A stretch of DNA of 64,000 nucleotides from IMG/VR virus record IMGVR_UViG_3300020172_005639, positions 1 to 64,000 of that record, one strand, 5' to 3'. The notes under the pieces were generated by a model that was given only the letters and a program-made list of their open reading frames with translations, was not told the DNA's origin and searched no databases. The DNA comes from a virus. Shown here piece after piece: positions 1 through 64,000 of the stretch (positions within the stretch are counted from its first letter, which is position 1; every line of letters starts with the position of its first letter). The translations under genes and the position numbers were made by a program.

Positions 1-921
1 AGAGCCTTGATTGCCTTGGCGTCCTTGATTCCCTTGGTTGCCTTGTGTGCCTTGCGCGCCAGTCGCGCCTTGAGAGCCTTGATTGCCTTGGCGTCCTTGG
101 TTCCCTTGGTTCCCTTGGTTTCCTTGCGCTCCCTGTGCGCCAGAGGAGCCTGCGCTGCCTTGTCGTCCTTGGTTCCCCTGTGCTCCGGTTGTTCCCTGGT
201 TGCCTTGAGCGCCAATTGATCCTTGCGCGCCGCTGGCCCCCGCCAAGCCTTGCGAGCCTTGGTTTCCTTGCATACCTTGGGCTCCAGAAGCACCGCTTGC
301 GCCTTGGTTTCCCGATGAACCCTGCAGCCCGGCAATTCCTTGGTATCCCTGCGGACCAAACAGCCCCTGATGCCCCTGGAATCCCCTTGCGCCCTGGTAT
401 CCCTGGAGTCCTAGTCCTCCTTGGAATCCTTGCGATCCATCGAGTCCTTGGGCGCCGGTCGAACCTGCTGAACCTTGGGCGCCGGAGCCTGCCGCACCCT
501 GCGATCCCTGCGTTCCCGTTGCGCCTTGCGTACCTTGCCCTCCTAAGGCTCCTTGCGATCCTTGGAAGCCCTGTAGACCCGTGCCGCCCTGAGCCCCCGT
601 TGCTCCAGTTGGTCCTTGGTATCCTTGCTCGCCCTGAAAACCTTGCGGGCCACCCGATGGCCCCTGCAAGCCTTGTGCACCCGTCTGGCCCTGTGTGCCT
701 TGGGACCCCGTGACGCCCGCCCTTCCCTGCGAACCCTGAACACCGATGTTTCCCGGGGAACCCTGCGCCCCAGTTGGCCCAGGATAAACCTGACCTATCC
801 TCGCCGACACGACAAAGTCGCGAAGGTCTTGGGCAGAGATGGAGCCTTGGTTGTTGTCTGCAAAGAGACACAACAGCTCGTCCTCTGTCCTCGGCGTTCC
901 GGATTGGTTGCAATTAGCCAT
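1..921 (-). CDS. Collagen-like fibre protein, N-terminal part (truncated by window edge)
   Basis: Read on the minus strand from an ATG at 921, the frame stays open to base 1 (307 codons) and continues beyond the window. About 55 non-repeat residues (beginning MANCNQSGTPRTEDELLCLF) lead into an unbroken run of Gly-X-Y triplets, mostly G-x-Q such as GNQ, GAQ and GYQ, typical of bacterial and phage collagen-like proteins. Such stalks form trimeric triple helices in tail or head fibres; that role is inferred from the family. The DNA is a degenerate 9-bp repeat and therefore produces long spurious plus-strand frames. It follows two small minus-strand genes, probably in one transcript from the promoter near 1600. 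Confidence 0.85.
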   Translation of the reverse strand, partial: MANCNQSGTPRTEDELLCLFADNNQGSISAQDLRDFVVSARIGQVYPGPTGAQGSPGNIGVQGSQGRAGVTGSQGTQGQTGAQGLQGPSGGPQGFQGEQGYQGPTGATGAQGGTGLQGFQGSQGALGGQGTQGATGTQGSQGAAGSGAQGSAGSTGAQGLDGSQGFQGGLGLQGYQGARGFQGHQGLFGPQGYQGIAGLQGSSGNQGASGASGAQGMQGNQGSQGLAGASGAQGSIGAQGNQGTTGAQGNQGRQGSAGSSGAQGAQGNQGNQGNQGRQGNQGSQGATGAQGTQGNQGNQGRQGNQGS

Positions 922-933
922 CTGTTTTCCCGA

Positions 934-1272
934 TTACTTGAATGATCCGTTGAACTGGTTCTTCACAAAGGACTTGTAAGGCGTACCAGGTTGGATGCTC
1001 CTCGCAATTTCCTCCCCCCTCCGCCACAACCTCTCGTAGTTGACGGAGTAAGAAACAAGGGCCCCGTTCACCAACTCCGGAGAGCATGGCCTCAACGTGG
1101 CTGAGTCGCACTCATATGTCGCTGCCGGGTAGAGGCAAGAGTTGCTCAGAGTCCTCGGCAAAGGACAGTTGGGTATGGCAGTGCTCTTGGGCTTTGTCGA
1201 GCCCTCCGCATCCTTGGCTCGCGATGCGTTCTGCTTTTGGACGTAATATTTCCTCATGGCCTCACGGCTCAT
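934..1272 (-). CDS. Hypothetical protein (112 aa), upstream of the fibre gene
   Basis: A 112-residue protein with a basic N-terminus (MSREAMRKYYVQKQN) and no motif I recognise. Its ATG overlaps the stop of the preceding minus-strand gene in an ATGA arrangement, and the collagen-like gene begins 12 bp after its stop, so the three look like one operon. A structural or fibre-assembly role is a guess from position only. Confidence 0.6.
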   Translation of the reverse strand: MSREAMRKYYVQKQNASRAKDAEGSTKPKSTAIPNCPLPRTLSNSCLYPAATYECDSATLRPCSPELVNGALVSYSVNYERLWRRGEEIARSIQPGTPYKSFVKNQFNGSFK

Positions 1273-1565
1273 CAGTCACCTCCTGAAGTGATGTCGCCTG
1301 GGTCGCTGGCAAGCGTTCTAATCAGGTCGCCCACCGTCCCGTCGCCAGAGGCCACCCTGCCCAAAGCAGCCTTCTGCACCACGTCAGGCAGCTTCTTGAA
1401 CTCCCCCAGCCCTTGCAGAAGACTCTCCAAGTTGTCCTTTTGGAATGTCGACAGAGCGCTGGACATCCCCTCCGACCTGTCTAGGTTCAGCCTGTTAAGG
1501 ATGAGGTTCTTGTAGAAGGTGAAGTCCTTTTCACGGTACTCCATCCAAATATCAAAAGAAATCAT
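1272..1565 (-). CDS. Hypothetical protein (97 aa)
   Basis: First gene of the leftward operon. The protein is small and largely helical, ending in a Gly/Asp-rich tail (DPGDITSGGD), with no recognised domain. Upstream on the minus strand is AAGGG seven bases before the ATG, and a TATATA element about 30 bp upstream that faces the 1608 gene on the other side. The stop shares bases with the next start (ATGA). The start is well supported; the function is unknown. Confidence 0.6.
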   Translation of the reverse strand: MISFDIWMEYREKDFTFYKNLILNRLNLDRSEGMSSALSTFQKDNLESLLQGLGEFKKLPDVVQKAALGRVASGDGTVGDLIRTLASDPGDITSGGD

Positions 1566-1594
1566 TTATACCCTTGGTTTTAAGGCGCCTAAGC

Positions 1595-1600
1595 TATATA
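1595..1600. promoter_or_regulatory. TATATA late-type promoter element between divergent genes
   Basis: TATATA lies 7 bp before the ATG at 1608 and about 30 bp before the minus-strand start at 1565. It resembles the T4 late promoter core (TATAAATA) and recurs in front of several other genes here. If it acts like a T4 late promoter, the 1608 transcript would begin almost at the start codon, i.e. leaderless; no Shine-Dalgarno is visible there. Confidence 0.45.
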
Positions 1601-1607
1601 CAGAAGT

Positions 1608-2414
1608 ATGAACAGATTGTCTTTCACGCACTGGATGGAGATGGCCAAGTATGGCTTCGGCGACGAGGACTCGCAGATACTTGGCGGCACGCAAACCATG
1701 CCGGGCGACAGGATTTTCGAGCCCGTCGATCCGAACCTCATTATCAGCGAGTTGGTTTCCATGCCGCCTCTGGGCAACGTGGACGTCAGGCAGATATGGG
1801 AGGACACAGTCCAGTGGGGCAGCATGGTGGGGGCGATCAAGACCACCATTACCCCGCTGGGTTCAATCAAGCTGGTGACCAGAAGGCTTGCGATGGACTT
1901 GGAGGGGACTGCGCGATGGCTCTGCAAGGCCGTCCACCCCATTCGCGACCTTAAGCACGAAGGAAGCGAGCGCCACATAGCTGAAATTGTTTTCGACAAA
2001 ATTAAGGAGATATCATCTGCTGGGCTGGACTCTGCCTCCGAGGGTTACGAAGACCTGGAACGCCTGGCTAACAAGCTCTGGCACACCACCAAGAAGCAGC
2101 ATCCCAGCTATATCATGTTCCCTGTTGCGCTCTGGAGGCAGAACGAGAACCATTACAAGCTCACCTACAACTTCAGGGGACAGGGAGCTGGCGCCCCCTA
2201 TAACGGCAAGACTGGCAGGGCGGAGCAGTTCGACATAGACGTATTCTTCGAGTCCGAAACCGGGTTCCTTCGCTGCATGGGCTATGACATCGAAAGCCCT
2301 ATGGGCCAGCACGTTTACCACATACAGACCCCCGAGTGGGACGAGCGCTTCTCCGTCCAGACGGACGAGGACGAAATCATCGAGACGGTTGTGAAAATGT
2401 TCTTGCAGTACTGA
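1608..2414 (+). CDS. Hypothetical late protein with F-x-x-W N-terminal tag
   Basis: A 268-residue protein beginning MNRLSFTHWMEMAKYGF. I recognise no catalytic motif. The N-terminus carries an F-x-x-aromatic-hydrophobic pattern shared with at least six other proteins in the window. The body mixes Trp/Tyr-rich segments and ends in acidic residues. It has no ribosome-binding site; TATATA lies 7 bp upstream, suggesting late and possibly leaderless expression. A virion-associated protein is the most likely kind, by inference from the promoter and tag only. Confidence 0.65.
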   Translation: MNRLSFTHWMEMAKYGFGDEDSQILGGTQTMPGDRIFEPVDPNLIISELVSMPPLGNVDVRQIWEDTVQWGSMVGAIKTTITPLGSIKLVTRRLAMDLEGTARWLCKAVHPIRDLKHEGSERHIAEIVFDKIKEISSAGLDSASEGYEDLERLANKLWHTTKKQHPSYIMFPVALWRQNENHYKLTYNFRGQGAGAPYNGKTGRAEQFDIDVFFESETGFLRCMGYDIESPMGQHVYHIQTPEWDERFSVQTDEDEIIETVVKMFLQY

Positions 2415-2461
2415 CGCGCCAGAGCCAAAATAAGTAGCGACACCTAATCGGGAACTACCAT

Positions 2462-3397
2462 ATGCGCCACTTCCTCTCGATAGACGACCTCTCGATGGAT
2501 CAAATAGAGACGGTTCTTGATTGGACGAAGAGCATAGAGTCCGGCTGGCATTACTGCCGCTCTATGAACAACAAGTGCATCAGCTGCTTCTTCGCAGAGC
2601 CATCCACGAGGACGAGGTTCAGCTTCGAGAGGGCCATGCACTGGCTCGGCGGCCGAGTTATCACTGCCGCAGACGCTTCCACGTCCTCATCCTTGAAGAA
2701 GGGCGAGAGCATCAAAGACACGATTCGCACACTTGGCCAGTATTCGGACGCCATCGTGATGAGGCACCCCGACCCGAACTGGCCGGAGATCGCTCGCGAG
2801 TACTCACGGGTGCCGGTCATCAACGCAGGAAGCGGCTCGGGGGAGCACCCCACGCAGGCGTTGCTTGACTTGCATACTATAAGGCAGAAGTGGGGAAAGG
2901 TTGGCGGCCTTAAGGTCATGCTGTCCGGGGACATGACCAACGGCAGGACCGTGCATTCGCTCATAGGGCTGCTGCACATGTACGGGTGCAAGATTTTCTA
3001 TTGCCCGGCAAAGATCGTCCACGGCAACTCCGTGGAGTACCTAGGGCTGCCCGAGAAGTACCTGAGGGCACAACCTTGCACGATGGTTGATGTGGAGTGC
3101 GCCAACGACCTGCTCAAGGACATGGACGTCATCTACATGACGCGCATCCAGACCGAACGAATGGCCATGAATGGTGACATGGATATCAGGTACTTCGCCA
3201 TCGACGAAAGGAACGTGGACCTCATCAAGGACGAAGCAGCCATTTTGCACCCCCTTCCGAGAGGCAAGGAGATAAGCCCGCTCATAGATGACGACCCTAG
3301 AGCTGACTACCATGAAAGGCAGGTCAGGAACGGCCTATACGTCAGGACCGCCCTCCTCGACTACATCCTCTACGGAAACCCAATCATCTCGCCTTAG
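2462..3397 (+). CDS. pyrB: Aspartate carbamoyltransferase catalytic subunit
   Basis: Catalyses carbamoyl phosphate + L-aspartate to N-carbamoyl-L-aspartate, the first committed step of pyrimidine synthesis. The 311-residue length equals that of cellular PyrB. All main active-site motifs are visible: EPSTRTRFSFE (residues 46-56), the SSLKKGES loop with the catalytic Lys near 79-80, RHP at 101-103, HPTQALLDL (129-137), GRTVH (161-165), TRIQTER (227-233) and HPLPR (263-267). No PyrI regulatory subunit or other pyr gene was seen nearby, so it may act as an unregulated trimer. The 3' end overlaps a convergent gene by 63 bp. Function is confident; its benefit to the phage (pyrimidine supply during replication) is inferred. 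Confidence 0.95.
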   Translation: MRHFLSIDDLSMDQIETVLDWTKSIESGWHYCRSMNNKCISCFFAEPSTRTRFSFERAMHWLGGRVITAADASTSSSLKKGESIKDTIRTLGQYSDAIVMRHPDPNWPEIAREYSRVPVINAGSGSGEHPTQALLDLHTIRQKWGKVGGLKVMLSGDMTNGRTVHSLIGLLHMYGCKIFYCPAKIVHGNSVEYLGLPEKYLRAQPCTMVDVECANDLLKDMDVIYMTRIQTERMAMNGDMDIRYFAIDERNVDLIKDEAAILHPLPRGKEISPLIDDDPRADYHERQVRNGLYVRTALLDYILYGNPIISP

Positions 3398-4165
3398 CGG
3401 CTCGCCCTCGTGTGGGAACATTTTCCTGAAAGCTTCCACCACGGCATCCGTGGCGCACCCTATGTAGAGGTCGGGCTGGAAGTTAAGCTTTGCAAGCTCC
3501 CCGCTGTCGGCGGCCGCTCTAACATAGGGGGACATCGCCACATAGTACGGCGAAACCTTCCCCTGGTTGATCCATCGGTACAGGTTCTTGTTCACGGCGG
3601 CCTGCTGGTACTTCTCTGGCTCAAGCTGCCCCATCGACCTCACTAGAAACTCCTTGGTCTTCTCGAGTCCATCCAAAGCCTTGAGAGCGCCTGCGGCCAA
3701 GGCCTCACCACCGTCCTCCGAGCGCATCGATATTAAATCGTAGCGCTTTTTCCAAAGCCTCCACCTTCGCCAAGCCTTTTCGCCCACGAGGCAACTAGGA
3801 TCTATGAGAGGGTTGCCCGAGTTCTTGACGATGTGCTTAAGCACGTCAAGTTGCGCGCGCACGTAGAGCGAATACTCGGACTGGTCGAGGACTCCTTGAG
3901 TCTCTCTCACCAGCTTATAGCAAATCTTGAAAATGAGCGACTTTCTCGGGTCGCCCTTGCCCACAGTTGAGTGGCGGCAGTCCGGAAAGACCTTTCTGCT
4001 CCTGTCTAGCCAAACTAGCAAGACCCTAAAGGCCTGCGCCTCCATGTCCGTCATTTCGTAGCGGAGGATCGCCTCGTCGCCCATCGGCTCCATCTCTTTC
4101 TTCTTTTTTTTGGCCATTTGATTCTCTGCTAAAAACGGGAAGCGTGCAAGGTATGTATCCGCCAT
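3335..4165 (-). CDS. Hypothetical basic protein (276 aa)
   Basis: The likely start is the ATG at 4165, preceded by AAGGA four bases away; an internal ATG at 4117 would give a protein beginning MAKKKKKEMEP. The frame stays open further upstream, but that part runs opposite to the glycosyltransferase at 4164 and is probably not translated. The product is helical and charged with several Trp residues (WRRWRLWKKRYD around residue 150); I recognise no family. The start codons of this gene and the divergent gene overlap, and its 3' end overlaps pyrB by 63 bp. Confidence 0.6.
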   Translation of the reverse strand: MADTYLARFPFLAENQMAKKKKKEMEPMGDEAILRYEMTDMEAQAFRVLLVWLDRSRKVFPDCRHSTVGKGDPRKSLIFKICYKLVRETQGVLDQSEYSLYVRAQLDVLKHIVKNSGNPLIDPSCLVGEKAWRRWRLWKKRYDLISMRSEDGGEALAAGALKALDGLEKTKEFLVRSMGQLEPEKYQQAAVNKNLYRWINQGKVSPYYVAMSPYVRAAADSGELAKLNFQPDLYIGCATDAVVEAFRKMFPHEGEPLRRDDWVSVEDVVEEGGPDV

Positions 4166-5057
4166 GAAATCCTTCGTTATGTGCCCTCTCGTCAGCCGTG
4201 ATATGCTGCGCGCAACTCGAGCTGTTCGGGCCTGCCTTGGGCAGCTGCACCTCCACCACAACAGGCTCTCCGTGGTTCCAGTCGTCAACTCAAAGAGCGA
4301 ATCTTTCGTAGGGGAGTTCACGGAATGGTGCGGAAGCATGGGGGTTCCCTGCCATGTGTCGCAGTCCAACGGCACGCCGTCAAAAGGCAAAAACGAGGTT
4401 ATTTCCTTCTTCCTCAATAGCAGCCACGATGGTCTGGTGATGCTCGACGGGGACGACCTTCTTTACCCGACTGCCGCAAGGCAGATTGAGAGGCACATCA
4501 TGCAGCACGGGGGAACGGACCTGCTCATCGTAAAGCCGTCCGACCAAGTCGTGTCCCACGTGGATTCTGGCGGCATGGAGTTCAAGGAGGGGATGTACGC
4601 CCTGTGCTGGGGAACGAATGAGGTCAAGATGGGATATCCCTACGGGACCAAGGCGCACAACATCTTCACTGAGGGGCAGATAGCCTCGCGCAACAACGGC
4701 GGCCACGTTTACTATAGCCGAAGGCTGGCGCAGTCCGTGCGCTACGACGAAAGCCAACTTTTAGGCGAGGACCTGCTTTTCGAGTTTGAGGCCCTGAAAC
4801 TGCACCAGGCCGGGAAAATAAGCTTCTGGCTAAGCTTCGCATCGGACGTGCAACTTCTGGACCGGACTAGCGACAATGAGGGGATTCAGTCACACAACAA
4901 CCACGAGGCGGGACTGAAGAACTTCCGGCGGCTTAAGCTCAAAGTTGAATCGCTGATGGACGTCGGAAGGTCGGGCTTTGAGGAGTTGCCGGTCGGGTTC
5001 CCAGAGATGCTGTTCGACCATCCGGCCAAGATCGCTTTCATTAAGGAGAACTTCTGA
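4164..5057 (+). CDS. Glycosyltransferase, GT-A fold (GT2-like)
   Basis: 297 residues. The N-terminal RATRAVRACLGQ segment, the following beta strand and the MLDGDD motif near residue 93 match the nucleotide-binding and metal-binding DxD region of GT2-type glycosyltransferases, which transfer a sugar from a nucleotide-sugar donor. It is the first of four consecutive carbohydrate genes (4164-7265) joined by TGATG or longer overlaps, so they are probably translated together. Donor and acceptor cannot be told from sequence. The second half, with HNNHEAG and an aromatic-rich stretch, has no motif I can name. Confidence 0.7.
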   Translation: MKSFVMCPLVSRDMLRATRAVRACLGQLHLHHNRLSVVPVVNSKSESFVGEFTEWCGSMGVPCHVSQSNGTPSKGKNEVISFFLNSSHDGLVMLDGDDLLYPTAARQIERHIMQHGGTDLLIVKPSDQVVSHVDSGGMEFKEGMYALCWGTNEVKMGYPYGTKAHNIFTEGQIASRNNGGHVYYSRRLAQSVRYDESQLLGEDLLFEFEALKLHQAGKISFWLSFASDVQLLDRTSDNEGIQSHNNHEAGLKNFRRLKLKVESLMDVGRSGFEELPVGFPEMLFDHPAKIAFIKENF

Positions 5058-5743
5058 TGTCTGCCAGCGTTGACGCAGTCGTGCTCACCAACACGGCCAG
5101 CCAAGAGTTCCACGAAATGACCAGGACGACGCTGGACACCCTCCGTGGCGCATGCGGCGAGATTAAACTCAACCTGTTTGTCGTTGAGAGCAACCCGGCG
5201 GCAAGCGAGTCCTGGCTCGTGTACGAGGGGTGCAACACTCTGACCCCGAATTCGAAGTTCAACTACAACCTGTTCATGCAGATGGGCCTTGAGTTGGGCG
5301 ACTCCGAGCATGTGCTGATGTGCAACAACGACCTGATATTCGAGCCCGGGTCCGTGTCGCTTCTGATTTCGCAGATGGCCGTGCACGGCCTTGAGTCGGC
5401 GTCGCCTTACGAGCCAAACTGGCACGTGAGGTATTACGGGAAACATCCGCCCGACGACCCTGTTTTGGGATATGAAATAGAGAACCACGTCTGCGGGTGG
5501 TGCATCTGCGCACGGAGGGATATGCTGGGCAGGGTCGGGCCGCTGGACGAGAGGTTCTCATTCTGGTGCCAGGACAGCAACTACTCCAAGACGCTGCAGC
5601 GGGAGGGAGTGCGGCATGCGCTGGTTCCCCGCTCCATGGTTAGACACGAGTTCTCCAGATCGCACGGGCTGCTGGGCGAAAGGCACCACGAAATGACTCA
5701 CGGACAGAAGACGACAATGCTTGAAAAGTGGGGGCAGCTCTGA
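5057..5743 (+). CDS. Glycosyltransferase family 2 protein
   Basis: 228 residues beginning with a beta strand typical of GT2 enzymes (VDAVVLTNTAS). FNYNLFMQMGLELGDSEHVL is followed by MCNNDLIF, the NND form of the DxD metal-binding motif near residue 93. DERFSFWCQDSNYSKTLQREG near residue 175 matches the conserved F-x-x-D-x-D(Y) acceptor-side region of rhamnosyltransferase-like GT2 proteins. It starts with an ATG overlapping the previous stop (TGATG). It is clearly paralogous to the C-terminal half of the fused enzyme at 37665, sharing FNYN, NNDIIF/NNDLIF and FGWCKC/CGWCIC. Confidence 0.8.
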   Translation: MSASVDAVVLTNTASQEFHEMTRTTLDTLRGACGEIKLNLFVVESNPAASESWLVYEGCNTLTPNSKFNYNLFMQMGLELGDSEHVLMCNNDLIFEPGSVSLLISQMAVHGLESASPYEPNWHVRYYGKHPPDDPVLGYEIENHVCGWCICARRDMLGRVGPLDERFSFWCQDSNYSKTLQREGVRHALVPRSMVRHEFSRSHGLLGERHHEMTHGQKTTMLEKWGQL

Positions 5744-6495
5744 TGCACCCTTTTCTCGATGCTGCCGACTACAAACCACCCGAATGGCTCAGGAAATTCA
5801 GCGAGAAGCCGGTCATCATCGGCGACATGACTTTCTTGCCCCCCTGCTGCAACGTCGACGCCCTGCCAGGAAGAGAGGCTGCGTCCATCAGCTGTGGAGG
5901 CTTCGAGTGGATGACCTACAACTTCTCCACTCACGAGGAGGCGCTTGAACTCTACTCGCAGTACCAAATCGCAGAGGGGCACTGCGTATGCACGGGGCTC
6001 GGGCTAGGCGTTAGGGAGCAATGGCTGCTCCGCAACCCCAAGGTGACCAAGATCACCGTCATCGAGAAGTCGGCCGACGTCATCGAGTTCCACCGCAGGC
6101 ACAACCCCGAGACCACATCGAGGATAGAGATCGTCCACGGCGACGCCTCCGATTCGCATGGCGTGTGCGACACCCTGCTCTTGGACCACTACATCTACCC
6201 GTGCGAGTCCATCATCCCAGACGCAAGGCGCATCTGCTCTAAAATCATCCACAAGAGGTCTTGGTGGTGGCCCCTAGAGGATTACATCCTCTGCAACTCG
6301 CCGATAGGGGAGTCATACAGGTTCTTTCAGAGGCACCGGGAGCGCGAGATGCCCACGATTGCGGACGTCGGCGTGGAAGAACTCTACTCATTCCTGGCCG
6401 CATGGACTGCGACATGGTCGACGCGCGAGCGGAGGGAGATGATGGTGGGAGGTTCTATCTTCGGCAAATTGAGGGCGCAGACATGCGAATCATAG
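5743..6495 (+). CDS. SAM-dependent methyltransferase-like protein
   Basis: 250 residues from the ATG at 5743, which overlaps the previous stop and follows GGGGGCAGC. The region VCTGLGLGVREQWLLRN followed by ITVIEKSADVIEFHRRHNP looks like a Rossmann-fold SAM-binding motif I and acidic motif II, with a later ASDSHGVCDTLLLDHYIYP segment in place of motif IV. Spermidine-synthase-like or class I methyltransferase folds both fit. It lies within the glycosyltransferase cluster, so a sugar or glycan substrate is plausible but unproven. Confidence 0.6.
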   Translation: MHPFLDAADYKPPEWLRKFSEKPVIIGDMTFLPPCCNVDALPGREAASISCGGFEWMTYNFSTHEEALELYSQYQIAEGHCVCTGLGLGVREQWLLRNPKVTKITVIEKSADVIEFHRRHNPETTSRIEIVHGDASDSHGVCDTLLLDHYIYPCESIIPDARRICSKIIHKRSWWWPLEDYILCNSPIGESYRFFQRHREREMPTIADVGVEELYSFLAAWTATWSTRERREMMVGGSIFGKLRAQTCES

Positions 6496-7265
6496 ACTGC
6501 TTCCTGTTCTACAACGAGGTTAAGATCCTCGAGATGAGGATGATGGAGCTCGCAAGGGTCGTCGACGCGTTCGTGGTGGTGGAGTCGATGGTCACGTTCA
6601 CGGGACAGAGCAAGCGGCTTTTTTTCCGAGAGAACGCAGCCAAGTTCGCAGCCAAGTTCCCGGGCGTCAACATCGTTCATGTCGTGGTGGACGACACCCC
6701 GGATGGCGAACCGTGGCAGCGTGAGGAGTACCAGCGCAACCAGATATCCTGCGGACTTAACCACTTGGATGCCGCCCCTTCGGACCTAATCCATATATCG
6801 GACGTCGATGAGATCCCCGATGCGAAAACACTCAATAAAGTCTTCTCTTCCCGCAGCCAGGCCTCTTACTCTCTGGAACAAGACCTCTACTACTACAACA
6901 TCGGCTGCAAGTGCTCATCCATTAAGTGGACGAGAGCCAAACTTATGCCCATGTGGCGGCTGACGGAAATAGGGAGCGTTGAGCAGGCCAGGAACAAGGA
7001 TTGCGCCGTTTTGCCTAGGGGGGGCTGGCACTTTAGCTACTTCGGCAGCCCAGAGTTCATAGCGAATAAGATAGGGGCTTTCTCCCACCCTGAGTACGAT
7101 GACCCCAAGTACACGGCGCCCCATGTCGTCAGGGAAAAGATTAGCGAGGGCAGGGACCTTTTCGAGAGGGAACTTAACTTCGATTCGGTTGACCCAAAGT
7201 CGAACGCCTACCTCCCGAATTATTGGCAGATGCTTATGGGGAGCGAAGCATGGACGCCCTCCTAG
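6483..7265 (+). CDS. Glycosyltransferase family 17 protein
   Basis: The likely start is the ATG at 6483 after GAGGGCG; the frame is open further upstream inside the previous gene. The 260-residue protein shows the GT17 pattern: N-terminal MRIIDCFLFYNEVKILEMRM, then VVVESMVTFTG, the ISDVDEIPD metal/nucleotide motif near residue 100, and GGWHFSYFGS. GT17 includes beta-1,4-N-acetylglucosaminyltransferases. It closely parallels the N-terminal half of the fused protein at 37665 (DCFTFHNE, VCDVDEIPD, GGWHFSFFGD). The stop interlocks with that of the convergent gene in CTAG. Confidence 0.85.
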   Translation: MRIIDCFLFYNEVKILEMRMMELARVVDAFVVVESMVTFTGQSKRLFFRENAAKFAAKFPGVNIVHVVVDDTPDGEPWQREEYQRNQISCGLNHLDAAPSDLIHISDVDEIPDAKTLNKVFSSRSQASYSLEQDLYYYNIGCKCSSIKWTRAKLMPMWRLTEIGSVEQARNKDCAVLPRGGWHFSYFGSPEFIANKIGAFSHPEYDDPKYTAPHVVREKISEGRDLFERELNFDSVDPKSNAYLPNYWQMLMGSEAWTPS

Positions 7266-7972
7266 ACGGGCGTGAGGCTCAACTCCAGCGATTCGTGCCT
7301 GTCGTCGTCTGGGGGCATGCAGAGGTGGTCAGAGGGGTAATCGCTGGATATATTGTAAACTCTGTATCCCAAGGCCTTGGCGAGCTCAAGGGCCTCCGTG
7401 GATGATCCTCCCAAGTTCCTGTCATACTCGATGTGCATTACGGGCATGAAGCGTCGTATGGTGCCCATCCCGCCACGAATGGCTCTTGCCTCCTCGCCTT
7501 CTAGGTCTAGCTTTAGAAAGTCGAGCCTGCGTAGGCGCAGCGAATCTATCGTTACGCCTACGCATGGCATGCCATCTCCCACCTTTGCGCCCCCATAATT
7601 GACTAGATTGGCTCCATCGCAAAGTAGGCTAGGTATCTTCAGGCCACAGTTGCTGTCCCACAGCGCCTGCATCCGGAGGTCGCCGTTTTTAAGGCCGTTG
7701 AGCGGGAAGTTCTCTTTGAGTCGCTCATACATGATCGGCTGCGGTTCGAAGCAAAAAACCTTTCCAGAAGGCCCCACGCGCTTGGCCATGACTACGGCGT
7801 TGTATCCGAAGTTGGAGCCTCCATCGATGGCGACGGATTCCTCCCTTATCAGGAGGCAGACTGTAGAGAAATGCCTCTCCCACCATCCCGACTTCTTGAG
7901 CCGATCGGCGATTGCGTCGTTTGAAAATACTGAGAACCTGCCTTCGTGACATTCAACAATCTCAACGCTCAT
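7262..7972 (-). CDS. FkbM-family methyltransferase
   Basis: The start is taken at 7972, where GGAG precedes the ATG; the frame extends further but overlaps the upstream gene. The 236-residue protein shows SVAIDGGSNFGYNAVVMAK (SAM-binding motif I), VFCFEPQPIMYERLKEN (motif II) and LDFLKLDLEGEEARAIRG, the signature of FkbM-type O-methyltransferases. These act on sugars or lipids in many polysaccharide loci. It shares 11 bp with the upstream glycosyltransferase gene and ends in CTAG interlocked with the convergent GT17 gene. Confidence 0.85.
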   Translation of the reverse strand: MSVEIVECHEGRFSVFSNDAIADRLKKSGWWERHFSTVCLLIREESVAIDGGSNFGYNAVVMAKRVGPSGKVFCFEPQPIMYERLKENFPLNGLKNGDLRMQALWDSNCGLKIPSLLCDGANLVNYGGAKVGDGMPCVGVTIDSLRLRRLDFLKLDLEGEEARAIRGGMGTIRRFMPVMHIEYDRNLGGSSTEALELAKALGYRVYNISSDYPSDHLCMPPDDDRHESLELSLTPV

Positions 7973-8939
7973 GACGCTCCTTGCCCGACAGGAATATCCT
8001 TTCGAAAATTTCCATGACGGTTTCTGGCGTAAACTGGTGGTATCTGACCCAGTCTCTGCCTTGAACGTCGGCATGGCTCAAACTCATCAGCAGCTCCAAG
8101 ACTGAGTCATAGTCAGAGTAGGTAATGCAAGCTTCGCCGAGATGATCAAGGTGAGCCTTGCCAGGACGCTCCCAGTCCGTTCCCGAAAGGTCGTATGCGA
8201 TCACTGGCTTTCCCCTCACGGCGAACTCGCCGACGGAAATCCCGAACGTTTCGCCACGAGAGTTAGCATGCAGCATTGCGTCGCACGAGTTTACAAACCT
8301 CGACTTGAAGGTCGGATCAATTGAGCACGGGAGAAAGACAACTCGATCGCTGTCGGTAAACCTGTCGCAGTTCATGAACAGGAAGCGTGCGTCGGGCCTT
8401 GCGGACGCCGCCTTCTCCACGGCTTGACGCACGAAAGGAATCTCGAAATTGCCTCCTCCATACCAGCCGAAGACGAAGGCGTCTGCTGGTATTCCGAGTT
8501 CTTGCCGCAGGTCTCCGGTGGCGCTGGGCGTAGCGATCATGTGGGGAACTGAAGGACACCCTTGGCCCCAATCGCGCGCCAGCCAGTCAGAAACATATGC
8601 GTAAACATCGCCGTGCGGCTCATAAATTGGGAACACTGCATGCACTAGGTTCTTGGCGGAGTCCACTAGAATTCCATCGTTGGCACCTGCCTTGAGCATG
8701 TAGAAGTGTGATGAGCCTGTAAAAAAGATCAAATCGTTCAAATCGTTCAAAACGTTCATTTGGGAAACTAATGAAACATCGAAATGTTGCGTAAGTCTTT
8801 CGTAGCCTGCCCCTTTCGCCCCAACGGCAACATGTGATTTATTTCCCAAAATCGACTGGTTGTGCATTGCGTAGTCGAAAAGGGCTGCGGAAGTGCCTCT
8901 TTCATTGGCATGAGGGTCATAGAAGAGAACTTGCTTCAT
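7962..8939 (-). CDS. Glycosyltransferase, GT-B fold (GT4-like)
   Basis: 325 residues. A first domain begins MKQVLFYDPHANERGTSAAL, and a second Rossmann domain holds FVFGWYGGGNFEIPFVRQAV, then CDAMLHANSRGETFGISVGE with the E-x7-E type donor-binding region, and GKPVIAYDLSGTDW. This is the GT4/GT1 C-terminal pattern for nucleotide-sugar binding. It lies in a three-gene minus-strand block with two methyltransferases. Donor and acceptor are unknown. Confidence 0.75.
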   Translation of the reverse strand: MKQVLFYDPHANERGTSAALFDYAMHNQSILGNKSHVAVGAKGAGYERLTQHFDVSLVSQMNVLNDLNDLIFFTGSSHFYMLKAGANDGILVDSAKNLVHAVFPIYEPHGDVYAYVSDWLARDWGQGCPSVPHMIATPSATGDLRQELGIPADAFVFGWYGGGNFEIPFVRQAVEKAASARPDARFLFMNCDRFTDSDRVVFLPCSIDPTFKSRFVNSCDAMLHANSRGETFGISVGEFAVRGKPVIAYDLSGTDWERPGKAHLDHLGEACITYSDYDSVLELLMSLSHADVQGRDWVRYHQFTPETVMEIFERIFLSGKERHER

Positions 8940-8950
8940 TGGAAATTCAC

Positions 8951-9730
8951 CTAGAAAGACTTCGGAGGGACTATGATGCTGCCTTCTATGTTATCCTTCT
9001 TCTCCAAGATGCACAAATTGTGATAAAAATGAATGGCAAAAACATGTCTGTCAATATACGTTGGCTTGTAATCATTGTCTAAAAACTCCTCGTAGTTCAA
9101 CCCGTCCACGAGGGACTTAAGAAAAGCCATTGCAGTGTGCTTCGCTTCGGGGTCGCGCGATCCAAGCCATTGAACACCCCAGAACTCATCCCAGTAAGAA
9201 GTCTGCAAATCCTCGATTGCGTAATACCCACCAACCTTAAGGTGCGGGAACAGAATGTGGAAAGTCTTTATGGTCATGGGGTTAATATGACTGGCGTCAT
9301 CGATGATGATGTCTGGTTGACCGATGACCGAAAGGCAGCGGTTTATAAAGGCCTCGTCATCTTGACTGCCAACGAAGACCTTGACGCGCTCTTCTTCGCA
9401 ATGCCGCTTGTCCTCGATGTCTATCCCGTAAATTAGGGAATTTGGGAAATACCTCTTCCACATGCGAAGCGAACCACCGCCTGAGCTGTGATTGTAGCCT
9501 CCTATGCCAAGCTCAAGAATCCTCAACTTATTGAATCGTATCGGCGAAAAAAGGCGATTGTAGTGCTGTGTGTACTTGTGTTGGGAGCTTTTATCAGTGC
9601 CGTGCTCGTTGCTTAAATCGGTTAGTAGGTCCCGGATATCAAAACATGACTCAATTGAAGACTTAATGACAGATGCCACATTCTCAAGGCATAAATCATC
9701 GACGATTCTAAAGAGATCTTCCTTTTTCAT
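8951..9730 (-). CDS. Class I methyltransferase, MycE/cephalosporin-hydroxylase-like
   Basis: 259 residues. The pattern SNEHGTDKSSQHKYTQHYNRLF followed by LRILELGIGGY, LIYGIDIEDK, PDIIIDDASH and GGYYAIEDLQTSYW is characteristic of sugar O-methyltransferases related to MycE and the TylF/CmcI group (GTDK, motif I ELGIG, IDDASH). It starts the minus-strand carbohydrate block and is more AT-rich than its neighbours. No strong Shine-Dalgarno is visible; TTATAAT lies about 10 bp upstream of the ATG. Confidence 0.8.
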   Translation of the reverse strand: MKKEDLFRIVDDLCLENVASVIKSSIESCFDIRDLLTDLSNEHGTDKSSQHKYTQHYNRLFSPIRFNKLRILELGIGGYNHSSGGGSLRMWKRYFPNSLIYGIDIEDKRHCEEERVKVFVGSQDDEAFINRCLSVIGQPDIIIDDASHINPMTIKTFHILFPHLKVGGYYAIEDLQTSYWDEFWGVQWLGSRDPEAKHTAMAFLKSLVDGLNYEEFLDNDYKPTYIDRHVFAIHFYHNLCILEKKDNIEGSIIVPPKSF

Positions 9731-10386
9731 GCAGAATTATAAGTAGCGGCAAGATCGCTGGGTTTTGAGCAAGTACAATTTGGTCGCATTGAGGTTGAAC
9801 GCGACTAGATGCCGGCTTAAGATTGCTTCGTCTTCTGCAATTGAACACCTATGTTGGTGGTCAGCAGAATTCATGTTTGTCACAGCACTTTCAACGCACT
9901 GAGACTGGAGCTCTCTCTCCACTTACGGCATCACTGGGCTAATGCGCTGCCTGGGAAGTGCCATTCGTAAAAACCTGACGGGGCCCCTGCCGGGGTAAGT
10001 CTTAGTAGCCTTTTTAGGCGAACACCGCTACGAGAGGTGTTGATCCCGCAGCCAGCTAGGTAAGCTCGGAGTGGCAACAAAATGGCTGATTCGCGTAAGC
10101 AGACAAGTACGCGAGCCACTCTGATTTAGGACGCTGGACAAGAAAGCGCTTTGGTAATCGCTTCTTCCTAAGGTTCTCTCTCTGTCTGAAAGGTCTGCAA
10201 CGGGGACGATAGGTTTAAACATCGAAACCTCCGTTGAAAGATTATTCCAGACTGGATCCTCAAAAGGGGATCCAAATGAGTGAGGGTTCCTTGAAGTCAG
10301 CCCCTCGGTTTGGAAATTGATTTTAAAGTTAAAATCTCGAACAATCTGCTATTTGTCCGTCGGCAAGCCGAGGGTAGAAATTCCTC
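9731..10386. other. 656-bp spacer with strong RNA-like stems; candidate non-coding RNA
   Basis: This is the longest stretch without a convincing gene. It holds a chain of inverted repeats: GCCT-TTTT-AGGC (about 10008-10019), AACACC/GGTGTT (10021-10041), GAGTGGC at 10069-10075 pairing with GCCACTC at 10115-10121 around an inner TCGCGTA/TACGCGA stem (10091-10097 with 10108-10114), and a 9-bp stem with AAAA loop at 10254-10275. Such nesting suggests a folded RNA between 9970 and 10130, strand unknown. No tRNA T-loop, tmRNA or RNase P signature was found. Short open frames exist on the minus strand (9737-9922 and 10028-10222). Confidence 0.45.
10028..10222 (-). CDS. Possible small protein (64 aa), doubtful
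   Basis: An open frame whose ATG follows a strong Shine-Dalgarno (GGAGG, six bases upstream). The sequence starts MFKPIVPVADLSDRERTLGR and matches nothing I know. It covers the inverted repeats described for this spacer, so either it is a real small gene or the ribosome-binding match is chance and the locus is a structured RNA. Confidence 0.25.
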   Translation of the reverse strand: MFKPIVPVADLSDRERTLGRSDYQSAFLSSVLNQSGSRTCLLTRISHFVATPSLPSWLRDQHLS

Positions 10387-11700
10387 ATGCAAAACGATCT
10401 CCCCGAACTCCTGTCGAAGCATGCCCACGACATAGTGTTCGTTCGCACTTTTCCCTCCGTTCTTGATTTCACCGACAAGCGGCTCGATTGCTGGATTGAG
10501 TTCTTCTGCAAGGACGGCGAAACCTTCTCGGTAGCGCTTTCGGGAGATAACCTTCCGCTCATCATGAGCCTGCTCAAGATCACCGTCCTCTCTGAAGGCC
10601 GCAAGCTCATGTGTTGGGACTTCAAGCAACTTTGTTCCTTCGTGCTGGCCAAGACGGGAGTGCCGCTTTCCGTGTCGTGCAGTCTCATAGACCTCAAGCT
10701 GCTGGAGTCCTATAACGGTGTGCGCGCCGAGCCTCCACAGTCCTTCAGCGAGGCGATGGCTAGGCTGCGCAGGCTTGTCCAGGAGGGGGGCTACAAGCTA
10801 GGAGAGAAGATCTACAGGAACGTGCTTCTTCCACTAACCACCACGGTCATCCCGAGGCTTGAGACGGTAGGAATTCTCGACAAGGCTCGGGACTCTAAGG
10901 TTTACGCCAACTACGAGATCGATGGCCAGGAGAACGGCCGCCTCCGCTGCTCCGACGCGTTCCTCCTTGGCTATGTCCCCCATGCCATGAAGCCAGACTT
11001 TAGGGCGAACCTCAGGCCAATCGCCTACGATGAGATTTTCCTCTCCTTCGACTTCCGTGGGATGGAGGTGTACACCCTTGCCCATGTCAGCGGAGACTCC
11101 AAACTTAAGAACCTTTGCATGAGCCCGGACATTTACTCCGCAATATACGAGGCCGTGGTAGGGGAGCAGTACGTGGAGGGATCGCGCGAGCTTGCGAAAA
11201 AAATGTTCTTGCCGGTTATATATGGACAGGGGCCCTCCTCGCTGGCACGCTCGTGTCAGATTGACCACGGCAAAGCAGAACAAATCGTGCGCAGAATACG
11301 GTCGGAGTTCGCCGAGGCGAACGAATTCGTCTTGTCGCATGAAAGGCAGCTCGAAGGCTCGGGCTGCGTTCGCGATGTCTTCGGCAAGACGAGGCGGAAC
11401 TTCCCCGAGGGCAAGAGCTACCTTGCCCGCAACTTCGCCGTGCAGTCACCAGCCTCTGCAATATGCCTTGAGAAGCTTATAAACCTATATTTCGCTATAA
11501 ACGATAAGGCGCATATCGCTTATACTGTTCATGACGGCTACGTCCTCTACGTCGACAAAGGCGTCTGGCGTGAGGTCTTGGCGAGGGCACACGGGGTTCT
11601 TACCTCCGAGTGCGACCTGTGGCCGGGACTCAAGCTCAAGGTGAGCTGCAAGGCAGGCTCCAACCTAAATGAGCTCAAGCCCGTGAGGCCAGAAAACTGA
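10387..11700 (+). CDS. Family A DNA polymerase (compact PolA-like)
   Basis: 437 residues. Polymerase motif A is LSFDFRGMEVYTLAHVSGD (catalytic Asp after LSF), motif B is RELAKKMFLPVIYGQG (R-x3-K-x7-YG spacing of PolA O-helix, with Leu where E. coli Pol I has Phe762), and motif C is YTVHDGYVLYVD, keeping the catalytic Asp but with Gly where PolA has Glu883. The N-terminal 120 residues look like a shrunken, probably inactive 3'-5' exonuclease domain. E. coli Pol I is 928 aa, so this is about the Klenow core with parts missing. It begins a plus-strand replication block; a second, family C polymerase lies at 49708 and 58529. Confidence 0.85.
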   Translation: MQNDLPELLSKHAHDIVFVRTFPSVLDFTDKRLDCWIEFFCKDGETFSVALSGDNLPLIMSLLKITVLSEGRKLMCWDFKQLCSFVLAKTGVPLSVSCSLIDLKLLESYNGVRAEPPQSFSEAMARLRRLVQEGGYKLGEKIYRNVLLPLTTTVIPRLETVGILDKARDSKVYANYEIDGQENGRLRCSDAFLLGYVPHAMKPDFRANLRPIAYDEIFLSFDFRGMEVYTLAHVSGDSKLKNLCMSPDIYSAIYEAVVGEQYVEGSRELAKKMFLPVIYGQGPSSLARSCQIDHGKAEQIVRRIRSEFAEANEFVLSHERQLEGSGCVRDVFGKTRRNFPEGKSYLARNFAVQSPASAICLEKLINLYFAINDKAHIAYTVHDGYVLYVDKGVWREVLARAHGVLTSECDLWPGLKLKVSCKAGSNLNELKPVRPEN

Positions 11701-11722
11701 AAACATCATCCGGAAGGTCAAA

Positions 11723-12286
11723 ATGCGAGAGATCATCTGCGAGTTTCCCATCACCGACTTGGAGTTCCAGGATTTAGACAAGAAGTTCAGCAAACTGTGC
11801 TGGCATGCCGCCCACGAGCTGAAGCACAAGAACTCAAACAACAACCTCGTTGAGGACGCCGAGGACATCAAGCAGGAGCTCCAGATGTCCATGTTGCGCG
11901 CCGGCTCTTACTACAAGCGCCAGGTCTACATTGAGAAATGTTTCGAGGCCGTCAACCGCCACGCCAAGGACAAATTCGTCGTACAGATAGTCCAGCAACT
12001 CCAGAAGCTTTGGGAGAACCGAACCCGACATGGAGCAAACAGGCAGAAGTACGGTAAGTTCCAAGAGCGGCTGCTGGACAAGCTTGTGAGCTCCATCGTC
12101 CCCAAGCACGAGCGTCCCGACAAGTCCGCACCACTGAACCTGGACGCCAAGTTCGCAACCTACTGCAAGGCCATCGTGTGGAACGGCCAGAAGAGCATGG
12201 GCAAAAAGATCACGCGTGAGAAGGCCATCCGCAGCGGCATGGTCAGCCTCAGCGAGTACGACTACCTCCAGTCGGGCCAAGGCTAA
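11723..12286 (+). CDS. Possible late sigma factor (T4 gp55-like), low certainty
   Basis: 187 residues, helical and basic. The segment EDIKQELQMSMLRA followed by YIEKCFEAVNRH resembles sigma region 2 and lines up loosely with T4 gp55 (KQEM...YITQACFNAF). T4 gp55 directs RNA polymerase to TATAAATA late promoters, and TATATA elements like these occur in this window. The C-terminal part (KKITREKAIRSG) has no motif I know. GGAAGG precedes the ATG by 6 bp. If not a sigma factor, it is an unknown replication-linked protein. Confidence 0.4.
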   Translation: MREIICEFPITDLEFQDLDKKFSKLCWHAAHELKHKNSNNNLVEDAEDIKQELQMSMLRAGSYYKRQVYIEKCFEAVNRHAKDKFVVQIVQQLQKLWENRTRHGANRQKYGKFQERLLDKLVSSIVPKHERPDKSAPLNLDAKFATYCKAIVWNGQKSMGKKITREKAIRSGMVSLSEYDYLQSGQG

Positions 12287-12303
12287 AAAAGCCTTTTACA
12301 GCC

Positions 12304-12310
12304 TATATAT
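12304..12310 (+). promoter_or_regulatory. TATATAT late-type promoter element
   Basis: TATATAT lies 18 bp before the start at 12329, in the spacer after the sigma-like gene. A GGGGG Shine-Dalgarno lies between it and the ATG, so this transcript has a short leader. Confidence 0.45.
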
Positions 12311-12328
12311 TCCCACAGGGGGATTTAA

Positions 12329-13141
12329 ATGGCCGGATTCAAGACTTGGCTCCTTTCGGAGGAGCAGCGCATCGAGCTCAACCCGAATCACATTTCCAAG
12401 TACATCCAGGACTTGAACTTCAAGGGTCTGGGCGACTACACGTACATGCAGATGCGCAAGAACGCATCCACAGCAGACGAGCAGCAAGTCAGGGCGCAGA
12501 TGGGCGACAAGTGGGAGCCTGCCTATCGCGCCTGGGAGCAGCTGATCGCAAGCGCACCTGACAAAGCAGGCTCTTGGGCAGAGTGGTATCCCGCAGGCAA
12601 AGGCAACCTCCTGAGCCAGCCGGAAACACCCAAACTCTACTTTACCCCGGGCCATGACAAAGACAGCATCATAGGCATGCTGAATGGGTTCAGGGACCTG
12701 TTCATGACCCTGCAGGGGGTCGCGCTCAAGAGCAACCTCAAGATCGGATTCAAGATTCCCACCGACCTCTGGAAGTATGTCGAGGAGAACGACAGGCTCG
12801 TCGTGCACCTCGAGGCTGGTCCCGACAAGCAGGCAACGTCCAACTTCATCAACGAAGTCAAGTCGGCTGTTTCAGGCTGGGCCGCCAAGCACAAGGTAAA
12901 CCTTTCCAAGCGCACCCATGACCTGGGCGTCGACAAGGGACAGGACTCCTATGGCGTAAGGATGGGCAAGAAGTTCGCCGACGAGCTCCAGCAGATGATG
13001 GCCTCCAAGGGGTTGACTAAGCCGGGGGCTGTCCCTCCGCAGATGCTCCCCGAGCTCACCAAGTGGTACATGACGATGTTCGACCAGATTATGGCCGGCG
13101 GCGACAAAGCGAAGGCCAACCTCCACGGACTCTCGGTCTGA
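12329..13141 (+). CDS. Hypothetical late protein with F-x-x-W tag
   Basis: 270 residues starting MAGFKTWLLSEEQ, which fits the F-x-x-aromatic-hydrophobic N-terminal pattern recurring in this window. The rest is alpha-helical with no recognised domain. It sits between the sigma-like gene and the DnaB helicase but has its own TATATAT promoter element and GGGGG ribosome-binding site. This suggests late timing and perhaps packaging into the virion; both are inferences. Confidence 0.65.
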   Translation: MAGFKTWLLSEEQRIELNPNHISKYIQDLNFKGLGDYTYMQMRKNASTADEQQVRAQMGDKWEPAYRAWEQLIASAPDKAGSWAEWYPAGKGNLLSQPETPKLYFTPGHDKDSIIGMLNGFRDLFMTLQGVALKSNLKIGFKIPTDLWKYVEENDRLVVHLEAGPDKQATSNFINEVKSAVSGWAAKHKVNLSKRTHDLGVDKGQDSYGVRMGKKFADELQQMMASKGLTKPGAVPPQMLPELTKWYMTMFDQIMAGGDKAKANLHGLSV

Positions 13142-13154
13142 TTTGCGCATAGCC

Positions 13155-13180
13155 CCCCCGACGGGATAGAATGTCGGGGG
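13155..13180 (+). promoter_or_regulatory. Hairpin covering the helicase ribosome-binding site
   Basis: CCCCCGAC (13155-13162) pairs perfectly with GTCGGGGG (13173-13180), leaving a 10-base loop. The 3' arm supplies the first five G of the GGGGGAGG Shine-Dalgarno used by the helicase start at 13192, and contains the last base of an alternative ATG at 13171. There is no T-run, so a translational control element fits better than a terminator. Confidence 0.55.
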
Positions 13181-13191
13181 AGGCACAGCAC

Positions 13192-14724
13192 ATGCGCGAT
13201 CTTACACCGGAAGAGCAGTCACAACTCGAGGCTATGACGCAGGGCGATGTCGTCAAGCCCAAGTATACTTGGGACGATACATTCCAGAAGAAGTTGCTCG
13301 GGATGCTGCTTACTGACAGCTTTATGCTTGTCCAGGCCGCAGACAAGATAAAGCCTGAATACTTCACCCACGAGGCGCATGTCCTTGTTTGCAAGCTACT
13401 CATGGCCTACTTCAATGCCCGCAAGGCGATACCTCCGAGGTTCGTCCTCCAGCAGGAGATGGAGCAGGCCCTGAAAGAGCGCGAGGGCAGCATACGGCTG
13501 GGCCATCTTGCTGAGTTCGGGTCTCTGTACGACTACTACGTTCCTGCGCTGGACACGAGGGACTACCTGCTTGACAAGGTCACCTACTTCGCCAAGGTGC
13601 AGGCGGTGAAGATAGCCTTTCACAACTGCCTCGAGAAAATGCAGGCGGCACCAGAGGACGAAAAGACATGGAGCTTCGTATACGAGTCAATGCGCTCGGC
13701 GATGTCCATAGAGAAGAATTATGAGCCGGGCCTCGAGTACTTTAACAACATCGAGGAGATGTTTAGAAGGATGGAGGAGGTGTTCCTTGGGAAGGACAGG
13801 TTCACCACGGGGTTTCCAAGTATAGACTTTGCCCTCACCGGTGGCGGCCTCTTCCCCGGCCAGATCGGGAGTTGGATAGGCTTGCCCGGCACGGGCAAGT
13901 CGCTCGCTCTGGTGAAGGCCGCAGTCGCAAATGTCATGCTCGGCCACAAGGTTTTGTACCTCACGATGGAGATGGATGAGCTCGGCATATCGCAGCGCTT
14001 CACCAGTCAGTTCGCCAAAAGGAACATCAACGCTCTTCGCGAGAACAAGGACGACATCATCCGTGAGATTGAGGAGTTCAAGAGGGACAAGGCCGATCCC
14101 AACCTTCTCCATATCAAACAGTTCCCCGGCGGTATGCTGGACGTCAATGGGGTAAGGGCTTATGTCTCTCAGCTGGAGCTTCGGGGGTGGAAGCCCAATC
14201 TCATAATCATCGACTATGTCGGCGAGATGAAGGACGACCCCAACGTCAAGAAGTATGAGTCCGCCTACAGGATACTTCGCGACCTTCGTGGTTTCGGGGT
14301 CGAAAAGCAGTACTGCACATTGACCTGCGTTCAGCCGAACTCCAGCGCTGCCAAGCTTGAGATAGGGCAGTTCATAGACGAATCGAATATCGGCACGAGC
14401 TTCGACCAGTTCAAGCCCCTCGACGCCTTCTGGAGCCTCAACCAGCAAGTCCTAGAGAAGGAGGCGGAGGTGGCGCGCGTATTTGTCATCAAGCACAGGA
14501 ATGGCAAGTCGCGATTCGCCTTCAAGATCGGTGTGGATTACAAGCAGGGCACGCTGGATTTATTTGAGATCACCAAGGATAGATACCGTGAAAAGATGAA
14601 TCTGGTGCAGGAGAAGAAGGCCGAGGAGGTATCCATAGACAACGTGGATGCCCCCCAGAAGAAGCAGCGGAGCAAGAAGGGATTCGTTGAGGCCGACGAC
14701 CAGGAAAACAACTACGAGGCTTGA
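13192..14724 (+). CDS. DnaB/gp41-type replicative DNA helicase
   Basis: 510 residues from the ATG at 13192, chosen because GGGGGAGG stands 8 bases upstream; an ATG at 13171 in the same frame adds 7 residues but has a weaker site. Residues 30-180 form the helical DnaB N-terminal domain (TFQKKLLGMLLTD, FTHEAH). The RecA-like motor follows: Walker A GLPGTGKS at about 230-237, LYLTMEMDE, and Walker B NLIIIDYVGEM near 340. The Gln/Arg-rich tail KKAEEVSIDNVDAPQKKQRSK is probably flexible. It unwinds the replication fork as a 5'-3' hexamer, by family. No separate primase was recognised nearby. Confidence 0.92.
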   Translation: MRDLTPEEQSQLEAMTQGDVVKPKYTWDDTFQKKLLGMLLTDSFMLVQAADKIKPEYFTHEAHVLVCKLLMAYFNARKAIPPRFVLQQEMEQALKEREGSIRLGHLAEFGSLYDYYVPALDTRDYLLDKVTYFAKVQAVKIAFHNCLEKMQAAPEDEKTWSFVYESMRSAMSIEKNYEPGLEYFNNIEEMFRRMEEVFLGKDRFTTGFPSIDFALTGGGLFPGQIGSWIGLPGTGKSLALVKAAVANVMLGHKVLYLTMEMDELGISQRFTSQFAKRNINALRENKDDIIREIEEFKRDKADPNLLHIKQFPGGMLDVNGVRAYVSQLELRGWKPNLIIIDYVGEMKDDPNVKKYESAYRILRDLRGFGVEKQYCTLTCVQPNSSAAKLEIGQFIDESNIGTSFDQFKPLDAFWSLNQQVLEKEAEVARVFVIKHRNGKSRFAFKIGVDYKQGTLDLFEITKDRYREKMNLVQEKKAEEVSIDNVDAPQKKQRSKKGFVEADDQENNYEA

Positions 14725-14726
14725 AA

Positions 14727-14900
14727 ATGAAGCAGTACAAGATTGTGGAGTGCGTCCTGAACGAGTATGTGGACCACCCTACCGAGTCCGTTTTGGCCGT
14801 GGTAGATGCGGTCGATGAGGCCGCCGCCTCCCAGAAGGCGAGGCTGATGTTTCCCAACAGGGAATGCAAGATCGTGGGGGTGTCGCGTGAGAACGTTTAA
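14727..14900 (+). CDS. Small hypothetical protein (57 aa)
   Basis: An ATG two bases after the helicase stop opens a 57-residue frame beginning MKQYKIVECVLNEYVDHPTE and ending CKIVGVSRENV. The strand-helix-strand pattern (VLAVVDAVDEAAASQKARLMF) resembles a tiny alpha/beta domain, but I recognise no family. The next gene starts at a GTG inside its last codons. Tight coupling to the helicase suggests co-expression. Confidence 0.6.
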   Translation: MKQYKIVECVLNEYVDHPTESVLAVVDAVDEAAASQKARLMFPNRECKIVGVSRENV

Positions 14901-15321
14901 GGAGTTTTGCGAGGCGATGATGCGCATGGGCAGCAAGCCTGCCCTCCAGATCAATATCAGGCCGCCTGGCCTTTATTTCACGTATGTGAAGGAGTACGAA
15001 ACGGGTTCCATGAGCGACATCGACAAGCGCGAGGTTCCCGGTCGATTCGTTGGCTCCATAACCGTGCCTGTGACTCAGCTCGCCGTCAGGTCTGCCCAGG
15101 AGAGAAACATGGACCTGGGCGCCTTCTTTCATGGCATCGCCAAGGGCGATCCATCCTTGGCTCGTTTCTTTGACGAGCCCAAACACCTCGTTTCCCTTGA
15201 CTATGCCGACTTCGACGGCTTGTCGTCGGATGTAGAGGAGATTCCACAATCGCTTTACGATGAGGTTGATGAGAACTTCTGGAAATTTATCGGCAGCAGC
15301 GATTTCAAGGTGATTGAGTAA
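14887..15321 (+). CDS. Hypothetical protein with F-x-x-F tag (144 aa)
   Basis: Starts at a GTG (MRTFKEFCEAMMRMG), overlapping the previous gene by 14 bp, with GGGGG about 7 bases upstream. The N-terminus carries the F-x-x-aromatic tag shared across the window. No known domain; the C-terminal half is acidic. Its tag suggests a virion-associated protein even though it lies in the replication cluster. Confidence 0.6.
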   Translation: MRTFKEFCEAMMRMGSKPALQINIRPPGLYFTYVKEYETGSMSDIDKREVPGRFVGSITVPVTQLAVRSAQERNMDLGAFFHGIAKGDPSLARFFDEPKHLVSLDYADFDGLSSDVEEIPQSLYDEVDENFWKFIGSSDFKVIE

Positions 15322-15342
15322 TCCAAAACAGGAGTTCAAGTC

Positions 15343-15837
15343 GTGGCAAAAGAAGCCCCTTTGGATAAGGTGACAGTAAGGGTAAATAACAAGGATGTTG
15401 TTCTCGACCCTGCAAACATGCGGTACAGCGAGAACAGCTTGCATGAGTACATGGGTGTTGAGTACGGGTGGGTAGACTACCTCGGAAAGCAGCTCGAGCA
15501 CGCCCAGAAGGAGATGCTCGTGGCCGATATCGACGTCGAGGCGCTCTACAGCCTCAAGTTCATGGAGTCCAAAGATCAAGGCAACAGCGACAACTATGCC
15601 AAGGCATTTGCGACCGCCTCTGTCGATGTAGTTGCTGCTCGCAAGAGGGTTGTGGAGCGCAAGGAGGCGGTCGGGCATATCAAGGCTCACCTTCGCGCCT
15701 GGGACAAGAACCATGAGAACGCCCAGAACCGTGGCCACACGCTGCGCCATGAGATGAAGATACTCAACAGGGACATCTACGAGTCACCCGGACTACCCGA
15801 AACCTCCTCGGCAGAGGAATTTCTCAAGAACAATTAA
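15343..15837 (+). CDS. Possible UvsY-like recombination mediator
   Basis: 164 residues from a GTG preceded by AGGAG. After a short basic N-terminus it is mostly helical, with an arrangement like T4 UvsY: an N-terminal helix with conserved aromatics (WVDYLGKQLEHAQKEML), a variable middle, then AVGHIKAHLRAWDKNHENAQ followed by NRGHTLRHEMK, which recalls the SRG-x-x-I region of UvsY. UvsY loads the UvsX recombinase onto gp32-coated ssDNA; genes for both partners are at 22616 and 23690. The resemblance is only structural and by eye. Confidence 0.4.
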   Translation: MAKEAPLDKVTVRVNNKDVVLDPANMRYSENSLHEYMGVEYGWVDYLGKQLEHAQKEMLVADIDVEALYSLKFMESKDQGNSDNYAKAFATASVDVVAARKRVVERKEAVGHIKAHLRAWDKNHENAQNRGHTLRHEMKILNRDIYESPGLPETSSAEEFLKNN

Positions 15838-16506
15838 GTGCCTGTAGATCCAACCAAGGTTACCAACTACAACCTCGACGCGCATGGTCTAGAGGAGGTG
15901 ATCCTTTTCTGGGTGTGCGCAGCAGGAAAGAACGGCGTTTCTGCGGCGCGAGCTTTAGACAGGCTGCTTTGCTCAATTGCAAGCGCCTCCCCCTTTGGAA
16001 AGATCAGGGCTCTTGCGCATGCTGGCTGCCTTCCGGAGGCCATGCGCGCCGCAGGCATAGGCTGTTGGCGCAACAAGAGCAGGACTTTCACGGCGCTTGC
16101 GACATCGGGAATAGACCTTCGCAACTGCTCGCTGAAGGAACTGGAGGCGATACCAGGCATCGGCCCGAAGACATCAAGGTGCTTTGTGATGCACAGCCGA
16201 GCCGGTTTCAGGTGCGCAGGGCTTGATGTCCATATGCTCCGTTTCCTCGGGGACTGCGGGTTCGATGCACCGAAGTCCTCACCGTCCAAAACCAAGTACG
16301 CAGAGCTGGAGCGCGCTTTCCTCTTGATATGCGATCTCTTCAGCGTTCAGCCCAGTGACCTTGATTTAACCGTCTGGAATGTTTATTCTTTTCGAGACCA
16401 GAGCGGCGCAAGCGTCGCCAGAATTGATAACATTGCCATACGTATGAGGTCTCTCAATAGTGGTAAGGCAGCAAAAGGGCAAAGTTCGCTGGTGCATGTC
16501 CCGTGA
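15838..16506 (+). CDS. HhH-GPD superfamily DNA glycosylase
   Basis: 222 residues from a GTG adjoining the previous stop. LEAIPGIGPKTSRCF is a helix-hairpin-helix DNA-binding motif, followed by GLDVHMLRFL with the catalytic Asp position of the endonuclease III/MutY/OGG group. No Fe-S cluster cysteines are seen at the C-terminus. The likely role is removal of a damaged or modified base; substrate unknown. The GNAT gene begins 47 bp before its end. Confidence 0.75.
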   Translation: MPVDPTKVTNYNLDAHGLEEVILFWVCAAGKNGVSAARALDRLLCSIASASPFGKIRALAHAGCLPEAMRAAGIGCWRNKSRTFTALATSGIDLRNCSLKELEAIPGIGPKTSRCFVMHSRAGFRCAGLDVHMLRFLGDCGFDAPKSSPSKTKYAELERAFLLICDLFSVQPSDLDLTVWNVYSFRDQSGASVARIDNIAIRMRSLNSGKAAKGQSSLVHVP

Positions 16507-16948
16507 CATCCAGAGGATGGTCGAAATCGAGTCTGACTGCATAGAGAACTCTTGGGAAGCAGAGGACTTCGAGATTTGCCTTCGCTCCAAGAACAGCAAT
16601 GGTATAGTTGTGGAGTACGAGGGCGAGGTCGCAGGCCACCTGATGTTCACCCACTCTCCAGGGCGTTTCGGTTTGGTAAGCGTTGTGGTTCACCCCTCTA
16701 AGAGGCGCATGGGCCTTGGCTCCAAGATGGTGCGACACCTTCTCAAGAAGATGGACAAGGTGGACGGTCCGGCTTTCACAGAGGTGATGGTGAGCGAAAG
16801 GGAGCTAGAGTCGCAGCAGTTCTTCAAGAGTTTCGGGTTTTTGGCGACGGGCATCAAGCACCACCACTTCGGCCCCGATCATGATGGGTACAGGTTTCAA
16901 CTGAAAAAGATCGCAATCGACGAGTACGGGCTGGAGGTTGTTTCTTGA
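16460..16948 (+). CDS. GNAT-family N-acetyltransferase (RimI-like)
   Basis: 162 residues. RDIQRMVEIESDCIENSWEAE matches the N-terminal region of RimI-type acetyltransferases, and VVHPSKRRMGLGSKMVRHLLKK is the acetyl-CoA pyrophosphate-binding motif (R-x-x-G-x-G/A), followed by ESQQFFKSFGFLATG. The start is a GTG inside the 3' end of the glycosylase gene. The substrate, protein or small molecule, is unknown. Confidence 0.85.
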   Translation: MVRQQKGKVRWCMSRDIQRMVEIESDCIENSWEAEDFEICLRSKNSNGIVVEYEGEVAGHLMFTHSPGRFGLVSVVVHPSKRRMGLGSKMVRHLLKKMDKVDGPAFTEVMVSERELESQQFFKSFGFLATGIKHHHFGPDHDGYRFQLKKIAIDEYGLEVVS

Positions 16949-17418
16949 GCAGGCTCCTTTTTTGGGACAGGTGGTATCTGGGCTTGGCGGAGTACGTATC
17001 TACCGCCTCCAAGGACCCGTCCACTAAGGTTGGTGCCGTTATAGTCGATCCCGACAGGAGGGTTGTGTCGGTGGGCTACAATGGTCTCCCACGAGGCGTT
17101 GAGGACACCGAGGAAAGGCTGCACAACCGTGACATCAAGTACAAGATGGTTGTCCATGCAGAGCGCAACGCGCTGATGTTCTCGAATCTTGCTTCGCTCA
17201 AGGGGTGCGCAATCTACGTCTGGCCTATGATGCCATGCGCTGCGTGCGCAAGCATGATAATCCAGAAGGGAATCACGACTGTCGTCGCTACCCAAAACGA
17301 CAACCCCAGGTGGCAGCATGACTTCGAGCTTTCAAAGCAGTTGTTCACAGAGGCAAGCGTGCTGCTTCGGCTTTACGAGTCAAACGCTCCGAAGGCCACC
17401 TCACCAGTGCCTTCCTGA
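16945..17418 (+). CDS. Deoxycytidylate (dCMP) deaminase
   Basis: 157 residues, probably from a TTG overlapping the previous stop. The zinc deaminase motifs are VVHAERNAL (His ligand and catalytic Glu) and MMPCAACA (PCxxC ligands); N-terminal DPSTKVGAVIV and GYNGLPRGV match phage and cellular dCMP deaminases. It makes dUMP, the substrate of the thymidylate synthase ThyX at 36790. Its 3' end overlaps the convergent GT9 gene by 74 bp. Confidence 0.93.
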   Translation: MSRLLFWDRWYLGLAEYVSTASKDPSTKVGAVIVDPDRRVVSVGYNGLPRGVEDTEERLHNRDIKYKMVVHAERNALMFSNLASLKGCAIYVWPMMPCAACASMIIQKGITTVVATQNDNPRWQHDFELSKQLFTEASVLLRLYESNAPKATSPVPS

Positions 17419-18349
17419 ACCCCTCAATGATTGATTCCACCGAAAGCTCCGTAAGGCATGGCTTCAGGGCCGCCTTGCTTTTGGGACACGCATCCTTAAC
17501 GAAGCATGGGCCGCAAGCCCAGTCTCCATTGTCCCTGTGCTTCTGAACCAGAACGAAGTCGTAGTACTTGCCGTAAACCTTCCCATCCGTGAAAGTGAAA
17601 ACCCCGATAAGCGGGGCCTTTATACCTCCAGCCAGGTGAAAAGTTCCGGTATCTACTGATATCACATAGTCGGCTGCCGCCGTCAGGTACTTCCAAGAGT
17701 CGCAAGTTACGTTGACAAACTGTTTGACTCCCAGCTCCGTCAAAGCGTCTATGTGCCTGCTGTGCACGGAGAAAACCCAGAACCCCATGCCCCTTAGCCT
17801 GCTCACCAAACCCTTGATCTGCCAGTCCGTCAGGCTCTTGTTCGCCCCGAAGTCATCTAGCGTGGATTGTGGCGCAAGCAAAACGGCTGGCTGGCAGTCG
17901 TAGTTGTCCTCATCGATGGTCGTCTTGGCAGACTTGACAAGCGACCCGTCCAAAGGAAGGTGCATCTCATGGCGCTTGAGGACAAATCCGCAGTGCTCTG
18001 CCCATATGTCGCTGCGATGTTTGCTGTTTGCTCCACCGAACTTCGACTCATGCACCCGGCATGCCGTCGTGATGTCATAGACGGCCCCGTAATCCCTGTC
18101 GATAGCGTCTTTGATCCTGATGGTCTTGCAGAAGGGGTTATTCATTGCGAATTCGATGAATGAGTCGGGGCAGCAGTAGTCCAGCTCCATCCCTTCAAAG
18201 CATTCAGACATGTCCTCAAACATCATCCTCTGCATGAGTATGTCGCCGAAGCCTCCCGCTCTCCTTTTCACGAGCACACGACCTCTCCTTGAATGGTGCT
18301 CTCGTAGCGTGACAGGCCTCAAGTCTTTCTTTTTAACGAAACGGAACAT
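17345..18349 (-). CDS. Glycosyltransferase family 9 (heptosyltransferase-like)
   Basis: Start taken at 18349, where GAGGT precedes the ATG; the frame is open upstream into a GC-rich spacer. The 334-residue protein has GGFGDILMQRMMFEDM at the N-terminus, a GT9 hallmark, LLAPQST and a later TAAADYVISVDTGTFHLAGGIKAPLIGVF, matching the donor-binding D-S/T-G-x-x-H-x-A motif of ADP-heptose:LPS heptosyltransferases. With HldE at 39866, which supplies ADP-heptose, a heptose donor is plausible. Confidence 0.85.
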   Translation of the reverse strand: MFRFVKKKDLRPVTLREHHSRRGRVLVKRRAGGFGDILMQRMMFEDMSECFEGMELDYCCPDSFIEFAMNNPFCKTIRIKDAIDRDYGAVYDITTACRVHESKFGGANSKHRSDIWAEHCGFVLKRHEMHLPLDGSLVKSAKTTIDEDNYDCQPAVLLAPQSTLDDFGANKSLTDWQIKGLVSRLRGMGFWVFSVHSRHIDALTELGVKQFVNVTCDSWKYLTAAADYVISVDTGTFHLAGGIKAPLIGVFTFTDGKVYGKYYDFVLVQKHRDNGDWACGPCFVKDACPKSKAALKPCLTELSVESIIEGFRKALVRWPSERLTRKAEAARLPL

Positions 18350-18394
18350 AGATACCTCGTCCTTGGAAACCCTCATCTCACGCTGTCGTTGCTG

Positions 18395-18560
18395 AGCGTT
18401 CAGGCTGTCCGCACGGAGGCCCGATCGCAGGCGGCAGCGGGGTTGAATCCCAGTGCGGGGCTGGTATGCCCGAGGCAACAGCCGGGGATCACCCAAATAG
18501 GCCCGAAAGGCCTTTCCAAGGCAGGCGGGGAAGGCCCGGAGACGGAAGCCTTCCCCGCAC
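18395..18560. other. GC-rich structured spacer with 11-bp perfect stem
   Basis: Between the glf stop and the start of the GT9 gene lie about 200 bp of GC-rich sequence. GCGGGGAAGGC at 18525-18535 pairs perfectly with GCCTTCCCCGC at 18548-18558. Next to it is GGCTG..CAGCC enclosing GCC-TCG-GGC (about 18458-18483, read on the minus strand), and GGCCC/GGGCC-like repeats. The big stem could end the glf transcript but lacks a T-run on that side. A structured RNA or an origin-like element is possible; nothing known was recognised. Confidence 0.45.
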
Positions 18561-18564
18561 CTTT

Positions 18565-19701
18565 TCACTCGTTGTACCCCAGCAGTTTCTTTGCCTTCGC
18601 AAGAGCCGAGGCGATGGTCTGGTCGATGTCCAAATACTTGTGTTCCCCGAGCCTGCCTCCGAAAATCACGTCAGGCTCGCCTTTCTTGATCTCCATGTAG
18701 CGGTTGTATATCTCGCTGTTCCTGTCGTCCCGTATAGGGTAGTAGGGCTCGGGGTGGTCCTTGAAGCTGATCGGGATGTCGTAGGTCACGACGGTATCGC
18801 CTGACTCCACCAATTTTGGGTCGTAGTGCTTGCTCAAACGCTTGTCGTGGAAGTGCTTGCACTCAATCGTGCGGAGGTGCGGGACGCTGAGGTCTACGTG
18901 GTTAAATACGGCATTTCCTTGGAAGTCGCCTTGGTAGGTCTTGTGCTCAAATCGCAGTGTATTGTAATCAAGCCGCCCGTGCTGGTATCCGTAGTACTTG
19001 TCCACGGGTCCCGTGTAGACGAGCATGTGCGCATTCTTTCTCCAGTCGTCCCGAAGGTCGAAGAAGTCCACGCCGAGGTGGACTTCGATGCCCTCCAGCA
19101 TGTTCGACACCAGGTCGCCGTATCCTTCCTTGGGCATGGCCTGGTACTTCGTCGTGAAGTAGTTTTCCTCGTATGTCAATCTGATTGGCAACCTCTGGAT
19201 GATGGATGCCGGAAGCTCGGACGGCTCCTTAAGCCACTGCTTCCTCGTGTAGCCATAGAAGAACATCTCGTAGAGTTCCCTTCCCACCTTGTCGAGAATC
19301 CACTCCTCAAAGTTTCGTGGTTTCTCGCATGGGACTCTGACGCTCTGGATCTTTGCCCAAGCCTCTGCTGGAGTCACCACGCCCCAGAGCTGGTGCATGG
19401 TCATCATGTTGATGGGGAAGGAGTAGACTCTGCCGCCCGAGAGCACTTTCGGCTTGTTGATGAAGTTCTCCATCGTGCCGAACCTGTTGATAAACTCCCA
19501 GACATCCTCGCTCTGGGTATGGAATATGTGCGCCCCGTACTCTCCGACAATAATGCCGTTGTCCCACCTCTTGTCGAAGGAGGCCCCTGCGACGTGAGGC
19601 AGCCTGTCTATGACGAGGCATCGCTTGCCTGCGTCGGTCATCTTGCGCGCAAACGTTGCGCCGAAGAAGCCTGCCCCCACCACCATCACGTCATATTTCA
19701 T
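18565..19701 (-). CDS. glf: UDP-galactopyranose mutase
   Basis: 378 residues from the ATG at 19701, preceded by GGGAGC. The N-terminal FAD-binding Rossmann motif VMVVGAGFFGATFARKM, GAHIFHT, the FFYGYTRKQW region and YYPIRD near the C-terminus are diagnostic of Glf, and the length matches bacterial enzymes (about 370-390 aa). It converts UDP-galactopyranose to UDP-galactofuranose, the donor for galactofuranose in O-antigen and other surface glycans. It follows the GT9-like gene at 19703 with a 1-bp gap, so they are probably co-transcribed. Confidence 0.95.
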   Translation of the reverse strand: MKYDVMVVGAGFFGATFARKMTDAGKRCLVIDRLPHVAGASFDKRWDNGIIVGEYGAHIFHTQSEDVWEFINRFGTMENFINKPKVLSGGRVYSFPINMMTMHQLWGVVTPAEAWAKIQSVRVPCEKPRNFEEWILDKVGRELYEMFFYGYTRKQWLKEPSELPASIIQRLPIRLTYEENYFTTKYQAMPKEGYGDLVSNMLEGIEVHLGVDFFDLRDDWRKNAHMLVYTGPVDKYYGYQHGRLDYNTLRFEHKTYQGDFQGNAVFNHVDLSVPHLRTIECKHFHDKRLSKHYDPKLVESGDTVVTYDIPISFKDHPEPYYPIRDDRNSEIYNRYMEIKKGEPDVIFGGRLGEHKYLDIDQTIASALAKAKKLLGYNE

Positions 19702-19702
19702 G

Positions 19703-20548
19703 TTAGCTCCCGATTTGTGCCGATTGTCTAATCTTTTCGCCAATGTGCGCAGCCAAAAGCGCGTCGCAGTATTCCTTTTGCGAAGACCACCCATACTTAT
19801 AAAAGTCGCGATTGCCAAGAAAATCGGTTATGAAAAAGTCTTGGTCGCACTCCATCCTATGTCCCCAGGCGCAGACAGTCTGCACTTTGGCCGCCGGCCC
19901 CCATATAGATGCCCAACTGTCGCATGCAACCACCCATTGGCATCTGTAGATGGCGTACGCTAGAGACTGTAACAAAGTCCATTTGCCAATCATGTTGGTG
20001 CACAAATCCAAGGTTTCAGGCCTCATCGTTCGATCCACGGGATCCTCATCAGATCCCACCAGCACGACATCGTACCCCTTCTCTTTCAACATTCCGACAC
20101 ACCTATCCCATGTCGGCACGTAGTCCTCGATTTGCGTCAGCGGTTTGTACTTCAGGCTGACCGGGTGAATTATGGCCCGAAGCGGACCAGGCTCGTAGTC
20201 GGGAATGAACTCAGTTAGGTCGCACAGCCTCTTGATGTCATTGTGATCGGACTTGGCGTAAGGCTCTTGGATCAGGACGCCATATTTTCTGCTCTTGGTC
20301 CAGGTTGATGGTTTGGTATAGTCGATGTCATATACCACCTCGTGTATAAAGGTCGCCCTCTTAAGGATTTCCCTCACGACTGGGCTGGACCATCCGATTC
20401 TGTCAGGGTCTGAATACCTGAAGAACTTGCTCGTGTGCACCACGACCCAGTCATATCCGCCGTCAAGCATAGCACGGTTGTATCGGCATAGGTTTATGGC
20501 GGTGTCGCCGACTGCCCCTGTTTCAAAATAAACATGTAGAGCGTTCAT
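19703..20548 (-). CDS. GT9-like (heptosyltransferase-like) glycosyltransferase
   Basis: 281 residues. The N-terminal YFETGAVGDTAINLCRYN resembles the GD-x-x GT9 start, RAIIHPVSLKYKP and YDVVLVGSDED fit the second Rossmann domain, and LQSLAYAIYRCQWVVACDSWASIWGPAAKVQTVCAWG occupies the place of the donor-binding motif. The match is weaker than for 17345, so the assignment is to the fold and probable family only. TATATA lies four bases upstream of its ATG, shared with the divergent 20582 gene. Confidence 0.6.
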   Translation of the reverse strand: MNALHVYFETGAVGDTAINLCRYNRAMLDGGYDWVVVHTSKFFRYSDPDRIGWSSPVVREILKRATFIHEVVYDIDYTKPSTWTKSRKYGVLIQEPYAKSDHNDIKRLCDLTEFIPDYEPGPLRAIIHPVSLKYKPLTQIEDYVPTWDRCVGMLKEKGYDVVLVGSDEDPVDRTMRPETLDLCTNMIGKWTLLQSLAYAIYRCQWVVACDSWASIWGPAAKVQTVCAWGHRMECDQDFFITDFLGNRDFYKYGWSSQKEYCDALLAAHIGEKIRQSAQIGS

Positions 20549-20552
20549 TACT

Positions 20553-20559
20553 TATATAT
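20553..20559. promoter_or_regulatory. TATATAT element between divergent genes
   Basis: TATATAT stands 22 bp before the 20582 start, which has its own GAGGG ribosome-binding site, and only 4 bp before the ATG of the minus-strand gene starting at 20548. The plus-strand gene is the likelier target. Confidence 0.4.
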
Positions 20560-20581
20560 CCTGTAGCCGTTGAGGGTATCG

Positions 20582-21211
20582 ATGATTTCGACAAGGATAG
20601 AGGAGTTCAAAAGCGATCTCTTGGTCGCTCTCGAAAGCCCAAAAATAACTGGCAAGGCATTGCTGGACAGGTTCTGCGTAATAGACGAGATGTCTCGCAA
20701 GTCCCCCTCCTACCTCGACCATCGCTATTCGGGTTTTTACTACGAGCTAGGCAAGAGGGTAAACCCCGATTCAATAGTGGAGTTGGGGTTCGACCTCGGG
20801 CTTCTAGTGGGGGCTATGTGCATCTCCTGCAAGACTCCCACAATTTTTTTGGGGTTCAGGGAGGCCAGGGACGAATATTTTTCGGTCAGGTTGGGCAGGC
20901 AGAATATCAAGCGCGCAATGAAGGGAAGGCGTGATTTTTATGTGGGCGGTCTATATGACTTGGAATTCGAGGGTCTGCTTTCTGGTATGAATTTCGATAT
21001 GGGTTTGGTGACCGATGCGCCAGATTCCGATAAACTCTTGGAGTATCTGGACTTCGTTTGGCCGCATATATCCGACAATGGTATAATTGTTTGCGAAAAT
21101 GTAAATAAAAACCGCCATTGCTCCGAAGGGTTTCTCAACTTCTGCGAGAGCAAAAACAGGAGGGGCCACACATTCCCCACGAGATACGGCACGGGTCTGG
21201 TGCAGAAATAA
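20582..21211 (+). CDS. Methyltransferase-like protein
   Basis: 209 residues from the ATG at 20582 after GAGGG; a TTG four codons upstream is also in frame. PDSIVELGFDLGLLVGAMC resembles SAM motif I of Methyltransf_24-type enzymes, FLGFREARDEYF motif II, and FVWPHISDNGIIVCENVN the strand and loop after motif IV. The second Gly of motif I is replaced by Phe-Asp, so activity is uncertain. It is divergent from the Glf/GT9 block and probably acts with it. Confidence 0.5.
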   Translation: MISTRIEEFKSDLLVALESPKITGKALLDRFCVIDEMSRKSPSYLDHRYSGFYYELGKRVNPDSIVELGFDLGLLVGAMCISCKTPTIFLGFREARDEYFSVRLGRQNIKRAMKGRRDFYVGGLYDLEFEGLLSGMNFDMGLVTDAPDSDKLLEYLDFVWPHISDNGIIVCENVNKNRHCSEGFLNFCESKNRRGHTFPTRYGTGLVQK

Positions 21212-21224
21212 TACGGAGGAGTCA

Positions 21225-21965
21225 GTGGGATACGAATGCAGGTTTAGCTACCACGAGAAAGTGGACAATGAATATAACAGAGACGAGGTCAAGACTTTCT
21301 CTAGGAAGGTCGGGGACCCCTTGGAGGACGTCCCACTTGAAAAGCTTGCTGCCGCAGTCATGGGTCAGTACGCCCGAAGAGACATTTTTATAGTTGGAGT
21401 AGATGTTTTCGAGATAAGCAAAAAGCAAATAACATTCAAGGAAACCAAGGGCGGCATAGTTCTTAAGAACAAGAAGTTCCTTTTCGACTATGGCGGCGAC
21501 GCAACCGTTGTGGCCGTGGAGGAGGAGCCCCAGCAGCTCCAGCTTTCCCATTCTGCGCACTCCCAGCAGATGAGCATATCCGCCACAGCCCAGACCCCCC
21601 AGCAGATGGTCAACGTCGCCCCCCAGAGGCAGCGAAGACCCATAGATTTCATTCTCTTCGCGCCCGAGCCGCAGCAGCTGTTCGAGGCAAAGAAGCTGGG
21701 ACTCAAATTCACAGAAAACAAGAAGTACCCGGTGTTCGAAAGACAGATGAGCAAGAGCGGTATTGGCGAGGTCTTCCTTGTGACTGACGATCTCGGGCGC
21801 GACCAGAATGTTTCGGACATCTACTTCGTACCGGCAAACATTAACCTCTTTGCCGACAGGGAGTTGAATTTCAGCGAGTCTCCCCAGCAGAGGGAGGGCG
21901 GCAAGCTCTTTTGGGGCAACGCCAGCGTCGATCCTAGCATTCCAGATTTAAGGCCAAGAAGATAG
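21225..21965 (+). CDS. Hypothetical protein with Gln-rich linker (246 aa)
   Basis: Begins at a GTG after GGAGGAG. Residues 1-95 look like a small alpha/beta domain (DIFIVGVDVFEISKKQITFKE), 100-140 are Gln/Ser-rich low complexity (HSAHSQQMSISATAQTPQQM), and 141-246 form a second domain starting PIDFILFAPEPQQL. I recognise neither domain. The next two genes are a coiled-coil protein and gp32, so a replication-linked role is possible. Confidence 0.6.
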   Translation: MGYECRFSYHEKVDNEYNRDEVKTFSRKVGDPLEDVPLEKLAAAVMGQYARRDIFIVGVDVFEISKKQITFKETKGGIVLKNKKFLFDYGGDATVVAVEEEPQQLQLSHSAHSQQMSISATAQTPQQMVNVAPQRQRRPIDFILFAPEPQQLFEAKKLGLKFTENKKYPVFERQMSKSGIGEVFLVTDDLGRDQNVSDIYFVPANINLFADRELNFSESPQQREGGKLFWGNASVDPSIPDLRPRR

Positions 21966-21973
21966 GAGCAGTC

Positions 21974-22444
21974 ATGTCCAAGGCTAGAAAAGACCCCCAA
22001 AAGAGGAAGTTTCGCGAGAAGGCAGTGCGCCAGAGGGTGCTTGAGCGTCGCGAGGAGATTCGTGCTGAGCGAAAATCCATGCGTGAGGAAGCCATCAAGG
22101 ACCTTGAGATGCAGGAGCTGGAGTATGGAAAAGTCCAGCAGGTTCTGCCAGGCAACCCCGAGGCGGCAGACAGGAAGCTAGTTGAGCGCGAGCAGAAGGT
22201 CGTTAGTAAGCTCAAAAAGAATCTTCAGATTCTTAAGGAGCTTGAGACCGAGTATGACAGGGAGCAGGCGAGCCGCAAGAGCGTAAACGAACAGCTTGAA
22301 GCAGAAGGTTTCAAAACCATCAAGGACAAAATGGACGCGCTTCAGAAAAAACTACATCAGTATGCGACGGAAAACCTTGATCCATCTAGTGCCGAGGGTT
22401 TGCCCGAACCTAATTCCGATATAAAGCAAGAAATTTCCGATTAA
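21974..22444 (+). CDS. Charged coiled-coil protein (156 aa)
   Basis: Almost entirely Lys/Arg/Glu-rich helix, with heptad-like spacing from residue 10 to 130 (RVLERREEIRAERKSMREEA, VVSKLKKNLQILKELETEYD). The start follows GGAGCAGTC. There is no catalytic motif. It may be a scaffold or an accessory DNA-binding protein; position just upstream of gp32 is the only clue. Confidence 0.6.
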   Translation: MSKARKDPQKRKFREKAVRQRVLERREEIRAERKSMREEAIKDLEMQELEYGKVQQVLPGNPEAADRKLVEREQKVVSKLKKNLQILKELETEYDREQASRKSVNEQLEAEGFKTIKDKMDALQKKLHQYATENLDPSSAEGLPEPNSDIKQEISD

Positions 22445-22615
22445 ACGATATTTTAAAGCAGAGTTAATTTTATTTTAAACCACAAAATTATTGAATATGG
22501 AAATTTGCTATAAAACTTTTCAATCCTCCGTGCGATAGTCTTGTGTGGGATGAGTGAGATGACATCAAATGAGTTCCACATCACTAACACACCACTTTCA
22601 CACTGAGGTATCACT
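22445..22615 (+). promoter_or_regulatory. AT-rich leader upstream of the ssDNA-binding protein
   Basis: 171 bp without a gene, AT-rich in the first 80 bases (TTAATTTTATTTTAAACC, then TATAAAA at about 22510) in an otherwise GC-rich genome. It probably holds a promoter for gp32. By analogy, T4 gp32 represses its own mRNA by binding an unstructured leader; the long leader here would allow that, but no pseudoknot was identified. Confidence 0.4.
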
Positions 22616-23611
22616 ATGGGTATTGACTATGAGGCCCTTGACCTGAACGAGTTGCGTCAGGAGATGCAGCGCGTCAGCGAGGAACCCGGCGCCGGACAAG
22701 GCGAGGGACTTGAGAAGTACGTGCGTCTGCCTGAGCGCGACGGATTCGTAATTCTGCGTATACTCCCTAAGCGGAAGAGCCAGAAGCACTACTGTGTTAC
22801 GAGGGTCCACACTCTCAACAACCCAGCCGGCAGGAACAAGCGGACCTACCATTGCCCACGCACTTTACAGGTGGGCCCCCGTGGCAAGGAGCAGTGGATG
22901 GGCGACTGCATCATCTGCAAGTATTACAACGACCTGTGGCAGAAGTCCGAGAAGCTCTCGGGCAAGGCCCAGGAGGATTTGCAGCAGCAGGCGAGGGCCA
23001 TCAAGCCCGTTGAGCGTTACTACTACAACGTCATAGTCCGTGCCGAAAAGGACAAGGACGGGAACGTCAAGAAAAACGCAGGCCCGAAGATTTACAGCTG
23101 CGGCAAGACCGTTCACGCCAAGATACTCCGAGCAATCATCGGCGACTCAGTTGCCGGCGACAAGCCTCTCGGCGACATCACCCATGTGAAGGACGGTCGC
23201 GATTTCCGTGTAGTGAAGAAGGTCGTCAAGGGCGGGGGTGGGCAAGAGTACCCCAACTACGACAACTCGAAGTTTGAGGAACCCAGTCCGCTCGGGTCTC
23301 CCGACGAGATCGATAAATGGCTGGAGAACAGGCACGACTTACAGGCTTTGCGAGTTGTCAAGAACTCCGACGAGCTCAAGCACGCCTTGCGCGTTCACTT
23401 GGGCCTTGTGAATGAGGGGGCCGATGCAGCCGACACCGAGCTCGATGAGTTCAGGACGGCCGGCTCAGCACCGGTTCCGGCGGCGGCGCAGGAAAGGGTT
23501 CGCGACAGCCTTGCCAAGAGTTCCAGCTCGTCGCCTGAAGCCCCGAAGGCTCCGCCACCTGACGAGTACGCAGACGAGGACTTCCTTAAGGAACTAGAAG
23601 ACTTCAAGTGA
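22616..23611 (+). CDS. Single-stranded DNA-binding protein, T4 gp32-like
   Basis: 331 residues. The N-terminal basic segment is followed by an OB-fold core with an HC-x16-C-x2-C zinc cluster (YHCPRT ... GDCIICKYYN, residues 82-105). Thereafter come YYYNVIVRAEKDKDG and, after a Ser/Pro/Ala linker, a short acidic C-terminal tail (EYADEDFLKELEDFK) like that of gp32, which recruits replication and recombination partners. It coats ssDNA at forks and on UvsX filaments. Flanked by an AT-rich leader and a strong terminator, it looks like a single-gene transcript. Confidence 0.88.
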   Translation: MGIDYEALDLNELRQEMQRVSEEPGAGQGEGLEKYVRLPERDGFVILRILPKRKSQKHYCVTRVHTLNNPAGRNKRTYHCPRTLQVGPRGKEQWMGDCIICKYYNDLWQKSEKLSGKAQEDLQQQARAIKPVERYYYNVIVRAEKDKDGNVKKNAGPKIYSCGKTVHAKILRAIIGDSVAGDKPLGDITHVKDGRDFRVVKKVVKGGGGQEYPNYDNSKFEEPSPLGSPDEIDKWLENRHDLQALRVVKNSDELKHALRVHLGLVNEGADAADTELDEFRTAGSAPVPAAAQERVRDSLAKSSSSSPEAPKAPPPDEYADEDFLKELEDFK

Positions 23612-23622
23612 TGCCAGTCATC

Positions 23623-23659
23623 AAAGAGGGCGCCGGACAGAAGTCCGGCGCCCTCTTTT
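23623..23659 (+). terminator. Rho-independent terminator after the ssDNA-binding protein gene
   Basis: GAGGGCGCCGGAC (23626-23638) pairs perfectly with GTCCGGCGCCCTC (23643-23655) around a 4-base AGAA loop, followed by TTTTC; two more A-T pairs extend the stem. This is the strongest intrinsic terminator in the window and separates gp32 from uvsX. Confidence 0.92.
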
Positions 23660-23689
23660 CGTGCTTTTAAGATCAGAAAGGAGAGAAAA

Positions 23690-24907
23690 ATGGCCAAGAA
23701 AAAGAACGAGGGTGTTGATGACGGTTTCTTTGAGTCGCTTGCAGAGGAAACTGGTGGCGCTGTCTTAAATAGCATCGACAGCGTTAAGTACTTCGTCGAC
23801 ACCGGTTCGTTAGCACTCAACTACATATGCTCGGGGCAGTTCATTACGGGCGGTATTCCCGGCGGCAAGCTCACCGAAATCTATGGGCCTAACAGCAGTT
23901 CCAAGTCCCTTTTCGGCGCAAACATCTTGTTTGGTGCGCAGAAGATGAAGGGCGTCCCCGTGCTGATGGACTGTGAGAACAGCGCGAACAAAGAGTTCAT
24001 CCAGATGGCGTCGCACTGCAACCTCAAGAGGATTCTCCGGTACACCCCGGAAACGCTTGAGGAAGTCTTCGCCAAGATGTACAAGGTTTGCGAGAAGGTT
24101 CGGGAAAAAACTAGCAACGACGTCCCGATCGTTATCGTGTACGACTCCATCGGCGTGTCCCCGTCAGCCAGAGAGCTGCGTGAGGTCGCTTTGCCCGAGG
24201 GCTACACCAAGACGCAGTTCAAGGCGATCGTGGGTTCCAACGAGCAGCCTGGCGAGCGAGCCAAAATTTGCTCCCGTGAGCTCAGGAAACTCAACACGGT
24301 CATGGAGCGGCACAATGCGACCGTGGTAATCCTCAACCAGACGAGGGACAAGATCGGAACCTACGTGCCAACCAAAACTACTGCTGGGGGAGGAAACGCT
24401 CTACCGTTCTATGCGTCCTGCCGGTTGGAAACCAAGACGCAACTGAAGATAGAGAAGAAGATCAGCGGTACCAAGAAGAAGATTCTCGGCATCAACGTAA
24501 AGTTGAAGAACGTCAAGAACAAGACCCACAGGCCGTTTGTGGAGTCGGAAAACGTTCAGCTGCTATTCGACAAGGGAATCAACCCCATTTCGGGGCTTCT
24601 TAGCTGCTTGCTCGATGACGAAAGGGTGGAGGCGGCGAAGGGCGCAGGAAGCTATCTCGTTCGACCAGAGTTCAGTAACGGCGAGGAGGTCAAGTTTCGT
24701 GCTAGCCTTGAGCGGAACGACATCCCAATTGAGGTGCTTCTGAAGTGTCCTGCACTCATAGATGCTTCGTCCAGGGAACAAGTTGAGGCATATCTGGAGC
24801 CTTACAAGGAGGCTTTGAGCAGCAGGGCAGAGGATGCCACCGATGTTGAGCTAAACTCTGTTTCCGATGCGGACGACGAGGGCATAGACGAGGAACTTGA
24901 GGGCTAG
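23690..24907 (+). CDS. uvsX: RecA-like recombinase UvsX
   Basis: 405 residues, start after GGAGAG. The P-loop GPNSSSKS (66-73) is of T4 UvsX type (T4: GPSKSFKS) rather than the RecA GPESSGKT form. IVIVYDSIG is Walker B, VVILNQTRDKIG the L2-proximal strand, and TTAGGGNALPFYASCRLE the conserved core segment. It forms filaments on ssDNA for strand exchange and recombination-dependent replication, with gp32 (22616) and perhaps the UvsY-like protein (15343). The C-terminus is acidic. The stop interlocks with that of the convergent gene in CTAG. Confidence 0.93.
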   Translation: MAKKKNEGVDDGFFESLAEETGGAVLNSIDSVKYFVDTGSLALNYICSGQFITGGIPGGKLTEIYGPNSSSKSLFGANILFGAQKMKGVPVLMDCENSANKEFIQMASHCNLKRILRYTPETLEEVFAKMYKVCEKVREKTSNDVPIVIVYDSIGVSPSARELREVALPEGYTKTQFKAIVGSNEQPGERAKICSRELRKLNTVMERHNATVVILNQTRDKIGTYVPTKTTAGGGNALPFYASCRLETKTQLKIEKKISGTKKKILGINVKLKNVKNKTHRPFVESENVQLLFDKGINPISGLLSCLLDDERVEAAKGAGSYLVRPEFSNGEEVKFRASLERNDIPIEVLLKCPALIDASSREQVEAYLEPYKEALSSRAEDATDVELNSVSDADDEGIDEELEG

Positions 24908-25956
24908 TCCAGTCTTTCTATGTAGACTTGATTCGTCATCCAGACGCCGTCTTCGACCTTGTTGAAGACGGCGAACTTCTTTTCTGGGTTCGGCGTGTAT
25001 ACCACAAGTTCCTCGTCGCGCATGCTCCAGACGCCAACGACCTCGCCCTCTTTCCTGCGATGGTATGCGGGGTAGTAGTTCTGGATGCCTTTCTTTGAGT
25101 TAAACCAGAAAATTCGCCGCTGTTTGTTCCTCTGCCCCATTACGAACAGCTTGTTGTCGATGTCAGGGGACGGCCTGCGATCCAGCTCATCCAGCCACTT
25201 GATCGCCTCGGGGGTGCGGTCATGGCATATCCAGTGTACATGGTTGAAGACACCGCCGAAGATGCTCTGGTTGAAGAATTGCGGCTCGTGCGTAAGGAAG
25301 AACGCCTCATGGGGGTGAACCTTGTTCATCTTTAGCATGTGGCATAGGCTGTGGTCCCCATAGCCTCCGCTGATCTTGATGCGCTTCTCAAGGTATTCTC
25401 TCGCCACGCTGCTCTCGCAGACCCTTGCTATGGCTTTGTTTGAGGTCACGCTCACCTCTTGCTCGTGCGGTGGACTGACGCTGCCACGCCTGCAGTGGCA
25501 GTTGATATACCACCAGTCATAGCCCATGTTGTCGAGTATGTGTTCGTCAATATCGGACCCATCCCAGTTCAGCTTGCTCGTGATGTGGTACTCGCGTTCT
25601 GGATCGTAGCCACGCTGGAGGTTTTCGCGCAGTCCTTCAAGGTCTGTGATGCTGTCCTCGTCGATCCTCAAGTACCAGTCTGCCTTGTTTGGTTGAATGA
25701 TCTCTAGGTAGTAGTGGTATATTCTCTGCGCCACGTTGTGGTATGGCGTGTTGATATGCGTCACGTCGAAGTTGGATGGCCATCCATCGGCAGAATCCTC
25801 CCGCTTGTTATTGGTGGAGGCTAGCAAGAATAGCTTAATGCGGAATTTTTCGTGATTTTGCAAGCCGTGGCGCTTGAAGTCGTCAATCCTCTTTTTGATC
25901 TTCCGAATGTCAGTGTCCACCGGAAGAGCTATCTCAAAATGATATTTATCTTGCAT
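24904..25956 (-). CDS. Putative glycosyltransferase, GT-A-like
   Basis: 350 residues; AGGAG precedes the ATG. After an N-terminal domain (RIKLFLLASTNN) comes ADWYLRIDEDSITDLEGL near residue 95, where D-x-D (DED) fits a metal-binding GT-A motif like those of the GT31 and related families, and GYGDHSLCHMLKMNKVHPHE further on. The C-terminal 100 residues are aromatic-rich and unrecognised. Family uncertain; a glycosyltransferase is the best guess given the many in the window. Confidence 0.5.
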   Translation of the reverse strand: MQDKYHFEIALPVDTDIRKIKKRIDDFKRHGLQNHEKFRIKLFLLASTNNKREDSADGWPSNFDVTHINTPYHNVAQRIYHYYLEIIQPNKADWYLRIDEDSITDLEGLRENLQRGYDPEREYHITSKLNWDGSDIDEHILDNMGYDWWYINCHCRRGSVSPPHEQEVSVTSNKAIARVCESSVAREYLEKRIKISGGYGDHSLCHMLKMNKVHPHEAFFLTHEPQFFNQSIFGGVFNHVHWICHDRTPEAIKWLDELDRRPSPDIDNKLFVMGQRNKQRRIFWFNSKKGIQNYYPAYHRRKEGEVVGVWSMRDEELVVYTPNPEKKFAVFNKVEDGVWMTNQVYIERLD

Positions 25957-25970
25957 GTTCTCCTAGTGGT

Positions 25971-26435
25971 TTATCTGAATTTGTAACTAGCATCTATGCA
26001 ATAGACGCCTGGCTTTATGGCGGCCACGGTCTTTCCTGCAGATGCAAGCGAAGTCCGCAGACTATTTATGCAGAGCCTAACTGAGGTCAAGGGCATTTTG
26101 ATTTTGTCGGCGAACTTTTTCAGGTCCACTTGCTTTCCTGACAATAGAAGCTTCTCAAGAGTCCTTGCAGTCTTGTCCAATGCCCTTTTTTGTTGCTTGG
26201 AGTCAAGGTATGGGTCAGCGCAGACTATGTCGTAGCTAAATCCTTCTGGTTCAGTATGAGGGTCGCATATCACCTCGGCCAGCCTATCTAGCGACAGTAG
26301 CTTCCCTCTCCCGTTTGCCTCGACGAGCCTGATGGTCGCGCCGAATCGCTGGTAAAACTCTGAAAGAGCTTTGAGGTTCTTTTTCGAGGTGAGGAATTTG
26401 CGTTTATCAACGGTTTCGACTAGCAGACATATCAT
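25971..26435 (-). CDS. Hypothetical protein (154 aa)
   Basis: Starts after GGGG on the minus strand. An N-terminal alpha/beta segment (MICLLVETVDKRKFLTSKKN) is followed by a helical C-terminal half with a winged-helix-like look (VDLKKFADKIKMPLTSVRLC). No family recognised. It lies 14 bp upstream of the putative glycosyltransferase on the same strand, so they may share a transcript. Confidence 0.55.
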   Translation of the reverse strand: MICLLVETVDKRKFLTSKKNLKALSEFYQRFGATIRLVEANGRGKLLSLDRLAEVICDPHTEPEGFSYDIVCADPYLDSKQQKRALDKTARTLEKLLLSGKQVDLKKFADKIKMPLTSVRLCINSLRTSLASAGKTVAAIKPGVYCIDASYKFR

Positions 26436-26482
26436 GGCTTATCCCCTCGCAAGTGAATTATAAGCGCAGTTTGATGGCTGCC

Positions 26483-26490
26483 TATATAAT
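26483..26490 (+). promoter_or_regulatory. TATATAAT late-type promoter element
   Basis: TATATAAT lies 19 bp before the amidoligase start, with a GGAGG ribosome-binding site in between. Confidence 0.45.
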
Positions 26491-26509
26491 TTAACCTGTG
26501 GAGGCCCAG

Positions 26510-27520
26510 ATGGACGGCTATCGAGAGCGATTGAGCCTAGACATCAAGAGGCGTTTCGGCGCCGAGATCGAACTGAACGCGTTCGACGATGCCAGCAGAC
26601 CTTTGGATGGGTCGCTGCCGGATGGCATTCATGAGGCTGCTGACGTCGTGCGTTTGGCGAGTAGAAAGCCCGTCCACATTCATAAGTGGGCTTATGACCA
26701 CAACAATGTGTCTTGGGTAGTGAAACCCGACAGCAGCTGCGGCATGGAGATCTGCTCCCCTGTCCTCAAGGGTTGGCTGGGCCTAATGGAGCTTTGCAGG
26801 GTTGTGGAGTCCCTCGGTAAAGACCAGAGAATCAGGTCAGATGGCCGCTGCTCCTTCCATGTCCACGTGGATGTTTCTGATCTTGGCGACCGTGAGTTGG
26901 CGACAATACTCACATGGTGGGTTAAGTGCGAGCCCGTCTTTCTGGACAGCGTGCCCTTCTCAAGGAAGAGGAATCAGTATTGCCAGCTTCTCGCCCAGAG
27001 CGAGGCTTTTGAGAGGCTCGAGGATGGGTTCATGCCCCAGGACGGCCTCATCAGGAAGCTGGGGCTTGTCAAATACTACACGATCAACACATACCACTAC
27101 TTCAACGGCAAGAGAAAAACGATTGAGTTCAGAATCATGGACTCCGAGTGTTGCCTCGACCCCTACATATGCAAGAACTGGATAAGGCTAGTGCTCTTCT
27201 TCATGGAGAGGGCACTTCAGGCAGGCATGCCCAATCCGTACCGCCTCGGTGACAGGTGGTCTGGCTACTGCTGGCTCGACCCGAAGGACGTTTTCGAGTT
27301 TCTAGGCCTGACAAGCCACTACGACCTTTCGCCTGGGCTTTTTCAGGTCAAGGACTGGTTCTTGGACAGGCTGCACGACAACTGCGACGACGGTGAAGAT
27401 GATAGCCTATTCGGAGTCAAGGCAAGAAAGCCCTCTGTCAGGCAGATACTTGAGATTGTCGCTTGCAGGGGCGAGGAGCGGGTTGACAGAAGCGTGTACG
27501 GCGAAACCTATAGGACTTGA
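26510..27520 (+). CDS. Putative amidoligase (ATP-grasp-like, PF12224 type)
   Basis: 336 residues from the ATG at 26510, chosen because GGAGG lies 5 bases upstream. Hallmarks of the phage and bacterial amidoligase group are visible: FGAEIELN near residue 17, SSCGMEICSPVL near 75, CSFHVHVD near 113, and KTIEFRIMDSE near 205. These proteins are predicted to form peptide-like bonds, often beside a glutamine amidotransferase, in cell-wall or peptide-tag modification; no amidotransferase was recognised here. It has its own late-type promoter. The target is unknown. Confidence 0.75.
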   Translation: MDGYRERLSLDIKRRFGAEIELNAFDDASRPLDGSLPDGIHEAADVVRLASRKPVHIHKWAYDHNNVSWVVKPDSSCGMEICSPVLKGWLGLMELCRVVESLGKDQRIRSDGRCSFHVHVDVSDLGDRELATILTWWVKCEPVFLDSVPFSRKRNQYCQLLAQSEAFERLEDGFMPQDGLIRKLGLVKYYTINTYHYFNGKRKTIEFRIMDSECCLDPYICKNWIRLVLFFMERALQAGMPNPYRLGDRWSGYCWLDPKDVFEFLGLTSHYDLSPGLFQVKDWFLDRLHDNCDDGEDDSLFGVKARKPSVRQILEIVACRGEERVDRSVYGETYRT

Positions 27521-27526
27521 GCCAAT

Positions 27527-27991
27527 ATGGGCACATACAGGCCTGAAAAACTCGACCAGATTGTTAGAGGCATGAAGGCTCTCGGCGAGGTCCTTGTTCC
27601 ATTTAACTTCCCCTTGGCCCCCCTTACCACGGAGGATGACTTGGGTCTTTTTAAGGCGCGAGAGGCCATGGTTGACGGCTACAAGCTGTACATTCACTAC
27701 CAGAAGTCCGACTATTCCATTTATTTCATAGAAACCCTTCAGATACACAATACCGCTTCGCCATTTCTGCCATTCGGACTTATCTGCAAGCTCGGCAAAA
27801 GGTTTTTGGGAAACAGTCACTTGTCTCTCGTCGAGATGTTTCGGGATAACAGGAAGATATACCTCTGGTCGCTTTGCACGGATAAGCAGGGCAACTCTCT
27901 TGCGCTGCCCAACAACCCGCAAGTTGAGGAGTGCGTGTACGAGGGCTTTCACTACTCCTACCTTCAGCCCAATCAGGTTGATTTCTTCTAA
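27527..27991 (+). CDS. Hypothetical protein (154 aa), partner of the amidoligase gene
   Basis: Starts 7 bp after the amidoligase stop. Mixed alpha/beta with a Tyr-rich strand pair (YKLYIHYQKSDYSIYFIETL) and ending QPNQVDFF. No known motif. The tight spacing suggests co-translation and perhaps a joint function with the amidoligase. Confidence 0.55.
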   Translation: MGTYRPEKLDQIVRGMKALGEVLVPFNFPLAPLTTEDDLGLFKAREAMVDGYKLYIHYQKSDYSIYFIETLQIHNTASPFLPFGLICKLGKRFLGNSHLSLVEMFRDNRKIYLWSLCTDKQGNSLALPNNPQVEECVYEGFHYSYLQPNQVDFF

Positions 27992-28035
27992 AGGGCTTGC
28001 CAATACCAACATTTCAAGAACGAAAGGAATCGGTT

Positions 28036-28248
28036 TTGATAACTTTCGTTCTACTGAACCATGGCTTCAGCGTAAATGTCGGTGTAAATGTCGGTGTAAA
28101 TGTCGGTGTAAATGTCGGTGTAAATGGTCTTCATGCCTACATTCAGGCCGCTGATCGAGCTGCGTATCGGGACGTATTCCGCCGCCTCTCAGAAGCAATA
28201 GAGCCCAGGTTGGGTATATACAGCGTAGGTCGCACGACCCAACCTTGA
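28036..28248 (+). CDS. Possible small protein with VNVG repeats (70 aa)
   Basis: An open frame from a TTG that follows AAAGGAA at a proper 6-base distance. A hydrophobic start (MITFVLLNHGFS) leads into four VNVG-type repeats encoded by a 12-bp tandem repeat, then a helical C-terminus (AADRAAYRDVFRRLSEAIE). The frame fills the gap between two packed genes, which supports it; a non-ATG start and the repeat argue for caution. Unknown function. Confidence 0.4.
   Translation: MITFVLLNHGFSVNVGVNVGVNVGVNVGVNGLHAYIQAADRAAYRDVFRRLSEAIEPRLGIYSVGRTTQP
28072..28126 (+). repeat. 12-bp tandem repeat, 4.6 copies
   Basis: GTAAATGTCGGT is repeated four times without error plus a partial fifth unit (GTAAATG). 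In the frame of the possible 70-aa protein it encodes Val-Asn-Val-Gly. The identical units point to recent expansion. It could instead be an iteron-like binding array, but that is speculative. Confidence 0.85.
28207..28245. repeat. Inverted repeat with TATATA in the loop
   Basis: AGGTTGGGT (28207-28215) and ACCCAACCT (28237-28245) form a perfect 9-bp inverted repeat around a 21-base loop. The TATATA at 28215-28220 begins at the edge of the left arm, 42 bp before the ATG at 28263. It could be an operator over a late-type promoter or an RNA hairpin in the leader. Confidence 0.55.
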
Positions 28249-28262
28249 TGAGGGTTCCAGAA

Positions 28263-28562
28263 ATGAAAAAGAACAAGATACAAAGCCTCGTTATAGAACA
28301 CCTCCTAAAACACGGACAGCTAGAAATACTTCTTCCCGACGGAGTGAAACTGGAGATCGGGATGACGCAGGAGAGTACGAACGGGACCATCATCAAGCGC
28401 GACGATTACTGCTGGGTCATTGCGTCCAGGGAGGGTCGAGCAACAAGCCTGGACGCGTATAACATGGGCCTGAGGTTCTCGGCAGAGGACAAAACTCTGG
28501 TGCTTGAAGACGACTTTGTGGACAGCAACGGCGAGCATGTCCGGAGAGTCGACGTGGTTTAG
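28263..28562 (+). CDS. Hypothetical protein (99 aa)
   Basis: The ATG follows GAGGG. The protein has a helical N-terminus (MKKNKIQSLVIEHLLKHGQL) and a beta-rich rest including CWVIASREGRATSL. No family recognised. Its stop interlocks with that of the convergent gene in TTAG, the same arrangement as three other gene pairs here. Confidence 0.6.
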   Translation: MKKNKIQSLVIEHLLKHGQLEILLPDGVKLEIGMTQESTNGTIIKRDDYCWVIASREGRATSLDAYNMGLRFSAEDKTLVLEDDFVDSNGEHVRRVDVV

Positions 28563-28888
28563 AAGGCATGGAGCATGCCAGCGACCCTTGTGACAGTCAG
28601 GCGCCCACGCTCAAGGCACGCCTCCAGCGTGGCCTCGGCGTAGCCTTGGCTTATCGGGGCAGACAGCTCAAACCATATCAGAAAGCCAGCTTGCGTTAGG
28701 CAGAACCTTGATACGGTGAGCTTGGTTCCTTGGTTTGTTATATGCCCCTCATTTATAATTGCCAACTGGTTAGCGCCTGCGCGCAGGGCTTGGATCAGCA
28801 GGTCCAGAACGGATTTGCAATCCATGAATTTCGTCCAGTGGGCGACAAGAAGCCCCTCGAGCTTCTGTTCGTCGAATACTTTGTCCAT
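28559..28888 (-). CDS. Hypothetical protein (109 aa)
   Basis: Start taken at the ATG at 28888, with AAGGG upstream; a TTG at 28912 is also in frame. A helical N-terminus (MDKVFDEQKLEGLLVAHWTK) is followed by a strand-rich part (FCLTQAGFLIWFELSAPIS). Unknown family. Confidence 0.5.
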   Translation of the reverse strand: MDKVFDEQKLEGLLVAHWTKFMDCKSVLDLLIQALRAGANQLAIINEGHITNQGTKLTVSRFCLTQAGFLIWFELSAPISQGYAEATLEACLERGRLTVTRVAGMLHAF

Positions 28889-28911
28889 GTGCGAGCCCTT
28901 GGGGGTCTTCA

Positions 28912-29181
28912 ATGAAAAAAACAGGATTCTTTCTTAAAGAGTATTGCCAGAAGCTATCGGACGAGCATGTCAGGTTTTTGTATGGCCGACTTTCCCAAAG
29001 GCTAGGGGGCGACCTCGCTGAGGCGGTGACCTTCCTGTCACAGTTCAGGGACATCGACCGATGGCTCAGCGTCGCTGAGGATTCGGATGAGTTCTATGAT
29101 GCAGTCGACCAAGTCCACCTCGCAGTTGAGAAGGAGCACGAGCGTAGGCTTAAGTATTCCGAGTGTTCGCCCCGTCACTAA
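28912..29181 (+). CDS. Hypothetical protein (89 aa)
   Basis: Small helical, charged protein starting MKKTGFFLKEYCQKLSDEHV, followed directly by an intrinsic terminator. GGGGGT lies about 8 bases upstream of the ATG. No recognised motif. Confidence 0.55.
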   Translation: MKKTGFFLKEYCQKLSDEHVRFLYGRLSQRLGGDLAEAVTFLSQFRDIDRWLSVAEDSDEFYDAVDQVHLAVEKEHERRLKYSECSPRH

Positions 29182-29204
29182 TTGGCGAAACGACCCGAAG
29201 TCTA

Positions 29205-29239
29205 GAGGCCCCAGCGAAAGCCCGGGGCCTCCGGCTTTT
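29205..29239 (+). terminator. Rho-independent terminator
   Basis: GAGGCCCC (29205-29212) pairs with GGGGCCTC (29224-29231); CGGC and a run of five T follow. It separates the 28912 gene from the helicase. Confidence 0.85.
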
Positions 29240-29289
29240 TGTGGTAGAATATCGGTGGGCCAAAGCCGAATATAAGGCAAGGAGAGAAA

Positions 29290-31311
29290 ATGCCACCCAT
29301 CAACAAAGTCGGCGACCAAAAGGTCTGCGTAGCCACTTCAGACTACCCCCACGCCAAATGGGGTTTTGAGCTTTTCAACCCTGTGCAGAGCAGAGTCATG
29401 GACTTCTACAACGAGGACTGCAACTCGTTGATCGCAGCCAGCACCAGCGCAGGCAAGACGGTGGTAGCCGAGATGTTCTTGGCCGATGAGGTCAGGCGCC
29501 GGGGAGGCAAGGGAATGTTCCTCGCTCCGCTACGCGCCCTCGCAAGGGAAAAGTCCGAGGACTGGAAGTCCAAGAGCCACCACTTCGGCGACCTAAAGGT
29601 CAGCATCTGCACGGGCGACTTTAGGCTCACCAAGGACAGGACTGCCGAGCTCAACGACGCCGACCTAATCATCATGACCTCTGAGATGCTCTCGCACAGG
29701 AGCAGGAGCCATGGCAGCGAGCAGAGCTCCTTCTTGAAGGAGGTGGGCACATTGGTGGTCGATGAAAGCCACCTCCTTACCGTTCCTGGCAGGGGCGATC
29801 ACTTGGAGGTCGGCCTTATGACGTTCACTCGCTTGCAGCCGGGGGCGAGGCTCATCCTTCTTTCGGCAACCATGCCCAACGTGGACCAGATAGCAGAATG
29901 GGTTTCATATTCGCTGAACGGCAAAAAGACCTTCGTTCTTGAGTCCAAGTACAGGCCCGTCCCTCTGACCACGCACTACGAGCACTACGCCGACGATCTC
30001 AAGCGCTACGACCTTCTGGAGACGGAGAAGATCAACAAGGCGATGGACATCGTTGAATACTACCCCGAGGACAAGTTCCTGATATTCGCCCACACCAAGC
30101 GCACGGGCGACATGATGAAGAGGGAGCTTCAGTCGGCTGGCATACAGTGCGAGTTCCACAACGCCGATCTCGACTCTGCGGCTAGGGCGAGGGTTGAGGA
30201 CAAGTTCAAGAAAGACCCTGCGTTTCGCGTCATCGTGGCCACCTCCACGCTCGCCTGGGGCCTCAACATGCCTGCGAGGCGCGTCATCATCCTCGGCGTG
30301 CACAGGGGCGTCGAGGAGGTGGAGTCCCACGACATCATCCAGATGGTCGGCAGGAGCGGCAGGTACGGCATCGACCCGATGGGGGACGCGTACATCCTCG
30401 TGCCGGAGAGCAAAGTCCACGAGTACAAGCAGAAATACAGCCAGAGCAGGAAGATTCAGTCGCAATTGCTGTCCATTTCAGGCAGCCACCACAAGACACT
30501 TGCCTTCCACTTGGTCAGCGCCATATTCCAAGGGGAGGTATCCACCGTTGAGGACGTCCACAAGTGGTTTGAGAGAAGCCTCGCCCACTTCCAGAGCCTC
30601 GTGTTGAACCACGACGTCGTCGACTCCACGGTCGAGCTGCTCACCAAGTGTGGTGCGATAGGCGTGGAGGACGGCAAGCTCTTCGCCCGCCCGGTCGGCA
30701 GAGTGTCGGCGATGTTCTATGTCAGCCCCTTCGACGTTTCAAGCTACTACTTCAACTTCAGGAGACTCTTCGAGGGCGGCTTCGAGGCCGACGACGTCCG
30801 TATCTCCTTCGCGCTGGCCAACATCGACTCCAATCGCACCAGCATAGTATCCAAGGCGGAGAAGGAGGAGATGGACTCCTACCTCAACAAGCTCAGGCCC
30901 GTGCTGGGGGGTTCATACGTGCCCGACGGCGTGGTCAAGGCGGGCTTCTGCTACTACGCCCTCATGAACGGGGTCAATGCCAGCGCCTGCTCATCCACGC
31001 AGAGGGGAATCCAAGCCGACTTCAACCGTGTTTCCCAGATCATCCAGACCTTGGGCAGCCTCTCCACCGCATGGTCCAGGCAGTGTTACTTCTCCACCTT
31101 GGAGACGAGGATATCCTCGGGCGCTCCAGCGCACCTGCTTGACCTTTGCAGGCTTCCGGGCATCGGCAAGGCGCGCGCCACAAAGCTTTATGACCAGGGG
31201 GTGAGGAACGTGGCTGACATTTCCGGCATGACTCCAGAAGCCCTGAGCAAGGCGGCCAACCTAAAAGTCGATGTGGCGAAGGAGTTGATTCGGGTCAGTC
31301 AGGGCCTGTAG
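29290..31311 (+). CDS. Superfamily 2 DNA helicase, Ski2/Hel308-like
   Basis: 673 residues, start after GGAGAG. SF2 motifs run in order: AASTSAGKT (I, residues 49-57), APLRALAREK (Ia), MTSEML, VVDESHLL (II, DESH), LSATMPN (III), then ATSTLAWGLNMPARRVI (V) and QMVGRSGRYG (VI). A C-terminal helix-hairpin-helix, LCRLPGIGKARATKLYDQG, near residue 620 is typical of Hel308 and its archaeal/eukaryal kin, which unwind lagging strands at stalled forks. Phages more often carry UvsW or Dda. It has its own leader between a terminator and the start, and 13 bp overlap with the convergent gene. Confidence 0.9.
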   Translation: MPPINKVGDQKVCVATSDYPHAKWGFELFNPVQSRVMDFYNEDCNSLIAASTSAGKTVVAEMFLADEVRRRGGKGMFLAPLRALAREKSEDWKSKSHHFGDLKVSICTGDFRLTKDRTAELNDADLIIMTSEMLSHRSRSHGSEQSSFLKEVGTLVVDESHLLTVPGRGDHLEVGLMTFTRLQPGARLILLSATMPNVDQIAEWVSYSLNGKKTFVLESKYRPVPLTTHYEHYADDLKRYDLLETEKINKAMDIVEYYPEDKFLIFAHTKRTGDMMKRELQSAGIQCEFHNADLDSAARARVEDKFKKDPAFRVIVATSTLAWGLNMPARRVIILGVHRGVEEVESHDIIQMVGRSGRYGIDPMGDAYILVPESKVHEYKQKYSQSRKIQSQLLSISGSHHKTLAFHLVSAIFQGEVSTVEDVHKWFERSLAHFQSLVLNHDVVDSTVELLTKCGAIGVEDGKLFARPVGRVSAMFYVSPFDVSSYYFNFRRLFEGGFEADDVRISFALANIDSNRTSIVSKAEKEEMDSYLNKLRPVLGGSYVPDGVVKAGFCYYALMNGVNASACSSTQRGIQADFNRVSQIIQTLGSLSTAWSRQCYFSTLETRISSGAPAHLLDLCRLPGIGKARATKLYDQGVRNVADISGMTPEALSKAANLKVDVAKELIRVSQGL

Positions 31312-31952
31312 TGAACCTTCTTCATCCTTGAAAGTACGTTCCTCTTAAGGTTGTTTTTTAATGATCTTGCCTTGTAGGTGAGGCAGCTGTCGCATTGTGC
31401 AATTGCTGCTCCTCCGCAGTAGTCCGATTCCACGCTCGCAATCCCGTAGAGGCAGCATGGGCAGCACTCGTCCCCAAACCACACGAAGTCAACGTTGACT
31501 GTGTCGCAATCTTCCACCTCTAAGCTGTCTTCCACGCCATTCAAAGTGGCATAAATAGTTGAGCCGTAATCTGTGCAATTGACTGATTGTCTGCCGTTAG
31601 TCGTTATTGTCCCCTTTCCTACGACTATGAACTCTGTAGCTTTACCGCAAGGAGCGCTTCCAACAATTCCGCAGCCATCGAAATCCAGAATCAACTCTAT
31701 TTGATCGGTGCCGGATTGCGGGTCACAGGGATCTGCTCCTCCTGCGGAGGGGCAGTCTATTGCGTCTTCGCAGGTAACCACCAATCCTTGATTGCAAGGG
31801 TCCTCAAAAATCGCTTCGCATTCTTGGGCAGAGCCTCCGCAGTACATGTAATATTTAATTTGCTTGTACACAGGACATGGTGGGCAGCATCCGCAGTTGC
31901 ACCCGCACCAGCCTCCTGTCCCTAGGCAGAACGGGGGGTTGCAGCTTCCCAT
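31299..31952 (-). CDS. Cysteine-rich protein (217 aa, 25 Cys)
   Basis: 25 cysteines in 217 residues, eight of them in the first 26 (CGCNCGCCPPC). The middle is beta-rich with few cysteines (TEFIVVGKGTITTNGRQS), and ECCPCCLYG and QCDSC follow near the end, before a basic tail. No signal peptide is obvious. It could be a metal-binding or disulphide-locked virion surface protein. Its ATG adjoins the stop of the upstream gene, with GAGGAG as ribosome-binding site. Confidence 0.65.
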   Translation of the reverse strand: MGSCNPPFCLGTGGWCGCNCGCCPPCPVYKQIKYYMYCGGSAQECEAIFEDPCNQGLVVTCEDAIDCPSAGGADPCDPQSGTDQIELILDFDGCGIVGSAPCGKATEFIVVGKGTITTNGRQSVNCTDYGSTIYATLNGVEDSLEVEDCDTVNVDFVWFGDECCPCCLYGIASVESDYCGGAAIAQCDSCLTYKARSLKNNLKRNVLSRMKKVHYRP

Positions 31953-32222
31953 CTATCTCCTCTCCTCGCCGAAGAACCCGACCGGGTACTCCATCTTCAC
32001 CGTTCCGTTGCCTCCGGTGGGGTTCCCAGAGTCGTCCTCCACCCACCAGCGGACTTGTTGGACGGGTATATTTAGCTGATCCATGTGGCATTTGTCCCGA
32101 GGCGAAACGGGCATGTGCATCTCCTTGCCATCTATGAGCACTGCGACCTTGCACTCCCGCTTCTCGGCGTTGTACAGCAGGCAGTTCCCGCATACCTGTT
32201 CGACTGGCTTTTTACTCGCCAT
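31953..32222 (-). CDS. Small protein with Cys cluster, possible metal site (89 aa)
   Basis: Start taken at 32222, with GAGAGG 8 bases upstream; the frame is open further but runs into the divergent gene. CGNCLLYNAEKREC and a later DKC give four Cys in a C-x2-C-x10-C...C pattern, suggesting a zinc or iron-sulphur site. The C-terminus is aromatic and Gly-rich. It is followed at once by the 25-Cys gene, so the two may form a metal- or disulphide-linked pair. Confidence 0.6.
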   Translation of the reverse strand: MASKKPVEQVCGNCLLYNAEKRECKVAVLIDGKEMHMPVSPRDKCHMDQLNIPVQQVRWWVEDDSGNPTGGNGTVKMEYPVGFFGEERR

Positions 32223-32266
32223 CTTGATAACCTCTCTGGGCTTACAATGCTCTAAAGGAGTGAAGC

Positions 32267-32902
32267 ATGAAGGTAATATCCGCCGCAGCCCAGCAAAACA
32301 ACGGGAAAGACGAGCTCTGCAACTACCTTGCGGAGCTGCTGCACGAGCTCTATGGGGAGCGGTGGATTCGGTCGGCGTTCGCAAACCCCGTGAAGGACAC
32401 CTTCTGCGAGGCCTTCGGAGTCGACAGGGCCTTCATCGAGAAGTGGAAGAGGATTAACGAGCCGCCGCCTGGCTTCCTTATGCCGGTGAGGCAGGGCCTG
32501 CAGTTCATCGGCGACGGCTTCCGGAAGATCAAGGAGAAGATATGGATCGAGATCGCCCTCAGGGGGCACGCAAACCTTATCATCAGCGACTCTCGATACG
32601 TCAATGAGGCCGAGGCGGTCCGTAGGGTCGGGGGGTTGAATATCCTCGTCTACAGGCCTGGCTTCCTGAATGACGACCCTAATCCATCCGAGTCGCAGCT
32701 CAGGCCGCTGGTCGAGTTTGCTTTAAGTAAGTTTGAGGAGGGCCCCCTCCCTTTCAGGGAAGACATGCTGGCAGCAGGAGCGCCCGAGGGCTTGGACCAG
32801 TACGACTACTTCCTCGTGAACGGGGGCACGGTCGCAGATTTCCGTGCGAAGATTAAGTCGAAGCTAGTCCCTTGGGTTGCTGAGAGGCTTTCGCTTTCAT
32901 GA
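32267..32902 (+). CDS. Deoxynucleoside monophosphate kinase (T4 gp1-like)
   Basis: 211 residues, GGAG upstream. The N-terminal MKVISAAAQQNNGKDELCNYL carries an atypical P-loop ending NGKD, as in phage dNMP kinases. IISDSRYVNEAEAVRRVGG is the conserved DxR region of gp1-like enzymes, and the C-terminus has YDYFLVNGGTVADF (the N-x-G-T signature). It phosphorylates dNMPs to dNDPs for phage DNA synthesis, by family; a switched substrate range is possible. Confidence 0.8.
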   Translation: MKVISAAAQQNNGKDELCNYLAELLHELYGERWIRSAFANPVKDTFCEAFGVDRAFIEKWKRINEPPPGFLMPVRQGLQFIGDGFRKIKEKIWIEIALRGHANLIISDSRYVNEAEAVRRVGGLNILVYRPGFLNDDPNPSESQLRPLVEFALSKFEEGPLPFREDMLAAGAPEGLDQYDYFLVNGGTVADFRAKIKSKLVPWVAERLSLS

Positions 32903-33600
32903 ATGTTTTGATACCGATGGCTGGCCTTGGGACGAGGGTCTGCAGCAATGATCTGCCCAAGCCTCTTGTTCAGGTGGCTGGCCAGCCAATGATCCAACGC
33001 GTCGTCGACGCCCTCGGCTTGAAGAACAGGTATGTGTTCGTTGTGAGGAAAGAAGATGACGATAGATTTCATTTTGGTGATATCATGCGACGCTTCCTTG
33101 TTGATTTTGAAGTTGTTAGAGTTTCCGGTGTGACGGAGGGTGCCGCCTGCACCGCACTCCTTGCTTCGCAACTCGTATACGGCGATGAGCCATTGATGCT
33201 GTCCGTCTGCGATGCGGTCAACGACTTGGGGGCCAATTGGCAGGGTAGGTGCCTCGCTCAGGAGAAAGATGGCGTCATATTTTGCTTTAAGTCGGATCAC
33301 CCTGGCTACAGCTATGTCAAAACAGGCGAGGACGGCTTAGTTGAGGAGGTCGCCGAGAAGCGCGTCATATCGCAACTCGCCACTTCGGGAAACTACTTCT
33401 GGAGGCGTGGTTCGGACTTCGTGAGATATACAAAGAAAATGGTTGAGGAAGACTATCGCGTCAACAATGAGTTTTATCTAGCCCCCGCATTCAATTTAGC
33501 GGTAAGGGACGGCAAGCGAATTGGCACGGAGCTCATTAAAGAGGTCAACGACCTAGGCACTGTCGAAGGAATCTCTCTTTATTCTGCAAAAGTGAAATGA
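32899..33600 (+). CDS. Sugar-phosphate nucleotidyltransferase
   Basis: 233 residues overlapping the kinase gene by 4 bp. MNVLIPMAGLGTRVC then LPKPLVQVAGQPMIQRVVD is the nucleotide-binding G-x-G-T-R...PKP signature of NDP-sugar pyrophosphorylases; GTVEGISLY is near the end. It makes an activated NDP-sugar, nucleotide and sugar unknown. It likely feeds the glycosyltransferases, starting with the next gene, which overlaps it by 4 bp. Confidence 0.88.
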   Translation: MNVLIPMAGLGTRVCSNDLPKPLVQVAGQPMIQRVVDALGLKNRYVFVVRKEDDDRFHFGDIMRRFLVDFEVVRVSGVTEGAACTALLASQLVYGDEPLMLSVCDAVNDLGANWQGRCLAQEKDGVIFCFKSDHPGYSYVKTGEDGLVEEVAEKRVISQLATSGNYFWRRGSDFVRYTKKMVEEDYRVNNEFYLAPAFNLAVRDGKRIGTELIKEVNDLGTVEGISLYSAKVK

Positions 33601-34307
33601 GACCCATAACCATACTGCTGCGAGGCCAGCACTTCTTGGGTCTGTCTTCGCCTCACGGTAGAAGCTCTTACCAGAGGAATTTCTTCGACATCATAGATCA
33701 GTATTTGAAAAACGTGCCGCTCGCCTTTGAGTCTCAAGGTCGCTTTTTTAACGTAAGGGTCATTACTTATGATGGCCCCTGGGCGCACCAGCTTAATCAA
33801 GTGGCTGACAACCAATACATTCGTTTGATTCCCGAGGAGCTTCTCGGAAGCGTCGGATACAGGCAGTTCGAGGTTGTTTCCAAGGGTCTGGCGAATATCC
33901 CTCCGGACGATGGATCCGTCGTTCTAATTCTGCGCTTTGACTTGATTTACAAAAAACCGATCACGGAGTGGTTCGATTTCGACAAGGACTTTGATGTCTG
34001 CGTTCCGTTCAGGGAGGTAGGCTGGGAGCAGTGGTTTGACTACTGGGTGCCTTGGAAGGCGAAATACAGCAGCAAAAGAATGGGAGACTGCTTCCATATC
34101 ATCAACAACGAGAGGGGCAACCTCCGCAAGTTCATGCGCGCCATAGCCCATGACCCCAGATGCGCCCATGAGAAGCACGAGGACTTCTCGGGCAGAGGTC
34201 TGCGTGTGGATTTCTGCACCCAAGGCTTCTTCAACAGCGACACGGCTTGCGAGGGAAAGGGCGCGAACAACCCCCTGTACTCCCTTCAGCGCCCATCCCG
34301 TCTTTAG
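33597..34307 (+). CDS. Putative glycosyltransferase-like protein (236 aa)
   Basis: Overlaps the nucleotidyltransferase in ATGA. It begins with a beta strand (MRPITILLRGQHFLG) and has VLILRFDLIYKKPITEWFDF near residue 105, resembling glycan-modifying proteins that hold an R-x-D-x-x-Y pattern. I recognise no certain family. Its coupling to the NDP-sugar enzyme is the main reason for the call. The stop interlocks with the convergent gene in TTAG. Confidence 0.45.
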   Translation: MRPITILLRGQHFLGLSSPHGRSSYQRNFFDIIDQYLKNVPLAFESQGRFFNVRVITYDGPWAHQLNQVADNQYIRLIPEELLGSVGYRQFEVVSKGLANIPPDDGSVVLILRFDLIYKKPITEWFDFDKDFDVCVPFREVGWEQWFDYWVPWKAKYSSKRMGDCFHIINNERGNLRKFMRAIAHDPRCAHEKHEDFSGRGLRVDFCTQGFFNSDTACEGKGANNPLYSLQRPSRL

Positions 34308-34558
34308 AGCGCCCTTGAGAACCTCTGAATCGTTTCCAAGCCGTTCTTTCCCGATATGATTTCCCCGAGTTCTGGGTGCGCTCCTGCGAGCCACCGTATG
34401 CCCAGCTTCGTGCCTTCACCTTTGAATGTGATCTGCTCGTCTAGGATTGTGAGGCGTGTGAGGTTTTTATGCGCTGCTTCAGTTTGCTCATGCCCACCTC
34501 TGTGAGCACCATAAATCCTAATCCCCTCATTTGGCAGTATTGATCGCATGCTGTCCAT
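34304..34558 (-). CDS. Possible small protein (84 aa) overlapping the nuclease gene
   Basis: The last 45 residues (LGIRWLAGAHPELGEI and ETIQRFSRAL) fall in a gap after the nuclease gene and look protein-like, and the stop interlocks with the 33597 gene in TTAG, as in three other pairs. The only ATG/GTG/TTG starts lie 100 or more bases inside the nuclease gene, in another frame, which is unusual. Real but oddly started, or a remnant. Confidence 0.4.
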   Translation of the reverse strand: MDSMRSILPNEGIRIYGAHRGGHEQTEAAHKNLTRLTILDEQITFKGEGTKLGIRWLAGAHPELGEIISGKNGLETIQRFSRAL

Positions 34559-35118
34559 TTGGCTTTGTTCCTCGGCAACTGTGTTTGCTCTGAAGGCTTG
34601 ATCTCCCAGACCTCCACCCGTCCGTCGCTGAAGCTAACCTTCAGGTCTGGGTTGTACTGGTGGATTTGCCCTTCAAAGGTGTACTGCACCGAGAAGGGTT
34701 CGACTTCATATCCGATGACCTCGGGCATCGCCTCAAGGCACTCGTACACGTCACACTCCATCCCTGACCGATAGTGCATTTCCTTGCCGCCATTCTTGGT
34801 CGAAACCATGTATCCCTCCCTGAACATGGGGCGCCTCTGCTTTAGCCCCCCGTTGCTAGTTTTGTCCTTCCAAACGATCGCTTTCATCTGCCCGACTTTC
34901 GGCATTTGGTCGTAGGGATGCTTTGCCTTGAAGTGGGTCCTCACACACCTCACGGGACAGCCGCACCTCGCCAGCGGGCAGACGACGTACTCGCGTCCCT
35001 CCTCGTGGCTGTCTAGTATGTGTCCCTTGTACTCCTCGTAGCCATCGAAGTTGCATCCGCAGACGAAACATTGGTATCGCCTCTTTCCGGTTGGCTTCTC
35101 AAATGGGAGCTTGTTCAT
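34441..35118 (-). CDS. Zinc-finger TnsA-like endonuclease
   Basis: 225 residues, starting at an ATGA overlap. The N-terminus has two zinc-finger modules, CFVCGCNFDGYEEYKGHILDSH (C2-H2 type, residues 17-38) and CPLARCGCPVRCVRTHFKAKH (about 47-67). The rest resembles TnsA/head-completion nuclease domains: MHYRSGMECDVYECLE, then YEVEPFSVQYTF, QYNPDLKVSF and VEVWEIKPSEQTQ, giving an E...D-x(n)-E-x-K metal nuclease site. Related phage proteins process ends or complete heads; the added zinc fingers suggest site or structure specificity. Confidence 0.7.
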   Translation of the reverse strand: MNKLPFEKPTGKRRYQCFVCGCNFDGYEEYKGHILDSHEEGREYVVCPLARCGCPVRCVRTHFKAKHPYDQMPKVGQMKAIVWKDKTSNGGLKQRRPMFREGYMVSTKNGGKEMHYRSGMECDVYECLEAMPEVIGYEVEPFSVQYTFEGQIHQYNPDLKVSFSDGRVEVWEIKPSEQTQLPRNKAKWTACDQYCQMRGLGFMVLTEVGMSKLKQRIKTSHASQS

Positions 35119-35528
35119 TTTTTTGCAGCGGCCATCATGATCTTGACTGCGCCCTCTTTGTCTATGACCTTGATTTTCGGCAGGTCCTTGAGTCCGAAAA
35201 CGCGCTCAATCCCGTTCTCGTCCTCGCCCTCCATGCACCTCAGTAGATTCACAGCTGAGAACCTAGCCTCATCACGGAAGCCTGGTTCCATCGGGTCGTC
35301 TTCGTCTTCCGTCTTTAGCTTGGCAAATATGAGCCTGCTTGGCTCCGGCGCCCCGAAAAGCTCTTTGCCCACGACGAAGAAGAGTATCACCTCGTGCTTG
35401 TCCAATATCTTCTCTATGGCATCTTTCGACTCGTTGATGGCCATGATTTGGTCCCAACGATCCATGAGGTCACGGAACCCGGAGAAACCAGGCGACTCTT
35501 CGGAAAAACTTTCAACATATTCCTTCAT
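35115..35528 (-). CDS. Hypothetical acidic protein (137 aa)
   Basis: Start taken at 35528; an ATG at 35555 would overlap the divergent gene. The protein has a hydrophobic strand pair (VILFFVVGKELFG) and an acidic middle (KTEDEDDPMEPGF). No family recognised. TATATA sits 6 bp before its ATG and also 6 bp before the divergent ATG at 35547; there is no Shine-Dalgarno. Confidence 0.55.
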   Translation of the reverse strand: MKEYVESFSEESPGFSGFRDLMDRWDQIMAINESKDAIEKILDKHEVILFFVVGKELFGAPEPSRLIFAKLKTEDEDDPMEPGFRDEARFSAVNLLRCMEGEDENGIERVFGLKDLPKIKVIDKEGAVKIMMAAAKK

Positions 35529-35534
35529 GAGAAA

Positions 35535-35540
35535 TATATA
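35535..35540. promoter_or_regulatory. Symmetric TATATA between divergent, possibly leaderless genes
   Basis: TATATA has six bases between it and the ATG of each of two divergent genes (35528 minus, 35547 plus). Being a palindrome, it could be read both ways. Neither gene has a Shine-Dalgarno. Confidence 0.45.
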
Positions 35541-35546
35541 GATGTT

Positions 35547-36005
35547 ATGCCACACACTTTCGCCGGCTTCCGGTTATTCTTGGAGGAGATGGACCCCTCG
35601 CCAGAAAAGTCGAGGGAGGACAGCGACTCCTCGTCTGAGGGAAGCGAGGGCTCAGAGGACTTCTTTGCTGCCTTGGGCGACGAGCAGGGCATGAACTGGG
35701 GAGACATTTCAAAGGTTTTCACCGGCGAACCTTGGATATCCACGCACTTCTCGCTGGGCTCCCCCGACCGTGAGGTACTCTATAAGATGTCGCCCTGGGA
35801 GATAGTTAAGGGCACCCTGACCCCCAAGGGAGCAGACATCCGTCTGAAGCCGATGAGGGCCGGGAGGAGCTACCTCAAGGGCAACAGGCTTAACAAGAGC
35901 GACTACTTCGACGACCGCCGTTACCACCTGAATCGGGCAGAGCTTCTGGACTTCCTGACGAAGGGCTGGACTCCTGCCGTGCAGGCCGCACAGGGAGCAA
36001 TGTGA
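35547..36005 (+). CDS. Hypothetical late protein with F-x-x-F tag (152 aa)
   Basis: Starts at 35547 (MPHTFAGFRLFLEEMDPSPE). The N-terminal tag FRLFLEE is followed by a Ser/Asp/Glu-rich stretch (SREDSDSSSEGSEGSEDF) and then a basic C-terminal domain with paired Asp-Tyr-Phe (KSDYFDDRRYHLNRAELLDF). No ribosome-binding site; TATATA is 6 bp upstream. Such a tag plus acidic linker recalls cleavable prohead-core proteins, by inference. Confidence 0.6.
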   Translation: MPHTFAGFRLFLEEMDPSPEKSREDSDSSSEGSEGSEDFFAALGDEQGMNWGDISKVFTGEPWISTHFSLGSPDREVLYKMSPWEIVKGTLTPKGADIRLKPMRAGRSYLKGNRLNKSDYFDDRRYHLNRAELLDFLTKGWTPAVQAAQGAM

Positions 36006-36181
36006 TCAAGGGCTTCAAGGACTGGCTTAAATTGCAGGAGGTCGGCACCTCTGCGGGGATGGTCGCGCCCTTCGCCATGCCGATAGGGGCGTCCCCGGTT
36101 GCTAGGATGTACCCAGAACCAGTACTTTCCTCTCCCGATCCGTTCTTCAGGAAGCGCAAGAAGAAAAAGAAAGACCGCTGA
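36002..36181 (+). CDS. Small tagged basic protein (59 aa)
   Basis: Opens at a GTG that overlaps the previous stop (GTGA). It begins with the tag MIKGFKDWLKLQE, continues Ala/Pro/Met-rich, and ends in a dense basic tail (FFRKRKKKKKDR). The layout, an F-x-x-W tag followed by a DNA-binding tail, suits a protein packaged with DNA. It is too short for any family assignment. Confidence 0.55.
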   Translation: MIKGFKDWLKLQEVGTSAGMVAPFAMPIGASPVARMYPEPVLSSPDPFFRKRKKKKKDR

Positions 36182-36197
36182 ACCACGGAGTATTGGT

Positions 36198-36776
36198 TTG
36201 GACATAGCAGTCTGTTCTGCCTGCGACACCGAATATGCAGCGCTGCAGTCCCTAACGGCCCCCACAATAGCCGATTACTGCGAGTTTCAAGGATATGAGC
36301 CTAGAGTTTCGATATACCGGAGTATTATCAGGCCGCCTTCTTGGCACAAGCTTCTAGAGATAGGGAAGTGCTTGGCCGAGGGGTTTGAGGCGGTGCTCTG
36401 GGTGGACACCGACGCAATAGTCGTGCGTAAGCAGATGTCACTTCAGAGCCTGATGTTGGACGGCAAGAATCTTTACTTGAGCAGCAATTGGCTCGGGCTA
36501 AACTGTGGGGTGATCCTGGTGAGGAACACGCCCTCCATTCGGAGGCTGTTGCAGATGGCCTGGTCCCAGACGCAGCTCATCGACCATCCTTGGTGGGAGC
36601 AGGCCGCCATCAGGGCTATTCTGGACAACGGCCTTTTTGATCGGCACGAGCTTCTTGAGTTGCCGTCTAGTATTTTCAACAGCGAGGAGTATTATGGCGG
36701 TTGCCTTGTCTACCATATGCCTGACACGCCCTTAAGGGAGAGAATCAAGAGGTTCGGGGCTATACTAAAGCAATAA
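36198..36776 (+). CDS. Glycosyltransferase, GMA12/MNN10 (GT34)-like
   Basis: 192 residues from a TTG with GGAG 7 bases upstream. VLWVDTDAIVV near residue 72 carries the D-x-D motif, followed by NWLGLNCGVILVRNT (the NxGxxLxR segment) and a later QAAIRAIL, HELLELPSSIFNS, as in GT34-type galactosyl/mannosyltransferases. The frame is open upstream to 36099 but overlaps the small tagged gene. Donor and acceptor unknown. Confidence 0.7.
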   Translation: MDIAVCSACDTEYAALQSLTAPTIADYCEFQGYEPRVSIYRSIIRPPSWHKLLEIGKCLAEGFEAVLWVDTDAIVVRKQMSLQSLMLDGKNLYLSSNWLGLNCGVILVRNTPSIRRLLQMAWSQTQLIDHPWWEQAAIRAILDNGLFDRHELLELPSSIFNSEEYYGGCLVYHMPDTPLRERIKRFGAILKQ

Positions 36777-36789
36777 TTTGGAGAGTCAG

Positions 36790-37665
36790 ATGAGAGTCGT
36801 GCGTTCCCCCAAGGTCTACCTTATCGCTAGGCCGCAGATCGTCGAGGAAGGATTGCAGGCATTTCTTTCGGAGCAAGGCTTGCGCTGGCCTACTGCTACT
36901 GATGGGGTCAGGGACGCAGAGAGGCTGGTTGAGGCGGCCGGCCGGTGTTGTTACATGAGCTTCGGAGACAAGGCAGGCAGCAAAACGAACTTCCGCTATA
37001 TCCAAAACTTGCTCGGCGTCAACGAGGACGGCAGCTTCAAGTCGGGCCCCGCCCACGGCAGCGTTGTTGAGCACCCATGCTGGAGCTTCCTCGTCGTCGG
37101 TGCGGGGCGTGGCTTCTCGCACGAGCAAGTGAGGCACAGGACAGGCTGGGCGTACAGCCAGATCAGCACGCGCTACTGCGACTTCGAGCGTGAGGAGTCA
37201 GAGGGCACATGGGACCCCGGCTTCTGCATACCCCCGATGGCCCAGCTCTCCGAACAGACCGCCTCTGCATTCGACCAGAGGTTGAGGGAAAGCCAAAATG
37301 CTTACTGCGACTTGCTGGGCAAGATAGAGACCGACCTCAAGAACAACCCGGCCTTCATGCAGACTCTTTCTGGTTATGACGACCGAGAGAAATCAAGAAT
37401 GCTTCGTAAGGCCGCCCGTGGCGCCGCAAGGGACATTTTGCCTATAGCCACCGAGGCGATTATGGTGATGAGCGCGAATGCGCGCGCGATCTGGAACTGC
37501 ATCGTCCTGAGGGGTAACGAGCACGCAGAGGCGGCCATAAGGGACATCTACGTTCAGATAGCCAAGATCATGGAGGCCGAGATGCCATCCTTGTTCAGAA
37601 ACATAAGGTATGAGCGCTGCTGGGACGGAACTGAAGTGGTAGTGATGCCTAGAGAGAAGCTCTGA
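36790..37665 (+). CDS. thyX: Flavin-dependent thymidylate synthase
   Basis: 291 residues from the ATG at 36790, with GGAG 6 bases upstream. HEQVRHRTGWAYSQISTRY is the ThyX motif, but with one extra residue compared with the usual RHR-x7-S-x-R spacing; SVVEHPCWSFLV precedes it and RDILP and the distal WNCIVLRGNEHAEAAIRDI region follow, as in ThyX. It makes dTMP from dUMP using FAD, NADPH and methylene-tetrahydrofolate, downstream of the dCMP deaminase (16945). Confidence 0.92.
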   Translation: MRVVRSPKVYLIARPQIVEEGLQAFLSEQGLRWPTATDGVRDAERLVEAAGRCCYMSFGDKAGSKTNFRYIQNLLGVNEDGSFKSGPAHGSVVEHPCWSFLVVGAGRGFSHEQVRHRTGWAYSQISTRYCDFEREESEGTWDPGFCIPPMAQLSEQTASAFDQRLRESQNAYCDLLGKIETDLKNNPAFMQTLSGYDDREKSRMLRKAARGAARDILPIATEAIMVMSANARAIWNCIVLRGNEHAEAAIRDIYVQIAKIMEAEMPSLFRNIRYERCWDGTEVVVMPREKL

Positions 37666-39143
37666 TGCCACGCCTGATAGACTGCTTCACCTTCCACAAT
37701 GAGACCAACATAGTCTGCTTCAGGATTGCGGAGCTCCGTCATGTTGTCGATACATTCGTTATAGTTGAGGCCACCAAGACGCACTCAGGCGAGGACAAGC
37801 CACTCTATTTTGATCAGATTGCGCACCTCTTCCCCGAAGTCCACATAGAGCGCGTAATCGTGGATGACATGCCAGACGGGCATGATCTCTGGGCGAGGGA
37901 GAAGCACCAGCGACGGTGTATCTCAAGGGGCCTCGACAGGCTTAACCTTTCTGATCATGATGTCATAACCGTCTGCGACGTCGACGAGATACCAGATTCC
38001 AGACTGCTTGAAACAGTCAGGAGGGATGGCGTCAGCGGCATCTGCAGCCTTCAGCAGCAAGCTTATTGCTACAACATCTGCTGCAGAATTATTTGCGATT
38101 ACTACAAAGGCTTCTGGACCCACGCCAAAATCGCCGAATATGCCACGGCAAAGTCTCTAGGCGATTTCGACGCGCTGCGCTTCTTTTCTTCTAGAACCCT
38201 TCCTGATGGCGGCTGGCACTTCAGCTTCTTCGGCGACGCTAATTTCTTCCAAACCAAGATGCGCAGCTATGCGCACCAGGAGCATAACACTCCAGATATA
38301 ACCACGGCCGCAGAGGAGTCCATTCGTCTGATGAGGGACCCTTTCTTAAGGGCAAACCCATCGATATATGCTGACCCGAGCGCAAATCCGTATCTTCCAC
38401 GGAACTGGAAGATGCTCGATCCAACAGACACGAAGAACGTAGATGTGGTCATGCTGTCAAATACCGCCGACGAAGGCATCTATGAGTGCGCCAAGCAGGC
38501 TCTCAGGACGATGAGGGAAGGCAACCCCAGCATTTCCTTCAACGTCATAGTCGTGGAGGGCAATGCAGAGGCAGAGTCTAATGGCTTCGTTCTCGAGGGC
38601 TGCAAATACTTAAGCGTGCCTGGCGAGTTCAACTACAACAGGTCTTTGAACTTCGGACTATCCCATTGCAGAACAGATTACATACTTCAGATAAATAATG
38701 ATATAATATTCGGGGAGAGATCGGTTGAGAATCTCCTCGAAGTCATGGACAGGCATGGCATGCAGTCTGCCTGTCCCTTGGAGCCCAACTACCACAACCG
38801 TGGGATGCCCGGGGTTGAGTCGGAGCCCTTCCACGAAGGCTACACGGTCGGGCAGCATTTGTTCGGTTGGTGCAAGTGCGTCAGGAAGAGGCTGCTGGAC
38901 AAGATCGGGCCATACGACGAGAGGTTTGTCTTCTACTGCCAGGATTGCGACTACGCCGAGGTTCTCCGTCGCGAGGGCGTGAGGCACTATTTGGTGACCA
39001 CATCGCACGTGCAGCATATGTTCGGCACCAGCACTAGGTTGATAAAGGAAAACAGGGAGAAATACTTGGCCAATCCCAGGCAGGTTTTTCAAGACAAGTG
39101 GGGCAAGCTTCCCGACGCCGTTTTTTATAGAAGTGGAGCCTAG
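37665..39143 (+). CDS. Fused GT17-GT2 bifunctional glycosyltransferase
   Basis: 492 residues, coupled to thyX by TGATG. Residues 1-255 are GT17-like (LIDCFTFHNETNIVCFRIAE, VCDVDEIPD near 105, GGWHFSFFGD); residues 260-492 are GT2-like (VVMLSNTADEG, FNYNRSLNFGLSHCRTDYIL, INNDIIF, YDERFVFYCQDCDYAEVL). Each half has a free-standing paralogue in this window, GT17 at 6483 and GT2 at 5057, so fused and split versions coexist. Two successive sugar additions by one protein would follow. Confidence 0.85.
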   Translation: MPRLIDCFTFHNETNIVCFRIAELRHVVDTFVIVEATKTHSGEDKPLYFDQIAHLFPEVHIERVIVDDMPDGHDLWAREKHQRRCISRGLDRLNLSDHDVITVCDVDEIPDSRLLETVRRDGVSGICSLQQQAYCYNICCRIICDYYKGFWTHAKIAEYATAKSLGDFDALRFFSSRTLPDGGWHFSFFGDANFFQTKMRSYAHQEHNTPDITTAAEESIRLMRDPFLRANPSIYADPSANPYLPRNWKMLDPTDTKNVDVVMLSNTADEGIYECAKQALRTMREGNPSISFNVIVVEGNAEAESNGFVLEGCKYLSVPGEFNYNRSLNFGLSHCRTDYILQINNDIIFGERSVENLLEVMDRHGMQSACPLEPNYHNRGMPGVESEPFHEGYTVGQHLFGWCKCVRKRLLDKIGPYDERFVFYCQDCDYAEVLRREGVRHYLVTTSHVQHMFGTSTRLIKENREKYLANPRQVFQDKWGKLPDAVFYRSGA

Positions 39144-39818
39144 ATGCACGATACCGCAGAATCCAACTCAAAAAGGTTCATTGACGCGTATGTCAAGCTG
39201 CCAGGCCTGATGGTTGATATTGGCTCTCGCTTGGTCGCAAACGCCAAAACCTCTTTCTGCATACGCCACGCAACTCCGGAGTTCGTCGATTACGTCGGCG
39301 TTGACTTCCAAGCTGGAGATAATGTCGATCTGGTCATTGAGGACGGATGCAAGCTTCCGTTCGATGACGGGAGCGTCGACTATGTCGTCAGCAGCTCTTG
39401 CTTTGAGCACGCCGAACACTTCTGGCTCACATACTTGGAGGCTATGAGGATCTTGAAGCCGTCGGGTGTTCTTTATGTCTGCGCCCCATCCAACGGTCCT
39501 TGGCACAGGTTTCCGGTTGACTGCTGGAGATTCTACCCAGATAGCGCATCCTCTCTAGTTTCTTGGGGCAAGAAGAATGCCTTGAACAACTTGCTTCTTG
39601 AACAGTTCACCTCCTATGTGGTAGGAGATGTGTGGGAGGACTATGTTTTCGTCGTCCTCAAGGATGGCAAACAGATCGAGTCCCACCCAAGGAGAATACT
39701 TGACAACTTGACTGACTTCAAAAACGGCAGCGCCCATCCCCATCAAAATTTCCTTAATGTTAATGAGGGTTGGAATTTCTGGCTGCGAGCCCACAATGAG
39801 ATCATGAGAAGGAAGTAG
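39144..39818 (+). CDS. Class I SAM methyltransferase
   Basis: 224 residues, GGAG upstream. LMVDIGSRLVANAKT is motif I in unusual form, DYVGVDFQAGDNVDLV motif II, LPFDDGSVDYVVSSSCFEH motif IV and YLEAMRILKPSGVLYVCAP post-IV, a Methyltransf_11-like set. It directly follows the GT17-GT2 gene and precedes hldE, so a sugar substrate is likely. Confidence 0.82.
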   Translation: MHDTAESNSKRFIDAYVKLPGLMVDIGSRLVANAKTSFCIRHATPEFVDYVGVDFQAGDNVDLVIEDGCKLPFDDGSVDYVVSSSCFEHAEHFWLTYLEAMRILKPSGVLYVCAPSNGPWHRFPVDCWRFYPDSASSLVSWGKKNALNNLLLEQFTSYVVGDVWEDYVFVVLKDGKQIESHPRRILDNLTDFKNGSAHPHQNFLNVNEGWNFWLRAHNEIMRRK

Positions 39819-39865
39819 CTCTCAAAAGCCTAGCGCATATCCCCATACAATGGTGAGGGGGGTAT

Positions 39866-41257
39866 ATGCGAAACATCTACACTGAATTCTTGGACAAGGT
39901 AAAAAAAACCGATTTGGATATTGCGATCATAGGCGACGCTATGGTCGATGAGTATAGGCAAGTAGACATCAAGGGCATTTCCCCAGAGTTCCCGATCCCC
40001 GTCATGCGCGCACACGGCGAATCGCGCCTGCTTCCCGGTGGAGCAGCAAACGTCGCATATCAATTTGCAGGTTTCGGCAAGAAGGCCCCGCTGTATGCGT
40101 TTGTGGACTCGGAGGCTTCGACCGTGCTGGGTCAGTGCGGCGTCGACTTGAATCCATCACATGAGATTCCAACTCGGATACCTAGAAAGCAGCGTTTTTA
40201 CTGCGGCGACTTCCCTCTGACTAGGCTTGACATGGAGCAGGATGGCTACGGCCTTGTGCCCGAAGTACTTTGCCAGACTGCGAACGTTCTGTTCAGGTCG
40301 CTGCTGGACTATCGGTGCGTGATCTTTTCGGACTATGACAAAGGCGTTTTAAGGTATGCCACCCCAGAGCTGATACGGCGTTTCCCCATCTCAATCGTTG
40401 ACCCCAAGAACGGCAACCTTGAGCGATGGAGGGGCTGCACGGTCTTCAAGCCCAACGAGGCCGAGGCCTTGAGGCTGAGTGGCAAGAAGTGCGTTGTCGA
40501 GGCCGGAAAATACCTGAGCTCGTTTTTGGGCTCCAGCGTTGTGATCACGCAGGCCGGCAAGGGGGTCATGGTTTTCTGCGAAGGGCGCGACCCTGTCGTG
40601 GTGGCACCGCCCAGCAGGCTCGGTCGGCCCGAGTCAGTCATTGGCGCAGGCGACTGCTTCGTTGCTTTCCTGGCCATGTCTCTCTGCTGCGGATTCGACC
40701 TGCTGGAATCCGTGGAGATCGCATTCAGGGCGGGCACTATCTACGTCCGCAACAAGCACAATGAGCCTTTATCCCCGAGGAGGTTTCTGGCCGACGTCGA
40801 TCCCCTCGCTTCAAAGGTGATTGCAGAGGAGGATATACCACGAATTTTCTCGCAGCGCGACTACAGGCTGGTCTTCACCAATGGGTGCTACGATATGCTG
40901 CACCGTGGCCATGTGCACGGATTCCAGCATGTCCAGTCAACAGGGAGGCTGATTGTTGCCGTTAACGACGATGAGAGCGTTAGGGGTCTCAAGCCTGGCA
41001 GGCCCGTCCAGAGTCTTGAGGAAAGGTTGGAGATGGTGGCTTCTTGCCAGTTTGTGGACTTCGTGATTCCATTCAGCGATCCGACCCCTGAGCGGCTCAT
41101 TAGGCTGATCATGCCTGATGCGGTAGCAAAGGGCGAGGAGTATGCGGAGAGCGAGATAGTCGGGTTCGGCATAGCGCCTGAAATAATCAGGATACCCATG
41201 CTGAAGGGATTCTCCACGTCATCCCTGCTGGACAGGCTTTCGGCCAGAGCGAGATGA
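39866..41257 (+). CDS. hldE: Bifunctional heptose-7-phosphate kinase / heptose-1-phosphate adenylyltransferase
   Basis: 463 residues, close to cellular HldE (about 477). The N-terminal ribokinase-like domain shows IGDAMVDEYRQV, KGISPEFPIPV, PGGAANVAYQFAG, FSDYDKGVL, FKPNEAEAL and VIGAGDCFVAFL. The C-terminal nucleotidyltransferase shows VFTNGCYDMLHRGHVHG, VAVNDDESVRGLKPGRPVQS and AKGEEYAES. It makes the precursor ADP-D-glycero-beta-D-manno-heptose (needing GmhA, GmhB and the epimerase HldD from the host). With the GT9-like genes it points to phage-directed heptose addition. Confidence 0.93.
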   Translation: MRNIYTEFLDKVKKTDLDIAIIGDAMVDEYRQVDIKGISPEFPIPVMRAHGESRLLPGGAANVAYQFAGFGKKAPLYAFVDSEASTVLGQCGVDLNPSHEIPTRIPRKQRFYCGDFPLTRLDMEQDGYGLVPEVLCQTANVLFRSLLDYRCVIFSDYDKGVLRYATPELIRRFPISIVDPKNGNLERWRGCTVFKPNEAEALRLSGKKCVVEAGKYLSSFLGSSVVITQAGKGVMVFCEGRDPVVVAPPSRLGRPESVIGAGDCFVAFLAMSLCCGFDLLESVEIAFRAGTIYVRNKHNEPLSPRRFLADVDPLASKVIAEEDIPRIFSQRDYRLVFTNGCYDMLHRGHVHGFQHVQSTGRLIVAVNDDESVRGLKPGRPVQSLEERLEMVASCQFVDFVIPFSDPTPERLIRLIMPDAVAKGEEYAESEIVGFGIAPEIIRIPMLKGFSTSSLLDRLSARAR

Positions 41258-41260
41258 TGT

Positions 41261-41590
41261 TCAGGAGGGGATGCAAGCCTCGCACTTGCACCCCTCGCAG
41301 CATTGGTGCCCTGGGCAGCAGGAGCATGGGTCGCTATGAATCTTGAAGCACTTGCAGCAGTTTTTCGTGAGTCCGCAGCCCTTGCAACTTTTGCAGCTTT
41401 TGCAGCATATGCCGAGCTTTGAGCAAAAACAGCCATTTCCGCAACATTCGCAGCCGCAGTCGCATGGGACGCATGACTTCTTGATATAGATTTTTTTCTT
41501 CGTAAACCTCGCCTTGAAAATCTCAAACAGCGCCATGCCCGCAGCCACCGCAGATGAGATGGTCAGGAACTCTATCATGGCTTGTATCAT
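41261..41590 (-). CDS. Membrane-anchored cysteine-rich protein (109 aa, 24 Cys)
   Basis: Start taken at the ATG at 41590 after GGGG. Residues 7-25 form a hydrophobic segment (FLTISSAVAAGMALFEIF), followed by a basic stretch (KARFTKKKIYIKK) and then about 70 residues with 24 cysteines in CC, CxC and CxxC arrays (CDCGCECCGNGCFC, CKSCKSCKGC). The topology rule (positive inside) would put the Cys domain in the cytoplasm. It resembles metallothioneins in composition but with a membrane anchor. No family recognised; metal or redox binding is inferred. Confidence 0.65.
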   Translation of the reverse strand: MIQAMIEFLTISSAVAAGMALFEIFKARFTKKKIYIKKSCVPCDCGCECCGNGCFCSKLGICCKSCKSCKGCGLTKNCCKCFKIHSDPCSCCPGHQCCEGCKCEACIPS

Positions 41591-41623
41591 GCGCACCCCT
41601 ATGAAATGCTGTTTTATCACAAA

Positions 41624-41630
41624 TATATAA
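41624..41630 (+). promoter_or_regulatory. TATATAA late-type element
   Basis: Six bases separate it from the ATG at 41637, which lacks a Shine-Dalgarno; a leaderless transcript is possible. On the other strand it lies 33 bp before the Cys-rich gene at 41590, which has a GGGG site. Confidence 0.45.
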
Positions 41631-41636
41631 TCTGTC

Positions 41637-41918
41637 ATGGCTCAAAGAAAGAAGCACTTGGTCAACAAAGTCGCCAAGAAGCGATTTGATGGGAAGTGCA
41701 AGTTCTGTTCGTGTGATGTCTATGAGCTTCTTGATTTGCACCGGATCAAGGAGGGGTGTGACGGCGGGGCTTACACGGAGCCGAACACCGTCACTTGCTG
41801 TGCGAACTGCCACAGGCTGATACATGCCGGATATATAAAACTAGACAGGAAGTACCCCACTGTTTCGGGCAATTGGGTTCTTCACTACTGGATTGATGGG
41901 GTGGAGCACTATGACTGA
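41637..41918 (+). CDS. HNH endonuclease-like protein (93 aa)
   Basis: CKFCSC and CCANCHRLIHAGY supply two C-x2-C zinc pairs around LDLHRIKEGCDGGAYTEPNTVTC, the H-N-H pattern (LHRI...N...H). The length is near the minimum for the fold. HNH proteins in phages serve in packaging (with terminase) or as homing endonucleases; with TATATAA 6 bp upstream it looks like a late gene, so packaging or head maturation is the likelier role. Confidence 0.75.
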   Translation: MAQRKKHLVNKVAKKRFDGKCKFCSCDVYELLDLHRIKEGCDGGAYTEPNTVTCCANCHRLIHAGYIKLDRKYPTVSGNWVLHYWIDGVEHYD

Positions 41919-41926
41919 AGGCCGAA

Positions 41927-42112
41927 ATGAAGACTTTTGAGGAATTCCTTAACGAGAGGGCCAAACCCCCTGGCTCCTTCACAAAGGCAAACAGCCCGAA
42001 CCGACTTCTGGCCAGGGGCGCATCGAGGCCTGCGTCCCCAACCAGACCCAAGTACGCTGGGCTGGCCATCACGAAAGTCTACCCTGTCGCTAAATTCGGC
42101 CGCACACTCTGA
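41927..42112 (+). CDS. Small tagged protein (61 aa)
   Basis: The frame begins MKTFEEFLNERAKPPGSF, an almost ideal F-x-x-F-L tag, followed by a Pro/Arg/Ala-rich basic body and no other feature. It follows the HNH gene by 8 bp. Small late proteins of this make-up are often packaged internal proteins, so this is a candidate for the tag's function as a capsid-targeting signal. Confidence 0.55.
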   Translation: MKTFEEFLNERAKPPGSFTKANSPNRLLARGASRPASPTRPKYAGLAITKVYPVAKFGRTL

Positions 42113-42118
42113 TATCTC

Positions 42119-42709
42119 ATGGGTGTTTCGTATACAGGTGACGGCCTCACGGTCTTGATTTCATGCGACTGGATCGCCCAGCACGACTGGATGACATTCA
42201 TTTGCTGGCATTCTGTCCAGCAGAGTCTGCCAGACAGCAGGCTGCTGCTGGCTTGCAATCGGACAAAGATGGACTGCCACATGCTGACTTGGGCAAAGAG
42301 GGCCGGCGTGCCTATCATGACCAACAGGGCGGCCAGCCAATTCAATCAGGCAGACTGGGCCAGGGAAAGATTTGGAATTGACGGGCCCATTGTTGTCGCC
42401 CGCCCAGATGTCGCCTGCGTCAGGGATTTCGATGAGGCTGGGTTTGACAAGAATTCACTCGAGCGCACTCTGCTGCTTGATTTTTCGGGCGATCTTTGCA
42501 GCCCTGTCAAACAGGAAAATCCTACCGTATTCGTTAATTACCGTGACGGTTGGGGCAACTTTGTACCTTTTGAGTGGATAAATAGTGTCGAGCCTCCTTT
42601 GCTCGCCCGACGCGACTTCGGTTCCGTCGGAATGAGCTCCAACGAGGTGCGGATCTCGAGGCTGTGGAATTCGGCCGCCCTTTTGTACAAGACTTTATCA
42701 AGGGGATGA
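42119..42709 (+). CDS. Hypothetical protein (196 aa)
   Basis: Alpha/beta start with GLTVLISCDWIAQHDWMTFI, then LLLACNRTKMDCHMLTWAKR. It may belong to a glycosyltransferase-like group, since it begins with a Rossmann-like strand and has TVFVNYRDGWGNF near residue 140, but no diagnostic motif is present. It precedes two small late-looking genes. Confidence 0.5.
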   Translation: MGVSYTGDGLTVLISCDWIAQHDWMTFICWHSVQQSLPDSRLLLACNRTKMDCHMLTWAKRAGVPIMTNRAASQFNQADWARERFGIDGPIVVARPDVACVRDFDEAGFDKNSLERTLLLDFSGDLCSPVKQENPTVFVNYRDGWGNFVPFEWINSVEPPLLARRDFGSVGMSSNEVRISRLWNSAALLYKTLSRG

Positions 42710-42710
42710 T

Positions 42711-42986
42711 ATGAGAAGATTTGACTATGACGACAACGATGAGTTCCGTGAGGACGTCGATCGCTTCCTGAACGACAATGTCGACAAGTATGAGCAACTC
42801 GTGCAGGAAGAAATAGCGATGCAGGAGGCCCAGCTCGACATTGCGCACAGGGAAATCAACGTCAAGATTTTCAGGACTGCGATTCGCGTCTGCGAGAAGT
42901 CTTGGTTCTGGCCTTTTTACTCGCTCAACACTCGCTTGAAGATGATACATGAAACTGTCAAGCGCCTGAAAAAGCTCAACGACTGA
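42711..42986 (+). CDS. Hypothetical helical protein (91 aa)
   Basis: Acidic N-terminus (RRFDYDDNDEFREDVDRFLND), then a long helix ending in a basic segment. AAGGGG stands upstream of the ATG. No recognised family. Confidence 0.55.
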   Translation: MRRFDYDDNDEFREDVDRFLNDNVDKYEQLVQEEIAMQEAQLDIAHREINVKIFRTAIRVCEKSWFWPFYSLNTRLKMIHETVKRLKKLND

Positions 42987-42992
42987 TTCAGG

Positions 42993-43346
42993 GTGCAGAA
43001 GAGGTGCAATTTGCCGAATTTCTCTTTCTCATGCAAGAAGTGTTCTGCCAACTACTCGGACATAGTTCCGTTTGACCCGACGGGCAAGTACAAGGATGTG
43101 GCTTGCCCACGGTGCAAAAGCAAATCGAAGGTCAAGCTTATGACTACTTGCTCCTTCGCATTCGCTCAGCCCGAGGGGACTGACAAGTGGAACAGCGACT
43201 CGGCTGGTCATGACTATAGGTTCAAGCACAAGCTGCCTCAGGTGATTGAGGAGCGTAAGAACGCAGAACTCGCAAACCAAGGCGCGCTACCTTACAACCA
43301 GATAGACGATCTCGGCGACGACACTAACTGGGGTGACGTGAAGTAG
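42993..43346 (+). CDS. Zinc-ribbon protein (FmdB-like), 117 aa
   Basis: Starts at a GTG. CKKCSANYSDIVPFD and CPRCKSKSKVKLM are two C-x2-C knuckles 25 residues apart, the zinc ribbon seen in FmdB-type small regulators and phage transcription or head-assembly factors. The C-terminal half is acidic and disordered. It ends just before an intrinsic terminator. Its partner is unknown. Confidence 0.65.
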   Translation: MQKRCNLPNFSFSCKKCSANYSDIVPFDPTGKYKDVACPRCKSKSKVKLMTTCSFAFAQPEGTDKWNSDSAGHDYRFKHKLPQVIEERKNAELANQGALPYNQIDDLGDDTNWGDVK

Positions 43347-43371
43347 TGGTCGATATGATTAAATTTTTAAG

Positions 43372-43398
43372 AACCTAGCCTCACAGGCTAGGTTTTTT
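43372..43398 (+). terminator. Rho-independent terminator before prkA
   Basis: AACCTAGCC (43372-43380) pairs with GGCTAGGTT (43386-43394) around TCACA, followed by more T to 43398. It isolates the PrkA-YeaH-SpoVR genes from upstream transcription. A TATAAT follows at about 43411 as a possible -10 for the prkA transcript. Confidence 0.88.
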
Positions 43399-43455
43399 GT
43401 TTTGATATGGCCTTATAATGCTTACAAGGGCTGTCGATAATTTGGGGGTTTGCAC

Positions 43456-45534
43456 ATGATCAGCGTATTCAAGAAAGTCGTCGGCGGGTTTGACCGAGCA
43501 TCGTTCCTTAACCTGAACACAGAGATGAGCTTCGCTGAGTATCTGGAGTTCTGCTATCAGAAACCTAGGCTGCTGCGAAACTCCTGGCAGATTATCTTCG
43601 ACATGATCACCGAGAAGGGCAGCGTGACGGTCGAGGAGTATCGCAAGACATACCAGAATTACAAGTTCTTCGACGATCCTGATTGCCCGATCATTGGCTT
43701 GGTCCCCATGAAGGACGCCATCGTCAAGTTTATCAAGGGGGCCGCAGGAGGCTACGGAACGGAGAAACGCATACTGCTGCTGCATGGCCCCGTGGGCAGC
43801 TCGAAGTCAACTTTGTGCAGACTAATTAAGCGCAGCATGGAGAAATACTCAAGGACCGACGCAGGGGCTTGGTATTCCTTTAAGTGGGTTAACTTGCCAA
43901 CAGGCGCCGAGGGAATCTACACGGATTCCGAGTGCTTCTGCCCGATGCACGAGCAGCCCCTGAAGCTCTTGCCCATCGATCTGCGCCGTGGCGTCATGGT
44001 CGAGTTAAACGCCATCCATGAGAAGCAGGTGGTTGAGGAGAAGCGCGCAGACCTTTACACCCTGAAGTGCGAGGACGAGCTCGACCCGCTCTGCAAGAGG
44101 TTCATGAGTCTTCTTCTCAAGAAGTACGAGGGCGACCTCGAAAAAGTCCTTGAGAACCATGTTCGCGTCGTCCGCAAGGTCTACAGCGAGGCCGACCGCT
44201 GCGGCATCGCAACTTTCCAGCCGAAGGACGAGAAAAACCAGGACAGCACAGAACTCACTGGCGACCTGAACTTCCGCCAGATCGGCAACTTCGGCAGCGA
44301 CTCCGACCCGAGGGCCTTCAGCTTCGACGGCGAGTTCTGCGTAGGCAACCGTGGGATCATCGAGTTCATTGAGGCTCTCAAGCTCGATACCGCCTTCCTC
44401 TACGACCTCCTTGGCGCAAGCCAGGAGCAGAGCATCAAGCCGAAGAAGTTCAGCCAGGTCAGCATCGACGAGGCGATTATCGCTCACACGAATGACCCGG
44501 AGTTTCAGAAGCTCAAGAGCAACCAGTACATGGAGGCTTTCAGGGACCGGACCACCAAGATTGATGTCCCATACACGCTGAAGTGGTCCGAGGAGTTGAA
44601 GATTCTTGAGAAGGACTACGGCCCAGGCAAGGTGCGCCAGCACATTGCCCCCCACACCTTGGAGATCGCCGCCCTATGGAGCATCCTCACACGCCTCGAG
44701 GACGACAAGGACGGCAAGCTCTCACTTGTTGAGAAGGCCGAACTCTATGACGGCAAGCTTCTGCCTGGCTGGACTGAGGACTCCGTGAAGGAGCTCAAGG
44801 ACAAGTGCCCCGACGAGGGAATGCAGGGCGGGGTGAGCGTCCGATACCTACAGGACAAGATCAGCAACTGCCTGTCAAACAACCATGACTACGTCAACAT
44901 GTTCATGGTCCTCAACGAGTTGCGCGACGGCCTCGAACACAGCTCGCTGCTGACCAACAAGGAGCAGGTCAGCCGCTTCATCACCTGCATAGACCTAGCT
45001 CTGAAGAAGCTGACCGAAATCCTTAAGACGGAGGTGCAAAAGGCACTTGTGGGCGACGAAGAAGCAATCAAGAGGCTGTGCGCCAACTATATCGACAATG
45101 TAATGGCCTATATCTCCAAGAGCAAGATCAAGGACTTGATCACGGGCCAGGATCGAAAGCCTGACGAGAGACTGATGCGGGCCATAGAGGAGAAGATCCA
45201 GATTCCCGATACTGGCTGCGATGACTTCCGCAGGCAGATATCCTCTTTCATCGGGCACCTCGCCCATGAAGGCAAGAGCTTCCATTGGGACAGCAACCCG
45301 AAACTGCGCAAAGCCCTAGAGGCCAAGCTATTTGAGGATGTCAAAGACACCATCAAGCTGTCTGCTCTAAACGTGAGCGGAGCAACGGTCGTCGACAAGG
45401 ACATTCAAGAGAAGATCGATGCAGTCAAGACAAGGCTCATCAAGAAGTATGGCTACAACGAGCGCAGCGCCACGGATGTCCTCGATTTCGTCGGGGGCAT
45501 ATTCGCACGGGGCGACCTCGCCGAAGACGAGTAA
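43456..45534 (+). CDS. prkA: PrkA-family serine protein kinase / AAA+ protein
   Basis: 692 residues from the ATG at 43456 (GGGGG upstream); cellular PrkA/YeaG are about 630-645. [20 protein letters not shown] and [19 protein letters not shown] match the PrkA N-terminus. The P-loop is GPVGSSKS (111-118), followed by [20 protein letters not shown] and the HEQPLKLLP block typical of Prk[23 protein letters not shown] and [20 protein letters not shown] are further family signatures. In E. coli YeaG/YeaH and in Bacillus PrkA/YhbH/SpoVR act in starvation and stress responses; both partners follow here. Family assignment is confident; the effect on a host is unknown. Confidence 0.95.
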
Positions 45535-45546
45535 CAGGAGGCACCC

Positions 45547-45762
45547 ATGAACAATCCGTGGCTCATAAGCGCGTCCAAAAAGAAGATGTTTGAGGAGATC
45601 GACCAAATCGCCCTCAACATCTGGGGGCAGGACGGCACGCTCAGCGACTTTTTCGCGTCCCTGACTGACGAGCAGACTGATTTTCTCTTCGCCATGAAGA
45701 TTAAGGACTTCGCAAGCGACCCAATGGACCTGTCCTGCGGGTTTGAGCTTATACAACCGTGA
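45547..45762 (+). CDS. Small hypothetical protein (71 aa) inside the prkA set
   Basis: Sits between prkA and the next gene with a perfect AGGAGG ribosome-binding site. Sequence MNNPWLISASKKKMFEEIDQ, acidic and helical. It has no known relative that I recognise and may be a phage-specific partner of the PrkA module. Confidence 0.55.
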   Translation: MNNPWLISASKKKMFEEIDQIALNIWGQDGTLSDFFASLTDEQTDFLFAMKIKDFASDPMDLSCGFELIQP

Positions 45763-45769
45763 GGTCGAA

Positions 45770-46594
45770 GTGAAGCATAATCTGCTGCTGGGAAACTCCA
45801 AGGGCTACAGCCTCGGGCAAATCAGGAACTGGCTGGTCAGCGCAATCAGGCACAGGGGCTCCTACGACATAGGCCTGCTGCTCTGCGACAATGACGCCGA
45901 GATTCTAGACTTCTGCGACGCTCACGGAGTCTATGTCTACCCCCACTTCGACCTCGCCGTGAGCGGGCAGGAATACTACTTTGCAAGGTGCGGCCTAGTT
46001 TCTGAAACCTTGAAGAAGGCTTCGACCACATATGTTCTTGCGACAGATATTAGGGATGTGGTTTTCCAGCGCGACCCCTTTCCCGATTTTATGCAGGCCC
46101 TCAATTACAAGAAGGGCGTCCTTACATCCGAGAATATTCTCTTGAGGGACGAACCTTGGAACATTAAGGTCTATAAAGAGATATACGGCGAGGAGAGTTT
46201 TGACGCCGTGAGTGACAAGGAGGTAATCAACAGCGGCGTTGTTTTTGGCGAGTCTATGTTTCTTTCAGAGATATTTATGATGCTGCAGGACGCAGCTAGG
46301 ATGCCGAACGCATGGGCAGAGCAGCCAGTGCTCAACCATCTTTATCACCAGTTCAGCATCATCAGGGACAACTTCAGCCTCGCAAATGCTGACGACAGGC
46401 TGGTTGCCCATATCGGCGTTTCGGGTCCGACCAATTGGTGGGAGTCATGGAACTTCAAGAAAAATCTTATTCGGGGCAGATCCGAGATTTGCGACGGCAT
46501 AATCACCGACGCGCATGGTGAGGCTTTTGCCATAGCCCACCAGTATGACAGAGTGGATGAATGGCGTCAGCAGGTCGATGCCATTTACGCCTGA
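45770..46594 (+). CDS. Putative glycosyltransferase inside the prkA set
   Basis: Start taken at the GTG at 45770 after GAGGTC (274 residues); a TTG at 45743 is also open. LCDNDAEILDFCDAHGV and YVLATDIRDVVFQRDPF near residue 100 resemble GT-A enzymes with the D-x-R-D motif. INSGVVFGESMF, matching the N-x-G-x-x-x-G segment of GT34/LgtC-like enzymes, comes later, with AHIGVSGP at the end. It interrupts the prkA-yeaH gene order and may be an inserted cargo gene. Confidence 0.6.
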   Translation: MKHNLLLGNSKGYSLGQIRNWLVSAIRHRGSYDIGLLLCDNDAEILDFCDAHGVYVYPHFDLAVSGQEYYFARCGLVSETLKKASTTYVLATDIRDVVFQRDPFPDFMQALNYKKGVLTSENILLRDEPWNIKVYKEIYGEESFDAVSDKEVINSGVVFGESMFLSEIFMMLQDAARMPNAWAEQPVLNHLYHQFSIIRDNFSLANADDRLVAHIGVSGPTNWWESWNFKKNLIRGRSEICDGIITDAHGEAFAIAHQYDRVDEWRQQVDAIYA

Positions 46595-46626
46595 AGTCGC
46601 ACTGGGTTTTATTGAGGAATCAAAAC

Positions 46627-47832
46627 ATGTGTCCCAGAAGAATAGAAGAGGATCACAAAGACTTTCGCGACGTAGTTTCCGGGCGAATCCGTAGGGAGCT
46701 GAAGAAGTTCATCAAGAGCGGCCAGATAGTCCGTAAGAGGGGCAAGAACGGCAAGATCAGCATCAGCATACCGAAGATCGACATCCCCCACATAGTGTAT
46801 GGCTCAAACGGCGAGGGCGCAGGCCGTGGCCCAGGCCAGGAGGGCGACGTAATCGGGAAGGATCCGGCCAAAGGCAAGGGGAATGGCGCCGGACAGGGCG
46901 AGTCAGAGGGCATCATCATCAACTTGACCCTTGAGGATGTCCTCAAGTTCATGCAGGACGAGCTTCAGCTCCCGAACCTCAAGAGGAAGCCCAATGAAAT
47001 TTACGACGAGGTCAAGATCAAGTACAACAAGATCAGCCTCATCGGCCCCGAATCGCTGCGCCACAACCGCCGGACTCTGATGCAGACATTGAAGCGTCAG
47101 GCCGCCGAGGGAACGCTCGACAAGCTTGAACACGTGCCTGGGCTGAAGGATGCCGTTCGCATCCTCCGCCCCATCAGCGAGGACAAGAGGTACAGGCAGT
47201 ACAACGAGATCAAGCTTCCGTCCAGCAACGCCCTCATCGTGTTTGCGCGCGACGGCTCTGGCTCTATGGATGAGGCGAAGTGTTCCATCGTCAGCGACAT
47301 GGCTTGGTGGATAGACACCTGGATACGCAGGTTCTATGAACGGGTGGACAGGTTGTATGTCTGGCACGACAGCACGGCTATGGAGGTCGACGAGGACAAG
47401 TTTTACAAGTACAGGTTCGGCGGCGGCACGACTTGCTCCTCGGCCCTGAAGTTCATCACCAAGCAGTTTGAGAACAGGTACACGCCGGACAAGTGGAATG
47501 TCTATGTTTTCTACTTCACGGATGGCGAGAACTGGGGCGAAGACAACGAGGTCTTCATCAACACACTCGCAGACGATTTCAAGCCTCACGTGGTGAACTT
47601 CACGGGCATCACTCAGATACTCGCTGCCAGCTACTCTGACTCAGTCAAGTACCATGTGGATGAGGCGATCAAAAGCGGCAGGCTGGACGGTGACTGCGTC
47701 AGGACAGTATCGATCGGCGGTGCTACGGACAACAAGTCTGCGTGGTCTATTTCCTCGCTGAGCGAGGACAACCGTAACCAGCAGATCATCGAGGCGATCC
47801 AGCAACTTCTTGGGAACCCCGCAAGGGCTTAG
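46627..47832 (+). CDS. yeaH: YeaH/YhbH family (DUF444) protein with VWA-like domain
   Basis: 401 residues from the ATG at 46627 (GAGGAA upstream). PRRIEEDHKDFRDVVSGRIRRELKKFI is the DUF444 N-terminus, followed by a glycine-rich linker (GSNGEGAGRGPGQEGDV). FARDGSGSMDEAK gives a metal-ion-dependent adhesion (MIDAS) DxSxS site in a von Willebrand A fold, and FGGGTTCSSALKFI and YFTDGENWGED are further family motifs. It partners PrkA and SpoVR in bacteria. Confidence 0.94.
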   Translation: MCPRRIEEDHKDFRDVVSGRIRRELKKFIKSGQIVRKRGKNGKISISIPKIDIPHIVYGSNGEGAGRGPGQEGDVIGKDPAKGKGNGAGQGESEGIIINLTLEDVLKFMQDELQLPNLKRKPNEIYDEVKIKYNKISLIGPESLRHNRRTLMQTLKRQAAEGTLDKLEHVPGLKDAVRILRPISEDKRYRQYNEIKLPSSNALIVFARDGSGSMDEAKCSIVSDMAWWIDTWIRRFYERVDRLYVWHDSTAMEVDEDKFYKYRFGGGTTCSSALKFITKQFENRYTPDKWNVYVFYFTDGENWGEDNEVFINTLADDFKPHVVNFTGITQILAASYSDSVKYHVDEAIKSGRLDGDCVRTVSIGGATDNKSAWSISSLSEDNRNQQIIEAIQQLLGNPARA

Positions 47833-47841
47833 GGGGACGCA

Positions 47842-49440
47842 ATGTCCAGCAAGTTTTTCCATGGCTCCAGCGTGCTTTTGGGCGACAACACCGTTCCAGG
47901 GGTGCAGCTTACTCCAGAGCTGAAGAAGTACATACCGATGGTCCTCAAGGCATGCAAGGATTGGGGGCTGGATTTCAATCCGACCGTGGTTCAACTGCTG
48001 ACCTATGACGAGATCAGCGAGATCGCAGCATACGGGGGATTCCCTGTCCGCTTTCCGCACTGGTCCTTCGGCATGGAGTACGAAGAGCTCCAGCGTGGGT
48101 ACGAGTTTGGTGCTCACAAAATATATGAAATGGTTATCAATAGCAATCCCTGCTATATCTACAACCTTTCGAGCAACACACTTGCGGACCACCTCACCGT
48201 GGTTGCGCACGCCACAGGCCACAACGACTTCTTCAAGAACAACATACACTTTTCAGCGACCGACACGAACATGCTGAACAAGATGGCCAACCACGGCACA
48301 AGGATTAGGAAGTACATAGCCAGGTGGGGCAAGGAGAGGGTTACTGAGTTCCTTGACCACGTCATGAGGCTCGAAACGCTCATCGATGGTGCAGAGGCGT
48401 GGACTGAGCGAGTTGTAAAGGAACCGAACATTCGCGATGAGCGCAAGTACAGGAAGCCTCACAGGCTGACCGTCGACAAGAGCCGCATGTACATGGAGCC
48501 ATTCCTCAACACCTCCGACTTCCGGCGGCGCGAGAACGAGAGGGTTCATGAGAGAGACCTTGCCGACGAGTTGGGAATCTTCCGGAACCCAACCAAGAAC
48601 ATACTGGGCTTTCTGCGCGACAATGCCCCGCTCAAGCCATGGCAGGCCGACATAGTCGCCATGCTTTATGAGGAGGCGATGTACTTCTATCCGCAGCGCC
48701 AGACCAAGGTTCTGAACGAGGGGTGGGCCTCCACAGTCGACAGCGTCATCATGGCTGAGAACGGGCTGATCGGCTTGGGACAGTCAAGTCACGACTGCGG
48801 CATAGTCGAGTATTCCGCCCATAAGATGGGCGTCCTTGGCGGCAAGTACTCGACCAACCCCTACAAGCTGGGCTACTATCTCTTGGCAGATATCAGGGAG
48901 AGATGGGATAAGGGCCGTTTTGGCCAGGAGTGGGAGGAGTGCACGGACCTGCACAAGAAGGAGAACTGGGACCTCCCGACCAATCTGGGCAAGGACAAGA
49001 TTTTCGAGGTCAGGAAGTACTACGACGACCTAACCTTCATCCATGAGTTCTTCACCGAGGACTTCTGCCGCAAGCAGGAGTACTTCTATTGGAAGCACTA
49101 CCCGAACGGCGAATACAGGATAGAGAGCAGGGACTTCCTGAAGATCAAGCGTTCGCTGATGAGAAAGCACATCAACGGCGGATTGCCCGACATCAAACTT
49201 GCAGAGCCGAACTATGCGGGCCGTGGCATCATGATGCTCCAGCACGAACACGATGGCAGGGAGCTGTATCTGCCCTATATCTCGGATGTGCTTGCTTCCA
49301 TCAGGGCAATCTGGAATAATGACGTGATCCTCAGCACCGTCGCCGACTCTGGTGAGGAGGTCATCTTCTACGCCAGCGGCTCGATGCCAGAGCGCGTCGA
49401 TAGCATGACGAGGAAAAAGTTCGACGCAATGATGGGCTGA
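47842..49440 (+). CDS. spoVR: SpoVR/YcgB family protein
   Basis: 532 residues, GGGGG upstream. FPVRFPHWSFGMEYEEL, YIYNLSSNTLADHLTVVAHATGHNDFFKNN, KPWQADIVAMLYEEAMYFYPQ and NEGWASTVDS are the conserved SpoVR blocks, and length fits the family (about 470-530). In Bacillus SpoVR affects spore cortex formation; in E. coli YcgB is part of the YeaG/YeaH stress group. The enzymatic role is unknown in any host. It closes the trio. Confidence 0.95.
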   Translation: MSSKFFHGSSVLLGDNTVPGVQLTPELKKYIPMVLKACKDWGLDFNPTVVQLLTYDEISEIAAYGGFPVRFPHWSFGMEYEELQRGYEFGAHKIYEMVINSNPCYIYNLSSNTLADHLTVVAHATGHNDFFKNNIHFSATDTNMLNKMANHGTRIRKYIARWGKERVTEFLDHVMRLETLIDGAEAWTERVVKEPNIRDERKYRKPHRLTVDKSRMYMEPFLNTSDFRRRENERVHERDLADELGIFRNPTKNILGFLRDNAPLKPWQADIVAMLYEEAMYFYPQRQTKVLNEGWASTVDSVIMAENGLIGLGQSSHDCGIVEYSAHKMGVLGGKYSTNPYKLGYYLLADIRERWDKGRFGQEWEECTDLHKKENWDLPTNLGKDKIFEVRKYYDDLTFIHEFFTEDFCRKQEYFYWKHYPNGEYRIESRDFLKIKRSLMRKHINGGLPDIKLAEPNYAGRGIMMLQHEHDGRELYLPYISDVLASIRAIWNNDVILSTVADSGEEVIFYASGSMPERVDSMTRKKFDAMMG

Positions 49441-49441
49441 C

Positions 49442-49690
49442 ATGGAGGAAACTGACATGGAAGAGACTAATCTGCTCCTTACCCAGGAGTTCATCGCCTT
49501 CTCCGACAAGATAAAGTCTATCTTTGAAGAGAAAAGCTCTAAAAAGGCGGAACTCAAGGCCTTTTTTGAGAAGATCACCGCCGAGATTAAGGGGCTAGAC
49601 GCCAAGGCCAAAGCCGCCGAGGACGATTTTAACGCTTGGAAGAAGTCCCAGTCGGCCAACCAAGAGGCTGCCCCCAAGACCAAGTCCTGA
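49442..49690 (+). CDS. Small coiled-coil protein (82 aa)
   Basis: Begins 1 bp after the spoVR stop. A charged helix with heptads (FSDKIKSIFEEKSSKKAELKA) and a Gln/Ala/Lys-rich tail. Unknown family; coupled to spoVR on one side and the polymerase gene on the other. Confidence 0.55.
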   Translation: MEETDMEETNLLLTQEFIAFSDKIKSIFEEKSSKKAELKAFFEKITAEIKGLDAKAKAAEDDFNAWKKSQSANQEAAPKTKS

Positions 49691-49707
49691 ATGCCGTAAG
49701 GGCCGAT

Positions 49708-51105
49708 ATGCAGCCTAAGATAGTCGGCTTTGAGCACCTCCATCTTCACACCGATAACTCCCTCCTCGATGGTTACGGGATGGTGGAGGAGTATGCTCAT
49801 CGCGCCCCCAAGATAAACCAGAAGTTCCTTACAGTCAGTGACCACGGGATGCTGGGGGCAATCCCGAGGCAGATCAGGGCTTGCGAAAAGGCGTGCGAGT
49901 CTAAGGGCAAAGACGCCCTGAGTCCGATCTTTGCGTGCGAGCTCTATGTCAACAGCCTGCAGCCAGAATCTGACAGCCTAGATGACGTGAGGGCTTTCAT
50001 TTCCACTTTGGATGATTCGCAAAAGTCTAGGTTCAAGAGCAGCGCGCACCTTCTAGCCATCGCCTACAACGAAACGGGCTACAAGAACCTTGTCCGGCTT
50101 TCCTCCTGGGGCTGGACGAGGGGCTTCTATGGGCGGCCTCGAGTGAATCACGAGCAGCTCCTGAAGCACAAGGAGGGATTATTCTTCACGAGCTGCTGCT
50201 ACAACAGCGAGATAGGCCGTGCGTTCGACTCAGGCGGCGAGGAGCTCGGGTTCGACATGGTCGAGCGCTACATCGAGATGTTTGGCAAGGATCATTTCTT
50301 TCTTGAGATCATGCTGCTTGACTTCAAGAAGCAAAAACCCTATGACGCATTCATCATCAAGGCGCACCAGAAGTACGGACTGAAGGTCATAGTGACACAG
50401 GACGTCCACTACTGCAACAAGGAGGACAGCAAATATCAGAGGCTCATGCTGATGGTGCAGACCGGCAAGACCGTAAGGCAGATAGAGGAGGCGCTGCGCG
50501 AGAACAGCGGCTATGACGCGTTTGAGTTGCAGGACAGCAACCTTTGGATGAAGTCGGAGGAGGAGCTAAATGAGAAGTGGGTTTCCGACTACATGGAGGT
50601 CGTTCCCTATGAGGTCTTCCAGCAGGCAAAGCTCAACACCGTCGAAATCTGCAACAAGGCCAAGGGCGTTAAGCTTGATAGGAGCCTTAAGTTGCCGAAC
50701 ATACCCGACGCAGATGACATACTGCGCGACGAGGTAAAGAGCGGCTTCTTCGCTAGGCGACTTCCCAAGAACAAGGTATACCTTGACAGGCTCAAGGAGG
50801 AGCTGAGCCTGATCACGCGCAAGGGCTTCGCAAGCTACTTCCTTATCCAGAAGATGATGACAGACGAGGCTAGGCGCGTCTGCTCCGACATCATAGGTTT
50901 CGGCGATGGAACCCAGGCGGTCGGTCCCGGGCGTGGTTCTGCGGTAGGCGCGCTTGTCTGCTACTGCCTCGGTATTACTTCCGTCGATCCAGTTAGGGAA
51001 GGACTGCTCTTCAGCCGATTTCTTAGTGAGGCCAGAGGTGGTAGGTCGCTTCAGTTGAGGTTCAGGAACATGGACCCGCTGCCGCCCGATCAAGCATTCA
51101 GCTGA
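49708..51105 (+). CDS. dnaE: DNA polymerase III alpha subunit, N-terminal part (PHP and palm start)
   Basis: 465 residues from the ATG at 49708 (AAGGG upstream). The PHP domain has HLHLHTDNSLLDG (residues 10-22), SDHGMLGAI, FACELYV and VTQDVHYCNKED, and GPGRGSAVGALVCYCLGIT (406-424) is the palm DNA/nucleotide motif. The protein stops 40 residues later, before the catalytic D-x-D of DnaE. The missing part is on another gene at 58529. The last 25 residues (RSLQLRFRNMDPLPPDQAFS) do not match DnaE. It must pair with the second part to act as a polymerase, or serve as a separate PHP nuclease. Confidence 0.9.
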   Translation: MQPKIVGFEHLHLHTDNSLLDGYGMVEEYAHRAPKINQKFLTVSDHGMLGAIPRQIRACEKACESKGKDALSPIFACELYVNSLQPESDSLDDVRAFISTLDDSQKSRFKSSAHLLAIAYNETGYKNLVRLSSWGWTRGFYGRPRVNHEQLLKHKEGLFFTSCCYNSEIGRAFDSGGEELGFDMVERYIEMFGKDHFFLEIMLLDFKKQKPYDAFIIKAHQKYGLKVIVTQDVHYCNKEDSKYQRLMLMVQTGKTVRQIEEALRENSGYDAFELQDSNLWMKSEEELNEKWVSDYMEVVPYEVFQQAKLNTVEICNKAKGVKLDRSLKLPNIPDADDILRDEVKSGFFARRLPKNKVYLDRLKEELSLITRKGFASYFLIQKMMTDEARRVCSDIIGFGDGTQAVGPGRGSAVGALVCYCLGITSVDPVREGLLFSRFLSEARGGRSLQLRFRNMDPLPPDQAFS

Positions 51106-51917
51106 ACGGCTCTTGTGACTTCGCTCGGCTCCACGGTGTTTTGCCTGATTCGTAGAACCCTGAAATTCTTCGGGTCGCAGCATGGCAGCGAGGACGCCTT
51201 GTACCTCAACAACTCCGGCCTGCTGAAGACCCAAGACAGCATTTGGTGCTGCCAATAGATTCTCCTGAAAACCTTTTCCTCATCGGGGTACAGCAGTGTC
51301 ATTCTAGGGTGGCAAATCGCGCCGGCGTAATGGCTGGTGCCCGTGTCGCAACCCACGAACATATGGGACAACTCTATGATGCGGAATGTCGTGTGGATAT
51401 TGTCGCTTGCGAAGACGCCATCGGTTTCTTGCACCAGAGAGGCCTTTGCCTTGTCTATCACCATCAGGGAGTTGGGCCAGTGCCTCCTGATTTCCTTGAA
51501 TACTTCCAGGGCGTTGGCGGGCGATAGCTCCCTGTCTTCGTTGTATTCGGCCTTCAGGCATGGGCAGAATACGCAGTCGTACCTTGCTTGGCTGCCGCTG
51601 TGGCAAGAGTTGGATGATGTGTAGAAACCCTCGTCCCTTAAAAAAGGCGCCCAGACCCAAAGATTGAGCGGGTCGAACTTGGGGAGTCTGCGTTCATTAC
51701 CCCTTACGAATCTCACAATTTCGCTGGGAAAAACTGCTGCGGCCGAAACCTTTTGGCATGCGTCTCTGTAGTCTATCTCTAGGCCTTTGTGCTTCAGGTA
51801 TGCCATCATGGCCGTCGTCTGTATCTCGTCGCCTATTCTGTTCTCGGGATGCTCGTGGTATATGCCGTACTCCACGCTCTCCCAGTTACTTTTGAACTCA
51901 AACCATATTTTGTCCAT
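51090..51917 (-). CDS. GT9-like glycosyltransferase
   Basis: Start taken at 51917 (GAGAG upstream); an ATG at 51938 is also open. The 275-residue protein carries RIGDEIQTTAMMAYLKHKG at the N-terminus, a GT9-type G-D opening, and SHMFVGCDTGTSHYAGAICHPRMTLL near residue 200, close to the D-x-G-x-x-H-x-A motif of heptosyltransferases. A Cys cluster (CVFCPC) lies in the middle. It sits on the minus strand between the dnaE halves. Confidence 0.72.
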   Translation of the reverse strand: MDKIWFEFKSNWESVEYGIYHEHPENRIGDEIQTTAMMAYLKHKGLEIDYRDACQKVSAAAVFPSEIVRFVRGNERRLPKFDPLNLWVWAPFLRDEGFYTSSNSCHSGSQARYDCVFCPCLKAEYNEDRELSPANALEVFKEIRRHWPNSLMVIDKAKASLVQETDGVFASDNIHTTFRIIELSHMFVGCDTGTSHYAGAICHPRMTLLYPDEEKVFRRIYWQHQMLSWVFSRPELLRYKASSLPCCDPKNFRVLRIRQNTVEPSEVTRAVQLNA

Positions 51918-52746
51918 CTGACTCTCTCGGGTTGTCATGGAGTCCCGAAAAAGGGCAGCGAGCTATTTTAGCTTCGGCATTTGGCAAACCCTGATTGTTT
52001 AGTATCCTCTTCCGCTCCATGTAAAACGTGGTTGAGTCTTTGAAGGAATTCTCCTTCGGTTTTCCGAACTTTCTTTCGTTGTAACGCATCCAGTATTCAA
52101 AAACTTCATTTGACTCTTGGGTTTCCCTGTTCGCTTCTGACACTTCCAGTTTCCAATCCGATGAGTATGTCTCTCTCTGCATTGGTATCAACTGCGCTAT
52201 CGGGTTCGATTGGTCTCTTCTAAATGACACAGGCTCGTTGATCCTGTCGAAGACAAGGTTCATCCAGATGTCATATTGCATCCAGTCGGTTTCAAGAACT
52301 CCGTCCATGACATGGAAGGGCTGGGACTGGTAATTTATCGGGCTTTTGATGTGCAGGCACCATCCGGGTGGCGTCTTGAAGATCAGGCCGGTCCACAGCT
52401 GCAGAACGTTCGGCTCAACGCTGCCGAGAGACATCTTTGTCCTTCCCGTTCCGAACGGGCACCATTTGTCGGGGTTGACGCCGTCCTCGGGCCTCACCAG
52501 CCTTCGCACCAAGTGGGCGTCTTCGTCGGAGTTGTAGTACTCGTCTAGGAACCTGACCCCGAACTTTTCGCCCGTCCACACGACGTCAAAGTCGGATGGA
52601 GGGTAAAGCCACCAGCCAAGTGCGTTCACCGTGCTGAAGGGGTGGCACCACTTCACGCCCTCCTTATGGGCCGTACCGCAAAGGGTTTTCTCGGCCTTTT
52701 GTATGCGGCAGGCCTGTGGGTGCAGTTGGTAGGCCTGCAGCGACAT
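51898..52746 (-). CDS. Hypothetical protein, DUF6065-like (282 aa)
   Basis: The frame is open upstream across the tmRNA, so the start is taken at the ATG at 52746, whose A coincides with the tmRNA 3' end. CHPFSTVNALGWWLYPPSDFDVVW resembles the DUF6065 group of proteins found in polysaccharide and natural-product loci. FKTPPGWCLHIKSPINY lies in the middle. Its enzymatic role is unknown; its place beside a GT9-like gene fits the carbohydrate theme. Confidence 0.5.
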   Translation of the reverse strand: MSLQAYQLHPQACRIQKAEKTLCGTAHKEGVKWCHPFSTVNALGWWLYPPSDFDVVWTGEKFGVRFLDEYYNSDEDAHLVRRLVRPEDGVNPDKWCPFGTGRTKMSLGSVEPNVLQLWTGLIFKTPPGWCLHIKSPINYQSQPFHVMDGVLETDWMQYDIWMNLVFDRINEPVSFRRDQSNPIAQLIPMQRETYSSDWKLEVSEANRETQESNEVFEYWMRYNERKFGKPKENSFKDSTTFYMERKRILNNQGLPNAEAKIARCPFSGLHDNPRESDGQNMV

Positions 52747-53094
52747 GGAGTTGAGGGGAGTCGAACCCCTGTCTTCAGCGAGAGACATCCGGACCTCTAC
52801 ATGCTTTTTGCGTCGTTCGTTTTCTGTCTTCGGACCACGGCGCACAGAGGTCTCTAGACAACACCAACATAAACTATCGCCACGCAAGTTGGCAGCGCGA
52901 CGTTTGCGGGATTTACTTCGGGCCTTTGGGCGCTACCCGCTCGCCCCCTCGGCCCGTGGCAGACCTAAATTAGGCAGCCAGGGAAAGAACAGTTTCGTCG
53001 TTTGTTGCGACAGCCGAATTTTTAAGAGGCCATTCGGCCAACCTCTGCATGCCATCCGGGCGCCGCACCGTTGAATCGATACCGGAACAACCCC
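52746..53094 (-). ncRNA. ssrA: Transfer-messenger RNA (tmRNA), one-piece
   Basis: The ends pair as an acceptor stem: 5' GGGGTTG (53094-53088) with CAACTCC (52753-52747), then discriminator A at 52746. A T-arm GGGGTTCGACTCCCC precedes the 3' end. The 349-nt length matches bacterial tmRNA. CCA is not encoded. The tag reading frame gives ATNDETVLSLAA then TAA. Inverted repeats in the remainder (for example CTGTC/GACAG and GGACC/GGTCC) fit helices H5 and pseudoknots. tmRNA with SmpB frees stalled ribosomes; SmpB would come from the host, as no smpB was seen. Phage tmRNAs are known but uncommon. Confidence 0.92.
52970..53008 (-). other. tmRNA tag-peptide reading frame, ATNDETVLSLAA
   Basis: From the resume codon GCA (53008-53006) the frame reads 12 codons, ATNDETVLSLAA, then TAA. 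The final L-A-A is the usual degradation signal recognised by ClpXP/ClpAP and their adaptors, so tagged proteins should be degraded. The sequence begins with Ala, as do most tags (E. coli AANDENYALAA). Confidence 0.88.
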
Positions 53095-53128
53095 GTTTTG
53101 TCGGAAGTAATTTTTCTCCCGACGACAT

Positions 53129-53135
53129 TATATAT
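53129..53135. promoter_or_regulatory. TATATAT between the tmRNA and the 53171 gene
   Basis: TATATAT lies 35 bp before the ATG at 53171, which has a GGAG site, and 35 bp outside the tmRNA 5' end on the other strand. It could serve either, but RNase P processing would hide the tmRNA start. Confidence 0.4.
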
Positions 53136-53170
53136 GTAACACGGGCCGAATCAATCCAAATGGAGAAATC

Positions 53171-54088
53171 ATGGGATACATTTCATTTCACGAGTATGTG
53201 GACAAGAATAGAAAGTCCCCCAAGAAGGGCGACAAATCGCCAAAAGCAAAAACTGCAGTTGTCGCCGACTACGACGGTCCCATGAAGGATTCGCCTGAGC
53301 TTGCGAAAATGCCAGCCGATGCTGGCGGAGTCGGCCAGTCCGGCAAAGTCACCCCCTACAAAGGCGGGAAGGACGCCGCTGACCCCAACAAGGGCAAGCT
53401 GGCGGACGGTCTGGCAAAGAAGCCCGGCAAACAGGGAATGGGAGAGCTTGGAAAGCCAGAGAAGGTTCTTGGCAACTATCCCTCCATCAAGACATCTGAG
53501 TGGCTTGACACCCACAAGGGCCTCTCCCTCTCGGAGTTCGCCAAAAAGGTGAGGGAGGATAGGCTGTCTGGCATCAAGAACCCCAGTCGCGCCTACGAGT
53601 CCATCAAGGAAACTGTCGATGTCTGCAAGAAAAACGGCTCTTATGTGATGGACGTGGTTCTTGAGATGAGGCGCTCCGGACTGGCAGGCACCTTTGTTTC
53701 CGTTCTTGCCCAACAGCCAGAGTGCATAAACGTCATCGCCCACATGATGGAGAATGACGAGAGCTTCGCCCGAAAGCTCAGCATGGCTTTGGAAGAAATG
53801 GTCGGTCCTCCCGTGGGCGGCGACGAAGAGATGGAAGACGATCGCGAGGATATGGGCGGCGAGCCGGAGGAGGGCGACGAGCCTGTCGATGGCGAGGCCG
53901 GAGAGTCTGATGATGAGGACATGGAGGACGCTGAGGCCGAAGGAGAGGACGAGCTCTCCGATGACGGCGAGGGCGACGAGGTTGAGGATGCAGAGATGGA
54001 GGTTGAGGTTAAACCCTTAGAGAAGCCCATGAGCAAGGCCAAGGACAACCTCCAGAAGATGCTCATGAAGATGATGGGTCACCGATAG
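53171..54088 (+). CDS. Tagged late protein with very acidic C-terminus (305 aa)
   Basis: Begins MGYISFHEYVDKNRKSPKKG (F-x-x-Y tag), followed by a Lys/Gly/Pro-rich disordered region, a helical middle (TVDVCKKNGSYVMDVVLEMR), then a stretch of about 70 mostly Asp/Glu residues (EEMEDDREDMGGEPEEGDE) and a basic end (KAKDNLQKMLMKMMG). It is probably a scaffold or core protein of the prohead, given the layout; function inferred only. An intrinsic terminator follows. Confidence 0.6.
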   Translation: MGYISFHEYVDKNRKSPKKGDKSPKAKTAVVADYDGPMKDSPELAKMPADAGGVGQSGKVTPYKGGKDAADPNKGKLADGLAKKPGKQGMGELGKPEKVLGNYPSIKTSEWLDTHKGLSLSEFAKKVREDRLSGIKNPSRAYESIKETVDVCKKNGSYVMDVVLEMRRSGLAGTFVSVLAQQPECINVIAHMMENDESFARKLSMALEEMVGPPVGGDEEMEDDREDMGGEPEEGDEPVDGEAGESDDEDMEDAEAEGEDELSDDGEGDEVEDAEMEVEVKPLEKPMSKAKDNLQKMLMKMMGHR

Positions 54089-54115
54089 TCGGTTTTGCCA
54101 AAAAGTTTGATATGC

Positions 54116-54140
54116 AAGACCCCCTCTGACAGGGGGTCTT
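54116..54140 (+). terminator. Rho-independent terminator
   Basis: AAGACCCCCT (54116-54125) pairs perfectly with AGGGGGTCTT (54131-54140) around CTGAC; CTATTTATAATT follows, a weak T-run. It ends the transcript of the acidic protein. Confidence 0.85.
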
Positions 54141-54150
54141 CTATTTATAA

Positions 54151-54182
54151 TTGCTCGTCTATTTCTAAAAAAGGGCGAGCAA
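54151..54182 (+). promoter_or_regulatory. Hairpin over the ribosome-binding site of the GT2-methyltransferase gene
   Basis: TTGCTCG (54151-54157) pairs with CGAGCAA (54176-54182). The 3' arm includes part of the GGGCGAG Shine-Dalgarno and the A of the ATG at 54182. A translation-controlling leader is possible; the stem is only 7 bp. Confidence 0.4.
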
Positions 54183-55408
54183 TGAAGATATCAGTTTTTA
54201 CTCCAACGCACAATCCGAAATATCTGAATAGGCTTTACGAGTCACTTAAGGCTCAAACATCACCTGACTGGGAGTGGGTGGTGGTTCCCAACGGGACCTG
54301 TGTTGTGAGTCTGCCGAGTGATCCACGCATCAAGGTGGTGGCCACGAATTCCAGCACCAATATCGGTTACCTTAAGAAGTTTGCCTGCTCACAAGCCACA
54401 GGTGAGATCTACATGGAGGTGGATCACGATGACGAGCTTTTCCCCGATGCCATAGCTGAGTGCGCCAAGGCCTTTTCAGACCCGACCGTGGATTTCGCCT
54501 ACTCCAACTGCTGCGACGTCACCGAGGGCTACAAGCCAAGGGTGTTCAGCGAGACTTTTGGGTGGCTCAACCGCCCCTGCAAATTCAAAGAACACGAGCT
54601 CATGGAGATGGTCTGCTTCGAGCCCGACCCTGCAAGCATCAGCAAGATATGGTTTGCCCCCAACCACTTCAGGGCATGGAGGGCGTCCTTCTACAACCGC
54701 ATCGGCGGCCATGACGAGTCGATGGACATTCTTGACGACCAGGACATTCTTTGCAGAACTTATATCCATGGCAAGATGCGCCATATCGACAAACCCCTTT
54801 ATGTCTACCACATCCATGAGGGTAACACCTGCTACGGCGACAAGAACGCCAAAATTCAGGACATGACTCTAGAGCTTCACGACAAGTACATCTACCAGCT
54901 CGTTGAGAAGTGGTGCGACCTAAAGGGACTCAAGAAGATTGACCTGTGCGGGGGCCACAGCAAGCCGCCCGGCTATGAGAGCATCGACCTCTTGAACGGC
55001 GACATCGTCCACGACCTCAACAAGCCTTGGCCCTTCAAGGATGGCGAGGTGGGTTTGTTCCGTGCGCACGACGCCCTGGAGCACCTATCGGACACAATCC
55101 ACGTGATGAAGGAGGCGCACAGGTGCCTTGCGCCCAAGGGTTGGTTCCTGACCTTCACCCCCTCAACCGACGGTCGAGGAGCCTTCCAAGACCCAACGCA
55201 CATCAAGTTTTTCAACAGCAACAGCTTCTGGTACTACACTAAGAAGGATCAGGCGCAGTACATCGGAACGCCGGTGAGGTTCCAACTAAATAGAATCAAG
55301 AATTACTACCCAAATGACTGGTGCAAGATGCACGACATCGTGTATGTTAAAGCCGATCTATACAAGTTTGACGAAACCGGGAGAACCCCGGGACTTATTG
55401 AGATCTGA
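54182..55408 (+). CDS. GT2 glycosyltransferase fused to a methyltransferase
   Basis: 408 residues from the ATG at 54182. Residues 1-235 are GT2 (MKISVFTPTHNPKYLNRLYE, ISLPSD..., EIYMEVDHDDELFP with DDE-type metal motif near 85, DILDDQDILCRTYIHG). Residues 255-408 look like a SAM methyltransferase: KKIDLCGGHSKPPGYESIDL (motif I/II), FRAHDALEHLSDTIHVMKEAHRCLAPKGWFLTFTP (Methyltransf_11-like). Such a fusion would add and methylate a sugar, or cap a glycan. It has its own short leader after a terminator. Confidence 0.82.
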   Translation: MKISVFTPTHNPKYLNRLYESLKAQTSPDWEWVVVPNGTCVVSLPSDPRIKVVATNSSTNIGYLKKFACSQATGEIYMEVDHDDELFPDAIAECAKAFSDPTVDFAYSNCCDVTEGYKPRVFSETFGWLNRPCKFKEHELMEMVCFEPDPASISKIWFAPNHFRAWRASFYNRIGGHDESMDILDDQDILCRTYIHGKMRHIDKPLYVYHIHEGNTCYGDKNAKIQDMTLELHDKYIYQLVEKWCDLKGLKKIDLCGGHSKPPGYESIDLLNGDIVHDLNKPWPFKDGEVGLFRAHDALEHLSDTIHVMKEAHRCLAPKGWFLTFTPSTDGRGAFQDPTHIKFFNSNSFWYYTKKDQAQYIGTPVRFQLNRIKNYYPNDWCKMHDIVYVKADLYKFDETGRTPGLIEI

Positions 55409-55502
55409 GCTGTGCAAGCAACTGAGACGGACAGGCCTTGTAATCGCTGGGCTTGTCCGCAATTGTTTCAATTGCCTTCCAGAAAGGGGCTAGGACGAAA
55501 AC

Positions 55503-56471
55503 ATGCCATCGCCTGACAGTCGAATCTCAAGAATAAAAAGCATCATTAGGGGAAGCGGATTGTCTGAATATCAGGTTTTCCCAGTTTCCGATCAAGACAG
55601 GGCATCCGACAAGCTCACAGACTGCGTCCAGTGGACGTCTTCGGACAACAAGAATTTCATACCCACCTCTAGGACTGTTGAGAGACTGCCCCCTGGAACA
55701 TACGATATCGGCATGAACCAGGCCAATGGCCTGTTCTTCGAGAAGGTCCCGGTCTTGGAAAACGATCTGGTGGTCTTCCCGGAGAGCAACACCGAGAAGA
55801 TCGTCGGGGAGATTCGCCGCTTCTGGGATCGTGAGGAAATATACCGACGCCACAGGCTCGCCTTCAAGCGGGGTATACTTTTGTACGGCCCTCCGGGGTC
55901 TGGCAAGAGTTGCACGATACAGTTGGTCATGAACGACGTGGTGCAGAGGAATGGCATCGTCATTAACTTTTGCGAGGCCGACCTGTTTGTCGCAGGCGCA
56001 AGAAAGTTAAGAGAGATTCAGCCCGACACCCCCGTGGTCGTGCTGATGGAGGACGTAGACTCCATATTGCAAGACAACGAGGAGAGCTCCGTTCTCAATG
56101 TGCTGGACGGCGTGAACCAGATCGACAAGGTTGTGTTCCTCGCCACAACCAACTACCCCGAAAGGCTTGGCGAAAGAGTCATCAATAGGCCCAGCAGATT
56201 CGACAAGCGCTTTAAGATCGGATATCCAGACGAGAGGACGAGGCGGATATATTTTGAGCGAATCATCGGCGACAAGCTGATAGGCGATCTGAAAATCGAC
56301 TTGGACTTGTGGGTCAGGAAGACCGACGAGTTTAGCATGGCCCACCTTAAGGAGCTTTTTGTGGCGGTTGCAGTCCTTGGGGACGACTTCGACGAGGCAG
56401 TTGAAACTTTGATCTCAATGAAGGAAGATGGCATAAGCTCCAGAGATGATGCAAAGAAGATGGGCTTCTAG
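55503..56471 (+). CDS. AAA+ ATPase (BCS1/FtsH-like fold)
   Basis: 322 residues. Walker A GPPGSGKS near 132, Walker B VVLMEDVD near 182, sensor 1 VVFLATTNYPERL, and the arginine finger region NRPSRFDKRFKIGYPDE are classic AAA+. The N-terminal 90 residues are unrecognised. Bcs1- and FtsH-like AAA+ proteins remodel or unfold proteins; some T4-like phages encode a similar one of unknown role. Spacer upstream (55409-55502) has an imperfect stem (CGGACAGGCC..GGGCTTGTCCG) and no gene. Confidence 0.8.
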   Translation: MPSPDSRISRIKSIIRGSGLSEYQVFPVSDQDRASDKLTDCVQWTSSDNKNFIPTSRTVERLPPGTYDIGMNQANGLFFEKVPVLENDLVVFPESNTEKIVGEIRRFWDREEIYRRHRLAFKRGILLYGPPGSGKSCTIQLVMNDVVQRNGIVINFCEADLFVAGARKLREIQPDTPVVVLMEDVDSILQDNEESSVLNVLDGVNQIDKVVFLATTNYPERLGERVINRPSRFDKRFKIGYPDERTRRIYFERIIGDKLIGDLKIDLDLWVRKTDEFSMAHLKELFVAVAVLGDDFDEAVETLISMKEDGISSRDDAKKMGF

Positions 56472-56480
56472 GGGAGAAAA

Positions 56481-58034
56481 ATGGACATCGCCGTATATGG
56501 CTGGCATGACTCCTCTGTCTGCGTCAAGGACGGCGGGAAGTATTTTGTTTATGAGTTCGAGCGTTTCGTCAATAGGCGTTACGCAGTCATGACGCAGCAG
56601 TACCCTTCGGCCTCCCAACCGCAAGGCGAGGTCGTGGACTTTCTAAGCTACATCAAACACCGACACCGTGTCCCACACATTGACTTAGTTCTCTGCGACC
56701 AGATATTCGATTGCGACCATCACACTTTCAAGTCGGTCTTCAGCGTGGGGCAGTACCGCAAGTTTGGCCACCACTTAGCCCATGCCTATGGAGCCTACGC
56801 GCAGAGCCCATTTGAGAACTGCTTCGTAATATCCTATGACGGTTCAGGCGAGAATGAGGACGGCAGCAACAGCAGCTTCACGGTTTGGAGTGCAAGCCCT
56901 GATGGCATGGCTCTACTGAACGATTTTCAGCCATACTTCTCGCACAGCTTGGGCAACTGCTACCTAGCCCTAACCGTGCCGCTGGCATCAATAAAGAAGC
57001 CCGTAAAGGACCCAGACAACTACTATTTCTATGGCGGCAGCGCAGGCAAGCTCATGGGTCTGGCCGCATTCGGCACACCGGTAGAGGACTGGAAACCCCA
57101 CTTCCGTGCTTTTTTTGACGGAGGAAGAGTTTGCGATGAAAAGAGTTTGAGCGATAGCATAGGCATCGATATCGGGCGCTTCAACCACTTGCACGGGCAG
57201 ACTGAATTCGACTTTGCTGCCACTATTCAGTGGGCTTTTGAAGACAAGTTCTTTAGGATTTTTGACACCTTGGGCATTCCTCAAGGATCAAGCATTTGCA
57301 TGACTGGCGGATGCGCCCTGAACATAAATGTCAACCAGAGGCTGGCTGACATGGGATACAAACTGTTTGTTCCGCCAAATCCATCTGATTGTGGGCTGAC
57401 GCTAGGGATGCTAAGCGCGCATCATGGCGACAGGAATATCGACGTCACCTATTCAGGCTTCGATATTCTCGACCACGAAGCTCATGGGCTCCGCAGCGAG
57501 CCGATGGACATTGCCGGACTCGCTTCCAGTCTGTTTTTCCGTCGCAAGATAGTGGGCTTGATACAGGGCTCCTCTGAATGTGGGCCTAGAGCTTTGTGCA
57601 ACCGCAGTATAATTTGCTATCCAGATATTCCTATGCTCAAGGAGAGAATCAACTCTGACATCAAGTTCAGAGAGTGGTTCAGGCCTTTTGGAACCGTTGT
57701 GAGGGCAGAGGATATAGACAGGTTCTTCGTGAACGGCAGAGAGTCGAGATTCATGAGCTTATGTCCGACGCTTCGCAAAGAGTACCAGTTTCCCAGCATA
57801 ACCCACGTGGACGGCACCTGTAGGGTCCAAACCGTTTCGGCATCGCAAAATCCTCTGGCGCACTCTCTGCTTTCGGAACTGGAGAACCTCGGGGCTTTGC
57901 CGATTCTCCTCAACACCAGCTTCAACACGAAGGGCAAGCCAATTCTCACTAGGCTCTCTGATGCTGCTGCAACGCTTCACGAAACAAAGCTTGAAGGTTT
58001 CTATTACGAGGGCAGGTTTTATGAGAGGGCATAG
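56481..58034 (+). CDS. NodU/CmcH-family carbamoyltransferase
   Basis: 517 residues, GGGGAGA upstream. N-terminal ASKHA/actin-like motif VYGWHDSSVCV, then GHHLAHAYGAY, ISYDGSGENEDGSN, GGSAGKLMGLAAFG, MTGGCALNINVNQRLAD and the Carbam_trans_C motif SSECGPRALCNRSIICYP. These enzymes transfer a carbamoyl group from carbamoyl phosphate to a hydroxyl of sugars or natural products. With PyrB this gives two enzymes using carbamoyl phosphate. Likely role: O-carbamoylation of a phage-made glycan. Confidence 0.9.
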   Translation: MDIAVYGWHDSSVCVKDGGKYFVYEFERFVNRRYAVMTQQYPSASQPQGEVVDFLSYIKHRHRVPHIDLVLCDQIFDCDHHTFKSVFSVGQYRKFGHHLAHAYGAYAQSPFENCFVISYDGSGENEDGSNSSFTVWSASPDGMALLNDFQPYFSHSLGNCYLALTVPLASIKKPVKDPDNYYFYGGSAGKLMGLAAFGTPVEDWKPHFRAFFDGGRVCDEKSLSDSIGIDIGRFNHLHGQTEFDFAATIQWAFEDKFFRIFDTLGIPQGSSICMTGGCALNINVNQRLADMGYKLFVPPNPSDCGLTLGMLSAHHGDRNIDVTYSGFDILDHEAHGLRSEPMDIAGLASSLFFRRKIVGLIQGSSECGPRALCNRSIICYPDIPMLKERINSDIKFREWFRPFGTVVRAEDIDRFFVNGRESRFMSLCPTLRKEYQFPSITHVDGTCRVQTVSASQNPLAHSLLSELENLGALPILLNTSFNTKGKPILTRLSDAAATLHETKLEGFYYEGRFYERA

Positions 58035-58035
58035 C

Positions 58036-58521
58036 GTGTTGAAGATTTTGCTTGATGAGGAGTATATCCTCGTTCTGGATACGGACAGTTTAATTATCGA
58101 CTTTTATCGTGAGATATGCTCGTTTTGCACGGGTCATGATGCGGACTCATGTCGGAGCATGGTTGAGTCCGATCGTTTCCATGATGATTTTCAGGATGAG
58201 AACCCTTTTTCGGTGAATATCAAATACAAGGATGACGGGGAGGGCGGTGAAACCCCTTGCTCTGTCTGGCTAAACAAACGATATGGCTGCGACGAGGATG
58301 GCAACTTCGGTTTATTGGATGAGAACAACTTTCAGTCCTACGGCTTTCCTGCGCCCATGAGCGTCGGTATATTCTTCCTGACTGAGCCCACGCAGACCCA
58401 GATAAACTTGATTCGGTCAAGGGCCGAGGCGTTTCTGGCAGAGCGCAAGCCCTCCCCGAAGCTTGAGTCTCTTCGCCTTATCACCCATACCAAGTACGGC
58501 GAAGAGCGCGTCCTGAGCTAG
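58036..58521 (+). CDS. Hypothetical protein (161 aa)
   Basis: Start taken at a GTG with GAGAGGG upstream; an ATG at 58021 is also in frame within the previous gene. Contains FREICSFCTGHDADSC, acidic stretches and SVGIFFLTEPTQTQ. No family recognised. It ends 7 bp before the second DnaE part. Confidence 0.5.
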   Translation: MLKILLDEEYILVLDTDSLIIDFYREICSFCTGHDADSCRSMVESDRFHDDFQDENPFSVNIKYKDDGEGGETPCSVWLNKRYGCDEDGNFGLLDENNFQSYGFPAPMSVGIFFLTEPTQTQINLIRSRAEAFLAERKPSPKLESLRLITHTKYGEERVLS

Positions 58522-58528
58522 GAGAGCT

Positions 58529-61273
58529 ATGAGCAAGGAATCGTTCGTAGCCATTTGCGAGGATGCGTTCAAGTCGAAGGGCTTGCAGAAAAACCCTAGG
58601 TTTGTCAAGCGCTTCCGCTGGGAGATCGATGAAATCCTCGGTAAGGAGGATCACCAGTACTTTCTTGACCTTGTTGAGAGCAAGACGCGCTACCCCATGA
58701 ACCAGAACAACCTTCTGGTCTGCTGGCTGCTGGGCATAGTTCCCGACTTCGACATAGAGAGAGAGCCTGCGAGCGTCTTCACGGGCGACTTGCCCGATAT
58801 CGATATTGACTACCTCCCTGAAATCAGGGAGTACCTCAAGAACAGGTGGTCGATCGAAAAATTTGGCTCAGAGCACGTCTGCAATATCGGCAGCTATACT
58901 ACGTTCGGAATCAAGTCGGCGCTGATCGACATGGCCAGGGTCCACGAGGCTCCCCGTGAGGAGGTCATGGCCATCACCAAGAACCTAGAGGACAAGGACG
59001 AGGACGGGAAACTGTTGACCTGGGACTCTGCAGTCCGCATCCACCCCGAGCTCAAGCAGTATGCTGAAAAGCATCCAGAGGTCGCTGAGGCTGCTAAGAA
59101 CTTGCTGAACAGGAACCGTGCGATGGGTGTCCATGCCGGTGGCCTTATCATATCGAGCATTCCGCTACACGACCTAGTTCCGTTGGTGAAAAGAAAGGAG
59201 GCACCGCAGGCTTCCGCTTGGGTTGAAGGTCTGCACGGGCAAGAGCTCCAGCCCGTCGGGCTGGTGAAGTTCGACCTTTTGGTGATCAGTAACCTACTCC
59301 AGATTGCCAGATGCTGCGACCTCGTCAAGAAGCGCCACGGATTGCAGGGGATTTGCGCAAGGCCAGAGGAGTCCGACTGGACAGACGTGCACGCTTGGCG
59401 AGACAACCCCAAGTCCCTCGCAATGGCGAACGAGGGCGACCTCAAGTGCATCTTCCAGTTCGACAGCGAAGGGATGCGCGCCCTCGTGAAGTCTGGCGGC
59501 GTGAACAGGTTCGAGGACATGGTGGCATACTCTGCTCTCTTTAGGCCAGGTTGCTTGGCCAGTGGCATGACGAAGCTTTACATTGAGCGCAAGCGGGGCA
59601 GGGACTCCTTTGAACTTCACCCGATCATGCAGCCCATACTCGAGAAGACTTACGGCATCATGGTCTACCAAGAACAGATCATGCAGATCCTCCATGTGGT
59701 CGGGGAAATTCCCCTCAAGGACTGCGAGGCAGTAAGGAAGGCAATCAGCAAGAAGAAGATCGAGCAGTTCATCAAGTACAAGGAGCAGTTCGTAATCAAT
59801 GGCCAGCGCAAGCTCTCGTCCAGCGAGAAAGAACTAGAGGCGCTGTGGAGCCAGATCGAGTCATGGGCCGGCTACGGCTTCAACGCGTCTCATGCCGTCG
59901 CATACACCTATATCTCTATGTGGCTCCTTTATCTGAAGTCCCACTACCCCTCGGAGTTCTACACGGCGATATTGAGCTGCGAAACGCTTAGTGACAAGAT
60001 CAAGGACGTGAAGATGGAGGCTCGCATCCACGGCGTCGAGATGCACAGGCTAGACGTGAACAAATCCTCGCCCAACTTCAGCCTTGTCAACGAGGTCATC
60101 TACTATGGCTTCCAGAACGTGAAGGGGATCGGAGAGGGCCCGGCGCAGAGGCTCGCAGCAAACGCGCCATACAAGTCCTTCGAGGACTTCGTTGTCAGGT
60201 TCGGAACGGACGCCGGAGTGCTCAAGCCCATAGTCGCGCTGCGCTGCTTCAGGGACTGCGACCCTGTCACTTTGTGGAAGTTTGCAGATCACTACAAGGA
60301 CAGACTTAAGAAGATAGAGGACAGGCGCAAAAGGTTTGAGTCTTCGCTCTTGGGATATGAGGAGGAGTTGCAGTCGCTGCTTCCTGGATTTCCCAAGAAG
60401 TTGTCTGATTTTAATGGCGAAAACCCGTTCGATCACAGGATTTTCAAGGAAAAGTTCGACATTGACCAGGAGATCCTGACCGTTAAGACAGTTCCCTGTG
60501 ATCTGGGGGAGGGAGAGGCTGTCGTTGAGAACGAGTTCGTGGACGTGCCTGACGGTGATGCCACGATAGAAAGGATCGTTAAGAAGCATTACAAAAAGAT
60601 AGAGGTCAAAAAGACTTTTAACAGGTGGAAGGAGCTCAAGAAGCTGTGGGTCAAGCGCCAGAAATCCATAGACAGGCAGAACGCGCTGGCAAATGACGAG
60701 ATGCCCAAGCTGGTTCACTTCAACCCAGAGGACCATCCAATCGACGGAGAGTTGCTGCGGGAGCTCCGCAACCCCGTAGCGTGCGAGGAGAAGTTCTACG
60801 GGTTTGCTTGGATTCATGAGCTGGAGCGAAGTCCAGACTATACGGGCAACAAAACTTTCTCCGACTGCAAAAACGTTGCCGAAGGCGCAGCCTACCCCGT
60901 GGAGATGAAGGTCAAGAAGACGGTGGAAGCCAAGAGCCGCAAGGGTCATTCCTACCGTCAGGTCATAGCAGAGGACGCCACCGGGGCAGAGGCGAAGATC
61001 AATGTTTGGTCTGATGACTGGTCTCGCTGGCAGTCAGAATTAAAGGTGGCTAACTTACTTAGAGTAAGGCTGCAACCGCCCTCTGGCGGCTTCAATACCT
61101 ACACTCTGGAGTCCAACCAGCAGGGCAAGTTCCGTGGAAGGCTCCGGTACAGGGACAAGGACGATGATCCGAGAATCTTCGTCATGAAGCCGGGCGTCAA
61201 GGAAGACGAAAAGTTCATGACTGACGAGGAAGTCCTTGCGCAGTTCGAGAAATGCAACGTGGAAAACCCATGA
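58529..61273 (+). CDS. dnaE: DNA polymerase III alpha subunit, catalytic and C-terminal part
   Basis: 914 residues, AGGAG upstream. Residues 60-100 (LLVCWLLGIV then GDLPDIDIDYLPE) contain the catalytic D-x-D (PDIDIDY, 89-95) of the family C palm. GVHAGGLIIS, KFDLLVISNLLQI (third catalytic Asp region), IMVYQEQIMQI, SWAGYGFNASHAVAYTYISMWLLYLKSHYPSEFY and an (HhH)-like VKGIGEGPAQRLA follow, as in DnaE fingers and beta-binding regions. Residues 22-70 look like a weaker copy of the segment at the end of the N-terminal part. No PHP domain. It completes the polymerase encoded at 49708. Confidence 0.92.
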   Translation: MSKESFVAICEDAFKSKGLQKNPRFVKRFRWEIDEILGKEDHQYFLDLVESKTRYPMNQNNLLVCWLLGIVPDFDIEREPASVFTGDLPDIDIDYLPEIREYLKNRWSIEKFGSEHVCNIGSYTTFGIKSALIDMARVHEAPREEVMAITKNLEDKDEDGKLLTWDSAVRIHPELKQYAEKHPEVAEAAKNLLNRNRAMGVHAGGLIISSIPLHDLVPLVKRKEAPQASAWVEGLHGQELQPVGLVKFDLLVISNLLQIARCCDLVKKRHGLQGICARPEESDWTDVHAWRDNPKSLAMANEGDLKCIFQFDSEGMRALVKSGGVNRFEDMVAYSALFRPGCLASGMTKLYIERKRGRDSFELHPIMQPILEKTYGIMVYQEQIMQILHVVGEIPLKDCEAVRKAISKKKIEQFIKYKEQFVINGQRKLSSSEKELEALWSQIESWAGYGFNASHAVAYTYISMWLLYLKSHYPSEFYTAILSCETLSDKIKDVKMEARIHGVEMHRLDVNKSSPNFSLVNEVIYYGFQNVKGIGEGPAQRLAANAPYKSFEDFVVRFGTDAGVLKPIVALRCFRDCDPVTLWKFADHYKDRLKKIEDRRKRFESSLLGYEEELQSLLPGFPKKLSDFNGENPFDHRIFKEKFDIDQEILTVKTVPCDLGEGEAVVENEFVDVPDGDATIERIVKKHYKKIEVKKTFNRWKELKKLWVKRQKSIDRQNALANDEMPKLVHFNPEDHPIDGELLRELRNPVACEEKFYGFAWIHELERSPDYTGNKTFSDCKNVAEGAAYPVEMKVKKTVEAKSRKGHSYRQVIAEDATGAEAKINVWSDDWSRWQSELKVANLLRVRLQPPSGGFNTYTLESNQQGKFRGRLRYRDKDDDPRIFVMKPGVKEDEKFMTDEEVLAQFEKCNVENP

Positions 61274-61773
61274 CTGAAGAACTCCATATCGACGAAAGCA
61301 ACTTTAATGACTACTTCAGGGATTGCCGGATAAGCAAGCCGGAACGTGGCGACGTGATGGCCTGTTACACGGCCGTAGCAGAGTTTGTCGATGGCCACAT
61401 GAAAAAGGACATCATTGATCTCCTCGCCAACAATGAAAAGGCAGTGGCGGCAACCAACGTCATGCGGAAGCTAGGCTGTGCAACACAGCGCGACGCCTTT
61501 CGAGTCTGCCGTGAGATCGCTGAAGACCTCGACTCCGGGCTTTCTGCCGAGGAGGTTGAGAAGAAGAGCTATAGGTATCAGTTTGAAATGTTCTTCTACA
61601 CGAAAAAAGAGTACGTTCCGATCGACGATCTGCACTGGTCCATCATCAATATCGCCAACCTAGATGCCTTCCTTGACAACCAAAATAGGAAGGTGACCAT
61701 CTCCAGCAAAATCATAGACCCTTCCACTCCTGTTGAAGACAAGATGGAAGAGCCAGTTTCGGTGGCGGAATGA
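61270..61773 (+). CDS. Hypothetical protein next to dnaE (167 aa)
   Basis: ATG at 61270 overlaps the dnaE stop in ATGA. A helical N-terminal half with VMRKLGCATQRDAFRVCREI, then YRYQFEMFFYTKKEYVPIDDL. No known domain. Translationally coupled to the polymerase, so an accessory subunit is plausible. Confidence 0.55.
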   Translation: MTEELHIDESNFNDYFRDCRISKPERGDVMACYTAVAEFVDGHMKKDIIDLLANNEKAVAATNVMRKLGCATQRDAFRVCREIAEDLDSGLSAEEVEKKSYRYQFEMFFYTKKEYVPIDDLHWSIINIANLDAFLDNQNRKVTISSKIIDPSTPVEDKMEEPVSVAE

Positions 61774-61777
61774 TGAG

Positions 61778-62332
61778 ATGCGTTCAGAAAATTTCGTCCT
61801 TATAGACAATCTACGAGTGGCGAAGCCAGGCTGCTTCGCAAGGTGCAGGGCTTACGAAAACGAACGCTACAGAATCGATCACTGGTTCTATTGTCGCGAC
61901 ATTTTTCACCACGTGCTGTCCAAGTTGGACATATTTTTCTTCAGCCACAAGATCGGCCAGTCCAGAGGTATTATAGCCTTCATGCTCAAAGCAGAGGAGA
62001 TGCTGTGCGTCTCCCCGAGGTCCGATTATGGCCTTACCCAGCGGAAGACCGTGATGTGGGTAAGGCCAAGTAGTTGGTGGATTAGGCATGCCATGAGGCG
62101 CTCCTTATTCACAATTCTTCTGCGCGCCAGTCTTGAGTATGACGCCAAGATAGAGAACTTCAAGGAAACGCTTTTAAAGGACAAGTACCTTTGCGAAACC
62201 ATTTATGCGGTAGAGAGGTTTTTTTCAGGACATACGAGGTATGTCGGCAGAAAGCGTGGCTGGCACAAGCAATTCTTCCTGTGCAATCCTTCCAAACAGG
62301 AAATCGATAGGCTTTTGGCGATTCCAAAGTGA
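61778..62332 (+). CDS. Hypothetical protein (184 aa)
   Basis: Start at 61778; the upstream frame overlaps the previous gene. Basic and aromatic-rich (CRAYENERYRIDHWFYCRDI, WVRPSSWWIRHAMRRSLFT). No family recognised. Confidence 0.5.
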   Translation: MRSENFVLIDNLRVAKPGCFARCRAYENERYRIDHWFYCRDIFHHVLSKLDIFFFSHKIGQSRGIIAFMLKAEEMLCVSPRSDYGLTQRKTVMWVRPSSWWIRHAMRRSLFTILLRASLEYDAKIENFKETLLKDKYLCETIYAVERFFSGHTRYVGRKRGWHKQFFLCNPSKQEIDRLLAIPK

Positions 62333-62341
62333 GGTTAAAAA

Positions 62342-62971
62342 ATGGACAGAATAGAAATAATCAATCGGCTCATATCGGAATTCTGCCTCGACAGGTATCT
62401 GGAAATCGGCGTCTGGAGGGGCGACTGCTATTTAAGAGTCACATGTAAAGAGAAGGTTGGAGTGGATCTATTCCCAATCTATCAAGATGGCGTGCACGCC
62501 ATGACAAGCGACGAATTCTTCAGGACTTACCAAGGCCCCAAGTTCGATCTGGTTTTCATAGATGGCAACCATGAATCAGAGCAGGCATACCGAGACATCA
62601 GGAATGCTTTGGGAAGCCTCAGCGACCATGGTTTCGTGGTTTGCCACGACTGCTGCCCTCTCTCCGAGATCGAGCAGCGCGTCCCACGAGAGCAGGATCT
62701 CTGGACTGGAGACGTTTGGAAGGCCATACATTCTTTGCGAGTCGACAGGGATGACGTGAGTGCAACAACGTTCGACTGTGATTATGGCTGCTGTGTCATC
62801 TCAAAGTTCCCTTCAGTCGCTTATCGTCCACCGACCAAATCCATTGACTGGTCATACTATCAAAGCTATAGCAAGGATTTCTTGAACCTCAAGCCTGCAT
62901 CCTATTTTGAGCAGTTTATTTTGAATCTCAAAGATGCAATCGCAAAAAACCTACAGAACAGAGATATATAA
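62342..62971 (+). CDS. Class I methyltransferase (Methyltransf_24-like)
   Basis: 209 residues. RYLEIGVWRGDCYLRVT (motif I), VGVDLFPIYQDG (II), FDLVFIDGNHESEQAYRDI (IV) and LSDHGFVVCHDCCP (post-IV) are the pattern of Methyltransf_24 and CmcI-like enzymes, several of which modify sugars. Its context is replication and late genes, so the substrate is open. A late promoter element overlaps its 3' end. Confidence 0.82.
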   Translation: MDRIEIINRLISEFCLDRYLEIGVWRGDCYLRVTCKEKVGVDLFPIYQDGVHAMTSDEFFRTYQGPKFDLVFIDGNHESEQAYRDIRNALGSLSDHGFVVCHDCCPLSEIEQRVPREQDLWTGDVWKAIHSLRVDRDDVSATTFDCDYGCCVISKFPSVAYRPPTKSIDWSYYQSYSKDFLNLKPASYFEQFILNLKDAIAKNLQNRDI

Positions 62972-62974
62972 ATA
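62965..62974 (+). promoter_or_regulatory. TATATAAATA late promoter
   Basis: Contains the exact T4 late promoter core TATAAATA, 27 bp before the 63002 start, with AAGGA as the ribosome-binding site. It is the best late-promoter match in the window. Confidence 0.65.
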
Positions 62975-63001
62975 TTAGCCTTCACATAGACAAGGATCGA
63001 C

Positions 63002-63796
63002 ATGAACAGCATGATGGATGACATCAACAAATTCGCTAAGATCTGGGACAAGGCCGTGGAGAGCGGCGTCTTCGGCGATGCGAAGCCGAAAGAGGAACCC
63101 GCCCAGACCCAAGACGATCATGGGGAGGACTTCTTCGGCAACTTTAACAGCAACGAGTACGATATTGATCGCCCGATCAACGAGTGCGATTCCAAGTATT
63201 GGAAGGAGCTTGCCAAATCTGCCAAGGAACGAGCTCCCTATTCATTTGATCTCACAGAAGATAAGGAAATCTCCAAGCCTGCGGCCAAGGAAATGGCCAA
63301 GCGTCTGGGTAGCACCTTCAATCCCGTGTACCCAAACACGATGGGCAAGGATCAAGACCTTGGTACACCCGTCAAGGTAACGCAGAACTGGGGCGTGGGC
63401 GGCAAGGAGTTGAACGACCTTGAGGATCTCAAGAAGAGGCTCTACGACTTGGAGGTCAAGCTTAGCTCTGCAGGCATCATCAAGGTCGAAAAGAAGAAGG
63501 ACAAGGACGAGAGCACCCTCCTGAAGTCCATGGCCGATCTTAAGAAGCAGATCGACGATCTCAGCGACAAGCTTAACGGAAACAGGACGGACGAAGCGAC
63601 TTACAGCGGCGACCCGAAGAGGATCAAGGCGAAGTACTCTGGCATAGACGCGAACGGCAAGCCCTTTAAGGCTGGCGACATGGTCACCTACTTCTCTAGG
63701 ACGAAGAGCATATTCTCGGGACAAGAGGGTGAGAAGGAGTATCGCGACTTCCTTTCTGCAAAAGGTGACGAGGAAGGAATGCCCTATGCTAGCTAG
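63002..63796 (+). CDS. Hypothetical late protein (264 aa), coiled coil
   Basis: Starts MNSMMDDINKFAKIWDKAVE; residues 140-200 form a Lys/Glu/Asp-rich coiled coil (LNDLEDLKKRLYDLEVKLSS, SMADLKKQIDDLSDKLNG). Earlier parts are acidic and poor in order. Behind a canonical late promoter, it is most likely structural (tail, baseplate or head). No family recognised. Confidence 0.65.
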   Translation: MNSMMDDINKFAKIWDKAVESGVFGDAKPKEEPAQTQDDHGEDFFGNFNSNEYDIDRPINECDSKYWKELAKSAKERAPYSFDLTEDKEISKPAAKEMAKRLGSTFNPVYPNTMGKDQDLGTPVKVTQNWGVGGKELNDLEDLKKRLYDLEVKLSSAGIIKVEKKKDKDESTLLKSMADLKKQIDDLSDKLNGNRTDEATYSGDPKRIKAKYSGIDANGKPFKAGDMVTYFSRTKSIFSGQEGEKEYRDFLSAKGDEEGMPYAS

Positions 63797-63810
63797 GGCG
63801 AGAGGTAAAC

Positions 63811-63993
63811 ATGACAGAGTATGACATCAATTATGTAAAGTTTCTCAGCGGAATGATCAGCGAGGAAGCTTACTACGAGCTCCAAGAGGCAGAAGGAAAT
63901 CTCCAGCTTTTGGATAAGTCTAAAAAGGCCTTCAAGATTCTGCCGGGCGACCTTGACGACATCGATCCCGTCAGCAAGCCTCACAAGAATTAG
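63811..63993 (+). CDS. Small protein (60 aa)
   Basis: MTEYDINYVKFLSGMISEEA, acidic and helical, ending DDIDPVSKPHKN. GAGAGG lies upstream. It follows the late gene by 14 bp, probably in the same transcript. Unknown function. Confidence 0.5.
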   Translation: MTEYDINYVKFLSGMISEEAYYELQEAEGNLQLLDKSKKAFKILPGDLDDIDPVSKPHKN

Positions 63994-64000
63994 TCGCAAG

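What the first reader, a model, noticed from the sequence alone, without database searches (positions are those of the whole stretch)
43456..49440. PrkA - YeaH - SpoVR gene set carried by a phage
All three members of the bacterial PrkA/YeaG, YeaH/YhbH (DUF444) and SpoVR/YcgB group lie together and in order, full length, with intact P-loop, DxSxS metal site and SpoVR blocks, bounded upstream by a terminator. In bacteria this set is tied to starvation, stress and sporulation, and its biochemistry is poorly known. Two extra genes (71-aa protein and a glycosyltransferase-like protein) sit between prkA and yeaH. A phage that keeps the entire set probably uses it to act in slow-growing or stressed hosts, to phosphorylate host or virion proteins, or to build a protein assembly during infection.
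Basis: partly seen in the sequence, partly recalled or inferred. Interest (0 to 1): 0.9.

Follow-up and report, generated by a model that had tools for sequence, protein, structure and literature searches.

The report
Phage-owned PrkA-DUF444-SpoVR operon
A lineage of uncultured giant phages carries its own old, intact copy of a three-gene bacterial stress set (an ATP-driven motor, a partner protein and a probable metal-binding protein); the set is kept under strong selection and gives a new way to ask what these poorly understood genes do.

Summary
prkA (43456-45534), the DUF444/yeaH gene (46627-47832) and spoVR (47842-49440) lie in order, intact, after a terminator, on a 120,522-bp virus record. 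They are not a recent pick-up. In all three trees the phage genes form one clade (SH-aLRT 99-100) apart from bacteria. All 67 relative groups with enough sequence keep all three genes in the same order. dN/dS is 0.025-0.10, and the P-loop, the MIDAS and the SpoVR His/Glu residues do not vary. The nearest record of the lineage is a 595-kb metagenomic phage. Phages gained the set at least three times: this lineage, ~640-kb phages with enteric-type YeaG, and Thermus phages (already annotated there, so the idea is not wholly new). Relatives carry full-length inteins in SpoVR (17 of 78 groups) and PrkA (2 of 78), one at the conserved NEGWA motif. The glycosyltransferase gene is a recent insert, not part of the set. 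The kinase reading is weak. The parts fit an AAA+ motor, a vWA adaptor and a putative metal-site effector. What the machine acts on (host physiology or phage proteins) is not settled. Three DnaB-selected contigs covering the expected site lack the set, so it is not proven universal.

The parts
43369..43397 (+). intrinsic terminator upstream of prkA
   Evidence: 13-pair stem and T run; 5.9 terminator-like sites expected in shuffles of the region, but this is by far the longest stem
43456..45534 (+). prkA: AAA+ ATPase with PrkA C-terminal domain, 692 aa
   Evidence: PF08298 and PF06798, E ~1e-75; phmmer match of 703 bits to the solved 'Serine protein kinase' 9xip
45547..45762 (+). 71-aa ORF, unknown; small operon member in this subclade
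   Evidence: present between prkA and DUF444 in 22 groups; no Pfam match
45770..46594 (+). glycosyltransferase-like gene, recent insertion, not part of the set
   Evidence: sub-threshold PF03407; absent here from L090 and the other relatives, 77% identical in L089 where its neighbours are 98%
46627..47832 (+). DUF444/YeaH-type vWA protein with complete MIDAS
   Evidence: PF04285 E 8.9e-59; AlphaFold model matches vWA/MIDAS domains, including NorQD and Rea1-MIDAS entries, prob 1.00
47842..49440 (+). spoVR: putative metal-site effector (H123, H127, E293), 532 aa
   Evidence: PF04293 E 5.5e-103; residues invariant in 70 phage and 49 bacterial sequences
42993..43346 (+). zinc-ribbon protein upstream of prkA, conserved neighbour
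   Evidence: in 54 of 79 regions; weak PF09723, below cut-off

Best explanation
A phage-owned operon encoding a three-part, ATP-driven protein-remodelling machine. PrkA is an AAA+ motor; the DUF444 protein is a vWA/MIDAS adaptor, as in NorQ-NorD or MoxR-vWA pairs; SpoVR is the effector, with a conserved His/His/Glu site that probably binds a metal. Shown here by sequence, trees and models: the parts, their conservation and their co-inheritance. Inferred: that they form one complex, and that SpoVR binds metal. Most likely (inferred) the phage makes the machine during infection to impose its own copy of the bacterial starvation/envelope-stress response, keeping the infected cell viable through a long giant-phage cycle. 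It probably does not act as a protein kinase.
For: All three genes kept together in 67 of 67 scorable phage groups and in the same order in 53 of the 80 closest bacterial loci. One phage clade in all three trees, SH-aLRT 99/100/100. dN/dS 0.025-0.032 and 0.075-0.10. Key residues invariant. The DUF444 model is a vWA domain, with vWA partners of AAA+ motors among the hits. At least three separate entries into phage genomes. In bacteria the set is tied to starvation, stress and envelope phenotypes: yeaG and yeaH in nitrogen starvation (PMC4664914), ycgB and yeaH in antimicrobial peptide resistance (PMC2375023). Conserved neighbours in this lineage are HldE-like, nucleotide-metabolism and replication genes, not recognisable virion genes.
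Against: No expression data and no known host. In Thermus phages Lalka8 and Lalka27a the set sits between portal/minor head and TerL, which suggests a virion role there. SpoVR has no significant match to any solved fold, so the metal site is a motif argument only, and the catalytic Glu of HExxH is absent. Three DnaB-selected contigs long enough to show the set lack it.
Confidence: 0.42

Rival explanations
1. Phage-protein processing machine: the AAA+/vWA/SpoVR module remodels or matures phage proteins (head, tail or replication proteins).
For: Lalka8 and Lalka27a carry the set inside the head/terminase module. Group 2.2 jumbo phages have a MoxR-vWA pair whose vWA protein is fused to a metallopeptidase, proposed for virion assembly and processing, and an archaeal virus uses MoxR-vWA for its tail (PMC7824862). 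The phage clade is phage-specific.
Against: In the window's lineage the neighbours are nucleotide-metabolism and replication genes, and the terminase gene is far away (536 kb versus 347 kb in LR756511). Bacteria keep the same set for their own use.
Confidence: 0.3
2. Host-takeover decoy: the phage proteins mix with the host's own PrkA/YeaH/SpoVR set and block a stress or dormancy programme that would limit phage growth.
For: Bacteria of many phyla carry orthologous sets; a yeaG mutation swept in one T7-resistant E. coli population (PMC10044975).
Against: All key residues are intact in the phage copies; a decoy would not need three full-length, apparently active proteins.
Confidence: 0.12
3. 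Protein kinase that phosphorylates host or virion proteins.
For: PrkA family name; early in vitro report cited in PMC13001217.
Against: Negligible kinase activity in purified Bacillus PrkA and no P-loop in its kinase-like domain (PMC13001217); the conserved P-loop here is the AAA+ one.
Confidence: 0.06
4. Recent, neutral passenger from a bacterial host.
For: The gene order is the same as in bacteria.
Against: Phage-only clade, strong purifying selection, kept across 78 phage groups.
Confidence: 0.02

Closest known systems
Bacterial PrkA/YeaG - YhbH/YeaH (DUF444) - SpoVR/YcgB set
   Same: Same three families, same order as in Myxococcota, Planctomycetota, Bdellovibrionota and Chloroflexota loci; all Pfam cut-offs passed.
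   Different: Phage-specific clade, at most 56% identical to bacterial PrkA; does not reach NCBIfam equivalog cut-offs for the enteric/Bacillus members.
Thermus phage phiYS40/TMA/phiLo/Lalka/MN1 sets
   Same: All three genes, annotated variously as SpoVR, serine kinase or AAA ATPase, and conserved bacterial or vWA protein.
   Different: Different order (DUF444-SpoVR-PrkA), 20-34% identity, separate entry (AU p 0.0099 against one clade with the giant-phage lineage; long branches).
~640-kb metagenomic phages LR756502, LR745206, LR756504
   Same: PrkA and DUF444 side by side in all three, SpoVR near by in LR745206 and LR756504 and elsewhere in LR756502.
   Different: Enteric-type YeaG, 61-65% identical to Enterobacter YeaG; AU test rejects one clade with this lineage, p 1e-110.
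MoxR-vWA(-metallopeptidase) pairs of jumbo phages (PMC7824862) and NorQ-NorD
   Same: AAA+ motor plus vWA partner, in the jumbo-phage case with a metallopeptidase.
   Different: PrkA is a different AAA+ family; SpoVR is a separate protein with no peptidase match.

Membership tests
PrkA family | AAA_PrkA domain plus PrkA C-terminal domain | tested here: met
   260.5 and 253.1 bits, cut-off 25
PrkA family | intact P-loop and conserved Arg | tested here: met
   G111, G114, K117, S118, R365 invariant in 73 phage sequences
PrkA family | protein kinase activity | not testable with these tools
   activity disputed in bacteria (PMC13001217)
DUF444/YeaH family | PF04285 over cut-off, MIDAS D-x-S-x-S...T...D | tested here: met
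   200 bits vs 27; D208, S210, S212, T267, D298 invariant; vWA fold in the model
SpoVR/YcgB family | PF04293 over cut-off, conserved HxxGH and NEGWA motifs | tested here: met
   345 bits vs 27; H123, H127, E293 invariant
enteric/Bacillus equivalogs (PRK15455, spore_yhbH, PRK11767) | NCBIfam equivalog cut-off | tested here: not met
   223 vs 576, 204 vs 468, 175 vs 679 bits: members of the families, not orthologs at that level
AAA+/vWA machines of the MoxR-vWA kind | AAA+ motor next to a MIDAS-vWA partner in one operon | tested here: met
   operon structure and vWA model; this is 'works like', not membership
AAA+/vWA machines of the MoxR-vWA kind | motor of the MoxR family | tested here: not met
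   PrkA, not MoxR, by Pfam
gluzincin metallopeptidases | HExxH with third ligand Glu and zincin fold | tested here: inconclusive
   HATGH has no catalytic Glu; LNEGWA resembles the M1 third-ligand motif from memory; only non-significant fold hits (SprT-like, IrrE); E. coli YcgB has one extra residue between the two His

The most novel reading that the evidence does not exclude
A lineage of giant phages has, over a long time, turned a bacterial stress module into its own protein-remodelling machine that acts on phage proteins or on the infected cell independently of the host copy, with SpoVR as an unrecognised metal-dependent enzyme whose active site is marked by the inteins that invade it.
Probability: 0.25. 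Interest if true: 0.8.

Novelty: new member of a known kind. Interest (0 to 1): 0.56.

Why it matters
The function of the PrkA/YeaH/YcgB set has been open for decades. Phages of at least three unrelated lineages have taken the whole set, and one lineage has kept all three genes together under strong selection, which says the three work as one unit and can work for a virus. Thermus phages with the set infect a harmless laboratory bacterium, so deletion tests are possible. Inteins at conserved sites point to functionally important sites in SpoVR and PrkA.

Tried and rejected
Enterobacter phage LAU1 as a further phage case: rejected, the record starts with yeaG at base 1 and the pair is most likely chromosomal flank of a prophage. 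Group I introns as the cause of interrupted spoVR: rejected, the inserts are in frame with Intein_splicing and LAGLIDADG domains. Glycosyltransferase as a functional partner: rejected. Anti-phage defence system: PADLOC gives nothing meaningful for the three proteins. SpoVR fold by Foldseek against PDB: nothing significant; SpoVR by sequence in PDB: none. A distant-alignment scan of genome contigs failed for want of conserved columns and was replaced by a closer alignment. Sigma-70 promoter in the region: none found. No paper linking inteins and SpoVR in the library; from memory a Chloroflexus SpoVR intein is listed in InBase, not checked.

Full report
Observation. The window is bases 1-64000 of a 120,522-bp virus record. 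prkA, the DUF444 gene and spoVR are intact at 43456-45534, 46627-47832 and 47842-49440 and pass the Pfam cut-offs by a wide margin. A strong stem with a T run stands at 43369-43397.

It is a phage. The window encodes phage-type DnaB helicase, SSB and UvsX-like recombinase. Nine large relative records share the DnaB (36-75% identity), and 6 of the 10 records searched hold a terminase large subunit. The nearest record in the phage collection is LR756511, a 595-kb metagenomic phage (DnaB 37.5%); the next best DnaB match is 28% identical. The lineage therefore has no close cultured relative in this collection. In LR756511 the set stands in the same order, with matching 112-aa and zinc-ribbon genes upstream and matching 303-aa and BCS1-like genes downstream (by reading the translations; zinc ribbon 33% identical).

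How widespread and how old. Scans of IMG/VR found 78 SpoVR, 374 PrkA (80 kept) and 84 DUF444 (80 kept) relatives. Grouped by shared sequence, 78 phage groups have PrkA and 78 have SpoVR. All 67 groups with at least 8 kb downstream of prkA hold all three genes on one strand. The best bacterial PrkA in one genome for each of 84,980 species is 56% identical; among the 80 best loci 53 have PrkA-DUF444-SpoVR in the same order. In each of the three trees the phage sequences form one clade, SH-aLRT 99, 100 and 100, next to a bacterial group of Myxococcota, Planctomycetota, Bdellovibrionota, Chloroflexota, Calditrichota and others. Between the window and its closest relatives dN/dS is 0.025-0.032 (L089) and 0.075-0.10 (L090) for the three genes. 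This is an old, maintained acquisition of a ready-made operon, not an accident.

Limits. Contigs chosen by DnaB alone, without looking at the set, gave 9 with the set, and 3 (G016, G020, G023) that cover the expected distance of 22-41 kb but lack it; the others end too soon (distances worked out by hand from those coordinates). In those three the set may be absent or elsewhere. One contig (L236) has broken frames in all three genes and L205 in PrkA, from sequencing error or decay.

More than one entry. PrkA of three ~640-kb phages is 61-65% identical to Enterobacter YeaG; a single clade with the window lineage is rejected (p 1e-110). Thermus phages have a third type, with order DUF444-SpoVR-PrkA; a single clade is rejected at p 0.0099, with a warning on long branches. 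A published Ralstonia jumbo phage, RsoM2USA, also lists SpoVR and PrkA (PMC8504454); it did not appear in the collection searched here. SpoVR has been counted as a sporulation gene in marine viromes (PMC8940887). So phage-borne copies are known as annotations; I found no paper in the library that treats the set as a phage system.

Inteins. In 17 of 78 phage groups spoVR is interrupted by one or two in-frame inserts of 337-441 residues that start with Cys and end in His-Asn (11 groups at N100|S101, 11 at A296|S297, 5 of them with both); prkA has one at F294|C295 in L034 and one at R286|A287 in L043. Pfam finds Intein_splicing and LAGLIDADG domains in the phage proteins tested. Site b cuts the conserved LNEGWA motif; six bacterial spoVR genes (Chloroflexota, Planctomycetota, Deltaproteobacteria) carry an intein at the same site, up to 45% identical to the phage ones. 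Inteins tend to persist in conserved sites of genes that cannot be lost (established knowledge), so this supports functional importance. The window's own copies are empty.

Parts and mechanism. PrkA: AAA+ motor; P-loop and Arg residues invariant; a relative is solved (9xip, 9xiq, 9xir; 30 chains in 3 entries; 703 bits). DUF444: the AlphaFold model (pLDDT 77.9) holds a vWA domain with complete MIDAS; hits include the NorQD complex and Rea1-MIDAS. SpoVR: model pLDDT 84.6, pTM 0.80, mostly helical; no significant match in PDB. H123 and H127 lie on one helix and E293 on another, in the motifs HxxGH and LNEGWA; the three do not vary in 119 sequences and are kept in Thermus phages and E. coli YcgB. 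The residue equal to H127 in E. coli YcgB was hit (H127Y) in an iron-selected population (PMC10044975). A metal site is a reasonable inference, not shown; the peptidase Glu of HExxH is missing. The complex itself is inferred from co-conservation and from AAA+/vWA precedents.

What it does in infection. In bacteria the set is linked to nitrogen starvation survival, stress and antimicrobial peptide resistance (PMC4664914, PMC2375023). In this lineage the neighbours are HldE-like, nucleotide-metabolism (ThyX by Pfam; DHFR- and ThyA-like by my reading) and replication genes. I therefore put first a role in holding the infected cell in a viable state through a long cycle (0.42). Second is a phage-protein processing or assembly role (0.30), because Lalka8 and Lalka27a keep the set between portal and TerL and because jumbo phages have a MoxR-vWA-metallopeptidase pair proposed for virion assembly (PMC7824862). 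Phosphorylation is unlikely (PMC13001217).

The glycosyltransferase gene. It is absent from this place in L090 and other relatives and is 77% identical in L089 where the flanking genes are 98%. It is an insertion, one of many glycosyltransferase-like genes in this window.

Verdict. A true, well-conserved phage operon. It is a new and well-supported member of a known gene set, with partial precedent in Thermus phages; the added facts are the deep phage-only clade, the repeated entries into phages and the inteins.

Noticed in passing
L100:14062-16959, L097:9526-12369, L091:13714-16482, L136:13303-16116, L151:13612-17670, L034:5545-8793, L043:5367-8780: Full-length LAGLIDADG inteins in phage SpoVR (two sites) and PrkA (two sites); one SpoVR site is shared with bacterial SpoVR inteins (L246, L249, L255, L271, L273, L318).
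   Followed up: yes
window 49636-51105 and 58529-61273: DNA polymerase III alpha is split into a PHP half and a polymerase half about 7.4 kb apart; halves of similar size are seen in many relatives, while LR756511 (L005) and L208 have one protein of about 1,180-1,190 aa. No intein was seen at the break.
   Followed up: partly
window 52743-53094 (-): Phage-borne tmRNA gene, tag DETVLSLAA (ARAGORN and Rfam).
   Followed up: no
window 55503-56471: BCS1-like AAA protein, conserved neighbour in LR756511; weak PADLOC IetA and TRIP13 matches.
   Followed up: no
window 39866-41257: HldE-like bifunctional heptose kinase/adenylyltransferase upstream of the set in 58 of 79 regions, with many glycosyltransferase-like and methyltransferase-like genes in the window.
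   Followed up: partly
window 56481-58034: Carbamoyltransferase gene (PF16861, PF02543).
   Followed up: no
window 41927-42112, 53171-54088; L005 18375-19286 (-): Proteins starting with short motifs like MKTFEEFLNE, which from memory resemble capsid-targeting peptides of T4 internal proteins; they could be packaged proteins.
   Followed up: no
L010 (MN688132, Enterobacter phage LAU1) 1-3308: yeaG and yeaH at the very start of a phage record, probably host flank of a prophage left in the deposit.
   Followed up: partly
G008 151373-152896 (L329): DnaB frame with one in-frame TAG; the set in the same record has none. Could be error or stop recoding.
   Followed up: no
G009 247136-247306: Stretch of 57 residues like the PrkA C-terminal part in a 532,729-bp relative contig that ends before the expected place of the set.
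   Followed up: no
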